A stretch of 64,000 nucleotides of DNA from Methylocystis sp. ATCC 49242 (GTDB lineage: Bacteria; Pseudomonadota; Alphaproteobacteria; Rhizobiales; Beijerinckiaceae): positions 1,742,356 to 1,806,355 of the forward strand of contig NZ_KE124774.1 of NCBI RefSeq assembly GCF_000188155.2. Reading direction: 5' to 3'. Under the pieces are notes generated by a model. The model saw only the letters and a list, made by a program, of their open reading frames with translations, was not told the DNA's origin and did not search any database. A program made the position numbers and the translations under genes. This document shows positions 1 through 64,000 of this stretch, in pieces (the first letter of the stretch is position 1; every line of letters begins with the position of its first letter).

Positions 1-84
1 CAAAATGGCGATCTCCGTCTTCAATTCGAGAGAAGCTCACGCTTGTTGAAGCTCGCCTCCCGCGCATGATGTAACGTGTTCGAT

Positions 85-501
85 CTACACCTTCTTGAGG
101 TTGATGACATAGACCGACACATTGGCGTCCGGGAAAGGTGTAATGTCGACGAGGGTCATGTCGTTGCCGCTGACGCTCGAAGTGTATTGATACAGTCTGC
201 CATTCGCCTTCAGCCTCCCGACGCATGTATTCGCGTTGAAGACATTATCCGCCGCCGCGAAGTTGACGTTCACGTTGAGCGGTCCGATCGTCGCTTCGCC
301 GGACTGGGTGAAGTTTCCATTGCCGCCCGCGGCAAATGTAATCGTCTGGGTAAGCGCAAACTTGACCGTAGCCTTCGTCTGCGTGTTGTAAATTTCTCCA
401 GCGGCGGATCCGACGAACTTGCCGACGGGCTTGGTGCAAACGGCATAGGCGGAGCTCGACCAAAACATCAGTGCGCCCAGCGTCATGAGAAGCTTTTTCA
501 T
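85..501 (-). CDS. Small secreted protein of unknown function
   Basis: A protein of about 138 residues that I do not recognise. It starts with a clear Sec signal peptide (MKKLLMTLGALMFWSSSAYA, cleavage after AYA), followed by a Thr/Asn/Ala-rich and probably beta-rich mature domain with two cysteines (one just after the cleavage site, one in NANTCVGRL) that could form a disulfide in the periplasm. An in-frame ATG lies 12 nt upstream (513), but the second ATG at 501 has GGAG six bases before it and gives a canonical MKK start, so it is preferred. It is transcribed away from the protease gene at 735, with no operon partner visible in the window. Confidence 0.7.
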   Translation of the reverse strand: MKKLLMTLGALMFWSSSAYAVCTKPVGKFVGSAAGEIYNTQTKATVKFALTQTITFAAGGNGNFTQSGEATIGPLNVNVNFAAADNVFNANTCVGRLKANGRLYQYTSSVSGNDMTLVDITPFPDANVSVYVINLKKV

Positions 502-734
502 TCCAATCTCCATGAATTGTCGACATTATCATTTCAATGATACCGAGTATTACTTGAAAAAGTCAAAAACAACCGAATGCATCGGCGCCAACCATAGTCG
601 CGGATAGTTCAGTCGCCGGATCGATTTTGACGCTTCGGGAAATAGACGGAGAAACGCGCCGACGCCGCGTCGCAGCGCCGTTTCGAGCTTGCCGCACGAG
701 CCGTTGACGGCCATTTGTTTAGCTGCTCCGATCC

Positions 735-2150
735 GTGTCCATGGGCAGCGCTGTGGAACGCGGAGACAAAGCATTGCAAAAGGCGCCGACACTATATGTT
801 CACGTTTTCGCGCTCGCCCTGCTGTCGACGACCGTTTGCGCGAGGGAAAAGGGCGGCGTTCGATTCATGGAGCCCTATGCGGTCGAAGGATTGGGCGTTG
901 GAGCCCCTGTCGTCCCCGGCTCATGGCAGTACAGACGATATAAATGTCAGCCGAGCGAACAATATCAGAGTTCGATCGTCTGCCGCTTCAACGAAATGAA
1001 GGACGGCGCCAGCAATGCGATCACAATTCTGCATCTCTACAACAACATCGTCACATATATAAATAAATCGGTTTCGCCCGCCTTTTTCACCCGACAAGAA
1101 ATCGAGCGCGAACTGACGCGGCTTTCGACCCAGTTCGGGAACGCGCCGCAAATTCGCATGTCACGCGCCGGCGTGATCGCGACATGGGGCGACATCGAAC
1201 TTCAGCCGTTGCATCCGCGCGCTTTGTCCGCGCTGGCCGGCGGGGACAATCCGAAACTCGGATTCCTCGTCGATTACCTCATGAATTTTCATCAGTCCGC
1301 AAGAGAGGGCCTTCCCGTCTACAGGCTTGCAGGTGGCAAGGGCTTCGTCTGGGTCGCCAGATTCGCGAGGCCGGGGCAGAATGGAATGCTCCGTTTTCTC
1401 GCGGCGGACCCTTCCCGGATGGAACAGACCTCCGCGCAGTTTCATCCTGTAGGAGAGGAGCCCGCCGAACCGCCGCCGCCAGCGCCGGGGGTTTCTCGTG
1501 TCCCGGGGCCGGAATCGAAGCAGGACGCCACGTCGTGGGGCTCGGGATTTTTCATTTCCGCTTCGGGGAGCGTCGTCACCAACGCCCATGTCGTCGAGGG
1601 CTGCGACAGGCCCTGGATCATTGCCGGATCGGGAGCGCCTGAACCCGCGCGCGTAATCGCCCGCGACAGCGCAAATGATCTCGCCCTGCTCAAAAGCGAA
1701 ATAAAGCCTCCCTCGACGGCGTCGCTGCGCGCCGGCGTCAGGATCGGCGAGGAGATCGCCGTATTCGGCTATCCGCTGGTCGGCCTTCTCTCGACAAAAG
1801 GAAATTTCACGGTCGGAAATGTCTCTGCGCTCGCGGGCCTGAACGACGACACGCGATACATCCAGATTTCCGCGCCGGTGCAGCCGGGCAACAGCGGCGG
1901 CCCCGTGCTCGACCGGAATGGCGGCGTGATCGGCGTGGTCGTCAGCAAGCTCAATGTCCTCAAGATCGCGGCGACGACGCAGGACGTGGCCCAGAACGTC
2001 AATTTTGCGATCAAGGCGACGGTGCTGATGAATTTTCTCGACGTCAACGGCGTGCGCTACGCGACTTCGAACGCGACGCAGCCCATGGCCTCAGCCGATC
2101 TCGCCGAACACGCGAAAGCGATGTCGACGCTCGTCCGGTGCGACAGGTAG
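735..2150 (+). CDS. Trypsin-like (S1C-type) serine protease with N-terminal extension
   Basis: A chymotrypsin-fold serine protease. The triad is visible as His285 (TNAHVVEG), Asp315 (SANDLALL) and Ser387 (PGNSGGPVL), as in HtrA/Deg proteases, but the protein ends at 471 residues with no PDZ domain after the catalytic part. The first ~230 residues form an unrecognised domain, followed by a Pro-rich linker (EEPAEPPPPAPG). A hydrophobic stretch near residues 20-37 (VHVFALALLSTTVCA) looks like a signal peptide, so the product is probably exported. The start is either GTG at 735 or ATG at 741; neither has a strong ribosome binding site. It stands alone, and the substrate cannot be inferred. Confidence 0.8.
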   Translation: MSMGSAVERGDKALQKAPTLYVHVFALALLSTTVCAREKGGVRFMEPYAVEGLGVGAPVVPGSWQYRRYKCQPSEQYQSSIVCRFNEMKDGASNAITILHLYNNIVTYINKSVSPAFFTRQEIERELTRLSTQFGNAPQIRMSRAGVIATWGDIELQPLHPRALSALAGGDNPKLGFLVDYLMNFHQSAREGLPVYRLAGGKGFVWVARFARPGQNGMLRFLAADPSRMEQTSAQFHPVGEEPAEPPPPAPGVSRVPGPESKQDATSWGSGFFISASGSVVTNAHVVEGCDRPWIIAGSGAPEPARVIARDSANDLALLKSEIKPPSTASLRAGVRIGEEIAVFGYPLVGLLSTKGNFTVGNVSALAGLNDDTRYIQISAPVQPGNSGGPVLDRNGGVIGVVVSKLNVLKIAATTQDVAQNVNFAIKATVLMNFLDVNGVRYATSNATQPMASADLAEHAKAMSTLVRCDR

Positions 2151-2352
2151 ACGAATTGGAGCGCGCAGGCCTCACGCCCGCGGCCCCAGCCGAGATCTGA
2201 GAAATTTATCGGGAGAAGCGCATTCCTTTTTCATGATACGAGGACTTCCGGGTCAGCGTCGTCATCTGTTTGGATGACGCTGCACACAGCGGATCGCGGT
2301 AGCGTGAATCACGATCATTCGTTTCAATTCACATTAGACGACGAGCCGTGTC

Positions 2353-3267
2353 ATGCAGATGCTATCTCAAGAAGATCAGGATTTTCTCAATCTTGAAAAT
2401 TCCGTGTCCGAATTTTGCGCGCGCTTTCAGCAAAACGATCCCCACACGACAATAAGCTCGATTCACAAACTTTGCAGATCACTTGGGGATTATCTGCAGC
2501 ACCAACCTGAAGACGTCGGCGAAATTCTTCGCCCGGCATGGCGACTGCACGGCGCGTCACCATTCATAAGGAGGCTGCAGAGGTGGCCGCGTGGTTATCC
2601 GGGCGACTTCGAAACGATCGAATGGTTGGCTGACGCAACGCCTCGCATCGACGCGAGCGATCCAGCCTACTGGCTGGAATGGTACGCCCTGAACTGTCCG
2701 ATCGCCCAGCAGCACAGGAACAAACTCGTTTGGCAACGAAGGATTATTGAACGGGCGGCGCGACGAGGCGGCAGGATTATGAATCTCGGCTGCGGCGGAT
2801 GCGCCGACCTCGCCGGCGATCCGCCATTCCTCGAGGATTGCGACTTCACCCTCATCGACATGGACAGCGACGCGCTCGCACTCTCGGCCGACAGGCTGCG
2901 AAAGGCCCGGTCGGTGGCTTCAATCAAACAGGATGCTTTAAGGGGCGCTCGCGAAGCGGCGACGTTGGGTCCTTTCGACGCCATCGTTTGCGGCGGATTG
3001 TTCGACTATCTGCCATCGCGGCACGTCAGCCGGCTTCTCAATCAGCTTTCGGCTTCGGTAGCCGCCGACGGCTGCATCGCGTTCACCAATATTTCCGACA
3101 GCAATCCATACAGGATCTGGATCGAGAACCTGGCCGACTGGAAACTGATTCACCGCAGCGAAGACGACATACGTTGCATTGTCGCCAAAGCAGACGCGCC
3201 GTCCGCGAAATTGAGAATAGAACGAGATGCGTCGAAGCTGGCGCTCCTTTGCACGCTGCATTTTTAG
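2353..3267 (+). CDS. Class I SAM-dependent methyltransferase
   Basis: A 304-residue protein with a Rossmann methyltransferase core in its C-terminal half. Motif I is at residues 142-149 (IMNLGCGG), an acidic strand-2 end follows (LIDMDSDAL), and a motif IV-like segment is DAIVCGGLFDYL. The N-terminal ~120 residues are alpha-helical and contain GYPGDFETIEWL, an arrangement I associate with PhcB-like enzymes annotated in 3-hydroxy fatty acid methyl ester biosynthesis; that link is a recollection, not shown here. The coding sequence is visibly less GC-rich than its neighbours. It ends 2 nt before the convergent rsmB stop. Substrate unknown. Confidence 0.75.
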   Translation: MQMLSQEDQDFLNLENSVSEFCARFQQNDPHTTISSIHKLCRSLGDYLQHQPEDVGEILRPAWRLHGASPFIRRLQRWPRGYPGDFETIEWLADATPRIDASDPAYWLEWYALNCPIAQQHRNKLVWQRRIIERAARRGGRIMNLGCGGCADLAGDPPFLEDCDFTLIDMDSDALALSADRLRKARSVASIKQDALRGAREAATLGPFDAIVCGGLFDYLPSRHVSRLLNQLSASVAADGCIAFTNISDSNPYRIWIENLADWKLIHRSEDDIRCIVAKADAPSAKLRIERDASKLALLCTLHF

Positions 3268-3269
3268 GC

Positions 3270-4685
3270 CTATGCCTGCCGCGTCAGCCGTGCCGCGAAA
3301 AACCCGTCGATCCCCGCAAGCCTCGGGTCTTCGTTCGGCCAGAAGCACGGCAGGGTGCGCAGGTCGCCGTCGCGATTGATGAATTCCGCCGGCACGCCCT
3401 CCGCGGCCGTGATCGGCTCGCGTCGGAAATCCGGATTGCGTCGCAGGAAGGCCGCTATCTGCTGCTCGCCTTCTTCCGGCTCCAGCGAGCAAGTGCAGTA
3501 GACGATGCGTCCGCCCGCCTTCGTCAGCAAGGCGGCGCGCGCGAGCATCTTGGCCTGCAGCGCGGCGAGCGTGTCGATGTCGCCGGGTTTCTTGGTCCAG
3601 GGCACGTCGGGATGCCGCCTTATCGTGCCCGTCGCGGAACAGGGCGCGTCGACGAGTATGGCGTCGAAAGGCTGCGCCTGATAGCCCGTGGCGTCGCCCA
3701 CGGCGATATCGGCGCGCAGGTCGAGCCGCGCGAGATTTGCGGCGAGCAGCTTCAGCCGCTCAGCCGAGCGGTCCAGCGCAACGACATGGGCGCGCGCATG
3801 AACGAGTTGCGCCGTCTTGCCGCCGGGCGCGGCGCACATGTCGAGCACGCGCTCGTCGGGCTTTGCGCCGAGGAGACGCGCCGGCAGCGCGGCGGCTGCG
3901 TCCTGCACCCACCATTCGCCGTCGGCGTAGCCGGGAAGCTCCGGGATCGCGGCGCGCGTCCGCAGCCGCACGGAGCCCGTCGGCAGCACGAGGCCGTCGA
4001 GCTGTCTCGCCCATTCTTCCGGATTCGACTTCACGGAGACGTCGAGCGGAGGCTCAAGCATGTGCATGGCGGAGATGGCGTGCGCCGCCTCGTCCCCGTA
4101 GTGCTTGCGCCAGCGCTGGGCGAGCCAGGGCGGCGTGTCGTATTCGCCGCTCGCGGCGAGTTCGAGAAATTCCTCGCGCCGACGAAGCAGATTGCGCAGG
4201 ACGCCATTAACGAGGCCGGCGAAGGCGCCGGTCTTGGGCTCGAGCCGCGTCGCTCGCACGGCGAGGTCGACGGCCGCGTGGTCGGCGGCGTCGAGAAACA
4301 GGAGCTGCGCGGCGGCGGCGATCAGCGTGTATTCGAGGCGCCCGGCCTGCCGCGGCAGGCCCTTCTCCAGAAGCTCGGACAGGACGTGACGGATGACGCC
4401 GAGCCGGCGGAGCGAGACGGTCGCGATGGAGCGCGTGAGCGCGACGTCCCGCGGGTCGAGGCCGGTGAGGCGCGAGGGCACCGCATTGGCCGAAAAACAT
4501 TCGTCGAGCCGGTGGCCGCCCTGCACCACGTCGCAGATGATGGCGGCGGCCGCGAGACGGGCGAGAAGGCCGGGCGTCTTGGCCGCTTCGGCCTCGCGAG
4601 CGGCTTCCGCCGGGACGAAGCCCTGTCGCGCGGACGGCCGCGCCGGTTTCGATCGCGAGGGGGTTGATCTACTATTGCTGCTCAC
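3270..4685 (-). CDS. rsmB: 16S rRNA cytosine-C5 methyltransferase, RsmB/NOP family
   Basis: Methylates a cytosine of 16S rRNA (C967 in E. coli) using SAM. At 471 residues it has the family layout: an N-terminal NusB-like RNA-binding domain (to ~residue 170), then the Rossmann methyltransferase domain with motif I (VLDMCAAPGGKT). The two family cysteines are both present: Cys349 in motif IV (DAPCSATGTIRRHPD) and Cys399 in motif VI (CTCSLEPEEGEQ), which form and resolve the covalent RNA adduct. It converges on the methyltransferase gene at 2353. The substrate base is inferred from family membership. Confidence 0.9.
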   Translation of the reverse strand: MSSNSRSTPSRSKPARPSARQGFVPAEAAREAEAAKTPGLLARLAAAAIICDVVQGGHRLDECFSANAVPSRLTGLDPRDVALTRSIATVSLRRLGVIRHVLSELLEKGLPRQAGRLEYTLIAAAAQLLFLDAADHAAVDLAVRATRLEPKTGAFAGLVNGVLRNLLRRREEFLELAASGEYDTPPWLAQRWRKHYGDEAAHAISAMHMLEPPLDVSVKSNPEEWARQLDGLVLPTGSVRLRTRAAIPELPGYADGEWWVQDAAAALPARLLGAKPDERVLDMCAAPGGKTAQLVHARAHVVALDRSAERLKLLAANLARLDLRADIAVGDATGYQAQPFDAILVDAPCSATGTIRRHPDVPWTKKPGDIDTLAALQAKMLARAALLTKAGGRIVYCTCSLEPEEGEQQIAAFLRRNPDFRREPITAAEGVPAEFINRDGDLRTLPCFWPNEDPRLAGIDGFFAARLTRQA

Positions 4686-4771
4686 GAAATAGCCGTCTCC
4701 ACTGCCCCGACGCGTCGCGAATCATATCACAAGCGACGCCTCGCAGGGCGAGGAAAGCAGGGAAAGCAGCC

Positions 4772-4984
4772 ATGTCCGACGCGCCTCGCGCAAGCGACGA
4801 CGACAAGCATCGCGAAACAAAGAACAATTTGCCGGCCGCCGCACAGCGAGCGCTGGCCGAGGCCGAAGCTCGCCGCCGCGACGCTGTGGACAAGGCCAAG
4901 GCGACGGAGATCGGCGGTCGCGGCGGGCTCGATCCCGCGCGCTTCGGCGATTGGGAGGTGAAGGGCGTCGCCAGCGATTTCTGA
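4772..4984 (+). CDS. DUF1674/SDHAF4-like protein (succinate dehydrogenase assembly factor)
   Basis: A 70-residue protein with the DUF1674 signature at its C-terminus: GGxDPxRFGDWEVKGxxSDF occupies the last 20 residues. Mitochondrial and alphaproteobacterial members (SDHAF4) bind free flavinylated SdhA and help assemble succinate dehydrogenase. The N-terminal half is charged and Ala/Arg-rich, likely helical. The ATG at 4772 is chosen over an upstream in-frame start because it directly precedes the family-like sequence and follows a GAGGAAAGCAGGGAAAG purine tract. It diverges from rsmB and ends 6 nt before the convergent hydrolase gene stop. Confidence 0.8.
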   Translation: MSDAPRASDDDKHRETKNNLPAAAQRALAEAEARRRDAVDKAKATEIGGRGGLDPARFGDWEVKGVASDF

Positions 4985-4990
4985 ACCGGC

Positions 4991-5785
4991 CTACCCCACC
5001 CCCTTCGCCCGCAGGAAGGCCAGCATCCGCCCCCAGGCGTCGACGGCCGCGGCGTCGCGATAGCTCTCGCGGTAATCTGCGTAGAAGGCGTGGGGGGCGT
5101 CGTCATAAACGACAATTTCCGCCGGCGCCCCGGCCGCGGAGAGCTTCGCCCGCATGGCGGCTATGAGATCGAGCGGAATGCTCGGATCGGCGCCCCCGTA
5201 AAGGCCGAGCGTCGGCACGCGCAAGTCGCCCGCGATGTCGATCGGCCAGCGCGGCTGTCGGTCGGTATGCGGGCCGTCGAGGCGACCGTACCAGGGCGCA
5301 CAGGCTTTCAGCTTCGGATTATGCGCGGCATAAAGCCAGGCGATGCGCCCGCCCCAGCAAAAGCCGGTGACGGCCGCGCGCGACACATCGCCGCCATTCG
5401 CGCCGGCGTGCGCCAGCGCCGCGTCGAAGATGGCCATAGTCTCGGCGTCCGGGACTTTGGCGACGATGGCGCGGATGGCGTCGATATCCGGCGCCGCCAT
5501 CGGGTCGCCGTATCGGATGAGATAATCGGGGGCGACCGCGAAATAGCCCAGCTTCGCGAAACGGCGGGCGATGTCGCGGATATGTTCGTGCAGGCCGAAA
5601 ATCTCCTGACCGATCAATATTACGGGTAGGCCGCGTCGTCCCTCCGGCCGGGCGACATAGGCGGGCGAGCCGTCCGGCAATGTCGTCAATGCCGCTTCCA
5701 GCCCCGCCTCGTCCGTGACGATCGTCTGTGGCGCGGCTGCGCCGGCCGCCTTCGCATATCCCTTGCCGCCGTCTTGTTGCGTCAT
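4991..5785 (-). CDS. Dienelactone hydrolase family protein
   Basis: A 264-residue alpha/beta hydrolase of the dienelactone hydrolase (carboxymethylenebutenolidase) family. The unusual Cys-Asp-His triad is visible: Cys143 in GFCWGG, Asp200 in GGADPSIP and His232 in DAPHAFYAD. Glu61 in QEIFG matches the glutamate that controls the cysteine thiolate. The ATG at 5785 has GGAGG seven bases upstream and excludes an Arg-rich in-frame extension. No aromatic-degradation genes are nearby, so hydrolysis of dienelactone itself is not supported; many members act on other small esters or lactones. It is divergent from kup. Confidence 0.85.
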   Translation of the reverse strand: MTQQDGGKGYAKAAGAAAPQTIVTDEAGLEAALTTLPDGSPAYVARPEGRRGLPVILIGQEIFGLHEHIRDIARRFAKLGYFAVAPDYLIRYGDPMAAPDIDAIRAIVAKVPDAETMAIFDAALAHAGANGGDVSRAAVTGFCWGGRIAWLYAAHNPKLKACAPWYGRLDGPHTDRQPRWPIDIAGDLRVPTLGLYGGADPSIPLDLIAAMRAKLSAAGAPAEIVVYDDAPHAFYADYRESYRDAAAVDAWGRMLAFLRAKGVG

Positions 5786-6033
5786 CGCGGACCTCCGGGA
5801 CGACAAACTGCGCGCTCGCCGGCGCCGGCGCAAGCCGCGACCGCCGGGCCAGCGCGACGGCGGCGCCTTCTCTTTGCGGAGAAAAGCGCGTATATCGCCG
5901 CTCCGATCGCGGAGAGGGCTCTCCGCGCTGGAGAGGGTAAGCCCGTGTTCGCCCCGAGTACCGTCGCAAAGGCGCCCTGTTCCAGACACGCGTCGCGCCG
6001 CGCTTCCGCCCGCAATTCCAGAAGGACCATTCA

Positions 6034-7977
6034 ATGATGCAGCAGCCGGGCGCGGAACAGCCGCAGACGATCACGCCGGTTCCGGCCTCCGGCCCCGAAC
6101 TCGAGCATGGGCATGAGCATGGCAAGGGCGGACTCATCGGCCTCGTGATCGGCTCGATCGGCGTCGTCTACGGCGACATCGGCACGAGCCCGCTCTATGC
6201 GCTGCGCGAGTCGCTCGCCCATCAGGTCGAGGCCGACTCGCTCACCGAGGAAGCTGTGATCGGCTCCATCTCGCTCCTCATCTTCGCGCTGATTTTCACG
6301 GTCACGATCAAATACATCTTCTTCGTGATGCGCGCCGACAACCGCGGCGAGGGCGGCATTCTCTCGCTGATGGCGCTGGCGCAAACGGCCATGGGTCGGC
6401 GCACGCAGGTCGCCTTCCTGCTCGGCGTCGGCGGCGCCGCGCTTTTCGCCGGCGAGGCGATGATCACCCCGGCCATCTCGGTGATGTCGGCGATCGAGGG
6501 TCTCGAACTCGTGACGCATCGCTTCAGCGAATTCGTCATACCCATCACCATTTTCATTCTGGTGACGCTGTTCTGGGTGCAGAGCCATGGCACGGCGCGG
6601 GTTGCGGCCTTCTTCGGCCCGATCATGATCACCTTCTTCCTCACCATCGGCGTGCTCGGCGCCTCGCATATTCCCGACGCGCCGCAGGTGCTCGCCGCAT
6701 TCGATCCGCGGCGCGGCATCATGTTCCTTGTCACCCATGGCTGGCTCGGCTTCGTGGTGCTCGGCTCGGTGTTTCTGGCCGTGACCGGCGTCGAGGCGCT
6801 CTATGCCGACATGGGCCATTTCGGCCGCTTTCCGATCCAGATCGCCTGGCTCTGCTTCGTGCTGCCGGCGCTTCTGCTCAACTATCTCGGCCAGGGCGCG
6901 CTGATCCTGTCGAAGCCCGAGTCGGTCGGCAACCCGTTCTTTCTGCTTGCGCCGGACTGGGGGCTCCTGCCGCTCGTCATCCTCTCCACAATGGCGACGA
7001 CCATCGCCGCGCAGGCGGTCATCACCGGCGCCTTCTCGCTCGCCCGGCAGGCCATCCAGCTCGGCCTTCTGCCGCGCCTCGAAATCACCCACACCTCAGC
7101 CATGCAGGAGGGGCAGATCTACATCGGCCGCGTCAATCGCCTGCTGCTGATCGGCGTGCTTCTGCTCGTCATCGCCTTCAAGAGCTCGTCCGCGCTCGCC
7201 TCCGCCTATGGCATCGCCGTGACGGGCACGATGGTGCTGTCGACCTCGCTCCTCTTCATCGTTGCCTGGCGCAAATGGGGCTGGCCGCTGGGGGCGGCGA
7301 TCCTGTTCGCGGCGTCGTTCCTCATCGTCGAATTCGCCTTCCTCGCCGCCAATCTGATGAAGGTCGTGGACGGCGGCTGGGTGCCGCTGGTGCTCGGCGG
7401 CTGCGCGATGATCGTCATGTGGACATGGGTGCGGGGAACGCGGCTGCTGGCCGAAAAGACCCATCGCGACTCGCTCCCCATCATGGAGCTGATCGCCATG
7501 CTGGAGAAATCCCGTCCCACGCGCGTGCCGGGCATGGCGATCTTTCTCACGAGCGACCCCAATGTCGCGCCCACCGCGCTCATGCATAATCTCAAGCACA
7601 ACAAGGTGTTGCATGAGCGTGTGCTGGTGATTTGCGTGAAGACCGAGGACCGGCCCCGCGTCGCGCCGGAGAAGCGTTTCGAAATCGAGAAGCTTGCCGA
7701 GAATTTCTACACCGCGAAGCTGCATTACGGCTTCATGGAAAGCCCGCGCGTGCCCGCCGCCCTCGCCGCCATGCGGAAGGCGGGGCTGAAATATGACATC
7801 ATGACCACGAGCTTCTTCCTCGGCCGTCGCTCCATCAAGGAAAGCCCCGCCTCCGAAATGCCGGCCTGGCAGGACAAGCTCTATGTCGCGCTCACGAAAC
7901 AGGCCGCCAACGCCACGGACTTCTTCTCGATTCCATCCGACCGCGTGGTGGAGCTGGGGGCGCAGGTGACGATCTGA
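6034..7977 (+). CDS. kup: Low-affinity potassium transporter Kup
   Basis: A proton-coupled K+ uptake protein of the KUP/HAK/KT family in the inner membrane. At 647 residues it has the family length: a short cytoplasmic N-terminus with a small His cluster (EHGHEHG, 24-30), the hallmark GDIGTSPLY at 47-55, about twelve hydrophobic segments up to ~residue 450, and a hydrophilic C-terminal domain. The ATG is preceded by AGAAGGACC, a good ribosome binding site. Divergent from the hydrolase gene across a ~250 bp gap in which no riboswitch was recognised. Confidence 0.93.
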   Translation: MMQQPGAEQPQTITPVPASGPELEHGHEHGKGGLIGLVIGSIGVVYGDIGTSPLYALRESLAHQVEADSLTEEAVIGSISLLIFALIFTVTIKYIFFVMRADNRGEGGILSLMALAQTAMGRRTQVAFLLGVGGAALFAGEAMITPAISVMSAIEGLELVTHRFSEFVIPITIFILVTLFWVQSHGTARVAAFFGPIMITFFLTIGVLGASHIPDAPQVLAAFDPRRGIMFLVTHGWLGFVVLGSVFLAVTGVEALYADMGHFGRFPIQIAWLCFVLPALLLNYLGQGALILSKPESVGNPFFLLAPDWGLLPLVILSTMATTIAAQAVITGAFSLARQAIQLGLLPRLEITHTSAMQEGQIYIGRVNRLLLIGVLLLVIAFKSSSALASAYGIAVTGTMVLSTSLLFIVAWRKWGWPLGAAILFAASFLIVEFAFLAANLMKVVDGGWVPLVLGGCAMIVMWTWVRGTRLLAEKTHRDSLPIMELIAMLEKSRPTRVPGMAIFLTSDPNVAPTALMHNLKHNKVLHERVLVICVKTEDRPRVAPEKRFEIEKLAENFYTAKLHYGFMESPRVPAALAAMRKAGLKYDIMTTSFFLGRRSIKESPASEMPAWQDKLYVALTKQAANATDFFSIPSDRVVELGAQVTI

Positions 7978-7983
7978 CGCGCG

Positions 7984-8006
7984 CCTTTTCGGACCGAGCG
8001 AAAAGG
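7984..8006. terminator. Inverted repeat after kup, possible terminator
   Basis: CCTTTTCG and CGAAAAGG form a perfect 8-bp stem around a 7-nt loop, starting 7 nt after the kup stop. There is no T-run after the stem, so it may stabilise the transcript end rather than terminate on its own. Confidence 0.4.
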
Positions 8007-8102
8007 GTGGACGAGAGACGGGCCAGGGACTAAGCCATCGGTTGAAAAATGGCGGCATGACCCATCACGAAGACCGCTGAACCGGAAAGAACTCGAAGCC
8101 TT

Positions 8103-8981
8103 ATGTCCACTCGCATCGACGACCGTTTCAACGCCCTGAAAGCCGAAGGGCGCGCCGCGCTCGTGACATTCGTGATGGCGGGCGATCCCGACCCCGCGAC
8201 CTCTCTCGACATCGTCAAGGCGCTGCCAGCCGCCGGCGCCGACGTGATCGAACTGGGCATGCCCTTCACCGACCCCATGGCCGACGGACCGGCGATTCAG
8301 GCCGCGGGCCTGCGGGCGCTCAAGGCCGGGATGACGCTCAGGAAGACCCTGAAGCTCGTGACCGACTTCCGCGCCGGCGACAACGAAACGCCAATCGTGC
8401 TGATGGGCTACTACAACCCCATTTATGTCTATGGCGTGGACAAGTTCCTCGCCGACGCCAGGGCGGCGGGCGTGGACGGCCTGATCGTCGTCGATCTTCC
8501 CCCCGAAGAAGACCAGGAGCTGTGCATCCCCGCGCGCGACGCGGGGCTGAACTTCATCCGCCTCGCCACGCCGACGACGGACGACCGGCGCCTTCCCAAG
8601 GTTCTCGAAAATACGTCTGGCTTCGTCTATTATGTCTCGCTGACGGGCATCACTGGCGCGGCGCTCGCGGATTACGCCGGCGTGAGTCAGGCGGTGAAAC
8701 GCATCAAGGGCCATACGGGATTGCCGATCGCAGTGGGCTTCGGCGTGAAAAACGCGGCGAACGCCGCGGAAATGGCGCGGACGGCGGACGGCGTGGTGGT
8801 GGGCTCGGCGCTGGTCGAGGCGCTGAAGGCGTCGCTCGACGCTGGTAACAAGGCGAGCCCGCAAAGCGTCGAGGCGGTGACGTCGCTCGTCGCGAGCATC
8901 GCCGGCGGCGTGCATGGCGCGAGAAGCCCGGCCCCCGCGAAAATCGGCGCGTTTTCCTGGCTGACGAGGCTCTGGTCATGA
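8103..8981 (+). CDS. trpA: Tryptophan synthase alpha subunit
   Basis: Cleaves indole-3-glycerol phosphate to indole and glyceraldehyde-3-phosphate; the indole is passed to TrpB. The catalytic pair is present as Glu50 and Asp61 in [15 protein letters not shown] (Glu49/Asp60 in Salmonella TrpA). At 292 residues it is slightly longer than usual because of a C-terminal tail ([15 protein letters not shown]). It overlaps accD by an ATGA, implying translational coupling. Unusually, kup and not trpB lies directly upstream, so trpB must be elsewhere; the alphaproteobacterial order is often trpF-trpB-trpA-accD-folC. Confidence 0.95.
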
Positions 8982-9841
8982 ACTGGTATTCCAACGTCGT
9001 CCCGCCCAAGATAAAGGCCCTCATCAAGCGCGAGGCGCCAGAGAATCTATGGGTGAAATGCCCGGAGAGCGGCCAGCTCGTGTTCCACAAGGACATCGAG
9101 GCCAATCTCTTCGTCGTGCCGGGCTCCGGCTATCACATGCGCTGTCCGGTCGAGGTTCGGCTGACGACGCTGTTCGACAATGGCGAGATGGAGCTGCTGC
9201 CGACGCCCGAGGCGCCGGTCGATCCGCTGAAATTCCGCGACATCAAGCGCTATGTCGACAAGTTGAAGGAATATCGAACCAAGACCGGCATGCAGGACGC
9301 GGTGACGCTCGCGACCGGCAAGCTCGAAGGTTCGCAGGTCACGGTCGCCGTACAGGATTTCGACTTTCTCGGCGGCTCGCTCGGCATGGCGGCGGGCGAG
9401 GCCATCGTCGCCGGCGCCGAACATGCGCTCGCCAAGCGCACGCCTTTCATTATCTTCACCGCCTCCGGCGGCGCCCGCATGCAGGAGGGCATGTTCTCGC
9501 TGATGCAGATGCCGCGCACGACCATCGCCGTGCAGCGCCTGCGCGACGCGAAGCTCCCCTATATTGTCGTGCTGACGAATCCGACGACCGGCGGCGTCAC
9601 GGCCTCCTATGCGATGCTCGGCGACGTGCAGATAGCGGAGCCCGGCGCGATCATCGGCTTCGCCGGCGCCCGCGTCATCGAGCAGACGATCCGCGAGAAA
9701 CTGCCGGACGGCTTCCAGCGCGCTGAATATCTGCGCGACCATGGCATGGTCGACATGGTGGTGCCGCGTCAGGAGATGCGCGAGACTCTCGCGCGCCTGT
9801 GCGGCCTCCTGACCAAGTCGCCGCCGCGCCGCGCCGCGTAA
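8978..9841 (+). CDS. accD: Acetyl-CoA carboxylase carboxyltransferase subunit beta
   Basis: With AccA forms the carboxyltransferase that moves CO2 from biotin to acetyl-CoA, giving malonyl-CoA for fatty acid synthesis. The 287-residue sequence carries the carboxyltransferase core ([35 protein letters not shown]). The four-Cys zinc finger of E. coli AccD is not intact: only Cys28 and Cys56 remain in the N-terminal module, a loss I believe is common in alphaproteobacteria. Its ATG overlaps the trpA stop and folC follows 23 nt downstream. Confidence 0.95.
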
Positions 9842-9864
9842 TCTCGAGAAAGGCGCGACCCGCA

Positions 9865-11184
9865 ATGGATCAGCATGACGCGATCCTGTCGCGACTGCTC
9901 ACGCTTCATCCCAAGCGCATCGATCTGTCGCTCGGCCGCACCGAGCGGCTGCTGGAGGCGCTCGGCCGTCCGGACCTGCGCCTGCCGCCGACGATCCATG
10001 TCGCCGGCACGAACGGCAAGGGCTCGACCATCGCCTTTCTGCGCGCGATGCTGGAGGCGGCGGGCAAGCGCGTGCATGTCTACACCTCGCCACATCTGCT
10101 GCGTTTCAACGAGCGCATCCGGCTCGGCGCGGAGGGCGGCGGCAAGCTCGTCGACGACGACCGGCTGAATGCGGCGCTGGAGCGCTGCGAACAGGCGAAT
10201 GGCGGCCAGCCGATCACCTTCTTCGAGGTGACGACGGCGGCGGCCTTCTCGCTGTTCGCCGAGACGCCCGCCGACTGGCTGCTGCTGGAGACCGGCCTCG
10301 GCGGACGCTACGACGCGACCAACGTCATCGCCAATCCAAAGGCGACGATCATCACATCGATCTCGATCGACCATCCCGAATTCCTGGGCGCGACCGTCGA
10401 CAAGATCGCCTATGAAAAGGCCGGCATCTTCAAGCGCGGCGCGCCGGCGATCATCGGCTTCCAGTCCGAGCCGGCCGCGAACGTGCTTGAGCGCGAGGCG
10501 CGGCGCGTCGGCGCGCCGTTGATCGTCGCCGGACAGGATTTCCATATTCGCGAGGAGAACGGTCGCCTCGTCTTCGAGGACGAGGGCGGCCTGCTCGATT
10601 TGCCGCTGCCGCGCCTCGCTGGGCGCCACCAGCATGAAAACGCCGCCGGCGCCATCGCGGCGATCCGCGCTGTCGCGCCCGAACTGCCGTCGAGCGCGAT
10701 AGAAGCCGGCCTCACCCGCGCCGAATGGCCCGCGCGCCTGCAAAGGCTGATGCGCGGCCGCGTGGTCGATCTGGCCCCCGACGGGGCCGAGGTCTGGCTG
10801 GACGGCGGCCACAATGAAGACGGCGGCAGGGTGCTCGCCGAGGCGATGGCCGAATTCCACGACCGCGCGCCGCGCCCGCTGGCGCTAATCTGCGGCGCGC
10901 AGACGACCAAGGACGTGGGCGCGCTGCTGCGGCACTTCGCCGGTCTCGCCCGCGAAGTGGTGGCCGTGCCCGTCGAAGGCGAGCACAAGAGCTGGCCGCC
11001 GGAGGAAGTCGCCGCGCTGGCGAAGGCCGAGGGCATTCCGAGCGCCGCCGCCGCCAACAGCGTCGAGGAGGCGCTGTCGATCCTGCGGATGCGGAGCTTC
11101 GACCAGCCGCCCCGCGTGCTCATCGCCGGCTCCCTCTACCTCGCCGCGACGGTGCTGGGAGCGAACGGGTCGCAGATAGAGTAG
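9865..11184 (+). CDS. folC: Folylpolyglutamate synthase / dihydrofolate synthase
   Basis: An ATP-dependent ligase that adds glutamate to dihydropteroate and extends folate polyglutamate tails. The P-loop GTNGKGS lies at residues 48-54 and the Mur-ligase-like core follows (SIDHPEFLG; AGRHQHENAAGAIAA; LDGGHNEDGG). The ATG at 9865 (439 residues) follows a GAGAAAGG ribosome binding site and removes a low-complexity in-frame extension overlapping accD. It closes the trpA-accD-folC run, and the C1-cofactor genes begin 63 nt later. Whether it also glutamylates H4MPT-pathway intermediates cannot be told from sequence. Confidence 0.93.
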   Translation: MDQHDAILSRLLTLHPKRIDLSLGRTERLLEALGRPDLRLPPTIHVAGTNGKGSTIAFLRAMLEAAGKRVHVYTSPHLLRFNERIRLGAEGGGKLVDDDRLNAALERCEQANGGQPITFFEVTTAAAFSLFAETPADWLLLETGLGGRYDATNVIANPKATIITSISIDHPEFLGATVDKIAYEKAGIFKRGAPAIIGFQSEPAANVLEREARRVGAPLIVAGQDFHIREENGRLVFEDEGGLLDLPLPRLAGRHQHENAAGAIAAIRAVAPELPSSAIEAGLTRAEWPARLQRLMRGRVVDLAPDGAEVWLDGGHNEDGGRVLAEAMAEFHDRAPRPLALICGAQTTKDVGALLRHFAGLAREVVAVPVEGEHKSWPPEEVAALAKAEGIPSAAAANSVEEALSILRMRSFDQPPRVLIAGSLYLAATVLGANGSQIE

Positions 11185-11247
11185 GCCGCGCGCATCCCAC
11201 ACGAATGTAGTAAGAGCTGCAATCGACGGTTTTTCGGAGCGTAAGTA

Positions 11248-12396
11248 ATGACCCTGATGTTGGCCAGCGTTCTGTCGCGCGAGGAGGCGGAGATCGCGCT
11301 CGCGCACGGCGCCGACATCATCGACTGCAAGGACCCCGCTCGCGGCGCGCTCGGCGCCCTGCCGCTAGCGCAGGTCTCCGAAATCGTCGCCGCGGTGAAC
11401 GGCCGCCGGCCCGTGAGCGCCGTCGTCGAACTGCCGCATGACGTGGCCCACGCGCGCCGCGACTTCGAGGCCGCCATCGCGACTGGCGTCGAATATGTGA
11501 AATTCGCTTTGCCCGTCACACCCGACGCCGACGAGATCATCGAGGCCCTGGCCCCCCTCGCGGCGCGCGTAAAACTCGTCGCGGTGATTTTCGCGGACCT
11601 CGGACCGGACTTCGACCTTCTTCCCGCCCTCGCCCGCGCCGGTTTCCACGGCGCGATGCTGGACACGGCGCACAAGGGCAAGGGCCGCCTCATCGACATA
11701 ATGAACATCGGCGACCTTTCCGAATTCGTCGCCAAATGCCGCGCACTGGGCCTCGCCTCGGGACTCGCCGGCGCGCTGGAGCCGCCCGACGCCCCGCGCC
11801 TTCTCGTCACGGGCGCGAGCGTCATCGGCTTTCGCGGCGCGCTTTGCGCACATGGCGACCGGCGCGGCGCCATCGACGGCCGCGCGACGGCGCTGATCCG
11901 CGATCTCATCCCGCTCGAGCGCGGCGAGAAAGTGGCGCCCGTCGCCGACTGGTCGCATCTCGGCCGCGGCTATATCCAGCCGCCCAGCGCCAATGACACC
12001 GACTGCGTCTTCCTGCACGACTATGTCGTGCCGATGGAGGTCGGCGCCTATGCGCATGAATATGGTCATACGCAACGCGTGCGTTTCAACGTCGACGCCG
12101 ACGTGGCGCGCGCCAATGGCGCCGACGACATGCGCTCGGTCTTCTCCTACGACGTCATCATGGACGCGATCAAAATGATCCTCGCCGGAGGCCACATCGC
12201 CATGGTCGAGACGATCGCGGAGCGGCTTGCGGAGAGCGTGCTGCTGCATGAGCGCGTGCGCTCGGTGACGGTGCAGGTCGAAAAGCTCGACGTTGCGCCC
12301 GGCGCCGTCGGCGTGAAGATCCGCCGCGAGCGCGTCCATGAGGACGCCCGCCGCTCGCCCTACGCGCCGAACTACGCCGATGCCGCCGAAGACTGA
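11248..12396 (+). CDS. MfnB-FolB fusion: (5-formylfuran-3-yl)methyl phosphate synthase + dihydroneopterin aldolase-like domain
   Basis: Two domains for archaeal-type C1 carriers are joined in 382 residues. Residues 1-~225 match MfnB, which condenses two glyceraldehyde-3-phosphates into the furan precursor of methanofuran: the Schiff-base region is DCKDPARGALGA (Asp26, Lys28), with Lys85 (YVKFALP), Asp139 and Lys143 (MLDTAHKGKG) at the other conserved positions. Residues ~250-365 resemble dihydroneopterin aldolase (FolB): YDVIMDAI, HIAMVETIAERLAE, and Lys346 in VEKLDVAPGAVGV. GGAGCGTAAGTA precedes the ATG. It heads a forward run of five cofactor genes. The function of each half is inferred from its motifs. 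Confidence 0.85.
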   Translation: MTLMLASVLSREEAEIALAHGADIIDCKDPARGALGALPLAQVSEIVAAVNGRRPVSAVVELPHDVAHARRDFEAAIATGVEYVKFALPVTPDADEIIEALAPLAARVKLVAVIFADLGPDFDLLPALARAGFHGAMLDTAHKGKGRLIDIMNIGDLSEFVAKCRALGLASGLAGALEPPDAPRLLVTGASVIGFRGALCAHGDRRGAIDGRATALIRDLIPLERGEKVAPVADWSHLGRGYIQPPSANDTDCVFLHDYVVPMEVGAYAHEYGHTQRVRFNVDADVARANGADDMRSVFSYDVIMDAIKMILAGGHIAMVETIAERLAESVLLHERVRSVTVQVEKLDVAPGAVGVKIRRERVHEDARRSPYAPNYADAAED

Positions 12397-13024
12397 GGCG
12401 CGGCCGCTCGCTGTCGCGAAGATCGGCGGCAGCCTTCACGCCTCGCCCGATCTCGCGCGCTGGATCGCGGCGCTGAAAAACTATCCGCACAGGCTGACGC
12501 TGGTTTCAGGCGGCGGCCCCTTCGCAGACGCAGTGCGCGCCGCGCAGCCGAAGATCGGCTTCCCGGATACGACAGCCCACGCCATGGCCGTGCTGGCGAT
12601 GGAGCAATACGCGCTGGCGCTCGCGAGCCTTCACGATCTCGACCTCGCCGGAACGCGCGAGGAGTTCGAGGCGATCCACGCCCGCGGCCGCATCGCGCTC
12701 TGGCGCCCCTCTCCAATGGTCGGAGCGGCGCGCGACATTGCGCCGGGCTGGGACGTGACCTCGGACAGTCTTGCGGCCTGGCTGGCGAGAGAAACGAATG
12801 CGGCCGCGCTACTGATGATCAAGAGCGTCGATGTCGGCGTCGATCTTGCTTTGCGCGATCTCGTCTCGGCCGGCGTTGTCGACCTGGCCTTTCCAACCTA
12901 TGTCGACGGAACGCCCGTCTTCGTCGCCGGTCCGCGGGCGCTCGCTGATGCAGCGCAGCTCTTGACCGGCGGCGCCCTGCCCGGCGTTCCTGTCGCGGCA
13001 TCAACACAGAAGATCGCCTCATGA
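12380..13024 (+). CDS. Amino-acid-kinase family protein, MfnE-like (methanofuran biosynthesis)
   Basis: A 214-residue member of the amino acid kinase superfamily, with the phosphate-binding KIGGSL at residues 14-19 and SGGGPFADAVR after it. In methanogens MfnE phosphorylates (5-aminomethylfuran-3-yl)methyl phosphate, and methylotrophs keep a homologue in their H4MPT clusters; context supports that role. The ATG at 12380 (17-nt overlap with the upstream gene) is preferred over an in-frame ATG at 12338, because the longer form adds an Arg/Pro-rich segment encoded inside the upstream gene. The stop overlaps the next start by ATGA. Confidence 0.8.
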   Translation: MPPKTEARPLAVAKIGGSLHASPDLARWIAALKNYPHRLTLVSGGGPFADAVRAAQPKIGFPDTTAHAMAVLAMEQYALALASLHDLDLAGTREEFEAIHARGRIALWRPSPMVGAARDIAPGWDVTSDSLAAWLARETNAAALLMIKSVDVGVDLALRDLVSAGVVDLAFPTYVDGTPVFVAGPRALADAAQLLTGGALPGVPVAASTQKIAS

Positions 13025-13578
13025 CAAAAAAGAACGTTGTGACGCCGCGCTGGGGCTGGGCGCTCACCGGCTCGGGACATTTCTTTACCGAATGTCTCGA
13101 AATGATCCGCTCGCTCGATCACTGCGATCTGTTCGTCAGCAAGGCGGCGGCGGAAGTCGTGCGCATGTACAAGCACGACCTCGACCTGCCGGACACGATC
13201 CGCATCTTCAAGGACACGACAGCGAGCGCCGCGCCAGTCGGCGGCTTCTATTACAACGTCTATCACACGCTGGTCGTCGCGCCCGCGACCTCGAACACCG
13301 TGGCGAAAGCCGTCGTCGGAATTTCCGACAATCTCGCCACGAATGTCTTCGCGCAGGCCGGCAAGTGCCGCGTGCCGACCATCGTCTTCGCCTGCGACAC
13401 GGCGCCGGAACTCGAAACGCGCGCGCCAAAGGGCATGGTGATGGTCTACCCGCGCCGCATCGACCTGGAGAACACCGACAAGCTCAAATCCTTCGAGGCG
13501 ACGCAGGTCGTCGAGAGCCTCGCGGCCCTGAACGAGGCGGTCGAACGCCGCCGCCGCGAAGTCACGCCGCAAGGATAG
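13021..13578 (+). CDS. Archaeal-type flavoprotein (AfpA/DmrB-like)
   Basis: A 185-residue FMN-binding flavoprotein of the COG1036 type found in methanogens and methylotrophs. Features visible are an N-terminal strand-loop (WGWALTGSGHFFTECLEMI), the flavin-loop region (VAPATSNTVAKAVVGISDNLATNV) and two family-like cysteines (AGKCRVP, FACDTAP). Archaeal DmrB reduces dihydromethanopterin to H4MPT, the last biosynthetic step; AfpA of methylotrophs is proposed to act in the same pathway. It starts within the stop of the kinase gene (ATGA), so the two are probably co-translated. Confidence 0.8.
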   Translation: MTKKNVVTPRWGWALTGSGHFFTECLEMIRSLDHCDLFVSKAAAEVVRMYKHDLDLPDTIRIFKDTTASAAPVGGFYYNVYHTLVVAPATSNTVAKAVVGISDNLATNVFAQAGKCRVPTIVFACDTAPELETRAPKGMVMVYPRRIDLENTDKLKSFEATQVVESLAALNEAVERRRREVTPQG

Positions 13579-13615
13579 GCGCGCCAGCGGGCGTGCTTCA
13601 AATGAAAGACATTGC

Positions 13616-15037
13616 ATGAGCGAGCGCCTGCTGTTCCTCACCGGCCATCTGGCCTTTCCGCGGCTCGAGCGGATGGTGGCGGGCTTCGGCGAGACGGCGC
13701 GCGACTGGCGCATTCACGACATTGGCGTGAAGGTCGCGGCGTTGATGACGCAGGAGATCATCCAGCGTCGCCTGCCCCGGCCCGTGGAGGCGGATCGCGT
13801 GATCCTGCCCGGCCGCTGCCGCGCTGACCTCGACGCGCTCGCCAGGGAATTCGGCGTGCCCTTCGAGCGCGGGCCGGAGGAAATCGCGGACCTTCCCGCC
13901 TATCTCGGCCATGGCGGCCGCGCGCCCGATCTCTCGCGCCATGACATGCGCATTTTCGCGGAGATCGTCGACGCCTCGAAAATGACGGTCGACGAGGTGG
14001 TGACGAAAGCGCTCGTCCTGCAACGCGGCGGCGCCGACGTCATCGACCTCGGCTGCCTGCCCGATACGCCGTTCGACCACATGGAGGAAACCATAGCGGC
14101 GCTGAAGGCGAACGGCCTCAAGGTGAGCGTCGATTCCGCCAATGTCTCCGAACTCGAGCGGGCGGCGAGAGCCGGCGTCGATCATCTGCTGAGCCTCGAC
14201 GAAGAGACGCTGCGGATTCTTCCCGATCATTCGTCCGTCGTTCCGATACTCGTGCCGCGCCCGCACGGCGATCTGGATTCGCTTCAGCGCGCGGCGCGGA
14301 TCGCGCACAGACGCGGAATCAGCGCGATCCTCGATCCGATTCTCGATCCGATTCACTTCGGATTCGCGGCGTCCATCGCGCGCTATGTGGAGCTGCGCGC
14401 GCGCGAGCCCGAGGCCGAGATCATGATGGGCACGGGCAATCTCACCGAACTCACCGACGCGGACTCGGGCGGCGTCACGGCCGCGATGCTCGGCATATGT
14501 TCGGAGCTCAATATCCGCCATCTCCTCACCGTGCAGGTGAGCCCGCACACGCGTCGCACGCTGCAGGAGCATGACGCGGCGCGGCGTCTTATGTACGCGG
14601 CCCGCGCCGATCGCGCGTTGCCGAAGGGTTACAGCGACGCGCTCTTACAATTGCACGACCGTCGCCCCTACGCCGCTACGCCGCTCGAAATCGCCGAGCT
14701 CGCGCGCGAATTGCGCGACAGCAATTTCCGAATCGATACGACGCAGGACGGCGTTCATATCTACGCCAAGCGCTTCCACCACGTCGCGAGCGACGCCATG
14801 TCGCTCTTTCCGCATCTGGGCGTCGAGCACGACGGCGCGCACGCCTTCTATCTCGGAACGGAGCTGATGAAGGCCGAGATCGCCTTCAAGCTGGGCAAGC
14901 GCTATCGCCAGGACGAGCCGCTGGACTTTGGCGCGGCCGTGGACATTAATGAAGAGGACGCCACGCGCTTCAAGGAAATGGGACACACCATGCGCAAGGC
15001 GGGCGAGGGACGCGCGGAAGATGCCTCTGATACATGA
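13616..15037 (+). CDS. Dihydropteroate-synthase-like protein (DUF6513 type), H4MPT pathway
   Basis: A 473-residue protein whose central part (about 120-380) is a TIM barrel related to dihydropteroate synthase, with MTVDEVVTKALVLQRGGADVIDLGCLPD matching the strand-1/pterin-site region in two segments (MTVDEVVTKAL and GGADVIDLGC). The extra N-terminal domain (LLFLTGHLAFPRLERMV) marks the archaeal/methylotroph subgroup rather than folate FolP. In H4MPT biosynthesis a member could join the pterin to the aromatic moiety, but the reaction is not established from sequence. It follows the flavoprotein by 37 nt and overlaps the DUF447 gene by 17 nt. Confidence 0.8.
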   Translation: MSERLLFLTGHLAFPRLERMVAGFGETARDWRIHDIGVKVAALMTQEIIQRRLPRPVEADRVILPGRCRADLDALAREFGVPFERGPEEIADLPAYLGHGGRAPDLSRHDMRIFAEIVDASKMTVDEVVTKALVLQRGGADVIDLGCLPDTPFDHMEETIAALKANGLKVSVDSANVSELERAARAGVDHLLSLDEETLRILPDHSSVVPILVPRPHGDLDSLQRAARIAHRRGISAILDPILDPIHFGFAASIARYVELRAREPEAEIMMGTGNLTELTDADSGGVTAAMLGICSELNIRHLLTVQVSPHTRRTLQEHDAARRLMYAARADRALPKGYSDALLQLHDRRPYAATPLEIAELARELRDSNFRIDTTQDGVHIYAKRFHHVASDAMSLFPHLGVEHDGAHAFYLGTELMKAEIAFKLGKRYRQDEPLDFGAAVDINEEDATRFKEMGHTMRKAGEGRAEDASDT

Positions 15038-15590
15038 ATGCGTCGTGACGACGCTCTCTCCCGTCGGCCGCCCGCATATCGCGCCTCTCGGACTGATCGA
15101 GGACGGACCTCACTGGATCATCGCCCCCTTTCGCCCCTCTGCAACGCTCTTCAATCTGAGCCAGACGCCGAAAGCCACCGCCAGCTTCACGGACGACGCG
15201 CGCGTCTTCGCGGGGCTCGTCGTCGGTCATCGCACCTTTCCGCTGACGGACATAGAGAACTGGCCGGCCCCGCGCCTCTCCTGCGCGCTGGCCCATGCGG
15301 AACTGGAAGTCGTGCGCGTCGAGGAGGATGAGATTCGCCCGCGTTTCATCTGTCGCGTGAAGCACACGGAAGCGCATCGCCCCTTCCTCGGCATGAATCG
15401 CGCCCGCGCCGCCGTGCTGGAAGCGGCGATTCTCGCCACGCGTCTCGGACGCCTGCCGCGCGAGAAGATCGAGAGCGAAATCGCCTATCTCAGGATCGCA
15501 ATAGAAAAGACGGCGGGAGAGGCCGAGCGCGAGGCCTGGGACATGGTGATGGAAAAGATCGCCGAGCATCTCTCGCGGGAAACCGCCTAG
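15021..15590 (+). CDS. DUF447 family protein, probable FMN-binding, C1-cofactor cluster
   Basis: A 189-residue protein of the DUF447 (COG2457) family, shared by methanogens and H4MPT-using methylotrophs. The N-terminal half looks like a split-barrel flavin-binding domain (ECVVTTLSPVGRPHIAPLGL; PFRPSATLFNLSQTP), and the C-terminal half is helical. The biochemical role is unknown. The ATG at 15021 lies inside the end of the upstream gene behind GCGCGGAAG; the product begins MPLIHECVVTT, as expected for the family. It is the last gene of the forward cofactor run and converges on the MfnF-like gene. Confidence 0.8.
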   Translation: MPLIHECVVTTLSPVGRPHIAPLGLIEDGPHWIIAPFRPSATLFNLSQTPKATASFTDDARVFAGLVVGHRTFPLTDIENWPAPRLSCALAHAELEVVRVEEDEIRPRFICRVKHTEAHRPFLGMNRARAAVLEAAILATRLGRLPREKIESEIAYLRIAIEKTAGEAEREAWDMVMEKIAEHLSRETA

Positions 15591-15634
15591 GCGCATTCTG
15601 CGAAAGCCGACAGACTTTTGCAGCCAGAATGCGC
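15591..15634. terminator. Hairpin between convergent C1-cofactor genes
   Basis: A perfect 10-bp inverted repeat (GCGCATTCTG / CAGAATGCGC) with a 24-nt loop begins directly after the DUF447 stop and sits before the convergent MfnF-like stop at 15657. The loop holds a second partial pairing (CTGCGAAAG with CTTTTGCAG). No T-run follows on either strand. It could be a bidirectional terminator or a transcript-end stabiliser. Confidence 0.45.
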
Positions 15635-15656
15635 GCCGGCTTCATGTTTATGCGCG

Positions 15657-16691
15657 CTACTTCTCTTCGAGTAACGCGAGCGCCGCCGCTGGCGCGCAAT
15701 CGGACGCCGCCGCGCGCAAATCTTCGGGCGCGGGGATGAAGTCCGCGAAATCCTGATAGGGGCGCGCCGTCATTTGCGCGAGACGCGCGACAAGCGCGCG
15801 GCCGACGCCGGCGCCGATGAAGGGCGCGTCGGGCGCGATCGCGTCGCGCGAGGCGAGGAGCGCGATCTGGTCCTCGATGGCGCGCATCTGCGCGCGCGCG
15901 AAATAATCGGCCAGCGCGCGCGCCTGCGAATCGGAAAGCTGCGCGGCGTCGCGGGCAATGAGGCGCGCAAGCCGCGCGCGCGAAGCGGGAATCGTTTTCG
16001 GGCGGCCGTCGGCGGTCGGCGAGAGATCGGCGCCGCTCTCGCCCTCCGGCAAATCGCCGAGCACGCGGCGCACGTCGGCCATGGAGGCGAAGGCCTCGTT
16101 GACGAGCGGCGTCCACGTCCCGTCGATTGGCGCGCGCGACGCATAGGCCTGCGGAGACCCGCGGCTGAAACCGGCGTAAGCGAGTTCGCCGGAGGCAAGC
16201 CGCTCGGCGTCAGTCGCGCCCGAGGCGCTGACGCAGCCGTTACGGATGGGGATCAAATCGCTCGTGGTCGAACCGATGTCGACGAACAACGCTTCGGCGC
16301 AATGCTGCGCGGCGAGTTCGGCGCTCGCGCGCCAATTGGCGGACGCCACCGACCCGGCGAATTCCGGCAGCGCCGCGCGCGAAACGAAACCATCCGCGCC
16401 GGCGTAGAAAAGAATATCGCCCGCGCCGATCTCCCGCGCGACGATCGCCGCAACCGAGATCACGCCGCGCGCGCGGTCCTCGAAAGCGTCCGACAATTCG
16501 GCCGTCATCGTGACGCGATGACGCGCGGCGGAGCCGAGTTCCGCGAGCGTTTCCCGGATCGGCTGCTCGAGATGCGCGAGGCCCATGTGCGGCGCGCAGG
16601 CGCGCTGGGTGACGGCGACAAGGCGACCATCTTCCGCCCGCGCGGCCTTCACATGCGCGCCGCCAATGTCCCAGCCGATGACGCTCGTCAT
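15657..16691 (-). CDS. H4MPT-linked C1 transfer pathway protein, MfnF-like
   Basis: A 344-residue protein of the ASKHA-type ATPase fold, COG1548 family: the phosphate-1 motif GWDIGGAHVKAA is at residues 5-16 and a second one is FVDIGSTTSDLIPI. In methanogens MfnF couples tyramine-glutamate to the aminomethylfuran diphosphate to build methanofuran; the methylotroph homologue is named after H4MPT-linked C1 transfer. A GAGGAAGC ribosome binding site precedes the ATG. It lies 64 nt downstream of fae on the same strand, separated by a strong terminator, so expression may depend on read-through or its own promoter. Confidence 0.85.
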   Translation of the reverse strand: MTSVIGWDIGGAHVKAARAEDGRLVAVTQRACAPHMGLAHLEQPIRETLAELGSAARHRVTMTAELSDAFEDRARGVISVAAIVAREIGAGDILFYAGADGFVSRAALPEFAGSVASANWRASAELAAQHCAEALFVDIGSTTSDLIPIRNGCVSASGATDAERLASGELAYAGFSRGSPQAYASRAPIDGTWTPLVNEAFASMADVRRVLGDLPEGESGADLSPTADGRPKTIPASRARLARLIARDAAQLSDSQARALADYFARAQMRAIEDQIALLASRDAIAPDAPFIGAGVGRALVARLAQMTARPYQDFADFIPAPEDLRAAASDCAPAAALALLEEK

Positions 16692-16705
16692 GCTTCCTCG
16701 AAATG

Positions 16706-16730
16706 AAAAAGGGGAGCCCTGCGGCTCCCC
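16706..16730 (-). terminator. Rho-independent terminator downstream of fae
   Basis: Read on the reverse strand, GGGGAGCC-GCAG-GGCTCCCC forms a perfect 8-bp GC-rich stem with a 4-nt loop, followed at once by TTTTT. It begins 25 nt after the fae stop and ends before the MfnF-like start. This is the best intrinsic terminator in the window, and fits a need to end heavy fae transcription. Confidence 0.85.
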
Positions 16731-16755
16731 TTCGATCTTACGCCGTCGCGCGAAA

Positions 16756-17265
16756 TCAGTTCGCGGCGAAGGGGTGCTTGGCCTCGTTGCGCTTGGCGAC
16801 GACTTCGGCGGCCTTCGGCTCGCCGCGAACGGCGCGGGCGATGGCTTCCTTCGTGGCCTGATAGTTGTAGTCCTGGATCTTCTTGTCGTCCGAAGCGTCC
16901 CAGTGAATGAACACGCCGACCGAGATGAACAGGTCGTCGGCTTCGGCCACCGGGATCACGCCCTCGGCGACCGAGTCGGCGACGGCCTTGGCGACGCCGT
17001 GCTGAGCCGGGCCGAACATCTGGACGGCCTGCTTGGCGCCCTTGATGGTGACCTTGTTGAACAGGATCGTGTTGGGCTTGCAGAGCAGGTTCGGAGCGAC
17101 GACCGCGAGAAGCGTCGTGAAGCCGTCCTTGTTGTTGACGAGAGCGTTCGCGAAAGCGAGCTCGGCGGCCGAACCGCGCGGACCCATGATCAGGTCGATG
17201 TGCGCGACTTCATTGCCTTCGCCAACCAGCGACTCGCCGACCAGCATCTTGTTGATAACTGCCAT
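16756..17265 (-). CDS. fae: Formaldehyde-activating enzyme
   Basis: Catalyses condensation of formaldehyde with tetrahydromethanopterin to methylene-H4MPT, the entry point of formaldehyde oxidation and detoxification in methylotrophs. The 169-residue sequence is close to Methylobacterium Fae along its length, including [18 protein letters not shown] with the proposed catalytic His22, [23 protein letters not shown] and the C-terminal KHPFAAN. The ATG is preceded by AAAGGGA. It lies 178 nt downstream of mtdB on the same strand and is followed by a strong terminator, as expected for an abundant cytoplasmic enzyme. Confidence 0.97.
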
Positions 17266-17294
17266 GTGCGTTCCCTTTCAAAGAAACATTGCAT

Positions 17295-17312
17295 CCCGCC
17301 AGGGGCGGCGGG
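17295..17312 (-). other. Short hairpin in the fae leader
   Basis: CCCGCC and GGCGGG pair around a 6-nt loop in the 178-nt gap between the mtdB stop and fae start, 29 nt upstream of the fae ATG. It may end mtdB transcription, or shape the fae 5' end; no T-run follows on the reverse strand. No promoter could be assigned with confidence in this gap. Confidence 0.25.
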
Positions 17313-17443
17313 CGTTTTGCCAGGAGCCGGACACACGAAGGCGCCGGCCATGAGAAAGCGCTGCGGACAAACGACCGCGGCGCGGACTCAACCAGTTTTG
17401 CGCACGCTTGCCAAGTTCCTCGCCCGGCAATTGCGCGCGCGTC

Positions 17444-18334
17444 TTACACGAGCTGACGCGCGAGGGCGAAAGCGTGACGGAAGTCGAGGCAGAGCGGCTT
17501 GTCGGAAGTGACCATCTGCTTGAAGAGGCCCGACTCCGCGCCGTATTTCACATTGCCGATGGCCAGCGCGCCGATGCCCAGCGCCCCATGCTCGGAAACG
17601 ACGACGCCGTTGTCGTGCAGGCCGCAGCCTTCGACGCCGAGCGGCGGCACGGCGTTCACGTCGGCGGCGATCAGCAGGCTCTTCGCCGCGTTGAGGTCGT
17701 GCTTCGACAAGACCTGCACGCCGGCGCGGGCGGCGCAGAGCGCGATCTCATGCTCGACGAGCAGCGCGCGCACCATTTCCGGCGAGCTGCCGTCAGCCGG
17801 CTTCACCTTGATGTTGAAGCGCTTGCACATTTCGTCGGCCTGCTTGGCGACGCGGTCGAGGCCGCTGTAGCCGACGATCGTCACTTCGGCGCCTTCCAGC
17901 GCAGCGATGACAGCCGAGGAATAGCCGACGACGCCCGTGGCGCCGTAAATCACGATCCGGGAGCCCTTCAGCTCGCGCTGCTTCTTGTCGCGCAGCACCT
18001 TCTCGACGCAGGCGACCATCGCGCCGGCCGTGGTGAAGGAGCCGTAGGGGTCGGCGAAGAGCGAAACCTCGAAGGGCTTGAGCAGCGCCTTCTGGGCGGC
18101 TTCGAGCATGTCGAGGGCGAGCACGGCGTCGCGGCCCGCGAAGAAAATGCCGGTCTTCAGCGCCGCGGAGGGCGCGCGCGAGAACATCGCGTCCTGCACG
18201 AGCGCCGTGACTTCATCGAGAGTGACGTTGGTGTAGGGAATCGCCGCATCATAACCGGCGTCGAGGGCCATGTTCACGTCGAAGGGGCTCATATGCTTCA
18301 ACGTGCTGAGCATGTGCAGAATTGCTTTGGCCAT
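17444..18334 (-). CDS. mtdB: NAD(P)-dependent methylene-tetrahydromethanopterin dehydrogenase
   Basis: Oxidises methylene-H4MPT, the Fae product, to methenyl-H4MPT with NAD(P)+. The 296-residue protein begins like MtdB (AILHMLSTLKHMSPFDVNMALDAGYDA) rather than MtdA, has the Rossmann loop GATGVVG at 131-137, and carries conserved FADPYGSFTT and ADVNAVPPLG segments. GGGGAAATTCC precedes the ATG. It is upstream of fae on the same strand, placing two consecutive steps of formaldehyde oxidation together. The next steps (mch, fhc) are not in the window. Confidence 0.95.
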   Translation of the reverse strand: MAKAILHMLSTLKHMSPFDVNMALDAGYDAAIPYTNVTLDEVTALVQDAMFSRAPSAALKTGIFFAGRDAVLALDMLEAAQKALLKPFEVSLFADPYGSFTTAGAMVACVEKVLRDKKQRELKGSRIVIYGATGVVGYSSAVIAALEGAEVTIVGYSGLDRVAKQADEMCKRFNIKVKPADGSSPEMVRALLVEHEIALCAARAGVQVLSKHDLNAAKSLLIAADVNAVPPLGVEGCGLHDNGVVVSEHGALGIGALAIGNVKYGAESGLFKQMVTSDKPLCLDFRHAFALARQLV

Positions 18335-18770
18335 GGAATTTCCCCAACCTTTCTGTCGTTTAAGCGTCGCGCCGCCGCAAACCGGCGGGCGTGGCGGGAG
18401 GACAGGCTCCGGCCCTGTCGTTTTTCGAAGATTCCGGGCCAGAAAGAACGGCGCGGCGCGGCGCGCCTCGCCCCGCCCGGAGCGACGACAGGCTTAGAAC
18501 CCAGAACGCCGCCGATGTCCAGAGGCGATTGCGGCTTCTCCGCAGGCTTTCCCGCTGTGGATTAACAAGGCATGACACAGATCAAGCCGCCCCGCCGGAC
18601 CCGCCCGGTTGACGCTCGCGGCCCTTTGCTCTTATAAGGCTCGCGAACAGGGCTCGGCGCTTTGAGCCGCGAGCCTTTTGCGTCGTTTTCACCCATCGTC
18701 GGCGGCGCGGGCGCACCTTGGTCCCTGCCCGCCGCGTGGACGAAGCCAAAGCGGATTGAAAGGAAGTTCC
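18335..18770. other. Intergenic region between mtdB and rpmB
   Basis: A 436-bp gap between divergent genes. It should hold the mtdB promoter on the reverse strand and the rpmB promoter on the forward strand (see 18609). Short open frames here are compositional and lack ribosome binding sites; nothing else was recognised. Confidence 0.5.
18609..18638 (+). promoter_or_regulatory. Sigma-70-like promoter for rpmB
   Basis: TTGACG (18609-18614) and TATAAG (18633-18638) are separated by 18 bp, a good match to a housekeeping promoter, and would give a leader of roughly 125 nt before the rpmB ATG. Prediction from consensus only. Confidence 0.5.
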
Positions 18771-19064
18771 ATGTCCCGGCGTTGCGAGCTGACCGGCAAG
18801 GGCGTGCAGACGGGTAATCTCGTCAGCCACTCCAATCGCAAGACGCGCACGCGTTTCCTGCCCAACCTCGTCAATGTGACGCTCGCCTCCGAGGCGCTCG
18901 CGCGTTCGGTGCGCCTGCGCATCTCGGCGGCCGCCCTGCGCTCGGTCGAGCACCGCGGCGGTCTCGACGCCTTCCTCGTGAAGGCGCGCGACGAGGAGCT
19001 TTCGCAGAACGCCCGCGTGCTGAAGCGCGAGATCGAGAAGAAGCAGAGCGCGGCCACCGCGTAA
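18771..19064 (+). CDS. rpmB: 50S ribosomal protein L28
   Basis: A large-subunit ribosomal protein of 97 residues with the typical start [29 protein letters not shown] and continued [20 protein letters not shown] segments, quoted here as separate parts of the N-terminal 55 residues. The ATG follows AAAGGAAGTTCC. A longer in-frame extension upstream is rejected because L28 homologues begin at this MSRRC. Its stop is immediately followed by the TTG start of the phosphatase gene. Confidence 0.95.
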
Positions 19065-19616
19065 TTGCCTTCGATCATTCTGGTCCGACATGGCCCCGTC
19101 GCTGTCAAGGCGTCGGGGCTTTTCTCGTTTCGAGAGTTCTGCGCCTATATCGACGCCTATGAACGTGCCGGGATAGAGGCTGACGCCCTGCCGCCCGAAG
19201 AAGTTGCGCGACTCGTCGGCGGAGCAGCGACTGTCCTTGCGAGCGACGCGCCGCGTGTTTCGGAAACCCTGGCGCGGCTTGGCGTTACAGCCGATGTGAG
19301 CGAATCGGCCTTTCGGGAAGCGCCGCCGCTCACGCCGAATCTGCCGCTGAAACTTCCGGCGATCGCGTGGATGATCCTCGCGCGGGCGCGCGGAGAATTT
19401 TCCCCCGCGCTGGCCGGGGCGCGCGACGATCTGCGCAGCCGCGCCGGGCAATGCGCGGAACGACTGCTGGAAGCGTCGGCGCAGGGCGACGTCGCGCTCG
19501 TCGGCCATGGCTGGTTCAACCGCTATGTGGCGCGGACGCTGGCCGGTCGCGGCTGGCGGCAGACCGCAGGGCCGGGGTTTGACCGGCCGTGGGGGTATTT
19601 GATTTTCAGTCCCTAG
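19065..19616 (+). CDS. Histidine phosphatase family protein
   Basis: A 183-residue member of the phosphoglycerate-mutase-like superfamily. The catalytic LVRHGPV motif is at the N-terminus (His9), and the second histidine is His148 in LVGHGWFNRY. The only start that keeps the RHG motif is the TTG immediately after the rpmB stop, with no spacer; the ribosome binding site would lie inside the rpmB end (AAGAAGCAGAG), so translation is probably coupled. Substrate unknown. Confidence 0.8.
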   Translation: MPSIILVRHGPVAVKASGLFSFREFCAYIDAYERAGIEADALPPEEVARLVGGAATVLASDAPRVSETLARLGVTADVSESAFREAPPLTPNLPLKLPAIAWMILARARGEFSPALAGARDDLRSRAGQCAERLLEASAQGDVALVGHGWFNRYVARTLAGRGWRQTAGPGFDRPWGYLIFSP

Positions 19617-19735
19617 AAAAGCTCACGAGCCAGCTTGCGCCGCCCACCCGCTGCAGGGAGACTCGCCCCGCAAAGCGCGGTCCGGAAGGGGCAAATCTTC
19701 GGCGTCGACGCAGCGCCCTGCCCGACGGTCTCCGA

Positions 19736-19771
19736 CCGCCATACCTCCCTGCTTGCGGGGAGATATGGCGG
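19736..19771. repeat. Imperfect inverted repeat with CTCCC/GGGGAG arms
   Basis: A 15-nt arm (19736-19750) pairs with 19757-19771 with two mismatches around the loop GCTTGC. It lies between the convergent phosphatase and thrS genes. The CTCCC-GCTTGC-GGGGAG core looks like a dispersed palindromic element of alphaproteobacterial genomes; it may also act as a terminator. Confidence 0.45.
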
Positions 19772-19786
19772 CTCGAGACTCGAAGC

Positions 19787-21718
19787 CTAGGACCTCACGT
19801 CCGGCGGCGTCGCTTCCGCCGCCAGCTGCGCCAGCGCCTCGTCGATTCCCATCTGCGTCTGCTGCTGCGAGCCGAGACGGCGAATCGAGATCGTGCGCTC
19901 GGCCGCCTCCTTCTTGCCCGCGACGAGAAGCACCGGAACCTTGGCGAGCGAATGTTCGCGCACCTTGTAGGTGATCTTCTCGTTGCGCGCGTCGATGTCG
20001 ACGTTGAGCCCGAGTTTTCGCGCGGCGGCGGCAACCTCATAGGCGTAGTCGTCGGCCTCCTGCGTGATCGTGCAGATGACGATCTGCAGCGGCGAGAGCC
20101 ACAGAGGTAGATGGCCGGCGAAATGCTCGATCAGAATGCCGGTGAAGCGCTCGAGCGAACCGAACATTGCGCGGTGGATCATCACTGGAATCTTCTTGTC
20201 GCTGTCGGCGCCGATGTAGAAGGCGCCGAATCGCACCGGGAGGTTGAAGTCCACCTGCGTCGTGCCGCATTGCCATTCGCGGCCGATGGCGTCGCGCAGC
20301 GTATATTCGAGCTTCGGCCCGTAGAAAGCGCCCTCGCCTTCCTGAATGCTCGTCTTCAGCCCGCGTCGGGCAAGTTCGTCGAGCACCTTGCCGAGCGCGG
20401 CTTCCGCCTTGTCCCACGCCTCGTCCGAGCCGACGCGCTTTTCCGGGCGCGTCGAGAGCTTCACCACGACATCGTCGAAGCCGAAGTCGCGGTAGATCGT
20501 CAGGATGAGGTCGTTGATCTTCAGCGCCTCGTCCATGATCTGGTCTTCGGAGCAGAAGATATGCGCGTCGTCCTGCGTAAAGGCGCGCACGCGCATCATG
20601 CCGTGCAGCGCGCCGGAGGGCTCGTAGCGATGCACGACGCCGAATTCCGCGATCTTCACCGGCAGGTCGCGATAGGACTTCAGCCCGTTCTTGAAGATCT
20701 GCACATGGCCGGGGCAGTTCATCGGCTTCAGCGCGAAAATACGCTCGTCTTCCGTCTTGGTGACGAACATGTTCTCGCGATAGGTCTGCCAGTGGCCCGA
20801 CGTCTCCCACAGCGCGCGGTCGAGCACCTGCGGCGTGTTCACTTCCGTGTAGCCCGCCGCCTTCTGTCGCCGACGCATATAGGAGACGAGCGTCTGGAAG
20901 AGCGTCCAGCCTTTCGGATGCCAGAAAATCGCGCCCGGCCCCTCCTCCTGGAAATGGAAGAGATCCATCTCGCGGCCGAGGCGGCGGTGGTCGCGGCGCT
21001 CGGCTTCCTCCAGGCGATGCAGATAGGCGTCGAGTTCCTCCTGCGTGGCCCAGGCCGTGCCGTAGATGCGGCTGAGCATCGGCTTCGTCGAATCGCCGCG
21101 CCAATAGGCGCCCGCGACCTTCATCAGCTTGAAGGCCGTGCCAATCTTGCCGACCGAGGGCAGATGCGGGCCGCGGCAGAGATCGAGCCAATGGCCCTGC
21201 TTGTAAACGCTCAGCGGCTCGTCGGACTTGATGCTGTCGATGAGTTCGCCCTTGAAGGTCTCGCCCTTGGCGATGAACCAGGTCCTGGCGTGGTCACGAT
21301 CCCATTCCTCGCGCACGATGGGCGCGTCGCGCGCGACGATCTCCCGCATCTTCTTCTCGATCGCCGGCAGGTCTTCGAGCGTGAAGGGCTCGGCGCGATG
21401 GAAGTCGTAATAAAAGCCGTTCTCGATCACCGGGCCGATCGTGACCTGCGTGCCGGGATAAAGCTCCTGCACCGCCTCCGCCAGCACATGGGCGGCGTCG
21501 TGGCGAATGAGTTCCAGCGCGCGCGGGTCCTCGCGCGAGACGAACTCGATCTTCGCGTCCTGTTTGACAGGCTTCATCAGGTCGACCAGTTCGCCGTCGA
21601 GCGTCATGGCGACCGTGCGCTTGGCGAGGGAGGGGGAGATGCTCTTCGCGATGTCGAAGCCCGTGACGCCGGCTTCGAACTGACGGGACGCCCCGTCGGG
21701 GAATGTGACCGCAACCAT
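19787..21718 (-). CDS. thrS: Threonyl-tRNA synthetase
   Basis: Charges tRNA-Thr. At 643 residues it has all domains: TGS (1-60), editing domain with HDAAHVL (His73, His77), and class II catalytic core with the zinc cysteine Cys335 (MNCPGH), motif 2 region [16 protein letters not shown], and motif 3 ([11 protein letters not shown]), then an anticodon-binding domain starting near [22 protein letters not shown] precedes the ATG. It converges with the phosphatase gene. Confidence 0.97.
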
Positions 21719-21861
21719 ATTTGCCTCCTGACGCGCTCAATCGCCGCTGCAAACCGGCGTAAGTCGCTGTGGATGGAAGGCCGCGTTTTTAGCGCCCCGC
21801 GAGCGAGGGCGCAATTGCCCGGCCCCATCGCGCGGGCGCTCGGGGGCGGAGGAGTCTCCCG

Positions 21862-21894
21862 AAAAAAAGCCGCCGGCGAAACGCGGGCGGCTTT
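21862..21894 (-). terminator. Rho-independent terminator after the His-rich peptide gene
   Basis: On the reverse strand AAAGCCGCC pairs with GGCGGCTTT (9 bp, 11-nt loop), continued by a run of seven T. It begins 31 nt after the stop at 21926, so it terminates that gene before thrS. Confidence 0.75.
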
Positions 21895-21925
21895 CATTTT
21901 GTCTGGCGAATCGCGCGACCCGGCG

Positions 21926-22141
21926 TCAGTGAGAGCCCTCGAGATGAACGCCGTGGTGGTGGTGCTTGCCCCAGTGATAATCATGATGGTGGCGCCAATG
22001 CCTGTCATGGTGGCGCCCGTAGCCGTTGTGGCCGTGATGCTCGCGCATGTGCCGCTCATGCGTCGAGTGCCAGGCGAGAGCCTGACCCGACAGGACGACG
22101 ACGCTGGCGGCGGCGACGACGATGAACAGCTTGCGCACCAT
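21926..22141 (-). CDS. Histidine-rich small secreted protein, putative metal binding
   Basis: A 71-residue protein with a clear signal peptide (MVRKLFIVVAAASVVVLSGQ, cleavage after ALA) and a mature part of 48 residues containing 19 histidines, in clusters such as HHHDYHW and KHHHHGVH. There are no cysteines. The composition suggests binding of Cu, Ni or Zn in the periplasm, but no family is recognised. The ATG at 22141 follows GGGAGAAGGAAAT; a longer in-frame start at 22201 is less likely because it would bury the signal peptide. It has its own terminator and no operon partner. Confidence 0.75.
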   Translation of the reverse strand: MVRKLFIVVAAASVVVLSGQALAWHSTHERHMREHHGHNGYGRHHDRHWRHHHDYHWGKHHHHGVHLEGSH

Positions 22142-22596
22142 ATTTCCTTCTCCCGTTGTATGTCTGTTTCGGTCCGTTGCTGCAAAGACGACGGCCTTCA
22201 AACCGATCTAGAGCGGCGCTCTGTCACAATCGAGTGAAGTCGCAGTTGCGCCATTTTTCCTGCGGGCGTGGTGAATTTTCGGCGTTTACGTAAAGAAGCC
22301 TGCGATCTCGCGCGACGGTTTCGCCTGTCGGGGAACTTCGCTGCGTCGATCGCGCCGAATCCGGGCGCGCGCAAGCGGCGGCGCCATCACCACTGATCGC
22401 CAATCCGGCATGGGCCGGCGCGCGAAGGCTCTACGTGAAAATACTGCGACATTTCTTGTCGCGCGGAGTCGCTTCCCGCTCGCCCTTGCCGCCATATTTA
22501 ACATCGCAAGCGGCGAAAGACCCCGACCGGCCACGGCATGGCCGCAGGGGCGCACTTTCCCTACTGCAGTCGAGAAGAAGGCGTGATGCGGAAGAA
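22142..22596. other. Intergenic region between the His-rich gene and tRNA-Arg
   Basis: A gap of 455 bp on the 5' side of the His-rich gene. It should carry that gene's promoter and the 3' end of the tRNA transcript. Open frames present (for example 22286-22555, reverse) are Arg-rich, lack ribosome binding sites and resemble no family. Nothing else is supported. Confidence 0.4.
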
Positions 22597-22673
22597 TGGC
22601 GCGCCCGAAAGGATTCGAACCTCTGACCCCCAGATTCGTAGTCTGGTGCTCTATCCAGCTGAGCTACGGGCGC
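22597..22673 (-). tRNA. tRNA-Arg (anticodon ACG)
   Basis: A full cloverleaf reads on the reverse strand: acceptor stem GCGCCCG/CGGGCGC, D-loop GCTCAGCTGGATAGAGC, anticodon stem-loop CCAGA-CTACGAA-TCTGG with anticodon ACG, and T-loop GGTTCGAATCC. The discriminator is G and the 3' CCA is encoded (77 nt in all). It decodes CGU and, after A34 deamination, CGC and CGA. Confidence 0.95.
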
Positions 22674-22823
22674 CCTGTCGTCTCGTGACCGCCCCGGAGG
22701 CGGCGACGACATGCGCTCGTTTAACGGCAAGCGGCCCGATTGGCAATAGCGGTTTTGAATTTGGCCACACAACGCTTGCGCAGGGCGTTTTTGCGTTTAA
22801 GTAGAAGGGTCTAACCGGGATTC

Positions 22824-23594
22824 ATGATGGAAACTTTCATCTCGAATGGCGTCGAGATTGCGTATTCGGATTTCGAGCCCCTGACAGAAGATCGGCGCGA
22901 GCCCATCGTTCTCATTCACGGCTTCGCCTCCACCCATGCGGTGAACTGGATGTTCACCCAATGGGTGAAGACCCTGACCGAGGACGGCCGGCGCGTGATC
23001 GCCTTCGACAACCGGGGTCACGGGAGATCGCAGAAACTCTACGATCCGGCGCAATATTCGCTCGATATCATGGCGCAGGACGTGATCAACCTGCTCGATC
23101 ATCTCGCCATCGAGCGCGCCGATGTCATGGGCTACTCGCTGGGCGCGCGAATCGCCACGGTCATGAGTCTGGCGCATCCCGAGCGCGTGCGCGGGCTGGT
23201 TCTCGGCGGCATCGGCCAGTATCTCGTCGAGGACGCCGGCCTGCCGGGCGGTCTTGCGGAGGCCATGGAGGCCGAGCGCATCGAGGACATCGACAATTCG
23301 ATGCTCAAGATCTTCCGCGGCTTCGCCGAATCGACGCGCAGCGATCTCGCCGCGCTCGCCGCCTGCGTGCGTGGCGCGCGCAAGGCGATCGAGCCGTCGC
23401 TTCTCGCCCGGATCGAGAGCCCGGTGCTCATCTGCGTCGGAACGCGGGACGACGTGGCCGGCGATCCCGCGCCGTTGCAGCCCCTGTTCCGCAATGTGCG
23501 AATTTTCGACATTCCCGGCCGCGACCACAACCGCGCCGTCGGCGACCGCCTCTACAAGCAGGCGGTGCTGGAGTTCCTGTCGGCGCGCCCCTGA
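22824..23594 (+). CDS. Alpha/beta hydrolase
   Basis: A 256-residue alpha/beta hydrolase with an oxyanion region at IHGFAS, the nucleophile elbow GYSLGA (Ser105), the acid at GTRDD (Asp209/210) and His235 in GRDHNRAV, so the triad is intact. FDNRGHGRS at 61-69 is typical of small esterases and C-C hydrolases. No signal peptide, so cytoplasmic. The start is one of two adjacent ATGs (22824/22827). It lies 71 nt upstream of cysE on the same strand, an arrangement I recall in other Hyphomicrobiales; the substrate is unknown. Confidence 0.85.
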   Translation: MMETFISNGVEIAYSDFEPLTEDRREPIVLIHGFASTHAVNWMFTQWVKTLTEDGRRVIAFDNRGHGRSQKLYDPAQYSLDIMAQDVINLLDHLAIERADVMGYSLGARIATVMSLAHPERVRGLVLGGIGQYLVEDAGLPGGLAEAMEAERIEDIDNSMLKIFRGFAESTRSDLAALAACVRGARKAIEPSLLARIESPVLICVGTRDDVAGDPAPLQPLFRNVRIFDIPGRDHNRAVGDRLYKQAVLEFLSARP

Positions 23595-23665
23595 GGCCGG
23601 CGCGCCGGGCGGGATGATTTCGGGATAGAAAACCCCTATATAGCGGGCGCAAGAGGAGAGCCCGA

Positions 23666-24505
23666 ATGGCCGTCGACACCCGCGAACAATCCGCGAAAGT
23701 CATCGACTTCACGCAAGGGGACCCGATGCTCGCGCGGATGCGGCTCGAAGCGGAAGACGTGCTGCGCCGCGAACCCGAGCTTGGCGGCTTCATCCATCCG
23801 GCCGTGCTGGCGCAGGATTCCGTTGCGGGCGTGGTCACGCATCGCGTCGCCCAGCGGCTGGATCGCCCCGAGGCCTCCTACGCCGCGATCCGCCAGGCCT
23901 ATGAGGCCTGCCTCGCCCGCGACCCGTCGATCGCCGAGGCCTTTCGCGCCGATCTGCTCGCGGTGGTCGAGCGCGACCCCGCCTGCACGCGGCTGATCGA
24001 GCCGGCGCTCTATTTCAAGGGTTTCCACGCGCTTCAGACCTACCGGCTGGCGCATTGGCTGTGGAAGAACGGCCGCAGCGACTTTGCGCTGACCCTGCAG
24101 AGTCTCTCGTCGCAGATTTTTCAGACCGACATTCACCCCGCCGCCGTCATCGGCAAGGGCGTGTTCATCGACCATGCGACCGGCGTCGTCATCGGCGCGA
24201 CCAGCGTGATAGAGGACGACGTCTCGATGCTGCATGGCGTGACGCTGGGCGGCACCGGAAAGGCGCGCGGCGACCGGCACCCGAAGGTGCGTCGCGGCGT
24301 GCTGATCGGCGCCGGCGCGAAAGTGCTGGGCAATATCGAGATCGGCCGCTGCGCCATGATCGCGGCGGGTTCGGTGGTCCTTGACTCCGTGCCCGCAAAC
24401 AAGACTGTCGCAGGCGTGCCGGCGCGAATCGTCGGCGACTCGAAATGCGCCGAGCCGGCGCTGGCGATGGACCAGATGCTGGCGGTTCTGGACGCAGGGA
24501 TGTGA
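23666..24505 (+). CDS. cysE: Serine O-acetyltransferase
   Basis: Transfers acetyl from acetyl-CoA to L-serine, giving O-acetylserine for cysteine synthesis. The 279-residue protein has the N-terminal helical domain and a C-terminal left-handed beta-helix with hexapeptide repeats; catalytic residues are visible as His170 (FIDHATG), Asp155 (TDIHP) and His190 (MLHGVTLGG). GAGGAGAGCCCGA precedes the ATG. A putative membrane-anchored protein follows 15 nt downstream. Confidence 0.95.
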   Translation: MAVDTREQSAKVIDFTQGDPMLARMRLEAEDVLRREPELGGFIHPAVLAQDSVAGVVTHRVAQRLDRPEASYAAIRQAYEACLARDPSIAEAFRADLLAVVERDPACTRLIEPALYFKGFHALQTYRLAHWLWKNGRSDFALTLQSLSSQIFQTDIHPAAVIGKGVFIDHATGVVIGATSVIEDDVSMLHGVTLGGTGKARGDRHPKVRRGVLIGAGAKVLGNIEIGRCAMIAAGSVVLDSVPANKTVAGVPARIVGDSKCAEPALAMDQMLAVLDAGM

Positions 24506-24520
24506 GGGCGAGGGGTTAAC

Positions 24521-25117
24521 GTGAGCAGACTTCTTTTCGGCGCGGCGCTTTTCATCCTTTCGGCCGCGACTCTTTCGTCGCAACCCGCCCGCGCCGCCGG
24601 CTGGCATTACTATGATCCCGACTGCCCCATCGCGCTGGGCGAAAAGTCGATGAAATTCGTCGCCATGCAGCCGAAGAAGAACATCGACCGCGAATGCGTC
24701 GCCCTGCCCGACACCGGCCCGAGCGTCATCGTCCTCGACGCCTCGGACAATGAGCTGCGCGACATGAACTGGGACATTCGCATCCTGCGCAGCAAGGGGC
24801 CAAACGGCGAGGCCGACCCCGAGGCCGATGTCGTCGGGCGCCTGCCCGTGCAGAAATTCCGCAACGGGATGGTGAATTTCGATCAGGACTTCAAACAGCC
24901 CGGCAATTACGTGCTCTACGCGAAGCTCGTCAGCGACAATGGCGCCAAAAGCTACGAGGGCCGTCACCCCTTCTCCGTCGGCCTCATGACCGACGAGGAG
25001 TTCTACCTCTATATCGGCTTCGGCGTATTCGCCGTCGTCGCGGGCGGCGTCGCGTTCACAATGTGGCGGCAGGGGAAGCTGTTTTTCAGGATCCCGGATT
25101 TCTCGAAGCCGTCGTGA
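24521..25117 (+). CDS. Membrane-anchored periplasmic protein of unknown function
   Basis: A 198-residue protein I do not recognise. It has an N-terminal signal peptide (cleavage probably after ARA near residue 26), a soluble probably beta-rich domain of ~130 residues with two cysteines (DPDCP, DRECV) and conserved-looking Met/Tyr residues (KSMKFVAMQ, NYVLYAKL), and a single C-terminal transmembrane helix (LYIGFGVFAVVAGGVAFTMW) with a basic tail. This layout resembles AmoD/PmoD-type copper proteins of ammonia and methane oxidisers, but the resemblance is architectural only. The start is GTG at 24521 behind GAGGGCGAGGGG, 15 nt after cysE. Confidence 0.7.
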   Translation: MSRLLFGAALFILSAATLSSQPARAAGWHYYDPDCPIALGEKSMKFVAMQPKKNIDRECVALPDTGPSVIVLDASDNELRDMNWDIRILRSKGPNGEADPEADVVGRLPVQKFRNGMVNFDQDFKQPGNYVLYAKLVSDNGAKSYEGRHPFSVGLMTDEEFYLYIGFGVFAVVAGGVAFTMWRQGKLFFRIPDFSKPS

Positions 25118-25165
25118 TTGCGTTCTGCCCCCGCGGGAAGAACGCGCGGGCGCCTGTCGGGCGCC

Positions 25166-27430
25166 TCACCCAAACCTGTTATTCCTCGGGAACCCCCGCG
25201 GCGGCAGCCTTCCGGCTTCGGCGCGGTGGCCGATCCACTCTTTCAGCTCCAGCTTCTCGACGGTAAAGACGCGGCCCGACGAATCCGTCCATGTCAGCCC
25301 GTCGGCGAGCGAGAACACCTTTGCGTCCGCGACGCCGCCGTCCTTGTAGCGCTGCATGCGCACGCCCTTTCCGCGCGCCATGCGCGGCGCCTCCTCCAGC
25401 GGGAAGACGAGGAGCTTGCGGTTCTCGCCGATGATCGCGACATGATCGCCCGCCGCCTCCGTGACGACCTTCAGACGCGCCGGCGGTTCGACATTGAGCA
25501 CGGCGCGGCCCTTTTTCGTTGACGACAGCAGATCGTCCTGCGCGACGACGAAGCCGCGCCCGTCGTCGGCGACGAGCAGCAATGACGCTTGCGGCTCATG
25601 CGGCAAGACGCGCGCGACGCTCGCATCCTCGTCGATATCCGCGAAAAGACGGATCGGCTCGCCATGCCCGCGCCCGCCCGGCAGTTTCGAGGCGTCGAGC
25701 GTATAGGCCTTGCCATTGGTGGCGAGCACGAGGATCTTCGACGTCGTCTGAGCAAAGAAGCTCGTATCCAGTTCGTCGTCGCCCTTGAACTGCAGCGTCG
25801 ACAGATCTTGCACATGGCCTTTCAGCGCGCGAATCCAGCCCTTCTTCGAAACGACGACGGTGATCGGCTCGCGCTCGATCATGGCCTCCGCGAGATCGAG
25901 ATCGACCGCGGCCGGCGCGTCCTCGAAGGTCGTGCGACGCTTGCCGATTTCAGTCTGAGGCCCGTAAATCTTCTTCAGCTCGCGGACCTGGGCGGCGATC
26001 GTCTTCCATTGCCTGCCGTCGTCGGCCAGCAGCGCCTCGATGTCTGCGCGCTCGTCCGTGAGTTCTTTCAGCTCGCGGCGCAGCTCCATTTCCTCGAGCT
26101 TGCGCAACGACCGCAGGCGCGTGTCGAGAATATAATCGACCTGAAGGTCGGTGAGCTTGAACGCCTTCTTCAGCTCGCCCTTGGCGTCGTCCTCCTCGCG
26201 GATGATGCGGATCACCTCGTCGAGATTGAGGAAGACGATGATCATGCCTTCCAGTTGCTCGATGCGGCGCAGGATCGCGGCGAGCCTGTGGCGCGAGCGG
26301 CGTTGCAGCACTTCGCGCCGGTGATCGAGCCACTGCCGCAGCGCCTCGTCGAGCGAGACGACGCGCGGCGTCACGCCGTCGACGAGAACATTCATGTTCA
26401 TGCCGAAGCGCGTTTCGAGTTCGGAGAGCTTGAACAGCGTCTCCATCATCAGCGCCGCGTCGATGTTGCGCGAGCGCGGTTCGAGGACGATGCGCACGTC
26501 CTCCGCAGACTCGTCGCGCACGTCGGCGACGAGCGGGAGCTTGCGCTCCGAGATCAGCTCCGCAAGTTTTTCGATGAGACGCGACTTCTGCACGCCATAG
26601 GGAATTTCCGTTACGACGGCGACCCAGCCGCCGCGCGGCAGCTCCTCTTTCGTCCAGCGCGCGCGCACGCGGAAGGAGCCGCGCCCCGTGCGATAGGCCT
26701 CGACGATCTCCTCGCGCCTGTCGACGATAATGCCGCCGGTCGGAAAATCCGGCCCCTGCACGAAAGTGAGCAGCTGCTCGCTCGTCGCATTTCGATGCGA
26801 AATGAGATAGAGCGCCGCGTCGCAGAGCTCGGCGAGATTGTGCGGCGGGATCGACGTCGCCATGCCGACCGCAATGCCCTGCGCGCCATTCGCCAACATG
26901 TTCGGCAGCGCCGAGGGGAGGACGATCGGCTCCTTCTCTTCGCCTGAATAATTCGGCTTGAAGTCGATCGCGTCTTCGTCGATGCCTTCGAGCAGCCCGC
27001 GCGCGACGGACGTCATGCGCGCTTCGGTGTAGCGATAGGCGGCGGCCGAGTCGCCGTCGATATTTCCGAAATTGCCCTGCCCGTCGACGAGCGGATAGCG
27101 CGAGGAGAAATCCTGCGCGAGACGCACCAGAGCGTCATAGATCGCCTGGTCGCCATGAGGATGGAACGAGCCCATCACGTCGCCGACGATCTTCGCGCAT
27201 TTCTTGAACGGCGCGCCGGGATCGAGCCGCAGCACATGCATGCCGTAGAGAATGCGACGGTGAACGGGTTTCAGACCGTCGCGCGCGTCGGGCAGGGCGC
27301 GGTCGGTGATTGTCGACAGCGCATAACGCAGGTAGCGTTCTTCCAGCGCCTCGCGCAGATCGACCGGCGTCGGAGCCGTCTCCTCGCCGCCGCCCTTGCC
27401 CCTGCCCGCCGAACCGCCCTTTTGCGCCAT
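25166..27430 (-). CDS. parC: DNA topoisomerase IV subunit A
   Basis: The breakage-reunion subunit that decatenates daughter chromosomes with ParE. At 754 residues the length fits ParC more than GyrA, and the C-terminal part has ParC-like weak beta-pinwheel blades. The catalytic tyrosine is Tyr134 in [10 protein letters not shown]. The region equivalent to the quinolone-resistance-determining region reads [11 protein letters not shown], with Gln95 where E. coli ParC has Ser80. It lies downstream of recO in the usual alphaproteobacterial order era-recO-parC, with a small forward gene between. Confidence 0.93.
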
Positions 27431-27669
27431 TCACCTGATCCTGTTGTCGCGCGCCCGCGCCCGTCCTATGAGCCGCGAGCCGACGGCGCAAGCGCGCCGT
27501 CGTCAATCCACAAGTCTAACCGCCAGCCCTGACGGCATTTTTTCTTTTACCCGAAATAGTTGCATTTTAACGCTTGCCGCGCCGCGGCCGCCTCCTTTAG
27601 AAAAGTAGCCGCTTCGATGGCGCGGCGCTATGACGCGCGAATTTCAGTCATCCCTCCAGCAAGGCGAAA

Positions 27670-27918
27670 ATGAAGAAAATCCTTACGCTTCTGGCCATGA
27701 CGTCAATTTTTGCCGGCGCCGCGCAAGCTCTCGAATTCCCGTTCTTTTCCGTCGCTGATTCGGCTCACGCCGCGCGCCGCCGCGCCGCGCCCGCGCGCGA
27801 GGAAGCCCGCAACGACGAAGGGATGCAGGCGGTGTGTCGCGAGATCCTCGTCGACACCGACGAGGGATATGGCGTGACGAGCAAGGAATCGCGAATCATC
27901 TGCGACGAACTGCGCTGA
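27670..27918 (+). CDS. Small secreted protein of unknown function
   Basis: An 82-residue protein with a signal peptide (MKKILTLLAMTSIFAGAAQA) and a short charged mature region that begins Leu-Glu-Phe-Pro and holds an Ala/Arg-rich segment (AARRRAAPAREEAR). Two cysteines (AVCREI, IICDEL) near the C-terminus could pair. No family recognised. AAGGCGAAA precedes the ATG. It lies alone between parC and recO, reading against both. Confidence 0.65.
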   Translation: MKKILTLLAMTSIFAGAAQALEFPFFSVADSAHAARRRAAPAREEARNDEGMQAVCREILVDTDEGYGVTSKESRIICDELR

Positions 27919-27926
27919 GCCGGTTC

Positions 27927-28652
27927 TCACGCCGCGGCCCGCGCAAGGGCGTCGATATAAAGCGCGCGTGAAGCCGGCATCGCCACGCCGCGCGGCGCCA
28001 GCACGTCGCGGGTGAGAAAATAGCCGGTCAGCCGGAAGGCGGCGGCGACGTCATCGACAGCGGCCACATCACTCGCCTCTCGCAGGAACGCCGGATAGGG
28101 CAGCAGCCGCTCCCGCCAGGGGGCGCCCGCCTCACGGCTCACCGCGCGGCCGGATTTGGGCGACACATAGGCCAGATCATCGCGCGCGCCGGTGAGCGCG
28201 CAGGCGCCGAGATCAAGGCCGAAACCGAGCGCGCCCAGCAACGCCAGTTCAAATCGCGCCATCAATGGCGCGGCGAAGTCAGCCGCATCGAGCCGGCAGG
28301 CGATGGCGTCGGCCATTTCGAACAATTCCTCGTAAGGATCGCGTTCCGGAAGCAGGCGGAGCCACGCCGCCAGCGCCGCAACGCCGTGCAGCGCCGCGCC
28401 GCGATCCAGATAACGTGCAGCGCGGGAAGCGAGCGGTTCGATGGCGAAGGCGCCGAGATGGACCTCCAGCCGCGCTCGCCAGCTGGCGACCACGAGATTG
28501 CCGGGCTGCAGGACGGGCCGCATCGCCTGCGAGCGGCCTCCCCGCACGACGCCGAGGTGGCGGCCATGCTGGCGGGTCATCAGTTCGAGAATGACGGAAG
28601 TCTCGCCGTGCTTTCGCGCGCCGATCACGAGACCCTCGTCGCGCCATTCCAT
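27927..28652 (-). CDS. recO: DNA repair protein RecO
   Basis: Helps RecF and RecR load RecA on single-stranded gaps. The 241-residue protein starts with the family OB-fold (MEWRDEGLVIGARKHGETS; VVRGGRSQAMRPVLQPGN) followed by the helical domain. It lies 7 nt downstream of the DUF1737 gene and in the rnc-era-recO block, the standard neighbourhood in alphaproteobacteria. Confidence 0.92.
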   Translation of the reverse strand: MEWRDEGLVIGARKHGETSVILELMTRQHGRHLGVVRGGRSQAMRPVLQPGNLVVASWRARLEVHLGAFAIEPLASRAARYLDRGAALHGVAALAAWLRLLPERDPYEELFEMADAIACRLDAADFAAPLMARFELALLGALGFGLDLGACALTGARDDLAYVSPKSGRAVSREAGAPWRERLLPYPAFLREASDVAAVDDVAAAFRLTGYFLTRDVLAPRGVAMPASRALYIDALARAAA

Positions 28653-28659
28653 TTCGGGC

Positions 28660-28887
28660 TCAGACCTCGGAAAGTTTTATGTCCGGCTTGTATTCCAGGT
28701 CTTCGACATCCTTGGTCAAAGCCTGTCCGCAAATGACGCGGCCCTTTGCGGAATCGAAAGTAAGCGTGGGCGAGCCATAGAGCTGCCAGCCCATGCTCAG
28801 CGCCTGTGTGACGCGATGACAGAAGGAGACGTCGTCAGGGCCGGTCAGATATCGATAGACGGTCGTGACCTTGCGTTTCTCCGACAT
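28660..28887 (-). CDS. DUF1737 domain protein
   Basis: A 75-residue protein with the DUF1737 pattern (YRYLTGPDDVSFCHRVTQAL, then GWQLYGSPTLTF). Function unknown; cytoplasmic. GGGGAGGGAAA precedes the ATG. It is inserted between era and recO with small gaps (36 and 7 nt), so it is probably part of that operon. Confidence 0.85.
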   Translation of the reverse strand: MSEKRKVTTVYRYLTGPDDVSFCHRVTQALSMGWQLYGSPTLTFDSAKGRVICGQALTKDVEDLEYKPDIKLSEV

Positions 28888-28923
28888 TTTCCCTCCCCGC
28901 AGAATCTGCTTCGATCGTCGATA

Positions 28924-29847
28924 CTACCCGCCCTTTGGAAACTCCAGACGCATTTCGCGGTAGCGCTCCGGATCGTCCGCCCAGTTTTCCCGAACCTTAA
29001 CGAAGAGGAAAAGGTGAACGGGCTGCTCGGCGGCCTCCGCGATCTCGCGCCGCGCCGCCTGGCCGATGGCCTTTATGGTCTTCCCGCCCTCGCCGATGAC
29101 GATGCGTTTCTGCCCCTCGCGGGTGACATAGATCGTCTGCTCGATGCGCGCCGAGCCATCCTTCTGGTTCGTCCACGAATCGGTTTCGACGGTCGACTGA
29201 TAGGGCAGTTCGTCGTGCAGCCGCTCGTAGATCTGCTCGCGCGTGATCTCGGCGGCGAGCAGCCGCAGCGGCGCGTCGGAGAGCTGGTCCTCGGGGTAGA
29301 GCCACGGCCCCGGCTTCATGCGCTTTCCGAGCGCATGGCGCAGATCCCCGACGCCGTCGCCGGTGAGCGCGGAGACCATGAAGGTCTCCTCGAACTTCCC
29401 GCGCTCATTCATTTTCGCGGCGAGCGCAAGCAGCTTTTCGCGGGCGATCACGTCGATCTTGTTCAGCACCAGAATCTTCGGCGCCTTCACTTCCGCAAGC
29501 TGCGTCAGGATCGACTCGACTTCCTCATCGAGCCCCCTTCGCGCATCGACCAGCAGAGCGACGACATCGGCGTCGGTCGCGCCGGAAAGCGCGCTCGCCA
29601 CCATGGCGCGGTCGAGTCGGCGCTTCGGCTTGAAGATGCCGGGCGTATCGACCAGTATGATCTGCGCCGGTCCGTCGATGGCGATGCCGCGCACGAGCGC
29701 CCGCGTCGTCTGCGCCTTGCGCGAGACGATCGACACTTTCGCGCCGACGAGCTGGTTCAATAGCGTCGACTTGCCGGCGTTGGGCGCGCCGACGAGCGCC
29801 GCGAAGCCGCAGCGCGTTTCCTGTCCAGCGGCGTTTTCTTCGGTCAC
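28924..29847 (-). CDS. era: GTPase Era
   Basis: A GTPase required for 16S rRNA maturation and 30S assembly. Residues 20-27 form the P-loop GAPNAGKS; DTPGIF and NKID are the G3 and G4 motifs, and the C-terminal KH domain has RIVIGEGGKTIKAIG. The start is taken as GTG at 29847, overlapping the rnc stop (GTGA) and preceded by AAAGGGATC; it gives 307 residues, the usual Era length. An open frame runs further upstream inside rnc but is not Era-like. Confidence 0.93.
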   Translation of the reverse strand: MTEENAAGQETRCGFAALVGAPNAGKSTLLNQLVGAKVSIVSRKAQTTRALVRGIAIDGPAQIILVDTPGIFKPKRRLDRAMVASALSGATDADVVALLVDARRGLDEEVESILTQLAEVKAPKILVLNKIDVIAREKLLALAAKMNERGKFEETFMVSALTGDGVGDLRHALGKRMKPGPWLYPEDQLSDAPLRLLAAEITREQIYERLHDELPYQSTVETDSWTNQKDGSARIEQTIYVTREGQKRIVIGEGGKTIKAIGQAARREIAEAAEQPVHLFLFVKVRENWADDPERYREMRLEFPKGG

Positions 29848-30548
29848 GTCGATCCCTTTCCGTCCTCGACGCCCTCGCGCGCCATGAAAGCCGCCGCGGC
29901 CGCCTGTTCCGCGACACGCTTCGAGGCGCCCGCTCCCCCGGCCGATTCGAAGCCTTCTATGTCCACCGCCATCTCGAATGAGGGCGCGTGGTCCGGCCCG
30001 CTGCGCGCGATCAGCCGGTAACGCGGCGGCGGGAGCCGGCGAGCCTGCGCCCATTCCTGCAGCGCGGTCTTGGCGTCGCGCAGGTCGCGCCCCGCTTCCA
30101 GCATTTTCGGGCCAAAGCCCGCGCGCACCACACGCCCGGCGGCGTCAGCGCCGCCGTCCAGAAACACCGCGCCGATGATCGCCTCGCACACGTCGCCGAG
30201 AATCGCACGCTTCTTGCGGCCGCCGGTCTGCGCCTCGCCCTCGCCCAGCCTCATATAGGGCCCGACGCCCCAGATCTCCGCGACTTCCGCGCAGGTCTCC
30301 TTGCGCACCAGCGCGGCGAGGCGGCGCGAGAGTTCGCCCTCGCTCTCGCCGGGAAAAGCCTCGTAAAGCATGTGCGCCACGGCGAGGCCGAGCACGCGGT
30401 CGCCGAGAAACTCCAGCCGCTCGTATGACTCGGGCCGTTGCGACGACGCGCTGACATGGGTCAGCGCCCATCGCAGCAGGGACTGGTCGGCGAACCTGTG
30501 TCCGACGCTCTCCTCGAGGGCGGCGAGATCGACTTTCGCCCGCGCCAT
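29844..30548 (-). CDS. rnc: Ribonuclease III
   Basis: Cuts double-stranded RNA in rRNA precursors and regulatory duplexes. The 234-residue protein has the signature ERLEFLGDRVLGL (43-55), the second acidic cluster GDVCEAIIGAVFLDGG, and a C-terminal double-stranded RNA-binding domain (ALQEWAQARRLPPPRY onward). It overlaps era by 4 nt and follows lepB by 7 nt, in the order lepB-rnc-era. Confidence 0.95.
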   Translation of the reverse strand: MARAKVDLAALEESVGHRFADQSLLRWALTHVSASSQRPESYERLEFLGDRVLGLAVAHMLYEAFPGESEGELSRRLAALVRKETCAEVAEIWGVGPYMRLGEGEAQTGGRKKRAILGDVCEAIIGAVFLDGGADAAGRVVRAGFGPKMLEAGRDLRDAKTALQEWAQARRLPPPRYRLIARSGPDHAPSFEMAVDIEGFESAGGAGASKRVAEQAAAAAFMAREGVEDGKGST

Positions 30549-30555
30549 CGCGCGC

Positions 30556-31344
30556 TCAATGGGCCGGCTTGAACAGGCGATCCCAGCGCACCGACCACGG
30601 CCAGCGCCAGAAGGCGAGCGCGGATTCGTCCTTCTTCACCGAGAAGAAGATGATCTCCGCGCGGCCGACGAGATTGATGAAGGGCACATAGCCCACCCCG
30701 CCCAGATCCGGCGCGATGCGCGAATCGGTGGAGTTGTCGCGATTGTCGCCCATCATGAAATATTGATCCGGCGGCACGACGAAGAGTTCGGTGTTGTCGT
30801 TGATGCCGTGGTCGCCCTCGATCTCGATGATCGTGTGCTCGACGCCCGGATAGCCGTCGCCCCCCGGCAGGGTTTCCTTGTAGGTCGGAACCGGAACCTC
30901 GCGGCCTTCGCGGTTTTCGGTGCGGGCCTTCTCGATCGGCTCGCGCGGCACGATCACGCCATTGATGTAGAGGCGGCCCTCGATGACCTGGATGCGGTCG
31001 CCCGGCAGGCCGATCACGCGCTTGATGTAATCGGTCTCATTGTCGCGCGGCAGTTTGAAAACGACCACGTCGCCGCGCTTGGGCGGCGAGGAAAGGATGC
31101 GGCCCGGCAGGATGTTGGGGCCGAAGGGCATGGAGTAATTCGAATAGCCGTAGGCGTATTTCGACACGAAGACATAGTCGCCGATCAATAGCGTCGGGAT
31201 CATCGAGCCTGACGGGATGTTGAAGGGCTGAAACAGCAGCGTGCGAATGACGAGCGCGATGGCGAGCGCCTGGACGATCACCTTGATCGTTTCCAGCAGA
31301 CCGCCTTCTTCGTGTTTGTCAGCCACCGGGACGTTCCTGCTCAA
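30556..31344 (-). CDS. lepB: Signal peptidase I
   Basis: A membrane protease that removes Sec and Tat signal peptides in the periplasm. One N-terminal membrane helix (VIVQALAIALVIRTLLF) precedes the catalytic domain; Ser47 (IPSGSMIPTL) and Lys108 (TDYIKRVIGLPGD) form the Ser-Lys dyad. The longest start is TTG at 31344, which has AAAGGAG upstream at about 12 nt; a GTG six codons later (31326) is a fair alternative. The gene heads lepB-rnc-era. Confidence 0.93.
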   Translation of the reverse strand: MSRNVPVADKHEEGGLLETIKVIVQALAIALVIRTLLFQPFNIPSGSMIPTLLIGDYVFVSKYAYGYSNYSMPFGPNILPGRILSSPPKRGDVVVFKLPRDNETDYIKRVIGLPGDRIQVIEGRLYINGVIVPREPIEKARTENREGREVPVPTYKETLPGGDGYPGVEHTIIEIEGDHGINDNTELFVVPPDQYFMMGDNRDNSTDSRIAPDLGGVGYVPFINLVGRAEIIFFSVKKDESALAFWRWPWSVRWDRLFKPAH

Positions 31345-31397
31345 GCCGCCTCACTCCTTTGTCGTTGGGCGGCGTCGGCCTGCCCGGCTTGCCCCGC

Positions 31398-31796
31398 TTA
31401 GCACGCCACGGCCTCAATGAGAACCTGCGCTTGCGCGAGAGGATATTCGTCCGTGAGCGTCAGATGGATGACGGCGCGCATGCCCGGCGGGGTCATCTCC
31501 TCCAGCCGCGCGGCCGCGCCCCCGGTGAGCGCCATGGTCGGCCGGCCGGAGGGAAGGTTCACGACCCCCATGTCCCTCCAGAACACGCCCTGTCTTATGC
31601 CTGTGCCGAGCGCCTTGGCGCAGGCCTCCTTGGCGGCGAAGCGCTTGGCGTAGGTGGCGGCGCGCGCCGCGCGGCGATCCGACTTCGCGCGCTCTATGTC
31701 CGTGTAGATCCGGCGCGTGAAACGCTGCCCGTAACGCTCGAGCGCCCGCTCGATGCGGCGGATGTCGCAGAGATCATTGCCGAAGCCGAGAATCAT
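31398..31796 (-). CDS. acpS: Holo-[acyl-carrier-protein] synthase
   Basis: Transfers 4'-phosphopantetheine from CoA to acyl carrier protein. The 132-residue protein has the family metal-site motif [11 protein letters not shown] (Asp8) and [13 protein letters not shown] with the second metal-binding Glu. It lies between pdxJ and lepB, the usual alphaproteobacterial order. Confidence 0.93.
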
Positions 31797-31823
31797 CGAA
31801 GCTGCGCCTTTCCACGCGCCTTA

Positions 31824-31863
31824 CCCTTCGAGACGCGCGCCCGGCGCGCTCCTCGGGATGAGG
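31824..31863. repeat. REP-like palindromic element between pdxJ and acpS
   Basis: CCTTCGAGACGCGCGCCCGG followed by a CGCGCTCCTCGGGATGAGG half resembles a dispersed palindrome I recall from several Hyphomicrobiales genomes (CTTCGAGACGC...CTCCTCAGGATGAGG). Only one copy is in the window, so repetitiveness cannot be shown here. Confidence 0.45.
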
Positions 31864-31888
31864 AAGCCGGCTCTTGCCAGGCGGCGCG

Positions 31889-32644
31889 TCATGCGGCGCT
31901 CGCCCTGCCGTCGTCCATCGCGCGCCGCATCTGCCGGATGGCCTCGGCGAGACCGACGAAGACCGCTTCGCCGATGAGGAAATGGCCGATGTTCAGCTCG
32001 ACGATCTGCGGCAGGGCCGAAACGCGGCGCGCGGTCTCATAGTCGAGCCCGTGCCCGGCGTGGACCTCGATGCCGCGCTCAGCGGCGTAGGCGGCGGCCT
32101 TTTCGACGCGCGCGAACTCCCGCTCCGCAAGGGCGAGATCGCGCACCTCCACCGCATGGCACCAGGCCCCCGTGTGAAGCTCCACGACCGGCGCCCTGAT
32201 CGATACGGCGGCGTCGATCGCCTCCTCCGATGGCTCGATGAACAGCGAAACCCTTATGCCGCCGCGCGCGAGCTGATCGACATAGGGCGCGAGATAGTCA
32301 TGCCCGCCCACGACGTCGAGCCCGCCCTCGGTCGTGCGCTCGGTGCGCTTTTCGGGAACGAGACAGACGGCGTGCGGCGCGGTGGCGAGCGCGATGTCGA
32401 GCATCTGCCCGGTCGCGGCCATCTCGAAATTGAGCGGCCGGGTGATGGCGGCCTTGAGCCGCGCCATGTCGGCGTCGTTGATGTGGCGGCGATCCTCGCG
32501 CAGATGCGCCGTAATGCCGTCGGCGCCGGCTTCGATAGCGAGCAGCGCCGCCCGCACGGGGTCGGGGCGCGGCCCGCCGCGGGCGTTGCGGATGGTGGCG
32601 ACGTGATCGACGTTGACGCCGAGACGGAGGGATTTGGTGTTCAT
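31889..32644 (-). CDS. pdxJ: Pyridoxine 5'-phosphate synthase
   Basis: Condenses 1-deoxyxylulose-5-phosphate with 1-amino-acetone-3-phosphate to pyridoxine phosphate (DXP-dependent vitamin B6 route). The 251-residue protein has the strongly conserved [17 protein letters not shown] start, HLREDRRHI, and [16 protein letters not shown]. It heads the pdxJ-acpS-lepB-rnc-era run; a REP-like element separates it from acpS. Confidence 0.95.
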
Positions 32645-32899
32645 GCGGCTTTCTTAGCGCGCGCGGGGGGCGATTGCCATTGGGGCGGGCGGCGGACGCC
32701 AGGCTTTCCGCAGGAAGTCTTGTACAAGAAAAGTCTACAGAAATCAGGAGCATGATCCTGGCGCAAATCTCGATTTACACAAATTTCCATGAATCAATGT
32801 GGGGATTGGTCATAGAGTCGTATTCGCTGGTAAATAAATATAATGTATAAATCGGCCTTACTTGGGATAAACTTAATCTTTGCAATAAGGAGTTGGTAA

Positions 32900-33469
32900 A
32901 TGAAAGCTCGAGGTCTCGCGGCTTCTTTAGCCGTGACTGTCATGCTTTTCGCAGGCGCGGCGTTTGCGAAAGTTCCCTATTTCGCCGCCAAATGCCCAAC
33001 GGACATCTCCGTCGAAACCGACCGGGCCGGCCGCGCTTATCTGAACGGAAAAAGAGCGACGGTCCGCTCGAAGAACGCGAATTATTCCGAGATCGTAGGG
33101 GGCGGCGTCACCATCAGCGTTGCGCGGGATTCGGGTTCGCTGATCGTCTCCTATACCGGGCCGCACAGAGCCAATGGCGTGTGCCAGGTCGTTGAACAGG
33201 AGACTGTCGAGAGCGCCCCGTCGGAGCCAGCCAGGCCGGAGTCGGCCAAGGTTTACGACGACGTGCCGAAGCGCGACAAGCAAGCCTGCCTGAAGGCGGT
33301 GAAGAAGACGACGCACAATCCGAAAGTGGTGGTGATCAGCGCCGTCTCATCGGAGGCGAACAACACCGTGACGGTCGGCGTCGGCGCGGAGAAAGCGCCG
33401 TGGCGCTGTCTCGTCAAGCGCGGCAAGGTCGCCGATGTGATGTCCCAGACAGATGAAGGCGCCCTCTGA
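32900..33469 (+). CDS. Secreted protein of unknown function
   Basis: A 189-residue protein with a signal peptide (MKARGLAASLAVTVMLFAGA, cleavage after AFA) and a mature region in two parts: an N-terminal portion with Cys pairs (AKCPTD, GVCQVV), and a C-terminal ~65-residue segment (ACLKAVKKTTHNPKVVVIS; CLVKRGKVADV) that looks like a small conserved domain of Hyphomicrobiales proteins. Function unknown. AAGGAG lies well placed before the ATG, in an AT-richer upstream region. Confidence 0.7.
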   Translation: MKARGLAASLAVTVMLFAGAAFAKVPYFAAKCPTDISVETDRAGRAYLNGKRATVRSKNANYSEIVGGGVTISVARDSGSLIVSYTGPHRANGVCQVVEQETVESAPSEPARPESAKVYDDVPKRDKQACLKAVKKTTHNPKVVVISAVSSEANNTVTVGVGAEKAPWRCLVKRGKVADVMSQTDEGAL

Positions 33470-33477
33470 TCGACAAT

Positions 33478-33501
33478 GCGCGGCGGCTCGATCCGCCGCG
33501 C
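33478..33501. terminator. GC-rich hairpin between convergent genes
   Basis: GCGCGGCGG and CCGCCGCGC form a perfect 9-bp stem with a 6-nt loop, 9 nt after the secreted protein stop and just before the rsh stop at 33505. No T-run follows; it may serve both genes. Confidence 0.45.
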
Positions 33502-33504
33502 TCC

Positions 33505-35718
33505 TCACCCGATCACCCGCTCCACCTTGCTCACCAGCGGGCTCGCGCGCAGCCGGGCGATGACATCCGTCAGGTGCTTCAGATCCGCCACTTCGAGATC
33601 GAAGGTCATTTCGCGGAAGTCCGGCGAATGGGCGCGGAAGCTGATGTTGTCGATATTGGCGCCCGTCTCGCCGATCAGCGTCGCGAGCGCCCCGAGCGAA
33701 CCCGGCTCGTTCATCGCCGTTGCGACGATGCGCGCGGGGAAGAGTTCGCGCGTGTCGGCGTCGATGTCCCAGCGCACGTCGAGCCAGCGGTCGGGCTGGT
33801 CGTCGAAGGCGGTGAGGGATGGCGACTGGATCGGATAGATGGTGATGCCCTCGCCCGGCGTGAGAATGCCGACGATGCGGTCGCCCGGCACGGCGCCGCC
33901 CTCGGGCGCGAAGCGCACGGGCGCGTCGCCGCGCAGCCCGCGGATCGGGATGGCTCCCGGCGCGCCGTCGACGGCGTCCGGGGCCTTGAACACGACATTG
34001 GCGTTGGCCTTGACGCCGAACCAGCCCGGCTCGCCCGGCCCCATCGGCGTCGGGCCGCCTTTGCGCTCCTCGCTGAAGTCTGGATAGACGGCCTTCACCA
34101 CGTCGCCGGAATAGATTTCCCCGCGCCCCACCGCCGCCAGCACATCGTCGATCGACGGCCGCGCCAGCCGCGTCAGCACGGCCTTCAGCTTGTCGTCCGA
34201 ATAGGCGCGGCCCGCGCGCTCGAAGGCCCGCTCGATGATCTGCCGGCCAAGCCCCGCATATTGCTGGCGCACGGCCTCGCGCGTGGCGCGGCGTATGGCG
34301 GCGCGCGCCTTGCCGGTGACCACCGCGGCCTCCCACGCCGCCGGCGGAACATGCCCGTCGGCGCGGATGATCTCGACCTCGTCGCCGTTCTGCAAAGGCG
34401 ACAGGACCGGCGCGACGCGGCCGTTGATCTTGGCGCCCACCGCCGAATTGCCGAGCTTGGTGTGCACGGCGTAGGCGAAATCGATCGGCGTCGCGCCGCG
34501 CGGCAGGGCGATCAGCCCGCCCTTGGGCGTGAAGCAGAAGACCTGATCCTGGAACAATTCGAGCCGCGTGTGCTCCAGAAACTCCTCGGGATGGCTGTCG
34601 CCATGGGCGAGCAGCTCCAGCGTCTCCTGCAGCCAGCGGAAGGCGCGGCTTTCCTTCGCCAGCTCCTCGCGGCCTTCTTCGCCGGTCGCGTCCTTGTAGA
34701 GCGCATGGGCGGCGATGCCGAAGCGTGCGATCTCGTGCATCTCCGCCGTCCGGATCTGCAGTTCGACGCGCTGATGGCCGGGGCCGATGACAGTGGTGTG
34801 GATCGAGCGATAGTCGTTCTGCTTGGGCGTCGAGATGTAGTCCTTGAAGCGCCCCGGAACATTCGGCCATTTGGTGTGAATGACGCCGAGCGCGCGATAG
34901 CAGTCCTCCACCGCGCCGACGATGATGCGGAAACCGAAAATATCCGAGAGCTGCTCGAAGGAGACGGATTTGCGCTCCATCTTGCGCCACACGGAATAAG
35001 GCGTCTTCTGCCGCCCGGTGACCGCCGCCTCTATTCCGCGCCTCGAAAATTCCTTTGTCAGCTCGTCTTCGATGCGCTTGATGATGCGGCCGTTCTTCGT
35101 GCGCAGATCATGCAGCCGCTCTTCGATCGTCTGATAGGCCTCGGGCATCAGATGGCGAAAGGCGAGGCCTTCCAGCTCCTCGCGCAGGCGCTGCATGCCC
35201 ATGCGGCCGGCGAGCGGCGCATAGATGTCGAGCGTCTCCTGCGAGATCCGGGCGCGCTTTTCCTGCGGCACGAAATGCAGCGTGCGCATGTTGTGCAGAC
35301 GGTCGGCGAGCTTTACGAGCAGCACGCGCACGTCTTCCGCGACGGCGAGGAGAAGCTTGCGGAAATTCTCTCCCTGCCGCGCCTGCTTGGAGACGAGATC
35401 CAGCTTCTCGATCTTGGTGAGGCCGTCGACGAGCTTGCCGATCTGCTCGCCGAAAAGACGATCTATCTCCTCGCGGGTCGTCTCGGTGTCTTCGATCGTG
35501 TCGTGCAGCACCGCCGCGACGATCGTCGCGTCGTCGAGCTTGAGATCGGTAAGGATCGCCGCGACTTCCAGCGGATGGGAGAAATAGGGGTCGCCCGAAG
35601 CGCGGGTCTGCTGCCCATGCGCCTTCATGGCGTAGACATAGGCCCGGTTGAGCAAATCTTCGTCGACGCGCGGATTATATTTCCGCACTCGCTCGACGAG
35701 TTCATATTGACGCATCAT
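33505..35718 (-). CDS. Bifunctional (p)ppGpp synthetase/hydrolase Rsh
   Basis: The single long RelA/SpoT homologue typical of alphaproteobacteria, 737 residues. The HD hydrolase domain is intact (SHPLEV, LHDTIEDT with His72-Asp73), the synthetase domain follows (FGFRIIVGAVEDCYRALG; FKDYISTPKQNDYRSIH), then a TGS domain (VFCFTPKGGLIALPRGAT) and a C-terminal ACT domain. It sets the stringent response through ppGpp level. rpoZ lies 175 nt upstream on the same strand, as usual. Confidence 0.95.
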   Translation of the reverse strand: MMRQYELVERVRKYNPRVDEDLLNRAYVYAMKAHGQQTRASGDPYFSHPLEVAAILTDLKLDDATIVAAVLHDTIEDTETTREEIDRLFGEQIGKLVDGLTKIEKLDLVSKQARQGENFRKLLLAVAEDVRVLLVKLADRLHNMRTLHFVPQEKRARISQETLDIYAPLAGRMGMQRLREELEGLAFRHLMPEAYQTIEERLHDLRTKNGRIIKRIEDELTKEFSRRGIEAAVTGRQKTPYSVWRKMERKSVSFEQLSDIFGFRIIVGAVEDCYRALGVIHTKWPNVPGRFKDYISTPKQNDYRSIHTTVIGPGHQRVELQIRTAEMHEIARFGIAAHALYKDATGEEGREELAKESRAFRWLQETLELLAHGDSHPEEFLEHTRLELFQDQVFCFTPKGGLIALPRGATPIDFAYAVHTKLGNSAVGAKINGRVAPVLSPLQNGDEVEIIRADGHVPPAAWEAAVVTGKARAAIRRATREAVRQQYAGLGRQIIERAFERAGRAYSDDKLKAVLTRLARPSIDDVLAAVGRGEIYSGDVVKAVYPDFSEERKGGPTPMGPGEPGWFGVKANANVVFKAPDAVDGAPGAIPIRGLRGDAPVRFAPEGGAVPGDRIVGILTPGEGITIYPIQSPSLTAFDDQPDRWLDVRWDIDADTRELFPARIVATAMNEPGSLGALATLIGETGANIDNISFRAHSPDFREMTFDLEVADLKHLTDVIARLRASPLVSKVERVIG

Positions 35719-35893
35719 GCGCGACAGCCGCCGACCTGCAGCGCGGCCGGCGCCGCCGCCGCGTTCGACGCAAGCTACGCGCTACGCGACAAACGACGCC
35801 CGGCCGCTGGGAGTTTTCAACAGTGTAGACCAGCTTGGCGGCGGTCTCAAACAGGAGAAGCCGAAAACCGCGCCTCGTTGGCGAAGACGGGGC

Positions 35894-36283
35894 TTACTCG
35901 CCCTCGTCCTCGACCTCGGCCGGGGGCACGAGCCCTTCGAGGCCGCGCAGCAGGTCTTCCTCGGTCATGCGATCGAACTGGGCTTCGCCCTCGAAGTCGC
36001 CTGCGCCCGACGCCGGCGTCAGCGCCGGAGCGGCCTCGGCCTCGGGCTCGTCCACTTCGACATGGCGCTGCAACGAGTGGATGAAGTCTTCCGACAGATC
36101 CTCGGGAGCGAGCGCCGACTCGGCGATCTCGCGCAAGGCGACGACCGGGTTTTTGTCGCGGTCGCGCTCGACGAGAATCTGCTGGCCAGAGGAAATCAGC
36201 CGCGCCCGATGCGCCGCGAGAAGAACGAGATCGAAGCGGTTCTCGATCTTGTCAATGCAATCTTCGACGGTGACGCGCGCCAT
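35894..36283 (-). CDS. rpoZ: RNA polymerase omega subunit
   Basis: The omega subunit stabilises beta-prime and contributes to ppGpp binding. The 129-residue protein starts [20 protein letters not shown], with HRARLIS and an acidic C-terminal extension typical of alphaproteobacteria. AGGAG lies 11 nt before the ATG. Next to rsh, joining the alarmone synthase with one of its target subunits. Confidence 0.95.
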
Positions 36284-36803
36284 CTGATGCAGAACTCCTG
36301 TAAGGAAGGGGAATAAAGGCTGATACGCCAGAATCCCCGGTTAATCAACAGCGACGACTCAATCCAGGCATCGGGGGCCGCCTCAGCCGCGCATGACGCT
36401 TCTTTCGTAGAGAGCTCCACATATCGTAGAAAGCTCCGTACTTTTCCGGAATTTTTGAATTGATTTTAAGCGCTGCAAGGATTTAGATAGGTTGATCTCG
36501 GAGAAACTTTGTTAAAATTATTGTCAACGGCAATTGCCGCGCTTGACCTGTCGCATCTTCGGGGCAATCTATCCGTATAACAGGTTAGGCGACGATGCGC
36601 CTGCAAGCGTGCGAGTTTTGGCCGGAATTGTCAACTCTCCTTCAGATTGCAAGTGCGCGCCCATCAAAACGCAAGAATTGAATCGGGCGAGAGAGCCGAA
36701 CGTAGGAAGAAGGCAAGACGACCCTGCGAACGCCGCTGTGGGTTGACGGCGTTATTTAAAAGTCGTCATGTCATCTCAGCATAAACCCGACCGTGAGAAC
36801 GAA
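36284..36803. other. AT-richer intergenic region upstream of rpoZ and the NYN gene
   Basis: About 500 bp between divergent genes, with a marked AT-rich patch near 36430-36530. It presumably holds the promoters of both genes. A forward open frame at 36534-36746 has no ribosome binding site or recognisable product and is not called. No riboswitch or small RNA was recognised. Confidence 0.4.
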
Positions 36804-37415
36804 ATGGCTGATATCGAGCGAATTGCATTATTCATTGACGGCGCGAATCTCTATGCGACCGCGAAATCGCTGGGATTCGACATCGACTACAAGCGCCTGC
36901 TCCGTGAGTTCCAGGGCAAGGGCCGCCTCATCCGCGCCTTCTATTACACCGCGCTGATCGAGGATCAGGAATATTCGTCGATTCGCCCGCTCATCGACTG
37001 GCTGGACTACAACGGCTACGCCGTCGTCACCAAGCCGACGAAGGAATTCGTGGATTCTCTCGGCCGCCGCAAGGTGAAGGGCAATATGGACATCGAGCTC
37101 GCTGTCGACGCGATGGAGATGGCCGAGCATATCGACCACATGGTGCTCTTCTCCGGCGACGGCGATTTCCGCTCGCTGGTCGAGGCCGTGCAGCGCAAGG
37201 GCGTGCGCGTCTCCGTGATCTCCACGATCACCACGCAGCCGCCGATGATCGCCGACGAACTGCGCCGCCAGGCGGACGAATTCATCGACCTGATCCACCT
37301 CGTCAGCAAGATCGGCCGCGATCCGGGCGAGCGCGCCGAGCGCATGCAGCGCTACCAGGAGCGCCGGCCCATGCCGCAGACCGCTCCGGCGGGCCATGAG
37401 GAAGACGAGGAGTAA
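36804..37415 (+). CDS. NYN domain protein (LabA/DUF88-like)
   Basis: A ~203-residue protein with a NYN (PIN-like) nuclease domain: ALFIDGANLY at the start carries the first acidic residue, and MDIELAVDAMEMA and LFSGDGDFRSLV carry the others of the metal-binding set. Such proteins are predicted RNases; the target is unknown. The ATG at 36804 is preferred (GAGAAC upstream); an in-frame ATG at 36768 adds 12 residues. It sits between rpoZ and smpB as in many Hyphomicrobiales. Confidence 0.82.
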   Translation: MADIERIALFIDGANLYATAKSLGFDIDYKRLLREFQGKGRLIRAFYYTALIEDQEYSSIRPLIDWLDYNGYAVVTKPTKEFVDSLGRRKVKGNMDIELAVDAMEMAEHIDHMVLFSGDGDFRSLVEAVQRKGVRVSVISTITTQPPMIADELRRQADEFIDLIHLVSKIGRDPGERAERMQRYQERRPMPQTAPAGHEEDEE

Positions 37416-37448
37416 TCCTCCTCGTCAGGCTTCCTTCTGCGAATTCCA

Positions 37449-37472
37449 AAGCCCGGCGCCTCCGCCGGGCTT
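37449..37472. terminator. Hairpin between the NYN gene and smpB
   Basis: AAGCCCGGCG pairs with CGCCGGGCTT (10 bp, 4-nt loop CCTC). It lies 33 nt after the NYN stop and overlaps the convergent smpB stop codon. The T content after the stem is modest on the forward strand. Confidence 0.55.
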
Positions 37473-37947
37473 ATCCTTTGTCGCGCATCAGCCGGCCTTT
37501 TTCGCGGCTCCAGTCGCGCTTCTTCTCCACCTCGCGCTTGTCGTGCAGCTTCTTGCCGCGACCCATCGCAATCGTCAGTTTCGCGCGGCCCTTTGCATTG
37601 AAATAGAGCTTCAGCGGCACGATGGTCATGCCCTCGCGCTCCACGGCCTGCGCCAGCTTCGCCAGCTCGCGCTTCTTGAGCAGCAGCTTTCGCAGGCGCT
37701 TGGGCTCGTGGTTGAAGCGGTTCCCCGCGAGATATTCGGGAATATTTGCGTTGACCAGCCAGGCTTCGCCCTGCCGGTCGACGTGGCAATAGCTTTCGGC
37801 GATCGTCGCCTTGCCGGTGCGCAGCGACTTCACCTCCGTGCCGGTCAGCGAAATCCCGGCCTCGAAGGTTTCGCCGATCTCGTAATGGAAGCGCGCCTTG
37901 CGGTTGTCGGCGACGACCTTGAAATTCGGGTCCTGCTTCGGGGCCAC
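37471..37947 (-). CDS. smpB: SsrA-binding protein SmpB
   Basis: Binds tmRNA and delivers it to stalled ribosomes in trans-translation. The 158-residue protein has the family pattern [38 protein letters not shown] and the basic C-terminal tail ([15 protein letters not shown]). The start is GTG at 37947 preceded by TAAGGAAATTCC. dapA lies 9 nt upstream, so the two are probably co-transcribed. The tmRNA gene is not in the window. Confidence 0.95.
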
Positions 37948-37956
37948 GGAATTTCC

Positions 37957-38850
37957 TTAGGCCGGAAGCACGCCGGCGTGAACCATGGCGGCGCGGATGC
38001 GGTCCCTGGTCGCCTGCGTGGAGGGAACCAGCGGCAGGCGCACCTCCTCCTTCGCCTTGCCGAGCAGCGACAGGCCATATTTCGCGCCCGTCACGCCCGC
38101 CTCCAGGAATGTGGCGACGTGCAGCGGCACGAGCCTGTCCTGAATCTCCAGCGCCTTTGCGAAATCGCCGGCGAGGCAGGCGTTCTGCAAATCCGCGCAG
38201 AGGCGCGGCGCAATATTCGCGACGACCGAAATGCACCCATGGGCGCCCGCCGCCATGCAGGCCAGCGCGGTGAGATCGTCGCCCGAAAGCTGGATGAAGT
38301 CGGGCCCCATCGCCTCGCGCTGAAGTGAGATGCGACCGATGTTGCCGGTCGCGTCCTTCACGCCGACGATGTTTTTCAGTTCGGACAGCCGCCGCATCGT
38401 GTCCACGCTCATGTCGATGACCGAGCGCGGCGGGATGTTGTAGATGATGATCGGGATCGAGACGGCGTCGTTGATCGCCTTGAAGTGCAGATAAAGCCCT
38501 TCCTGATTGGGCTTGTTGTAATAGGGCGTCACGATCAGCAGGGCGTCGGCCCCCGCCCGCTCGGCGTGGCCCGCGAGCGCGATCGCCTCGCGCGTGTTGT
38601 TCGAGCCGGCGCCGGCGATCACCGGGACGCGGCCGCGCGCGGCGCGGATGGTCTCGGTGATGACGCGGCCGTGCTCCTCATGGCTCAGCGTCGGGCTTTC
38701 GCCGGTCGTGCCGACCGGCACGAGGCCATGCGTGCCGCTCTCGATCTGCCAGTCGACAAGCGCCCGCAGCGCGTCGAAATCGACCTCTCCATTGGCAAAG
38801 GGGGTGACGAGAGCTGTGATCGACCCATGAAAAATCGGCTTTTTACTCAT
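37957..38850 (-). CDS. dapA: 4-hydroxy-tetrahydrodipicolinate synthase
   Basis: First committed step of lysine and diaminopimelate synthesis, from pyruvate and aspartate semialdehyde. The 297-residue TIM barrel shows the Schiff-base lysine in GVKDATGN, the catalytic tyrosine in IIYNIPPRS, and [15 protein letters not shown] near the N-terminus. The ATG at 38850 is chosen over an in-frame start at 38919, which adds 23 non-conserved residues. It is upstream of smpB and divergent from the lytic transglycosylase gene. Confidence 0.94.
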
Positions 38851-39047
38851 AGAATCAGAGCTTTCCCCGCGCCTCACAGCCGCCGTATTCGCGTCCGTAT
38901 GATGGAAGACGTCTTTCATAGCCGCTGGGGGCGCCCGAGAAAAGCCCTTGCGAGCGCTCCGGTGTCGATAACCGTCGGCGGGGAGTTGGTTAACGCTCCG
39001 TAAACGAAATGAGAGCAGCCTTTGCGCAACAACGGAAGTGCAGTTCG

Positions 39048-41321
39048 ATGATGTTGCCCTCTCGCGTCTCGACGCGCCTCAAGCTCCTTTCAACGGCGAC
39101 CGCGATCGCGCTGATCACGCCCGCTTTCACGGGCTTCAGCGACATGGGCGACGGCGAGGCGAAACGCACGGAGAATCGCTGGATTCCCTCCGTCCCCTTC
39201 AGCCTCGGCGCGTGGCGTTCGCGCGTCGGCTCGCTCGAGGAGTCGCTGCGCGGATTCGTCACCGGCGTCCCCGCCGGCACGGAGGAGGCGCACCCGCCGC
39301 AGGCCGCGCTTTTCGGCGCCGATGACGGCCCGCTCTCGCCGCTCGCGGCCTATGCCCCCGCAGACGGATGGCTGAAGGGCGGAACGGGTCCGAGCCCTCT
39401 CGATCCTGCAAAACTGCTCGGCGACGACTCCGAAGTCTTCGCCCAGACGCTCGCCTTCTACAAGGCCGGCGATTTCGCCGCCGCCGAACAGGCCGCGGCG
39501 AATCTGCAGGCGAAGCTTCCCGACACCGCCGCGCGGTGGGGGGGCCTGCGGCTCCATCCCAGGGAGGCGGGCTTCAAGCGCATCGCGGGCTTCCTCGCCG
39601 ACCATCCCGACTGGCCCGCCGCCGAATGGCTGCGCAAGCGCGCCGAGGAATCGCTCGTCGCCGAGCATCAGGCCGACAAGGTCGTGAGGGCGTGGTTCGC
39701 CGACTCGAAGCCCATTACCGCTTACGGCAAATATGCGCTGGCGAAGGCGCTGGCTCGCGACGGCGATTTCGAGGCGGCCGCGCGGCTCGCCCGCGACGCC
39801 TGGCGCGAGGACGACCTCGGCCAGAGCTTCGAGACCATGTTCCGCAAGGATCTCGGCGACTTTCTCACGGTCGAAGACCATAAATACCGCGCCGACCGGC
39901 TACTCTATTCGGGCAAGAACGCCCTCGCCCTGCGCGCCGCCGAACTCGCCGGCAAGGACGTGACGCTGCTCGCCCGCGTCCGCGCCGCCGCCTGGGGCGG
40001 CGCCGGCGGCGACAGGCTCTACGCCTCCGTCCCGCCGTCGCTGCAGAATGATCCGGGACTGCTCTTCTCGCGCGTCCATTCGCTGACCAACGCCAAGAAA
40101 TACGCCGAGGCGGCCGCCCTGCTGCGCAAGGCGCCGCAGGAGCCCGAGCGCGTCATCGACGGCGACGCCTGGTGGGCGGAGCGCCGTCAGGTCTCGCGCA
40201 AGGTTCTGGATATGGGCGACGCCGAGACCGCCTATGTCATCGCCGCGCAGCACCGCGCCAGGTCGACGAGCAACAAGGTCGAGGCGGAATTTCAGGCGGG
40301 CTGGATCGCGCTGCGCTTCCTCGACGATCCGGCCCGCGCCTCACGCCATTTCGCAACGCTCGAACAGGTCGCCGAGACGCCGCTCCAGAAGTCGCGCGCG
40401 CTCTACTGGCGCGGCCGCGCCTATGAGGCGATGCGGACGCCGGAAGACGACGCGCGGGCGCGCGGCTTCTATCAGATGGCCGCCGCCCATTCGACGACCT
40501 TCTATGGCCAGCTGGCCAATGCGAAGCTCGGCGCCGCCGACAAGCCGCTGCGCACGCCGCCCGAAGCGACGAAGGGCGACCAGCGCCATGAGGCGGTCCG
40601 CGTCGTGGAGCTTCTGCTCGCGACCGGCGACAAGGAAATCGCCGCGCCCCTCGCCCTCGAGGCGGCGAAGAATGTCGCCGATCCGAAACATGTCGCCGCG
40701 CTGGGCGAGGTGATCGCGAGCCAGCGCGACGCGAAGCTCTCGCTAATCTTCGGCAAGAGCGCCTCATATCGCGGCGTGCCGCTCGACGACGTCGCCTTCC
40801 CCTCCTATGGCGTGCCGAATTTCGAGGCCCTGCCGAAATCCGCGTCGCGTTCGGTCGTCTACGCCATCGCGCGGCAGGAGAGCGCCTTCGATCCGAAGGC
40901 CGTTTCCTCCGCAGGGGCGATGGGGCTGATGCAGATGATCGCCTCCACCGCGCGCCATACGGCCTATCAGCACGGCGTCGGCTTCGACCTCTCGCGCATG
41001 CTGAACGAGCCCGCCTTCAATGCGCAGCTCGGCGCCGCGCATCTGGGGATTCTGCTCGGCGAATACAGGGGCGCCTATCTCCTCACCTTCGCGGCCTACA
41101 ACGCCGGCGGCGGACGCGTGAAGCAGTGGATTGACGCCTATGGCGATCCGCGCAAGCCGAACGTCGATCCGATCGACTGGGTCGAGCGCATCCCGATCAC
41201 CGAGACGCGCAATTACGTGCAGCGCGTGATGGAGAATTTCGTCGTATATCGCGCGAAATTCGGCGACACGGACACGCGCGCGCCGCAAATGGAGCTGGCG
41301 CGGGCCGGCGACGGATTATAA
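39048..41321 (+). CDS. Soluble lytic murein transglycosylase
   Basis: A periplasmic enzyme that cleaves peptidoglycan glycan strands, leaving 1,6-anhydro ends. About 757 residues: an N-terminal signal or membrane segment ([15 protein letters not shown]), a long helical superhelix of TPR-like repeats, and the C-terminal SLT domain with catalytic Glu611 ([10 protein letters not shown]), GAMGLMQMI and [10 protein letters not shown]. The ATG at 39048 has GGAAG nine bases upstream; 39009 is an alternative. Divergent from dapA. Confidence 0.9.
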
Positions 41322-41341
41322 GGCGAGCTCTCCCGCCGCGA

Positions 41342-42340
41342 TCATGGCTTTCCGCTCTTTCTCAACGATCCGGGCGGATAGCCGAACTTGCGCCGAAAGG
41401 CGGCATTGAAGTGGTTCACATGGGAATAGCCGAGGTTCGCGGAGATCACCTTCAGGGGCGCGTTGGTGTTTTCGATCGCCTCGTGGGCGCGTCTCATCCG
41501 ATGCTCCATCATGAACGCATGGATCGGCATTCCATATTCGCGTGAAAAGTCCTCGTTCAAACTCCTCGACGAGCGATTGAACTCCTTCGCCAGCGTCTCC
41601 ATAGTCGGGATCGGACCGTCGATCTGGATCAAATAGTCGTGCAACGCCTTCGCCCGGGAACTCGCTCGGTAGCCCGTCGGCCTCGTCACTTTCTCCGCGA
41701 GCGCAAAGTCGACCAGGCCGCTCAGATAGTCGAGAATGCGCGCCTGCATATAGAGTTTTCCCACCGGTCCGGTTCTGTTGGGAAGGGGCCGCTTGAGATG
41801 GCACGATACAGCCAAGGGAATCCTGTGCACCTCGGCTGACTCGGGTCCATCGAGTCCGAGACAATCGATCAGCGATTTTCCCGCGTCGCTCCCTACGAGC
41901 GTAAAGAGAACATCGTGATCTATCGTCACGACACTCGACTTGTAATCGAGCGTGGCGTCGACGCTGAGCATTGTTTCCATTGAAGCGCCCGATCTGAACA
42001 GGTCGAAGCCGCGAGAAATGCTGAAGATACGAGCCGAGCGCATATCCCTGTATTGACTCGACCCGCTGTGAACGACCTCCGTCTGGAACACCAGACGATT
42101 GAACTCCGAGCTTAAACTAAGCAATGGCTTCAATCGCCGCTCATCTGCGCCGTCGGCCCTGAAGTGAAAATGGAAAACATCCATTCCGGCAGCTGGAGAA
42201 AAGAAGGAAATCTTGACGGGCTTGTCATTAGCGTCGGTTGGAACGAAGATGTTTACGATTTCCTCGCTTGGCTCCACAAATTCACATTCCTGATTTACAC
42301 TTAAGGTCCAGCGTATCACTGTCGACTTTCGTATCTTCAT
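41342..42340 (-). CDS. AraC-family transcriptional regulator
   Basis: A 332-residue regulator with two C-terminal helix-turn-helix units: PTMETLAKEFNRSSRSLNED and LKVISANLGYSHVNHFNAAF, followed by GYPPGSLRKS, the usual AraC/XylS end. The N-terminal ~220 residues are an unrecognised effector domain. No target operon is adjacent: the lytic transglycosylase converges from one side, and ~0.8 kb without genes lies on the other. The upstream region is AT-rich, as in acquired genes. Confidence 0.85.
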   Translation of the reverse strand: MKIRKSTVIRWTLSVNQECEFVEPSEEIVNIFVPTDANDKPVKISFFSPAAGMDVFHFHFRADGADERRLKPLLSLSSEFNRLVFQTEVVHSGSSQYRDMRSARIFSISRGFDLFRSGASMETMLSVDATLDYKSSVVTIDHDVLFTLVGSDAGKSLIDCLGLDGPESAEVHRIPLAVSCHLKRPLPNRTGPVGKLYMQARILDYLSGLVDFALAEKVTRPTGYRASSRAKALHDYLIQIDGPIPTMETLAKEFNRSSRSLNEDFSREYGMPIHAFMMEHRMRRAHEAIENTNAPLKVISANLGYSHVNHFNAAFRRKFGYPPGSLRKSGKP

Positions 42341-43143
42341 TTGAAATAATTATTCCGCATTTTTTGCGATTGAAAGCAGCGCTTCCGTTTTTTGGATAAG
42401 GCAGGATTCGTATAATCCGCTTCCAGTAAGCGTCTACATTACAGTATCGGAAATTCGTATGAGTCATTCATAAAATCGTTGGCATACCTTCGTTCACTAC
42501 GCCTCTACTTCAATCACCTGTTTCGAGAACCGCAAGCCCGCGAGTGACGCGCGAGCAAACCCCGGTCATGAAGGCGGGATGTAGCGGCCGCGACTTTCAA
42601 AACCGAAGCCGCATCCACAAGCAAAAAGCCCGATTTCAAGTAAGGGAGCGGCGGAGAATTCGGGCTCATCAGCTCCATCCGAAATAGCTCGAAATGGATT
42701 ACGGTTTTTCTGCATGAATGCCGAAAGGCGGGAATCGAGCCTTTTCATATTTTCGACGTGCGATTCACCGATAATAGGCGGGACGTTATGGCCGGCGAGG
42801 GGTTAGCAGACTTTCTTCCCATGACGACTTTGCGGAAGCGGGCATGGTGGAGTTTGGATTGAACCGCGCCGACGCGAAGTGGACACGCCGAGTGGACAAC
42901 GATGAATTTGCATCAATCGCGTTGGTGGGCTGGATCCATTTGGCGCCGCCGGCTCTGTGGAAGCGCGTGGCTGAGGCGATGTGCGCCTTGGGATGGGGCA
43001 GGCTCAAACATATCGGAGCCGCGATTTGGAACTACGATCAAATGTGCAAACAATTCAGGGAATCTTCCCACAGACCCGCCACAGGTCTCCGGCGCAAATC
43101 CGGCTCCCCTCCGTGACGAGAGGACGGAACTCCGAAAAATCGT
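42341..43143. other. Gene-poor region between araC-type gene and the cbb3 locus
   Basis: About 800 bp with an AT-rich part near 42290-42500 that should contain the regulator promoter. Short open frames occur (42566-42748 reverse, 60 residues; 42844-43116 forward, 90 residues), but none has a convincing ribosome binding site or family resemblance. The 42844-43116 frame has normal amino acid composition and may be the remnant of a gene. No insertion sequence was recognised. Confidence 0.4.
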
Positions 43144-44223
43144 TCAGAACATGAGCGCGCCTGCCGCCGCCGCGCCGAGCAGGCAGAAGTCGTGCAGCGC
43201 GAGAGCGGCGCGCGGCGGACGCGCCGCTTCATGAAGCATCCGCAGCGTCGCGACATTGACGAGCGACCAGCCGACGCCGATGGCGATGAGCCCCGCCGCA
43301 ACGCTCGCAATCGAGGCGCCCGCGTAAATTGCGCCCGCGCCGGCGAACATGATGAGGAGCCCGGCCGCCGCGACGGGAATGGGCGGAAACAGCGATGGCC
43401 AGCGCGCGGCGAGCGCGGCCGGCCCATACATCGCGAAGAGATGCCAGCCCATCGCGCTGCCGATGAGAGCCGGCCCGGCGGAGCAGACGGCGAGCGTCAG
43501 CGGCCCATGCAGCATGCCCGCCGCCATGGCGAACCAGGCGACCGCGCCGGCGAGCGTGGCGAGCGCGAAGCGCCCGGACAGCCGCCCCTGCGCGTGCGAA
43601 GCGGCCTCGCCGCGCAGCGCGTGCGGCAATCGCACCGACAGGGCGAGCGCCACGATATGTAGCGCCGCAGCGGCAAGCAGCGTCGCCCCGGGGCTTCCCG
43701 TGACGGAGACGACAAGCGGCGCCGCCAGCGCCGCCCCCGCCCCGCCCGCGAGCACGACGAGCCCGCCGCGCGCGGAGCCCTGCGCGGCGATGTGCCGATA
43801 GAAGAGCGCAAAGCCCTGCGCGAGTCCGAGCCAGAAGGCGCCGAGGCAGAGAGCGAAGAAATTCCCCCGCGTCAGCGAGAAGGCGCAAAGCGCCCCGCCC
43901 GCCGCGCCGAGACTCGCGCCGAGGCCGAAAGCCGCGCGACGGCCGAAAGCGTCCACGAGCATCGCCGCCGGAAAGGTCGCCAGCGCCGCGCCGATGAGCA
44001 GCAGCGCGAAAGGCCAGCCCATGCGCTCGGCCGTCGGCGCAAGAAGTCGGCTCTGCTCCGGCAGAACCGTCAGCGTCAGCGCCTGCGCCAGAACCGCGAG
44101 GCCGAAGCCCGCCGCGAGGATCGCGCGATTGTCGGTGACGGCTTCACGGTCGGCGCCGGGCGGACAGGCGCAGGCGAGGCGCCCGACGCGCATGGCGTCT
44201 TCGTCGATTTGATCGACGCTCAC
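43144..44223 (-). CDS. MFS transporter of the CcoA (CalT) copper-importer type
   Basis: A 359-residue major facilitator with about 12 hydrophobic segments. It holds MxxxM at 233-237 (WFAMAAGMLHG) and HxxxM at 261-265 (WHLFAMYGP), in the seventh and eighth membrane segments; these are the motifs described for the Rhodobacter CcoA copper importer needed for cbb3 oxidase. The start is GTG at 44223 overlapping the ccoS stop (GTGA); the longer open frame upstream encodes Arg-rich noise. Its place as the last gene of ccoGHIS supports a role in copper supply. Transport of copper is inferred. Confidence 0.75.
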   Translation of the reverse strand: MSVDQIDEDAMRVGRLACACPPGADREAVTDNRAILAAGFGLAVLAQALTLTVLPEQSRLLAPTAERMGWPFALLLIGAALATFPAAMLVDAFGRRAAFGLGASLGAAGGALCAFSLTRGNFFALCLGAFWLGLAQGFALFYRHIAAQGSARGGLVVLAGGAGAALAAPLVVSVTGSPGATLLAAAALHIVALALSVRLPHALRGEAASHAQGRLSGRFALATLAGAVAWFAMAAGMLHGPLTLAVCSAGPALIGSAMGWHLFAMYGPAALAARWPSLFPPIPVAAAGLLIMFAGAGAIYAGASIASVAAGLIAIGVGWSLVNVATLRMLHEAARPPRAALALHDFCLLGAAAAGALMF

Positions 44224-44375
44224 TTCTCGTCCTCGATGTCGTCGTCCATCAGCACGCGATGCGCCGCGCCGTCGAGATCGTCGAATTGTCCGCTTCTCAA
44301 CGACCACATGAAGGCGACGAGAGCGACGAGGCCGAGCAGCACGGCGAGCGGAATGAGGAAGAGGAGAACGGTCAT
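44220..44375 (-). CDS. ccoS: cbb3 oxidase maturation protein CcoS
   Basis: A 51-residue protein: one N-terminal transmembrane helix (VLLFLIPLAVLLGLVALVAF), then WSLRSGQFDDLDGAAHRVL and an acidic tail (MDDDIEDEK). The pattern MW-S-L-RSGQFDDL is the CcoS/FixS signature. Required in Rhodobacter for heme and copper insertion into CcoN. It overlaps ccoI by ATGA and the MFS gene by GTGA, so the three are likely co-translated. Confidence 0.93.
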   Translation of the reverse strand: MTVLLFLIPLAVLLGLVALVAFMWSLRSGQFDDLDGAAHRVLMDDDIEDEK

Positions 44376-46618
44376 TCCGCCGGCGCCTCATATTGGGCGA
44401 AGGCGTCGCGGCGCGAGCTTATCCCCTCCGCCGGCTGGTTTCCTGCGGTCGAGGCCTTGCCCCCGCGCATCGCATTGAGCGTGACGAGGATCGACGAGCC
44501 CGACATGGCGGCGGCGGCGATGAGCGGCGTGAGAAGCCCCGCCATGGCGAGCGGCACGGCGAGCACATTGTAGAGAACCGAAAGCCCGAGGTTCTGCCGC
44601 ATCAGCGCGCGGGCGCGGCGCGCGAGATCGATCGTCGTCAGCACGGGCGCGAGGCGTTCGCCGAGAAACACGGCGTCCGCGGCGGCCTGGGTGATCTGCG
44701 TCGCGTCGATGGGCGAAATCGAGACGTAAGCGCTCGCCAAGGCCGGCGCGTCGTTCAGCCCGTCGCCGATCATGAGAACCTTGCGCCCTTCCGCGCGCAG
44801 CGCGTCGAGCCGCGCGACCTTGTCGGCGGGCCTCAGCGCGCCGCGCCAGTCGGCGACATCGAGCGCGCGGGCGACCTTTTCGACAGCCTCAGCGCGGTCG
44901 CCGGAGAGGATTTCAATCGAGAAGCCGCGCGCTTTCAGATTGGCGACGGACCCGACCGCGTCGCTGCGCAAGACCTGCCGCACCTGAAACAGCGCGCGCG
45001 TGTCGTCATGACGGAAAGCGACGAGCGAAATGTCGGCGTCGAGCGCGCCCAACCGCGCGACTTCTTCCGCCATCCCGCAATAATTCGGCGAACCCAGCCG
45101 CGCCTCGGTCCCATCGACCAGCGCCGCGACGCCGAGCCCATGCGCCTCGCGCGCCTCCAGCGCCGCGGCGGCGGGCCGCTCCTGCGCGACCGCGCGAGCG
45201 AGCGGATGGCTGCTCGCGCGGGCGAGACGCGCGGCGAGATCGAGCGTGGACGCGTCGATTTCAGCCGCGTTGACGACGCGCGGCTCCGGCGCGGTCAACG
45301 TGCCGGTCTTGTCGAAAACGATGGCGTCGGCCTCGGCCAGACGCTCGATGGCGTCGGCGCTGTTGAGCAGCACGCCCGAGCGGAAGAGCGCCCCGCTCGT
45401 GACGACCTGCACGGCCGGCACGGCGAGCGCCAGCGCGCAGGGACAGGTGATGATGAGCACGCAGATCGCCGTCACCAGCGCGTCGTGGAAAGTCGCGCCG
45501 CGCGCGAGCCAGAACAGCGCCGTCGCCAAAGCCGCGACATGCACCATCGGCGCATAGAGCCGCGACACGCGATCGGCGAGCCGCACATAGCGCGAGCGGG
45601 CGTTGGTGGCTTTCTCCAGCAGCCGCTCGATGTCGTCGAGCAAAGTGGCGCCGCCAGCGGCGGCCACGCGCAGCATGAGGGCGCCGTCGTAATTCATGCT
45701 GCCGGCGTAGACCTGATCGCCCGCAGCGACCGCGCGGCGATCCGTCTCGCCGGTGATGAGGCTTTCGTCGAGCTGCGAGGCGCCCGAGGCTACGACGCCG
45801 TCCACCGGCAAACGCTCGCCGGGACGCACGAGCACGACGTCGCCGGGCCTGATCTGCGCGAGCGGCACGAGCGTCTCCGCGCCTTCCGCCGACAATCTGC
45901 AGGCGAGCGGCGCGCGCAGGGCCGCGAGATTGGCGGCGACGGCGCGCGTCTTGCGGCGCATGGCGTGATCGAGAAAGCGCCCCAGCAGCAGGAAGGTCAG
46001 CAGCATCGCCGCGCTGTCGAAATAGGCGTGCTCCGCGTGGGTCACCGTCTCATAGACCGACATGCCGAGCGCGAGCAGCACGCCGAGCGAAATCGGCACG
46101 TCCATATTGAGGCGCCCGGCCCGAAGCGCGGCGAAGGCGCTTCTGAAAAACGGCTGACCCGCGAAGGCCGCCGCCGGCAGGGCGATCAGCGCCGAGACGC
46201 CATGGAAAAGATCGCGCGTCTCGGGATCGATGTCGCCGCCTACCCACACGCCGACGGAGAGCAGCATGATGTTCATCGACGCGAAGCCGGCGATGGCGAG
46301 GCATCTGAGCAGCCAGCGCGAGGTCTCCGTTTCCTCCCGCTCGCTTTCCGCAAGCTCGAAAGGATGCAGCGTGTAGCCCATACGTCGCAGGCGCTCGAAG
46401 ACGCCCGCAAGGTCGAAGCCGTCATCGCGCCACTCGAGCGCAAGGCGGCGGTTGGTGTAATTGACGCGCGCCGACTCCAGTCCGGGAAGGTCGCGCAAGC
46501 CGCTTTCGATTTCGCCTATGCAGGCGGCGCAGGTCATGCCGTCGATGGCGGCCTCGAAGCGCCGCGCGCCGTCCCCGGCGCGCGTGACGAAAGCTTCAAA
46601 GTCGAAAGCAGCAGCCAT
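44372..46618 (-). CDS. ccoI: Copper-translocating P-type ATPase CcoI (FixI)
   Basis: A P1B-type ATPase of 748 residues that exports Cu+ to the periplasm for the CuB site of cbb3 oxidase. One N-terminal metal-binding domain has Cys30/Cys33 (MTCAACI); the membrane copper site is Cys392-Pro-Cys394 (IITCPCALAL); the phosphorylation Asp436 is in DKTGTLT; GDGLNDAPAL is the ATP hinge. AGAGGG precedes the ATG. It lies 14 nt after ccoH. Confidence 0.95.
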   Translation of the reverse strand: MAAAFDFEAFVTRAGDGARRFEAAIDGMTCAACIGEIESGLRDLPGLESARVNYTNRRLALEWRDDGFDLAGVFERLRRMGYTLHPFELAESEREETETSRWLLRCLAIAGFASMNIMLLSVGVWVGGDIDPETRDLFHGVSALIALPAAAFAGQPFFRSAFAALRAGRLNMDVPISLGVLLALGMSVYETVTHAEHAYFDSAAMLLTFLLLGRFLDHAMRRKTRAVAANLAALRAPLACRLSAEGAETLVPLAQIRPGDVVLVRPGERLPVDGVVASGASQLDESLITGETDRRAVAAGDQVYAGSMNYDGALMLRVAAAGGATLLDDIERLLEKATNARSRYVRLADRVSRLYAPMVHVAALATALFWLARGATFHDALVTAICVLIITCPCALALAVPAVQVVTSGALFRSGVLLNSADAIERLAEADAIVFDKTGTLTAPEPRVVNAAEIDASTLDLAARLARASSHPLARAVAQERPAAAALEAREAHGLGVAALVDGTEARLGSPNYCGMAEEVARLGALDADISLVAFRHDDTRALFQVRQVLRSDAVGSVANLKARGFSIEILSGDRAEAVEKVARALDVADWRGALRPADKVARLDALRAEGRKVLMIGDGLNDAPALASAYVSISPIDATQITQAAADAVFLGERLAPVLTTIDLARRARALMRQNLGLSVLYNVLAVPLAMAGLLTPLIAAAAMSGSSILVTLNAMRGGKASTAGNQPAEGISSRRDAFAQYEAPAE

Positions 46619-46632
46619 TTCGCGCCCTCTTG

Positions 46633-47172
46633 CTATTTCACCTCGACGCGGTTCCTGGAGCGGAAGACCTGCGCGCCGCCGAGATTGGCGCTGAGCTCCA
46701 GATCTCTTTGACCCGCAGGCAACGCCGCCCTCCCGGCGAAACGGCCCGGCGCCGTCTCCTCGAGCCTGAGGCGAACGTCCCTGGAGAGGTCAGCCGGCGC
46801 GGCGAAAGCGGCGTTCATCTCGACGCCTGTGATTTCGGCGCCATTCGCGTCGCGCGCGGTGACGAGGATTTCCGTCATGTCGGCGTTGCGCGTCAACTCC
46901 ACATCCACCTTCCAGTCCCGCGCCGCCTGCGCGCGCGCCTGCGCAATGTCGCGATTGTAGGCGAGGCCGCGCTCATATGGATGGGCGACGACTTCGCCGG
47001 AGAAGGTCTTGATGGCGTAATAGATCATTACGCCATTGACGCTGCTGACGAAGACGAAGAAGCCGACGAGCATCGCCAGCACCTTCCATCCATTGAGCGG
47101 CCGGCCGCCGGCTTCGTAATCGGTCTGTGGCTCCGGCCTTGATCTGCGCATATTGCTCATGGCGAGGCTCAT
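46633..47172 (-). CDS. ccoH: cbb3 oxidase assembly protein CcoH (FixH)
   Basis: A 179-residue protein with one membrane helix (GWKVLAMLVGFFVFVSSVNG) followed by a periplasmic beta domain; FixH has VNGVMIYYAIKTFSG and HPYERGLAYNRDI. It stays bound to the oxidase during assembly. The ATG has GAGGTAGAAAC upstream. Between ccoG (9 nt) and ccoI (14 nt). Confidence 0.93.
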   Translation of the reverse strand: MSLAMSNMRRSRPEPQTDYEAGGRPLNGWKVLAMLVGFFVFVSSVNGVMIYYAIKTFSGEVVAHPYERGLAYNRDIAQARAQAARDWKVDVELTRNADMTEILVTARDANGAEITGVEMNAAFAAPADLSRDVRLRLEETAPGRFAGRAALPAGQRDLELSANLGGAQVFRSRNRVEVK

Positions 47173-47181
47173 GTTTCTACC

Positions 47182-48630
47182 TCACGGCCATACGAAGACA
47201 TCCTTGGCGTCGATTGTCGCGCCGCTGTCGATGTCCTTCACGGTGAAGACGACGGGGGTCTGTCCCTTTTTCTCCGCCGCGCCGCGGGTTGCAAGTAGAA
47301 CGCGCGTCTCGCGCGTTTGATCCGGCCCGACTTCGATGACGACGCGGCCGCTGGCGTCGGGTTCGACCCCGACGACGTCGGCGCGCGCGTCGACGCCGGC
47401 AACGGCGAGGGTAAAGTGACGCGGTTCGGACTTCTTGTTGGAGAAGCGAACAGTATAACCGTTGCGCACGCCGCCGTCCTTCAGGCGAACGCTGAGCGGA
47501 TTGCGGTCATGCAGCACGCTGACGCTCATGTCGCCGCGCGTCGCAAGCGTCACCGACATGAAGCCGCCGATGGCGAGAATGAGAATGGCGTAAGCGACAG
47601 TGCGCACACGGATGGGACGATAGATCGAGGTCTCGCCGCATTCGCGCCGCTTGATGTTCATCTCCGTGTCATAGCCGATGAGGCGCGCCGGCCGGTGAAC
47701 CTTCTCCATGACGGCGTCGCAGGCGTCGATGCACAGGCCGCACTGGATGCAGCCGAGATTCGCCCCCTGGCGGATGTCGACGCCCGTCGGACAGACCGCC
47801 ACGCACTGGCCGCAGTCGACGCAATCGCCCGCCAGCGCCCCTGCGGCCCGCGCGGCGGTCGCCTGCTTGAGCGACATGCGCGGCTCGCCGCGATCGTAGC
47901 GATAGGTGACGTTGAGCGCATATTCGTCGGTCAGCGCCGCCTGAATGCGCGGCCACGGACAGGCGTGCAGGCAAAGCTTCTCGCGCATCACGCCCGCGAA
48001 GACATAGGTCGTGAAGGTGAGGATGCCGATCCAGAGATAGGCCTCGCCGGCGCCGGGCTGGAAGGTCGCAAGCTCATAGACGAGCGTCGGCGCATCGGCG
48101 AAGTAGAGCACCCAGGCGCCGCCGGTCCACCAGGCGATGAGCAGCCAGACGAAGTGTTTCGAGACCTTCTTGCGGATCTTTTCGAAAGTCCACGGCCCGG
48201 AGTCGAGCTTCATGCGCTCGCGCGAGTCGCCTTCGATCCAGCGCTCCGTGGTCATGAAGAAATCGGTCCACACCGTCTGCGGACACATGTACCCGCACCA
48301 GATGCGGCCCGCGACGGCGTTCATCAGGAAAAGCACGAGCGCGGCGAGGATCAGGAGGCCCGTGACGTAATAGACTTCCTGCGGCCAGATCTCGATGAAG
48401 AAGAAATAGAAGCGCCGATGCGGGAAATCGACGAGCACGGCCTGCGACGGCGCATTCGGCCCGCGATCCCAGCGCACGAAGGGAAGGAAATAATAGATCG
48501 CGAGGGTCGCGAACTGGATGCCCCATTTGATGCGACGGAACTGGCCGTCGACCTTCTTGGGATAAATCCTCTTCTCGGGCTCGACGAAGGGTTCATCCAG
48601 GAGCGGTTGATGTGCGTCTGCGCTGGACAT
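47182..48630 (-). CDS. ccoG: cbb3 oxidase accessory protein CcoG (FixG/RdxA)
   Basis: A membrane iron-sulfur protein of 482 residues, shown in other bacteria to reduce Cu2+ to Cu+ for oxidase assembly. It has several membrane helices, RIWCGYMCPQTVW, two 4Fe-4S clusters (CGQCVAVCPTG and CIQCGLCIDAC), and a C-terminal periplasmic IgG-like domain. The ATG at 48630 is preferred; a 42-residue upstream in-frame extension is not conserved-looking. ccoP ends 149 nt upstream, the largest gap within the cluster, so ccoGHIS may have its own promoter. Confidence 0.93.
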   Translation of the reverse strand: MSSADAHQPLLDEPFVEPEKRIYPKKVDGQFRRIKWGIQFATLAIYYFLPFVRWDRGPNAPSQAVLVDFPHRRFYFFFIEIWPQEVYYVTGLLILAALVLFLMNAVAGRIWCGYMCPQTVWTDFFMTTERWIEGDSRERMKLDSGPWTFEKIRKKVSKHFVWLLIAWWTGGAWVLYFADAPTLVYELATFQPGAGEAYLWIGILTFTTYVFAGVMREKLCLHACPWPRIQAALTDEYALNVTYRYDRGEPRMSLKQATAARAAGALAGDCVDCGQCVAVCPTGVDIRQGANLGCIQCGLCIDACDAVMEKVHRPARLIGYDTEMNIKRRECGETSIYRPIRVRTVAYAILILAIGGFMSVTLATRGDMSVSVLHDRNPLSVRLKDGGVRNGYTVRFSNKKSEPRHFTLAVAGVDARADVVGVEPDASGRVVIEVGPDQTRETRVLLATRGAAEKKGQTPVVFTVKDIDSGATIDAKDVFVWP

Positions 48631-48779
48631 GAGCGGATACTCTGCTGTGTCTCGGACTCCGCGCCACGCGCCTCGTCCGTCGGCGATACGGTCGTCGCCC
48701 TGCTGCAAGTCGGAAAGTTCCGACTCGCAGATTGTGTCGTGAGGGCGCCCGGACAAGGACGCCGGACAAAGCGTCGCGC

Positions 48780-49667
48780 CTACTGCCCGCCGCCGAGCGA
48801 ATGGACGTAGACGGTGAGCGCCTTGATGGTCGTTTCGTCGAGCTTGTCCTTCCAGGCCGGCATCACGCCGCCGCCGCCATTGGTGATGCGGGCGACGATG
48901 GACGGCTTGTCGGAGCCATAAAGCCAGACCTGGTCATAAAGCGCGGGCGCGCCCATTTCGGGATTGCCCTTGCCCTCGACGCCGTGGCAGGCGGCGCAGT
49001 TCTCGGCATAGAGCTTCTCGCCCTCAGCCGTCGGCGCATCCGAGTCCGGCGTTTCGGCGTAGGTGCGCACATGATCCGCGACGATCGAGATCTGCTCCGG
49101 CGTCAATATGCCGTCGCGGCCGAAGGCCGGCATGGCGGAGGTCCGCGTCGCCTTGTCGGCGTCCCAGCGCACGCCATGCTCGATCGTCTGCCGGATGTCC
49201 GCGAGCTTGCCGCCCCAGATCCAGTCGTCGTCGTTGAGGTTGGCGTAGCCCTTGGCGCCCTGCCCGCCCGCGCCGTGGCAGGCGGCGCAGTTCGTCGCAA
49301 AGGCGACCTTGCCGACCATGCGCGCCGCCGCCAGCAGTTCAGGATTGGACTCGATCTGCTCGAGCGAGGCGTCCTTGATCTTGGCGAGGATCGGTCCGCG
49401 CGTCTCCTGCAAATCGGCCATCTCCTGCGCCACCTGATCGCGCGAGCTCCAGCCGAACAGCCCCTTCGTGCCGCCCGAAAAAGTCGGCCAGGCCGGGTAA
49501 ACGACCGTATAGGCGATCCCCCATATGATCGTCGCCCAGAGGGTCCACACCCACCATCGCGGCAGCGGCGTGTTCAGTTCCTCGATGCCGTCCCATTCAT
49601 GGCCGGTCGTCGGCACCCCGCTGTGTTCGTCGATCCTGATCTTTCCGTGCTCAGCGTCCTGAGACAT
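48780..49667 (-). CDS. ccoP: cbb3 oxidase subunit III CcoP (di-heme cytochrome c)
   Basis: A membrane-anchored dihaem c-type cytochrome that passes electrons to CcoN. 295 residues: one membrane helix (WVWTLWATIIWGIAYTVV, 39-56) and two CAACH haem sites at 127-131 and 224-228. The ATG at 49667 has GAGAGG nine bases upstream; ATG 49676 is an alternative. It overlaps the ccoQ end by 17 nt. Confidence 0.95.
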   Translation of the reverse strand: MSQDAEHGKIRIDEHSGVPTTGHEWDGIEELNTPLPRWWVWTLWATIIWGIAYTVVYPAWPTFSGGTKGLFGWSSRDQVAQEMADLQETRGPILAKIKDASLEQIESNPELLAAARMVGKVAFATNCAACHGAGGQGAKGYANLNDDDWIWGGKLADIRQTIEHGVRWDADKATRTSAMPAFGRDGILTPEQISIVADHVRTYAETPDSDAPTAEGEKLYAENCAACHGVEGKGNPEMGAPALYDQVWLYGSDKPSIVARITNGGGGVMPAWKDKLDETTIKALTVYVHSLGGGQ

Positions 49668-49848
49668 CGTCGTCATCCTCTCGCAAAGGCATTTCGGCTG
49701 CTTCATCGAACGACTTCTTGCGCGAGGGCCAGAAGACGTAGGCGATGACGCCAAGGAAAATCACGCCGAAGAAGATCAGACCCCATGACGCCGCGAATGC
49801 GCGCCACGCTTCATAGGTCGATACGACTTCGGCCGCTGCTCCGTTCAT
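49651..49848 (-). CDS. ccoQ: cbb3 oxidase subunit CcoQ
   Basis: A 65-residue protein with a single membrane helix (LIFFGVIFLGVIAYVFW) and a Lys- then Glu/Asp-rich tail. CcoQ stabilises the oxidase and aids CcoP incorporation. AGGTGATCCC precedes the ATG; it lies between ccoO (4 nt) and ccoP (overlap). Confidence 0.93.
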   Translation of the reverse strand: MNGAAAEVVSTYEAWRAFAASWGLIFFGVIFLGVIAYVFWPSRKKSFDEAAEMPLREDDDDVSGR

Positions 49849-49852
49849 GGGA

Positions 49853-50608
49853 TCACCTGATGTTGGCCTTGTCGTCGTAGAGCTTGAAGTCCACGGAGAC
49901 GCCGAGGTGCTGCAGATAGGCGATGAGCGCGTCCTCCTCGGTCACGCCGCCCTTGGAGGCGACGTCCATGAGGACGGCGTTGGGATAGCGTTTCTGCATG
50001 GCGGCGGCGCCCGGATCGTCCGGCCCGCTCTGCGCCTTGAGATCGACTTGCGCGTTCTCGATCTGCTCGTCGGTGTAAGGCACGCCGACGATGCGCAGCG
50101 TCTTCATCTGCTCTTCGATGTGCTCCGATTTGAGCGGCGTCGTCGCGAGAAACGGGTAGCCCGGCATGATCGAGCTCGGCACGACCGAACGCGGGCTGCG
50201 CAGATGGTCGCGCTGCCAGTCGTTCGAATATTTGCCGCCGACGCGCGCAATGTCGGGACCATTGCGCTTCGAGCCCCACTGGAAGGGATGGTCGTACATG
50301 CTCTCCGCGGCGAGCGAGTAGTGACCATACCGCTCCACCTCGTCGCGCAGGGGCCGGATCATCTGCGAATGGCAGGTGTAGCAGCCCTCGCGGACGTAGA
50401 TGTTGAAGCCCGCAAGCTCCAGCGGCGAATAGGGGCGAATCCCTTCGACCTTCTCGATCGTGTTCTTCAGATAGAAGAGCGGCACGATCTCGAAGACGCC
50501 GCCGATCGACACCAGAACGAGGATGGCGACGACGAGCAGGATCGAATTGGTCTCCAGCAGTTTTTGCAGTCCGCCGGAGGAAGGCGCGTGTTGAGTCGAT
50601 TGCGACAT
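49853..50608 (-). CDS. ccoO: cbb3 oxidase subunit II CcoO (mono-heme cytochrome c)
   Basis: 251 residues: an N-terminal membrane anchor (ILLVVAILVLVSIGGVFEIV) and one haem site CYTCH at 76-80 (REGCYTCHSQMIRPL), followed by the WGSKRNGPDIARVGGKYS segment of CcoO. GAGGACGAAAG precedes the ATG at 50608; an upstream in-frame extension inside ccoN is rejected. It lies 11 nt after ccoN. Confidence 0.95.
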   Translation of the reverse strand: MSQSTQHAPSSGGLQKLLETNSILLVVAILVLVSIGGVFEIVPLFYLKNTIEKVEGIRPYSPLELAGFNIYVREGCYTCHSQMIRPLRDEVERYGHYSLAAESMYDHPFQWGSKRNGPDIARVGGKYSNDWQRDHLRSPRSVVPSSIMPGYPFLATTPLKSEHIEEQMKTLRIVGVPYTDEQIENAQVDLKAQSGPDDPGAAAMQKRYPNAVLMDVASKGGVTEEDALIAYLQHLGVSVDFKLYDDKANIR

Positions 50609-50619
50609 GTCTTTCGTCC

Positions 50620-52275
50620 TCACTCGGCAGGCATGGGCGCCGCGGCGATGTCCGACGTCGGCTCCAATGCGGGAGAGGCAAGGGTGCGGTAGATGTTGTA
50701 GACCATGATCAGCGCGCCGATCAGGAACAGGCCGCCGCCGATCGCGCGAATGATGTATTCGGGATGCAGCGCCTCGGTCGTCTCCACAAAGGAATATTCG
50801 AGGAAGCCCTGCGGCGTATACGCGCGCCACATGAGGCCCTGCATGATGCCCGCCACCCACATCGAGGTGATGTAGAAGACGATGCCGATCGTGGCGACCC
50901 AGAAGTGCCAGTTCACGAGCTTGAGCGAATAGAGCTGGCGGTTGAACACCCAGGGGATCAGGCAGTAAAGTGCGCCGAAGGACACGAAGGCCACCCAGCC
51001 GAGCGAGCCCGAATGCACGTGGCCGATGCCCCAGTCAGTGTAGTGCGACAGCGAATTCACCGCCTTCACCGACATCAGCGGACCCTCGAAGGTCGACATG
51101 CCGTAAAAGGCGACCGACACGACGAGCATGCGCAGCACGGGATCGGTGCGCAGCTTGTCCCACGCGCCAGAGAGCGTCATCAGGCCGTTGATCATGCCGC
51201 CCCATGACGGCATCCACAGGATCACCGAGAAGACCATGCCGAGCGTCTGCGCCCAGTCGGGCAGCGCCGTATAGTGGAGGTGGTGCGGACCCGCCCAGAT
51301 ATAGAGGAAGATCAGCGACCAGAAGTGCACGATCGACAGGCGGTAGGAATAGATCGGCCGGCCCGTGCGCTTGGGGATGAAGTAATACATGATGCCCAGG
51401 AAGCCGGTGGTGAGGAAGAATCCCACCGCGTTATGGCCGTACCACCACTGGATCATTGCGTCCTGCACGCCGGACCACACGATCACGGAGTGCGGCGAGA
51501 AGATCGAGATCGGGATCTCGGTGTTGTTGCCGAGCACCAGAACCGCGATCGTCACAATGAAGGACAGGTAGAACCAGTTGGCCACATAGATATGCGGCTC
51601 GGTGCGGCGCGCGAGCGTGACGAGATAGACCAGCAGATAGGTCACCCACACCACGACGAGCCACAGGATCGCGTACCATTCCGGCTCGGCGTATTCATGC
51701 GATCGCGTGATGCCGAGCAGATAACCCGTGCCGGCGATCAGGATGAAGAAGTTGTAGCCCAGCACGATGAACCACGGCGCGAGATCGCCCGCGATGCGCG
51801 CGCGGCTCGTGCGCTGCATGACGTAAAAGGACGTCGCGAGCAGCACGTTGCCGCCGAAGGCGAAGATCACCGCGGATGTGTGCAGCGGCCGCAGGCGGCC
51901 GAAGTTGATCCAGGGCAAATCGAGATTGAAGACCGGAAAGGCGAGTTCGAGCGCCAGATAGAGGCCGACGATGAAGCCGGCGATCCCCCAGAACAACGCG
52001 GCGATCGAGGTGAACTTGATCGGCCCGTAATTATAGTTCGGGCGTCCGTCGATCACGAGCGGCGGGAGCGTCGCCGGCCGCGCGCGGTAACGCAGCAGTA
52101 TGGCGACGACCGCGGCCACTGAGCCGAGCGAGAACGTCGCCGCATGAAAGGCGTAGGCCGGGGTGTAGGCTTTCGTCGCAATATAGGCCGTCGCGACGGC
52201 GAGCGCCGCGAAGATCGCCGACAGCGATATTTCGCCGAAGGTCATGCGTTTCGAGATCAGAGGTGGGCGCTCCAT
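50620..52275 (-). CDS. ccoN: cbb3 oxidase catalytic subunit CcoN
   Basis: The haem-copper oxidase subunit I of the C family, which reduces O2 and pumps protons with high oxygen affinity. 551 residues with about 12 membrane helices; histidine ligand regions include [30 protein letters not shown] and [23 protein letters not shown] precedes the ATG. It heads ccoNOQP, and an FNR/FixK site lies about 147 bp upstream. Confidence 0.97.
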
Positions 52276-52415
52276 GATGTCTCGTCCTCGAGTGGTTGCG
52301 CAAAAATTTCGTGCGGATGCGAGAGTTATGGCCCCGCTTGGGAAAGCGAGGCTTGTGCCAACTCTTTCACCCTCGATTCACAGGTTGAATTGTACAGCGC
52401 AATAGAGCGCGGAAG

Positions 52416-52429
52416 TTGATATTGATCAA
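52416..52429 (-). promoter_or_regulatory. FNR/FixK-type operator upstream of ccoN
   Basis: TTGAT-ATTG-ATCAA is a perfect match to the FNR/FixK/Anr consensus TTGAT-N4-ATCAA. Its centre is ~147 bp from the ccoN start; activation at -41.5 would put the transcript start near 52381. This fits induction of high-affinity oxidase at low oxygen. The regulator gene is not in the window. Confidence 0.85.
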
Positions 52430-52461
52430 ATTTTAAAGCCAAGCTTCGTTTGTGCGCGCAA

Positions 52462-52475
52462 TTGTCACAGATCAA
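52462..52475 (-). promoter_or_regulatory. Second, weaker FNR/FixK-like site
   Basis: TTGTC-ACAG-ATCAA keeps 7 of 8 bases of the TTGA-N6-TCAA core. It is centred 46 bp upstream of the perfect site. The rest of the 337-bp ccoN/SH3-gene gap (52276-52612) shows only AT-rich promoter-like sequence. Confidence 0.45.
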
Positions 52476-52612
52476 ATTTTTGCGACATGCGCGGCGCTAG
52501 GCGGCGCTTGCATTTGACGCGTTCGGCCCGGTCGCGTCACGACGCCCGAAGGATCTCGATATCGGGTCGTCGCGCGATTATGTCGCAGCCGGAACGCGGC
52601 GGAAAATGCGGC

Positions 52613-53017
52613 TCAGCAGGGATAGCGGCGATGATAGCCGAGGAAGAATCCCAATAGACCGCTGTGACGAAACTGCGTGTGCGGCGGCGAGAAAAACAGG
52701 CCGCTTCCCGAGTAGGGGTAGCCGTAGTCGCAGGTGGGATCGTCGGCGGGCGCGACGGCGACCGGCGGCGCTTCGACGAGCGTGGCCGTCGCCACATAGC
52801 CGCGCCTGCCATCGAGCGAGACTTTCGTCCATTGCTCGCCGTCGCGCAGCACCACCAGCGTCGCGCCCGCCGGCGCTGACGCCACCACCCGATGACGCGC
52901 GCCCGGCCCGGCGCGCAGTTGCACGGGTTCGGCGAGGGTCAGCATGTTCGCAGCCGCCTGCCCCGCCGCGGCGAGCGCAGCGAGAATAACCATGATCGCC
53001 AGCAGCGGACGCCGCAT
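52613..53017 (-). CDS. Secreted SH3b-domain protein
   Basis: A 134-residue protein with a signal peptide (to about AAGQAAA, residue 22) and one bacterial SH3 domain (VQLRAGPGARHRVVASAPAG, GEQWTKVSLDGRRGYVAT). The C-terminal ~45 residues are Pro/Gly/Tyr-rich with two cysteines (PTCDYGYPY, YHRRYPC). Such domains often bind the cell wall. GGAGGCGAT precedes the ATG. Unlinked to ccoN, though on the same strand. Confidence 0.8.
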   Translation of the reverse strand: MRRPLLAIMVILAALAAAGQAAANMLTLAEPVQLRAGPGARHRVVASAPAGATLVVLRDGEQWTKVSLDGRRGYVATATLVEAPPVAVAPADDPTCDYGYPYSGSGLFFSPPHTQFRHSGLLGFFLGYHRRYPC

Positions 53018-53255
53018 ATCGCCTCCAATGTCGCCGCCGCTCCCGATGTGCGCCGGCGCAAATCGGAAGCGGCGCTCCTAATCTAAGGGAAAAAGCCGCA
53101 GTCTCAAATCTCGAAAGGACGCGGGCGTGCGACCGAATGACGACAGAGACAAGGGCTCGACCCGTCTCGACTTTCCACCGAAGCGCGCCCTATGTTTGAC
53201 GCGCGGCGCATGGTTTCAGCGTTCTTTGTCCCGCGTCGCTTCTTATGGTGTCGTC

Positions 53256-56200
53256 ATGCGGCGAATTGCGTTTTCTCTCATGGCCGCGCTCGCGGCCTCC
53301 CTCCTTTCGCCCCAGGCCTCGACAGGCCGAGACGCCATAGCGGAGACGAAACAGAGGTCCGCCGCGGCGCAATTTTCGCCAAGAGATCTGCCGGCCGACC
53401 GTGATGGCGCGAGCCTGCTGACAATCCCCGCTGCGGGGCGCTACTCGATCCGGGCGAAGAGCCCCGCCGGCGCGCGCATCGAACTCGTCGACATGATCGC
53501 CGGACCGATGGAGTCCGCTGGCGCTGCGGGTCTGCGCGACGGCCGCATCGACGCGCTGCTCGACAAGGGCGTGTATAAAATTCGCGTCGCCGGCGCGAAA
53601 GGCGCGAGCGGCAAGGTCACGCTCGCGGCCGAGCCCTTTGCGGAAATGGAAGCGTCGCGTCCCTCGCTCGTCCAGGGCAAGGTTGAGAACGGCGAACTCG
53701 GCGACCTTCAGCAGCGTTCCTACACGCTCGACGTAAACGCCGGGGGTCCGGTCTATCTCGAAGCCGTCGGCCGCTCCCTGCGGGACCTGCGCGTCTGGCA
53801 ATCCGACGGGGCGCTCGTCGACCTCGCCTTCGAGCGCGGCGCCGTCGAGACGAAACCCGGCCGCTACATGACGCGGCTGCGTCTCGAAGGCCCGCTGTCT
53901 CCCGGACGTTATGTTGTTACGGCCTATGGCGGCGAAAAACTCGTCTGGTCCGACGGCGCGACGACGCAGCCTTTCATGTTGCGTCTCGCCGATCCGGCGC
54001 TGCTGGCGGCGGGCGTTGCGGAGGGCGTCATCGGCCCCTTCGGCGCCGCGCGTTTCGAGGCGCCGGCGAGCTACGACGCATTCCGTCTCGAACTCCCCGA
54101 GCAGAAGCCCGCGCGTCTCGACGCGAGGCGCGGGAGCGCGCGTGACACGACGATCATCGACAAGACGAGCCGCGCTCCGGTCGCGATTGCGCGCGTCGCC
54201 GCCGACGGCAAGGCGTCGGCGCGATTGGAAATCTCCGGCCTGGAAGGACAGACGTTCAATCTGCGCGCCGTCCATCAGTCGAACCGCGAGACATTCGAGG
54301 CCGAAGGTCCGCATCTCGTCTCGATAGACGTCGCGGGCGAGGGGGGCGACGAGGCTCCGGCGACGGCGCTCCTCGCGCGGCTCGAAAAGGACGGCAAGAC
54401 GCGCGTCATCGCCTCGGACGCCCCGCGCATCGGCGTCGGCAAGGCGTGGCGCGGCAGGTTCAACGTCCTCGGCTCGACCTCCCTTTTGTTCGAGGCGACG
54501 CGCGACGGTCCCGTCGAGATCGCAGTCAAGGGCGTGAAGCTGCGCGCGACGATCGAACCGGCGCTGGGGACATCGGCGCCGCGCGCCGACGGCAAGGACG
54601 CGATCCGCTACGATCTCGCCGCGGGCTATTATTTCCTCATGCTGGAGCCGCAAAACGGCTCCGGCGGCGTGGTCGACGTCACGCTCGGTCCGCCCGGGCT
54701 CGCCGCGCCGGCGCCGACCGCGCCGCCGTCGCGCGCATCGATCTCCTTTGGCGAGCATCGGCTGGAAAAGGACGGTTCCTATCTCATCCTCGCCAATGTC
54801 GCGCCGGGGCTCCTCACCGGTCCGCGCGTCGTCGCCCTGCCGGCGGAGCTCGACAAGGCGCCGCTAGCCCTGCATCAGGATGCGAACAAGGAAATCTCGC
54901 TGGCGACGCGCACGCCGAAAGCCGGCAAGACTATTGCGCGCGACGAGACAGGCGCCGACGTCGCCCTGACCTTCGCGGACGAAAAGATCGAGAACGACAA
55001 GCGCGTCGTCACGGTTAAAATCGCGCCCGTCGAAAAGGATCGCGCAATCGGCCTCGTCTTCATCCCCGACGCGCCGGCGACCGACGGCGGCGAATCGGCG
55101 AAGATCGAAGATACAGGCAAGATCGTCCGCGCCGCCGCAGGCCGCCCGGCTTTCTTCAATCTCGCCCAGGATGAAACGAAAAACCTGCGGTTCGACGTCG
55201 CTGAAGGCGGCCTTTACCGCATCGAGACTCTTGGCCGCATGAAAACGGCGCTGCGCGTCGGCGCGACCGCGACGCCGCGACTGGGCGAAGGCGAAGCGAA
55301 CGGCCCCGGCAAGAACGGGCTGGTGACGACCTTCCTGCGCGCGGGCGCCTACCGCGCCGCCGTCACCGCAAAGGAATCCGCCGGCCATCTCGGCCTTTCG
55401 ATCACGCCCGCGATTCTGACTCCGACGGCGAAAGTAACCGACGCCGGCGGCGCACGCGCGACGCTCGAACCCGGCAAGGGCGCCGTCGTTCCTTTCGAGA
55501 TCACGAAAGCCGGCGATTATCGCATCGACCTGCTCGGCCTGAAGCGCGAATGGCGCGCGCGCATCGAGGACGCCGACGGCTGGCCGCTCGCGCCGCCCGG
55601 CAAATTCAAACGGGAGACGCGCCGCTACGAACCCGGCGCCTACCGCCTCGTCGTCACGCCCGAAGATGTCGAGGCGCGCATGGTCATGCGCCTCACGCCC
55701 GTCGTCGCCGCGGCGGACCTCGAAGGCCATGGTCCACACGCCCTGCCCTTCGAGAAGCCGCAAAGGCTGCAATGGCGCGAACCGCAGACGAAGGACGCGC
55801 CGCGCGCGCCCGACGTCTGGCGCTTCACGCTGCATGGCGACTCCGACGTCGAACTGACCATCGGCGAAGGCATGATCGGCGATATTGTGAAAGGCGAAAA
55901 GGAGTCGATCGGCAAGGTGGTCGGCGACCGCCCCTTCAAGGGAAAACTGGCCGCCGGAGACTATCGCGTCGACGCGCACAGCCTCAGCCACGATGACCGC
56001 CTCGATTACGAGATTTCACTCACGTCGGAACAATTGCAGCCCGACGCGCCGCGCCGCGTCGATCTCCCCGCGACCCTCGCATTTTCACTTGCACACGAGG
56101 CCATCGTCGATGTGACGGGCTTTGGCGACGAGGAAGCGATCGGCGTGCTGAAAAATGCGACGGGCGACATCGTCGAGCGCCTGCAGACCCGCGCCGACGA

Positions 56201-58376
56201 CTGGAATGTCGCAATGTCGCGTCGCCTGCCGGCGGGAGACTATCGGCTCGAACTCGAGACACTCGGCGTTGTGGCTGAACCGCCAGGCGAAGGCTCAGAC
56301 TCGAGCGACGAGAGCGCGAACAGCGAAAGCGCTGGCGATGAAAGCGCGGCGTCGGACGCGACAGAGGAAGAAATCCAAAGCGGCGTCGAAATCCGGCTCG
56401 CGCTGATGGACGAAAAGGACGATGGCGCTCTGACGTCGAGCGGCGAGACAGTCGTCACGGGCGCCGGCGCGCATCGCCTGCGCCTTCCCGCCACGCCGCC
56501 GGGGGAACTCGCGCTCGTCGCCGCGCGCGCCGATAGCGAAGTCGCCTTGTCCATCGAACGCCGCAGCGCAGACGGCGCATGGCGCGTCATCGGCGTCGAA
56601 CGCGGCGTCGCGCCCGCGGCGGCGTGGCCCATGCCCGACGACAAGAGCGAATGGCGCGCGGTCGTGTGGCCTGTCGGAGGCGGCGCAACGCCCATTGCCA
56701 TCGCCGCGCGAAGCATCGATCGACGCGCGCGGGGCGCCGGCGACATAACGCCGGAGATCGTCGACGGCGTGACGCCGCAAATTTGCGTCGCCAAGGCGGC
56801 GACGCCCGACGCCGCGCTTGTCGAACTATCTGCGCCCGACGGCGTGGCCGCTGGCTCCGCGCCCGCGCAACTGCTGCGCGCCGCGCGCTCCGGCCCCCTG
56901 GCCCCGCAAGCTCAGGCGCTGTGGCTGATGACGCGCGACTGCAAGACGAAGCCGCGCGTCGTCGCTTTCGAATGGAAGGGCGAGGAAATCTCGCTCGACA
57001 TCGGCGAGAACGAGCGCGCCCAACTGCCGCCGCTCGCAGCGCCTAAGGGCAAGACACGGTTGTGGCTCGCGCGCTCCGCCTTCGCGCAGCCGGGAATCGA
57101 GGCTGGCCGCGGCATGGGCGTCGCCCCCGGCGCGGCGCTGGCGCTCGCCGGCGACACCGCGCCGCAATTGTGGAACGCTGGCGGCGCCGGCGCGATGCGC
57201 GTCGCGCTACGCGCCATCGATGTCGACACGCGCGCTCCGGTTTCCGGCGGCGCGCTCTTCTCGGGCGTCATCGCGCCAATGACCGCCCAGCCTGTCGACA
57301 TCGACAAATCCGACGCGCCCCTGGCGCTCGACCTCGCGGGCGGCGTCGCCGCCTTCACCGACGCGCGCGCCATCTTCGGCGATGGCGCGGCGACCGCGCG
57401 CATCCTGCATGGCGCCGGCGCGCGCCTGTGGCTGGTCAATGTCGGCGACGCGCCCCTGCCCGCCCGGATTGCGCGCCTCCCCGACGCGGCGGCGACGTTG
57501 AACGCGAAGACCGCGTTCAAGCGCTTCTTCGGCGCCGGCGGAGAAATTTCCCTGCCGGTCGATGCGCAGAAGGGCGACCGCATGATCGTCATCGGCGCCG
57601 ACGCGACCGTCGTTTCGCAAAGCGGACGCGTTGCGCGCGGCGTCGACCTCGCGCTCGACGGGCCGGGCGAGGCGATCATCAGCCACAAGCCGGGCCTCGT
57701 CGCCGTCTGGATCGAACGCGGCGGCGCCGCGCCCTGGCCGCAGCCGACGGCGCGCCCGCTCGCGCCGCCGCAGCGCGTCGCGCTCGAAGGCGCGGCGATG
57801 CGCTTCACCCTGAAAGGCGAAGCCCCCGTGATGATCGGCGCTTCGAGCAATGCGCCGGCGCTCGTCGCCTTTACGCAGAACGGAAAGCGCGAGACGCTCG
57901 CCTTCGCCTCCGGCGTCGAACTCCATCGCTACATGGCGGCGGGCGAAGCGACGCTGGACGTATACGCCCCTCATGACGGCGCCTTGTCCGGAACGCTCGA
58001 CGTCTCCGCGCAACCGGTGATCGCCGTGCATGAGGGCGTGAACGATCCCGTCGCCGTTTCGCCCGGCGCGAGCGCGCTCTTCTCCTTCGAAACGACTCGC
58101 GACGGCGATATTGGAATTGGCGTGCGCGCCGCGCCCGATCGCGTCAGCGCGCGCGTGCTCGACGCAAGCGGCAAGATTCTCGGCGACGGCGTGACTCAAA
58201 TGCTGAAGCTTTCGCAGGGCCGCTATTTCATCGAGGCGCGCGTTCCGCCCGACGCCGGCGCGACCACCATTCGCGCGGCGATTGTCGGCATATCGCCGCC
58301 GCCAGCGGCGCCGCCGGATGAGGTTGTGGCCGAGCTGCTCGACAAGGCCGGCATGAAAAAGACCAAAGCAAAATGA
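53256..58376 (+). CDS. Giant exported beta-repeat protein of unknown function, partner of A2M
   Basis: About 1,706 residues, not recognised as a known family. A signal peptide (MRRIAFSLMAALAASLL...) is followed by many units that end in an [AP]-G-x-Y strand: AAGRYSIRA, PGRYMTRL, PGRYVVTA, AGYYFLML, AGAYRAAV, AGDYRIDL, PGAYRLVV, AGDYRVDA, AGDYRLEL, QGRYFIEA. They resemble pre-peptidase C-terminal (PPC)-like beta-sandwiches. A Ser/Glu/Asp/Ala-rich acidic stretch lies around residues 1008-1042. Cysteines are very few. The ATG at 53256 begins at the signal peptide; an in-frame start at 53127 is less likely. An alpha-2-macroglobulin gene follows after 17 nt, so the two probably act together in the periplasm. 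Confidence 0.75.
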   Translation: MRRIAFSLMAALAASLLSPQASTGRDAIAETKQRSAAAQFSPRDLPADRDGASLLTIPAAGRYSIRAKSPAGARIELVDMIAGPMESAGAAGLRDGRIDALLDKGVYKIRVAGAKGASGKVTLAAEPFAEMEASRPSLVQGKVENGELGDLQQRSYTLDVNAGGPVYLEAVGRSLRDLRVWQSDGALVDLAFERGAVETKPGRYMTRLRLEGPLSPGRYVVTAYGGEKLVWSDGATTQPFMLRLADPALLAAGVAEGVIGPFGAARFEAPASYDAFRLELPEQKPARLDARRGSARDTTIIDKTSRAPVAIARVAADGKASARLEISGLEGQTFNLRAVHQSNRETFEAEGPHLVSIDVAGEGGDEAPATALLARLEKDGKTRVIASDAPRIGVGKAWRGRFNVLGSTSLLFEATRDGPVEIAVKGVKLRATIEPALGTSAPRADGKDAIRYDLAAGYYFLMLEPQNGSGGVVDVTLGPPGLAAPAPTAPPSRASISFGEHRLEKDGSYLILANVAPGLLTGPRVVALPAELDKAPLALHQDANKEISLATRTPKAGKTIARDETGADVALTFADEKIENDKRVVTVKIAPVEKDRAIGLVFIPDAPATDGGESAKIEDTGKIVRAAAGRPAFFNLAQDETKNLRFDVAEGGLYRIETLGRMKTALRVGATATPRLGEGEANGPGKNGLVTTFLRAGAYRAAVTAKESAGHLGLSITPAILTPTAKVTDAGGARATLEPGKGAVVPFEITKAGDYRIDLLGLKREWRARIEDADGWPLAPPGKFKRETRRYEPGAYRLVVTPEDVEARMVMRLTPVVAAADLEGHGPHALPFEKPQRLQWREPQTKDAPRAPDVWRFTLHGDSDVELTIGEGMIGDIVKGEKESIGKVVGDRPFKGKLAAGDYRVDAHSLSHDDRLDYEISLTSEQLQPDAPRRVDLPATLAFSLAHEAIVDVTGFGDEEAIGVLKNATGDIVERLQTRADDWNVAMSRRLPAGDYRLELETLGVVAEPPGEGSDSSDESANSESAGDESAASDATEEEIQSGVEIRLALMDEKDDGALTSSGETVVTGAGAHRLRLPATPPGELALVAARADSEVALSIERRSADGAWRVIGVERGVAPAAAWPMPDDKSEWRAVVWPVGGGATPIAIAARSIDRRARGAGDITPEIVDGVTPQICVAKAATPDAALVELSAPDGVAAGSAPAQLLRAARSGPLAPQAQALWLMTRDCKTKPRVVAFEWKGEEISLDIGENERAQLPPLAAPKGKTRLWLARSAFAQPGIEAGRGMGVAPGAALALAGDTAPQLWNAGGAGAMRVALRAIDVDTRAPVSGGALFSGVIAPMTAQPVDIDKSDAPLALDLAGGVAAFTDARAIFGDGAATARILHGAGARLWLVNVGDAPLPARIARLPDAAATLNAKTAFKRFFGAGGEISLPVDAQKGDRMIVIGADATVVSQSGRVARGVDLALDGPGEAIISHKPGLVAVWIERGGAAPWPQPTARPLAPPQRVALEGAAMRFTLKGEAPVMIGASSNAPALVAFTQNGKRETLAFASGVELHRYMAAGEATLDVYAPHDGALSGTLDVSAQPVIAVHEGVNDPVAVSPGASALFSFETTRDGDIGIGVRAAPDRVSARVLDASGKILGDGVTQMLKLSQGRYFIEARVPPDAGATTIRAAIVGISPPPAAPPDEVVAELLDKAGMKKTKAK

Positions 58377-58393
58377 GCCCGAAAGGCGCTTCG

Positions 58394-61300
58394 ATGAAAA
58401 AGTCTTTTCTTCTTCTCTTCTGTGCGGCGCTCTCCTTCGCGCAGCCTGTGCGCGCCGAACCGCCGCCCGTCTTCGATCGCGCGCAGCGCGCCGACGGCGC
58501 GCGTGTGACGCCGGATCGTTTCCTGCGCAGCTATGATCCCCTCACGATCTTCTTTCCCGCCGATACCGGACCGAAGGCCGTCGGCGCGGAAGACACGCCC
58601 GGCAAATATGTCGCCGTCGCGCCGCAGCCCGCGGGCGAATGGCGGTGGATCGGTCCGCGCGCCCTGCAATTTCGTCCGGCCGAAGCATGGAAGCCGCTTG
58701 CGCGCCTGAGCGTGAAACTCGGCGCCGCGGAAACGAAACTCGTCGCGCTCCTGCCGACTCCGAAATCGACAAATCCGGCCGCGGACGCCGAGCCCACGCC
58801 CGAGCTGACGCAGATTTCGCTCACATTTTCCGAGCCCGTCGACGTCGCCGCGCTGAAGCGGCTGATGACGGTCGAGCTGCGTCCTTCGCCGGGCGTGTCG
58901 CCCCAGGGCGGGCAAATGCTTAGCGCCTCGGCCTTCGACATTCGCCCGCTCGAACGCGCCGAGCGCAGCAGCGAGCAGACCTATGTCCTGCGCTTTCGCG
59001 AGCCGATCTCCGACGGCCGTGTTGCGATACTGCGCCTGAAACTCTCGGACGAGCCAGGCCTCGACGACGAAAACTACGAATTGCGCGTGCGCACCGCTCC
59101 GCCCTTCGCCGTGACGGAAACGACCTGCGGACATGGCTGGAGCGACGACAAGCTTGCGGGTGTGTTGCGCTGCCAGTCGAACGGCGACTCGCCGCCAGCA
59201 CCCGAAAGCGGCGAGGAGGAAGGCGGCGACGTCGCCACTAATTATACGCCGACGAACAAACGCCGTCTTACACTAACCTTCACGACGCAGCCGGAAGCGC
59301 TCGACATTTTGCGCGCGCGCGAGGCTTTGCGCGTTACGCCGCCGGTCGACGATCTCGCGGTCGAGGTCGATCGTCAGCATCTCAAAGTTTCGGCGAAATT
59401 CCTCACCGACACGGTTTATGAACTTTCCATCGCGCCGGGCGCCATGCGCGATAATCGCGGACGCCCGCTTGCGAGCGCTTTCTCACAGCGTTTCGCCTTC
59501 ACGCGCGACACGCCCGCGCTGCAATGGGACGCCGGCTACGGCGTCGTCGAACGCCTCGGCCCGCAGCTTCTGCCGCTGCGCGGACGCGGCTATGACCGCG
59601 CGGACATTCGCATCCATGCGATCGACCCGCTGTCGCGCGATTTCTGGCCCTTCCCCGAACATGGCGTCGAGACGGTCGACAGCGAGGCGCCGCCGCTGCC
59701 GGGTAACGAGCCGAAACGCTGGAGCGAGAGCGCGAATATAGAAGCCGACGCAATCAGGGAGCGCGTCAAATTCCTGGGTTCGCCGGCCGTGTCGCGCCTC
59801 GTCGAATTGCCGATCCGCCGCAATGGAATCGACGCCAAATTCGGGCTGGACCTCAAGGAAGATTTCGCGCGCGTCGCCGGACGCGAACAGCCGGGAACCT
59901 ATCTCGTCGGCCTGCGCACGGTCGATGAAGACAAGCGCAAATGGCTGCGCGTGCAGGTCACCGACCTGTCGCTCTCCGCCATCGAGGAGCCGACGCGCGT
60001 GCGCTTCGCCGTCACCTCGCTCGCGACGGCGCAGCCGGTGAGCGGCGCGCAAATCCGGATCGAAGGCGTGAAGGACGACAAATTCGTAACGCTGGCGAAT
60101 GGAACGACGGACTCTTCGGGCTTCTTCTCCTGGAGTCCGGGCAAGCGCGGCGACGGCGAGCTGCGTCGCGTCGTGGTGAGCAAGGGGCTCGATACGCTCG
60201 TTATCGATCCCGACAGCGCGCCTTCGGAATATTCGAAGGAAATCTGGTCGAAGCCGGAAGCGCAATGGCTGTCATGGACCAGCGACGCGGATGCGCCGCG
60301 CGCGGAGAAGCCGCGCACGCTCTGCCATGTCTTCTCCGAACGCCCGATCTACCGGCCCGAGGAGCCGGCGCACATCAAGGGCTTTGTGAGAAGCTATCGC
60401 GGCGGCGCGCTGACCCTGACGAAGACCGGCGGAACGCTCGTCGTCACCGGCCCGGGCAATCAGGAGTGGCGTATCCCCGTCAAGCTCGACGCCGCCGGAA
60501 GTTTCTATCACAAATTCGACGCGCAGACGCCCGCGACGGGCGACTACGCCGTGAAGTTCGAACCCGACGCGCCGGCGAAAAAGGCGAAGGCGGAAACGGC
60601 GAGCGATAGCGAGGAAACCTCAGAGACCGAATCCGCCGACGCCGGGCAGGAGCTCTCATGCGGGCAGTTCAGCTTCAAGAAGGAAGCCTATCGGCTGCCA
60701 ACCTTCGAAGTCGTGCTCAATGCGCCGCAGACCGTCGCACTCGACGGAACCTTCGACGTCGATCTCCTGGCGCGCTATTTCGCCGGCGGGCTCGCCGCGG
60801 AGCGGCCCGTCAAATGGCGCGCGGCGCAGTTCCCGCATGTGTTCACGCCGCCGCGCCGGGAAGGCTTTCTCTTTTCGACCGACGCGCGCTTCTCCGGCGA
60901 GGGCAAGTTCAAATCCACGGCCATTCTGGAGCGCGACCAGCGCACCGACGCCGGAGGCGCCGCGCGCATGACCTTCGACACGACGATCGAACCCACCGCG
61001 CAGCCGCGCCGCTATTCGATCGAGGCGACTGTTACGGGCGACGACGGAATCGAAGTGCGAAACGTGCAGAACGTCATCGCGCTGCCGCCTTTCGTGCTCG
61101 GCGTGAAAACGCCGCGCTACGTCGAGCGTCCCGGCGCCGTGACGCCGGAGATTATCGCCGTCGACGGCAAGGGCGACGCCATCGCGGGCCTCGACATGAC
61201 TTTGCGCCTCATCCGGCGCAACTGGATTTCCACGCTGCAGGCGAGCGACTTCGCGCAGGGCGCGGCGAAATATGTCACGCAGGTGCAGGACGAAACGATC

Positions 61301-64000
61301 CTCGAGCGCAAGGTGACGAGCGCGAAGGACGCGCAGAAAATCGAACTGGAGGCGAAGGAGGCCGGCGTCTATGACGTGCAGCTCGAAGCCTTTGACAGGC
61401 TGAAACGCCGACAGCAGGTGAGCGTCGATTTCTTCGTCGGCGGCGAGACGCCCGTGACTTTCGCGCGCCCGCCGGCTTCCTCCGCGACGGTCACGACCGA
61501 CAAGGAAAAATATGCGCCCGGCGAAACGGCGACGCTGATCATTCAGTCGCCATTCCAGAACGCGCGCGCGCTGGCGATCGTCGAGCAGCCGGGCGGCGTC
61601 TATGATTACAGTTTCGTGGACATAGCCAACGGCTTCGGCCGCTATGCGCTGCCGGTGAAGAAGGAGCAGACGCCCAAACTCGCGGTCCATTTCCTCATCA
61701 TGCGCGGAAGGCTGAAGGACAGCGCGCCGCAAGCCGCCGCGAATTTCGATCAGGGCAAGCCCGTCACAATCGCGGCGACGAAATGGATCGAGGTGACGCC
61801 GGTCAAGAATATCGTCAATGTGAAGCTCGAACACCCCGGCAAGGCGCGTCCGGGACAGGAAGTTGAAGTCACGCTGCGCCTCTCCGACGATGCCGGCAAG
61901 CCGGTCGCAGGCGAAGCGACGTTCTGGATGGTCGATCAGGCGGTGCTGTCGCTCGCCAAGGAGCGACCGCTCGATCCGCTGCCCGACTTCATCGTCGCGC
62001 GCGAGACAAAAATGGCGGCGCGCGATACGCGCAACATGGCCTTCGGCGTCATTCCGCTCGAAGAAATCGCCGGCGGCGACGGCGGCGAGTTGCAGGAATG
62101 GGGCGCGGAGAACAATATTTCCGTCCGCAAGAATTTCACGCCCGTTCCGATCTATCTGCCGAGTGTGAAAGTCGGTCCCGACGGCGTCGCTAAAATAAAG
62201 GTGTCGCTGCCGGACACGCTCACCGTCTTCAAGCTGCGCGCGAAGGCCGTGAGCGGGCCGGACCGTTTCGGCGCCGCGGGCGGCGAGATGCTGATCCGTC
62301 AGGAACTCGTGGCGCAGCCGGCGTTGCCGCGCTTCGTGCGGCCGGGCGACAGTTTCGACATCGGCCTCGTCGCGCGCGTCGTCGAAGGGCCCGGCGACGC
62401 CGGCAAGGCGGCGATCGCAGCGCCCGAGCTGAAACTGACGGGGGAAACGAGCCGCAAAATTGAATGGACGCAGAACAGGCCCGTGCGCGTCGATCTGCGC
62501 GCCGACGTTCCGGCGTCGGCGAAAGACAGCACGAAACTGTCCTTCCGCATCGATCGCGACGCGGACCGCGCGAGGGACGCCGTCGAAATCGACCTGCCGG
62601 TCAAGCCCGATCGCGAACCGACGCGCAAATATGAAATCGTCGAAATCGCGCCCGGCGAAACCAGGACGCTTGCCTCCGCAGGCGAAACAGCGCGCGCAAA
62701 AACATTCTCACGAGAGGTTATCGTTGCGGCGGACCCCGCATTGGTGAAGCTCGTCGCGGGGCTCAACGCTCTCGTCGAATACCCCTATGGCTGCACGGAG
62801 CAGCGCCTGTCGGTCGCGCGCGCGGGCCTTGCGCTGAAGAGCTTTTCCCCGATCCTCGCGGCTGCGGGGCTGGAAGATCGCGTGTCGGGAATTGTGAAAT
62901 CGACGGCGCAGCAGATCGAGCAATCCATCGATGGCGACGGGCTGGTCGCCTTCTGGCCGCGCGCGCAGGGCAATGTCTCGCTGACCGCATGGGCGTATGC
63001 GTTTCTCGCGCAGGCGCAGCGCTCGGGCGAGACGATCGACAAGACGCTGACCGACCGGCTTGCGAATATTCTCCAACTATCGCTGCGCTCCGACTATCCG
63101 CGCCTGCTTGGCGGCGAGGAAATGCGCGAGCGCGTCGCCGCCTTATCGGCGCTTGCGGAGGGCGGCAAGCTCGACGAATCCTACGTCTCGGAATTTGCCC
63201 GGCGCGCGGATTTCCTGCCCAATGAAAGCGTCGCGGAAATGGTCGGCGCCGCCGCACGTCTGCCCAATGTCGACCAGCGAATTGTCGCCTCGCTCATCGA
63301 GACGATGTGGAGTCGCGTGAAATTCGCGAGCCGCAGAGGCGCGCAGGTCTATGCGGGACAGGCGGCGGAGAGCGCCTCGCCGGTCATTCTGCCGTCCGAG
63401 ACGCGCAGCCTCGCGGAGATGCTGCGCGCCGCCGCGCTCGCCGCGCCTTCCGATCCCCGTGCGCCCGTGTTGCGCGAGGCGCTGCTGCGCCTTGGAGAAG
63501 GCGACGGCTGGGGCGCGACCAACGCCAACGCCGCGGCGATCGAAGCCTTGGCGGAAGGCTGGCGGCGTCCCGTCGCGCCGATCGGCGTCGCTTTCAGGCT
63601 CGGCGAAGCGGAGGCGCAAATCGTCACCATCGACGCCAATAATCCTGTCGCGCGTCACCTGAGCGAAGACGACGCGCCGCTGTCGATCTCCAACAACTCC
63701 AATGCGCCGCTGATCGCGCTCATCGAGACGCGTTATGTTCCCGCCGAGGCGGGCGCCGACGCGCAGGCCGCGAGCGAGGGCTTCGCGATCACGCGCCAGA
63801 GCTGGCGCGTCAAGAGCGGCGCGGCGCCGGAGAAGCTGGAGCCGACCGGCGGCGTGCTGCGCGTGACGCAGGGAGACGTCGTCGAGGAGACGGCGGAGGT
63901 CGTCAATCCCGAAGACCGCACCTATGTCGCGATATCGCTGCCGCTCGCCGCGGGTTACGAACCGCTCAATCCAAACATTGCGACCGCGCCGGCCGAGGCG
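58394..64000 (+). CDS. Alpha-2-macroglobulin family protein (partial, runs off window)
   Basis: At least 1,869 residues, open at the window end. Bacterial alpha-2-macroglobulins trap proteases in the periplasm by a covalent thioester. A signal peptide (MKKSFLLLFCAALSFAQPVR, cleavage after VRA) lacks a lipobox, so the protein is soluble rather than a lipoprotein like E. coli YfhM. MG-type beta domains follow (SERPIYRPEEPAHIKGF near 647; FWMVDQAVLSL near 1180), then the thioester motif YPYGCTEQ with Cys1467. An acidic linker lies near 729-755. The start is ATG 58394 with AAAGGCG upstream; ATG 58373, overlapping the previous stop, is possible. Confidence 0.88.
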   Translation, partial: MKKSFLLLFCAALSFAQPVRAEPPPVFDRAQRADGARVTPDRFLRSYDPLTIFFPADTGPKAVGAEDTPGKYVAVAPQPAGEWRWIGPRALQFRPAEAWKPLARLSVKLGAAETKLVALLPTPKSTNPAADAEPTPELTQISLTFSEPVDVAALKRLMTVELRPSPGVSPQGGQMLSASAFDIRPLERAERSSEQTYVLRFREPISDGRVAILRLKLSDEPGLDDENYELRVRTAPPFAVTETTCGHGWSDDKLAGVLRCQSNGDSPPAPESGEEEGGDVATNYTPTNKRRLTLTFTTQPEALDILRAREALRVTPPVDDLAVEVDRQHLKVSAKFLTDTVYELSIAPGAMRDNRGRPLASAFSQRFAFTRDTPALQWDAGYGVVERLGPQLLPLRGRGYDRADIRIHAIDPLSRDFWPFPEHGVETVDSEAPPLPGNEPKRWSESANIEADAIRERVKFLGSPAVSRLVELPIRRNGIDAKFGLDLKEDFARVAGREQPGTYLVGLRTVDEDKRKWLRVQVTDLSLSAIEEPTRVRFAVTSLATAQPVSGAQIRIEGVKDDKFVTLANGTTDSSGFFSWSPGKRGDGELRRVVVSKGLDTLVIDPDSAPSEYSKEIWSKPEAQWLSWTSDADAPRAEKPRTLCHVFSERPIYRPEEPAHIKGFVRSYRGGALTLTKTGGTLVVTGPGNQEWRIPVKLDAAGSFYHKFDAQTPATGDYAVKFEPDAPAKKAKAETASDSEETSETESADAGQELSCGQFSFKKEAYRLPTFEVVLNAPQTVALDGTFDVDLLARYFAGGLAAERPVKWRAAQFPHVFTPPRREGFLFSTDARFSGEGKFKSTAILERDQRTDAGGAARMTFDTTIEPTAQPRRYSIEATVTGDDGIEVRNVQNVIALPPFVLGVKTPRYVERPGAVTPEIIAVDGKGDAIAGLDMTLRLIRRNWISTLQASDFAQGAAKYVTQVQDETILERKVTSAKDAQKIELEAKEAGVYDVQLEAFDRLKRRQQVSVDFFVGGETPVTFARPPASSATVTTDKEKYAPGETATLIIQSPFQNARALAIVEQPGGVYDYSFVDIANGFGRYALPVKKEQTPKLAVHFLIMRGRLKDSAPQAAANFDQGKPVTIAATKWIEVTPVKNIVNVKLEHPGKARPGQEVEVTLRLSDDAGKPVAGEATFWMVDQAVLSLAKERPLDPLPDFIVARETKMAARDTRNMAFGVIPLEEIAGGDGGELQEWGAENNISVRKNFTPVPIYLPSVKVGPDGVAKIKVSLPDTLTVFKLRAKAVSGPDRFGAAGGEMLIRQELVAQPALPRFVRPGDSFDIGLVARVVEGPGDAGKAAIAAPELKLTGETSRKIEWTQNRPVRVDLRADVPASAKDSTKLSFRIDRDADRARDAVEIDLPVKPDREPTRKYEIVEIAPGETRTLASAGETARAKTFSREVIVAADPALVKLVAGLNALVEYPYGCTEQRLSVARAGLALKSFSPILAAAGLEDRVSGIVKSTAQQIEQSIDGDGLVAFWPRAQGNVSLTAWAYAFLAQAQRSGETIDKTLTDRLANILQLSLRSDYPRLLGGEEMRERVAALSALAEGGKLDESYVSEFARRADFLPNESVAEMVGAAARLPNVDQRIVASLIETMWSRVKFASRRGAQVYAGQAAESASPVILPSETRSLAEMLRAAALAAPSDPRAPVLREALLRLGEGDGWGATNANAAAIEALAEGWRRPVAPIGVAFRLGEAEAQIVTIDANNPVARHLSEDDAPLSISNNSNAPLIALIETRYVPAEAGADAQAASEGFAITRQSWRVKSGAAPEKLEPTGGVLRVTQGDVVEETAEVVNPEDRTYVAISLPLAAGYEPLNPNIATAPAEA

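Follow-up and report, generated by a model that had tools for sequence, protein, structure and literature searches.

The closest described counterparts of the locus analysed here are the Type I alpha-2-macroglobulin (A2M) systems, YfhM/ECAM of E. coli and Sa-A2M of Salmonella, in which an A2M with a thioester motif, a bait-region domain and MG domains is encoded directly upstream of pbpC, whose product has PBP1C architecture. The two proteins have been proposed to cooperate in trapping proteases that enter the periplasm and in repairing the wall (excerpts of PMC5764988 and PMC4498604), and ECAM is described as anchored in the inner membrane (excerpt of PMC4498604). The Type II A2M of Pseudomonas aeruginosa, MagD, belongs to the six-gene mag operon and has no lipobox. 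It offers a precedent for A2M partners, since MagD goes together with MagA, MagB and MagF; it lacks the thioester motif but remains able to trap a protease, and its operon partners hold it (excerpts of PMC5764988). Bacterial A2M-PBP1C systems are therefore already known. What is new here is a giant partner protein, the spread of the resulting unit across phyla, its carriage on plasmids, and a domain fusion; no description of the trio giant-A2M-pbpC was found in the open-licence PMC texts.

The window, by which we mean the whole stretch of 64,000 nucleotides from Methylocystis sp. ATCC 49242, at contig positions 1742356-1806355, holds the first two of three consecutive genes, the third lying just past its end:

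53256..58376, + strand: gene for the giant exported protein, 1,706 aa, from ATG 53256 to the stop at 58376 (first gene of the cassette)
58394..64000 in the window, ending at window-equivalent 64225, + strand: A2M gene, 1,943 aa (second gene)
window-equivalent 64228-66453, past the window end: pbpC, 741 aa (third gene)

The preliminary description had reported an exported protein of about 1,700 residues followed 17 nt later by an A2M, and both statements hold: the frame of 1,706 codons opens with a signal-peptide-like stretch (judged by eye), and 17 nt separate its stop at 58376 from the A2M ATG at 58394. An alternative in-frame A2M start, ATG 58373, would overlap the giant stop by 4 nt. Reading on beyond 64000, which had been proposed as a check for pbpC, places that gene at window-equivalent 64228, 2 nt after the end of the A2M gene at 64225 (genome sequence beyond the window); its product combines Transgly, Transpeptidase and BiPBP_C (Pfam), the architecture of PBP1C. 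The unit is thus giant-A2M-pbpC, three genes in that order. The contrast initially drawn with E. coli, where pbpC rather than a giant gene is the neighbour of the A2M, has to be reworded, because pbpC is present here too: what sets the locus apart from Type I systems is the extra giant gene upstream, not the absence of pbpC. Farther upstream, on the - strand (44372-52275), lies a run of genes that we take to resemble a cbb3 oxidase cluster (ccoNOP, ccoGHI).

The A2M itself is of conventional build. It exceeds the curated Pfam cut-offs for A2M_BRD, MG2, A2M, Big_5 and bMG10, with bMG3 just below, and holds the single PF00207 match of the source genome; no solved chain is close to it by sequence at 0.001. 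Its main landmarks are as follows:

61487..61954, + strand: A2M bait-region domain (A2M_BRD), A2M residues 1032-1187 (PF07703, E 3.8e-15)
62171..62368, + strand: A2M domain PF00207, A2M residues 1260-1325 (E 4e-10, 39.8 bits, cut-off 21)
62792..62803, + strand: thioester motif CTEQ (in YPYGCTEQR), A2M residue 1467 onward

The CxEQ motif that had been called intact-looking is present as YPYGCTEQ, with CTEQ from residue 1467. In contrast to the anchored ECAM, a pattern search recognised no lipobox in the A2M of the window, and a match to the pattern occurs in 2 of 57 cassette A2Ms. Operon partners and the missing lipobox recall MagD, but there are three genes here and six in the mag operon, pbpC stands in the place of the mag partners, and the thioester motif, absent from MagD, is kept in the window's A2M and in 54 of the 63 other cassette A2Ms that were aligned. 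The nine without CxEQ, which share this trait with MagD, are seven from Rhizobium together with those of loci L176 and L159. All seven Rhizobium proteins (L076, L077, L078, L080, L082, L083, L087) have the thioester Cys replaced by Ser (GSTEQ) with the rest of the motif retained, and appear, from these alignments, to be a natural thioester-loss lineage. Loss of CxEQ need not mean loss of function, because MagD traps a protease without the motif.

The three-gene order recurs well beyond Methylocystis. Of 40 named loci, 34 have the A2M next after the giant and in the same orientation, and six lie on contigs that end inside the giant; where the sequence extends beyond the A2M, in 29 loci, pbpC comes next in 28. 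The sole exception is L072 (L072:15019-25016, Methylosinus sp. Sm6), where the A2M match begins ~730 nt after the giant and is not followed by pbpC, so that PBP1C may not be essential to the unit. A second set of 195 genomes, the phylum of genome G528, which we read as Myxococcota, contains 49 genomes with a giant match, and loci were fetched from 38 of these (11 genomes left out). The A2M follows the giant in 35 of the 38, the other three lying at contig ends, and 32 loci contain pbpC, the others being truncated; in L146 about 2.3 kb separate A2M and pbpC. The same succession of giant, A2M (39% identical) and pbpC (39%) occurs in G870, a genome of the window's phylum but of another class, probably Gammaproteobacteria since its giant scores higher against P0274 and P0336, both labelled gammaproteobacterial, than against that of the window. 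In G765, of the same order as G870, an A2M (40%) directly follows the end of the giant. Seven plasmid records, all from Rhizobium, carry the giant, and in the two plasmids inspected just the three genes are shared, set between different flanks. The cassette therefore recurs in Alphaproteobacteria, on Rhizobium plasmids, in one probably gammaproteobacterial genome and in Myxococcota.

This recurrence is matched by a strict association with one kind of A2M. In searches with the window's A2M, the giant and the cassette-type A2M occur in the same 19 of the 149 genomes of the window's family, taken to be Beijerinckiaceae, where the A2M matches exceed 700 bits and the next best reaches 117 bits; by coordinates the two genes adjoin in 18 of the 19, and in G105 they are split between contigs. 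A2Ms in general are far more widespread in this family, PF00207 being present in 97 of the 149 genomes. In Myxococcota, all 46 genomes with a cassette-type A2M (best match at least 477 bits; next genome 279 bits) have the giant as well. The three giant matches beyond these 46 are G696 and G698, both borderline (E above 1e-4), and G716, where the giant is in fragments alongside a partial A2M match of 173 bits; its locus (L261, G716:C136), with giant matches in several short frames and the partial A2M match adjoining, is a decayed or badly assembled cassette. Hypergeometric probabilities are 2e-24 for the 149-genome family and 1.5e-41 for the Myxococcota set, with relatedness among genomes ignored and the A2M bit threshold chosen after the gap was visible. 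For comparison, 20 ordinary A2M loci were selected, one being the second A2M of G079 and the others coming from the 78 genomes of the family that encode an A2M without a giant; pbpC lies on the same strand in 19 of the 20 and the giant in none. Multiple A2Ms also coexist with the cassette, as G529 and G528, with 10 and 4 PF00207 matches, appear to hold several A2M genes besides that of the cassette. As far as these searches see, the giant thus appears linked exclusively with one A2M type. The co-occurrence of the two families, which had been suggested as a check, holds in both genome sets, and the preliminary description was right to regard the pairing of giant and A2M as other than accidental.

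In order to place the cassette proteins among their relatives, a quick tree was computed from 57 A2Ms: 25 from cassettes, 20 ordinary ones from the family and 12 non-cassette ones from Myxococcota. A single branch (SH-aLRT 100, length 1.3, in a tree that has long branches) sets off all 25 cassette A2Ms, from both phyla, another sets off the 20 ordinary A2Ms, and the 12 non-cassette Myxococcota A2Ms lie outside the cassette group. Cassette A2Ms appear in this respect distinct from the ordinary A2Ms of the family, in a tree whose rows include neither E. coli nor Salmonella sequences. A quick tree of 41 PBPs likewise separates 24 of 24 cassette proteins from 17 ordinary ones with support 100, which, with two groups only, amounts to one split. 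The A2M and PBP of G544 (L176, Myxococcota set), where CxEQ is missing from the A2M, group with the alphaproteobacterial and G870 cassettes. Distance matrices of giant, A2M and PBP correlate at r 0.98-0.99 across all 57 complete cassettes, and inside each group (29 Myxococcota; 28 alphaproteobacterial) at 0.96-0.99, with 0 of 999 permutations as high in either case; such correlation is also expected from common descent alone. The cassette is probably an old unit, and the simplest reading of its distribution, direction left aside, is transfer of the whole unit between phyla.

The preliminary description had assigned the giant to no known family. This stands insofar as no Pfam or NCBIfam family scores above cut-off, which rules out membership of any of these; it does not stand insofar as the protein belongs to a large family that has simply not been named. 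The window's giant has 283 relatives at E up to 0.001, a giant from a genome labelled Deltaproteobacteria retrieves 159 matches, many of them Archangium and Hyalangium among those listed, and a profile search retrieves 566, with Inquilinus, Roseococcus, Rhodopila and the gammaproteobacterial Kaarinaea lacus among those listed (~8,000 candidates scored and the best 120 matches examined in each search). Among the best 120 of the 283, the nearest named relatives are Methylocystis proteins. Most of the relatives listed are hypothetical or nameless, and some are named LprI family. Two, P0032 and P0049, are called 'Alpha-2-macroglobulin family protein' in UniRef, which we take to be annotation carry-over; Pfam finds no A2M domain in the window's giant.

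A sequence relationship to any solved structure was ruled out, none being found up to E 1. Self-comparison of the giant with hhalign bears out its earlier designation as a repeat protein: nine segments are each linked to at least one other at E ~1e-3 or better, the best pairs reaching 95% probability and the weaker ones ~40-60% in these profile-profile comparisons. The features along the chain, all on the + strand, are:

53256..53324, + strand: predicted signal peptide of the giant (approximate limits, judged by eye)
53388..53636, + strand: PPC-like repeat, giant 45-127 (hhalign E 2.9e-05 to repeat 623-718; structure model)
53661..53927, + strand: PPC-like repeat, giant 136-224 (hhalign E 1.2e-04 to repeat 623-718; structure model)
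54423..54680, + strand: PPC-like repeat, giant 390-475 (hhalign E 1.5e-05 to repeat 623-718; structure model)
55122..55409, + strand: PPC/collagen-binding-domain-like repeat, giant 623-718
55428..55664, + strand: PPC-like repeat, giant 725-803 (hhalign E 3.4e-07 to repeat 623-718; fold matches)
55728..56024, + strand: PPC-like repeat, giant 825-923
56031..56282, + strand: PPC-like repeat, giant 926-1009 (hhalign E 1.6e-07 to repeat 623-718)
56268..56369, + strand: acidic low-confidence linker, giant 1005-1038 (pLDDT <50, model residues 181-214), probably disordered according to the model
57792..57983, + strand: PPC-like repeat, giant 1513-1576 (hhalign E 1.1e-04 to repeat 1583-1680; covered by fold matches)
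58026..58241, + strand: PPC/PliG-like repeat, giant 1591-1662
58317..58346, + strand: short C-terminal helix, giant 1688-1697 (DSSP of the model)

The giant is predicted to be an all-beta, multi-domain chain of PPC-like beta-sandwiches, the confidence being good for those modules that were tested: the predicted structure shows the PPC/CBD beta-sandwich fold, and most of the chain forms compact domains in the models (mean pLDDT 88.9 and 89.2). Its best conserved 50-residue block, 651-700, lies inside repeat 623-718. Described proteins with such modules, the s3b domain of ColG and the PPC domain of Bacillus collagenase, differ in that about nine modules are found here and no protease domain, and the window's giant does not reach the Pfam threshold for PPC (PF04151, no match); of 27 diverse relatives, 4 match it with E values no higher than 0.01 (1.5e-06 at best). 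PliG was rejected as the specific identity of the C-terminal module, because PPC-type matches score as high and the two are not separable. A likeness of the PliG and PPC folds has been pointed out before (in an excerpt of PMC12664993). Hydropathy indicates no transmembrane segment, and no lipobox cysteine was seen by eye in the signal peptide. The giant of G870 (L239:3785-7777; 1,330 aa) lacks the region matching residues ~1120-1500, so that the core of the protein seems to consist of the N-terminal array and the two final modules. The stretch of the C-terminal helix, a candidate docking peptide, shows a proline, acidic residues, a Leu/Phe and a Gly repeatedly in the alignments of the different groups.

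Some giants carry an additional domain at the front. In a survey of 79 giant loci, 76 with a readable N-terminus, 15 have an open frame of at least 150 aa ahead of the match to the window's giant, all seven Rhizobium loci among them. When these 15 and four others were scanned, 15 of the 19 matched LprI (PF07007), that is at least 15 of the 76; we take the 15 matches to be the 15 extended giants. These N-terminal domains resemble the LprI proteins ScwA and M. tuberculosis LprI. LprI is absent from the window's giant (no Pfam match to PF07007), a gene elsewhere in the genome supplying it was ruled out by the lack of any PF07007 match at 0.001 in the whole genome, and no MliC match appeared in the relatives scanned. 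The label 'lysozyme inhibitor' for LprI needs care, since Salmonella ScwA, an LprI protein without MliC, neither inhibited lysozyme nor altered resistance to it, and acts on wall homeostasis (excerpt of PMC7933661).

What the unit does can be read in several ways. The one that we favour, at roughly even chances, is a three-gene cassette for envelope protection, consisting of a giant PPC-array protein, a thioester A2M and PBP1C. All three proteins would work in the periplasm, a likely location judging from signal peptides and cysteines. The A2M, taken as soluble because no lipobox was recognised in the window's protein, would be the protease trap; PBP1C, anchored in the inner membrane, would repair the wall. 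The giant is most likely a periplasmic partner or scaffold for both: we infer that, as a long string of beads, it would bind the A2M and hold it near PBP1C or the peptidoglycan, by analogy with MagB, which holds and stabilises MagD. Giants with LprI fused at the front would probably also contact or regulate hydrolases of the wall. Predators, competitors or hosts would supply the proteases and wall enzymes against which the system guards. A bolder version, which we put forward tentatively, would see in the cassette a third kind of A2M system in bacteria, an old and horizontally mobile shield whose giant PPC chain is an obligate scaffold physically joining the soluble trap to the membrane-bound wall-repair enzyme, with LprI directed against hydrolases in some lineages, and which would defend predatory bacteria against their own enzymes, or prey against its predators.

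The giant could, however, act beside the A2M without touching it, and a PPC-like fold names no function, because many secreted proteins that bind different ligands have such folds. Possible, though less probable than the favoured reading, is that the giant is a peptidoglycan-side protein that binds or restrains the cell's own or foreign wall hydrolases through its PPC/PliG-like modules, and through LprI where present, in parallel to the A2M and with no contact between the two, the operon bundling hydrolase control, protease trapping and wall repair. Against this, the PliG likeness cannot be told apart from the general PPC fold, PPC-type matches scoring as high, the window's giant has no LprI, and hydrolase control by itself leaves the restriction of the giant to one A2M group unexplained. 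A surface or secreted adhesive or layer-forming protein, linked to A2M and pbpC through shared regulation of envelope proteins, would fit the signal peptide, the large all-beta tandem modules with a fold like that of collagen-binding domains, and the 28-37 cysteines per Myxococcota giant (32 sequences), as in oxidised exported proteins. We nonetheless regard it as unlikely, because Pfam recognises no anchoring or secretion domain in the giant (best match PKD, E 0.19) and the one-to-one linkage with one A2M type exceeds what shared regulation needs. A role as sacrificial decoy or activating bait, which proteases would cut first, would suit the modular length of the protein and its acidic, low-confidence linker at 1005-1038, but seems very improbable for a chain of mostly compact domains next to an A2M already equipped with a bait domain. 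That the genes are neighbours by chance, or descend together with no function in common, is a reading that could appeal to nothing beyond the general hitch-hiking of neighbouring genes; it is hardly credible given the conserved adjacency and co-occurrence with one A2M type and a gene order shared by two phyla and by differently flanked Rhizobium plasmids, a distribution that already contradicts chance and rules out a merely accidental pairing.

Envelope protection by a partnered A2M remains our preferred reading, and the cassette bears on what bacterial A2Ms do and why many of them adjoin pbpC. In this naturally occurring form, one A2M group is accompanied by a third, very large gene in two phyla, including on Rhizobium plasmids; the Myxococcota carriers include genera of predatory myxobacteria. 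The giant gene provides a direct handle on what a protease trap needs, and the cassette supplies a hypothesis of function for a family of very large proteins mostly named hypothetical, while the Rhizobium A2Ms that appear to have lost the thioester offer natural variants for comparison. Taken together, the giant-A2M-pbpC trio suggests a cell-envelope protection system shared by very different bacteria.
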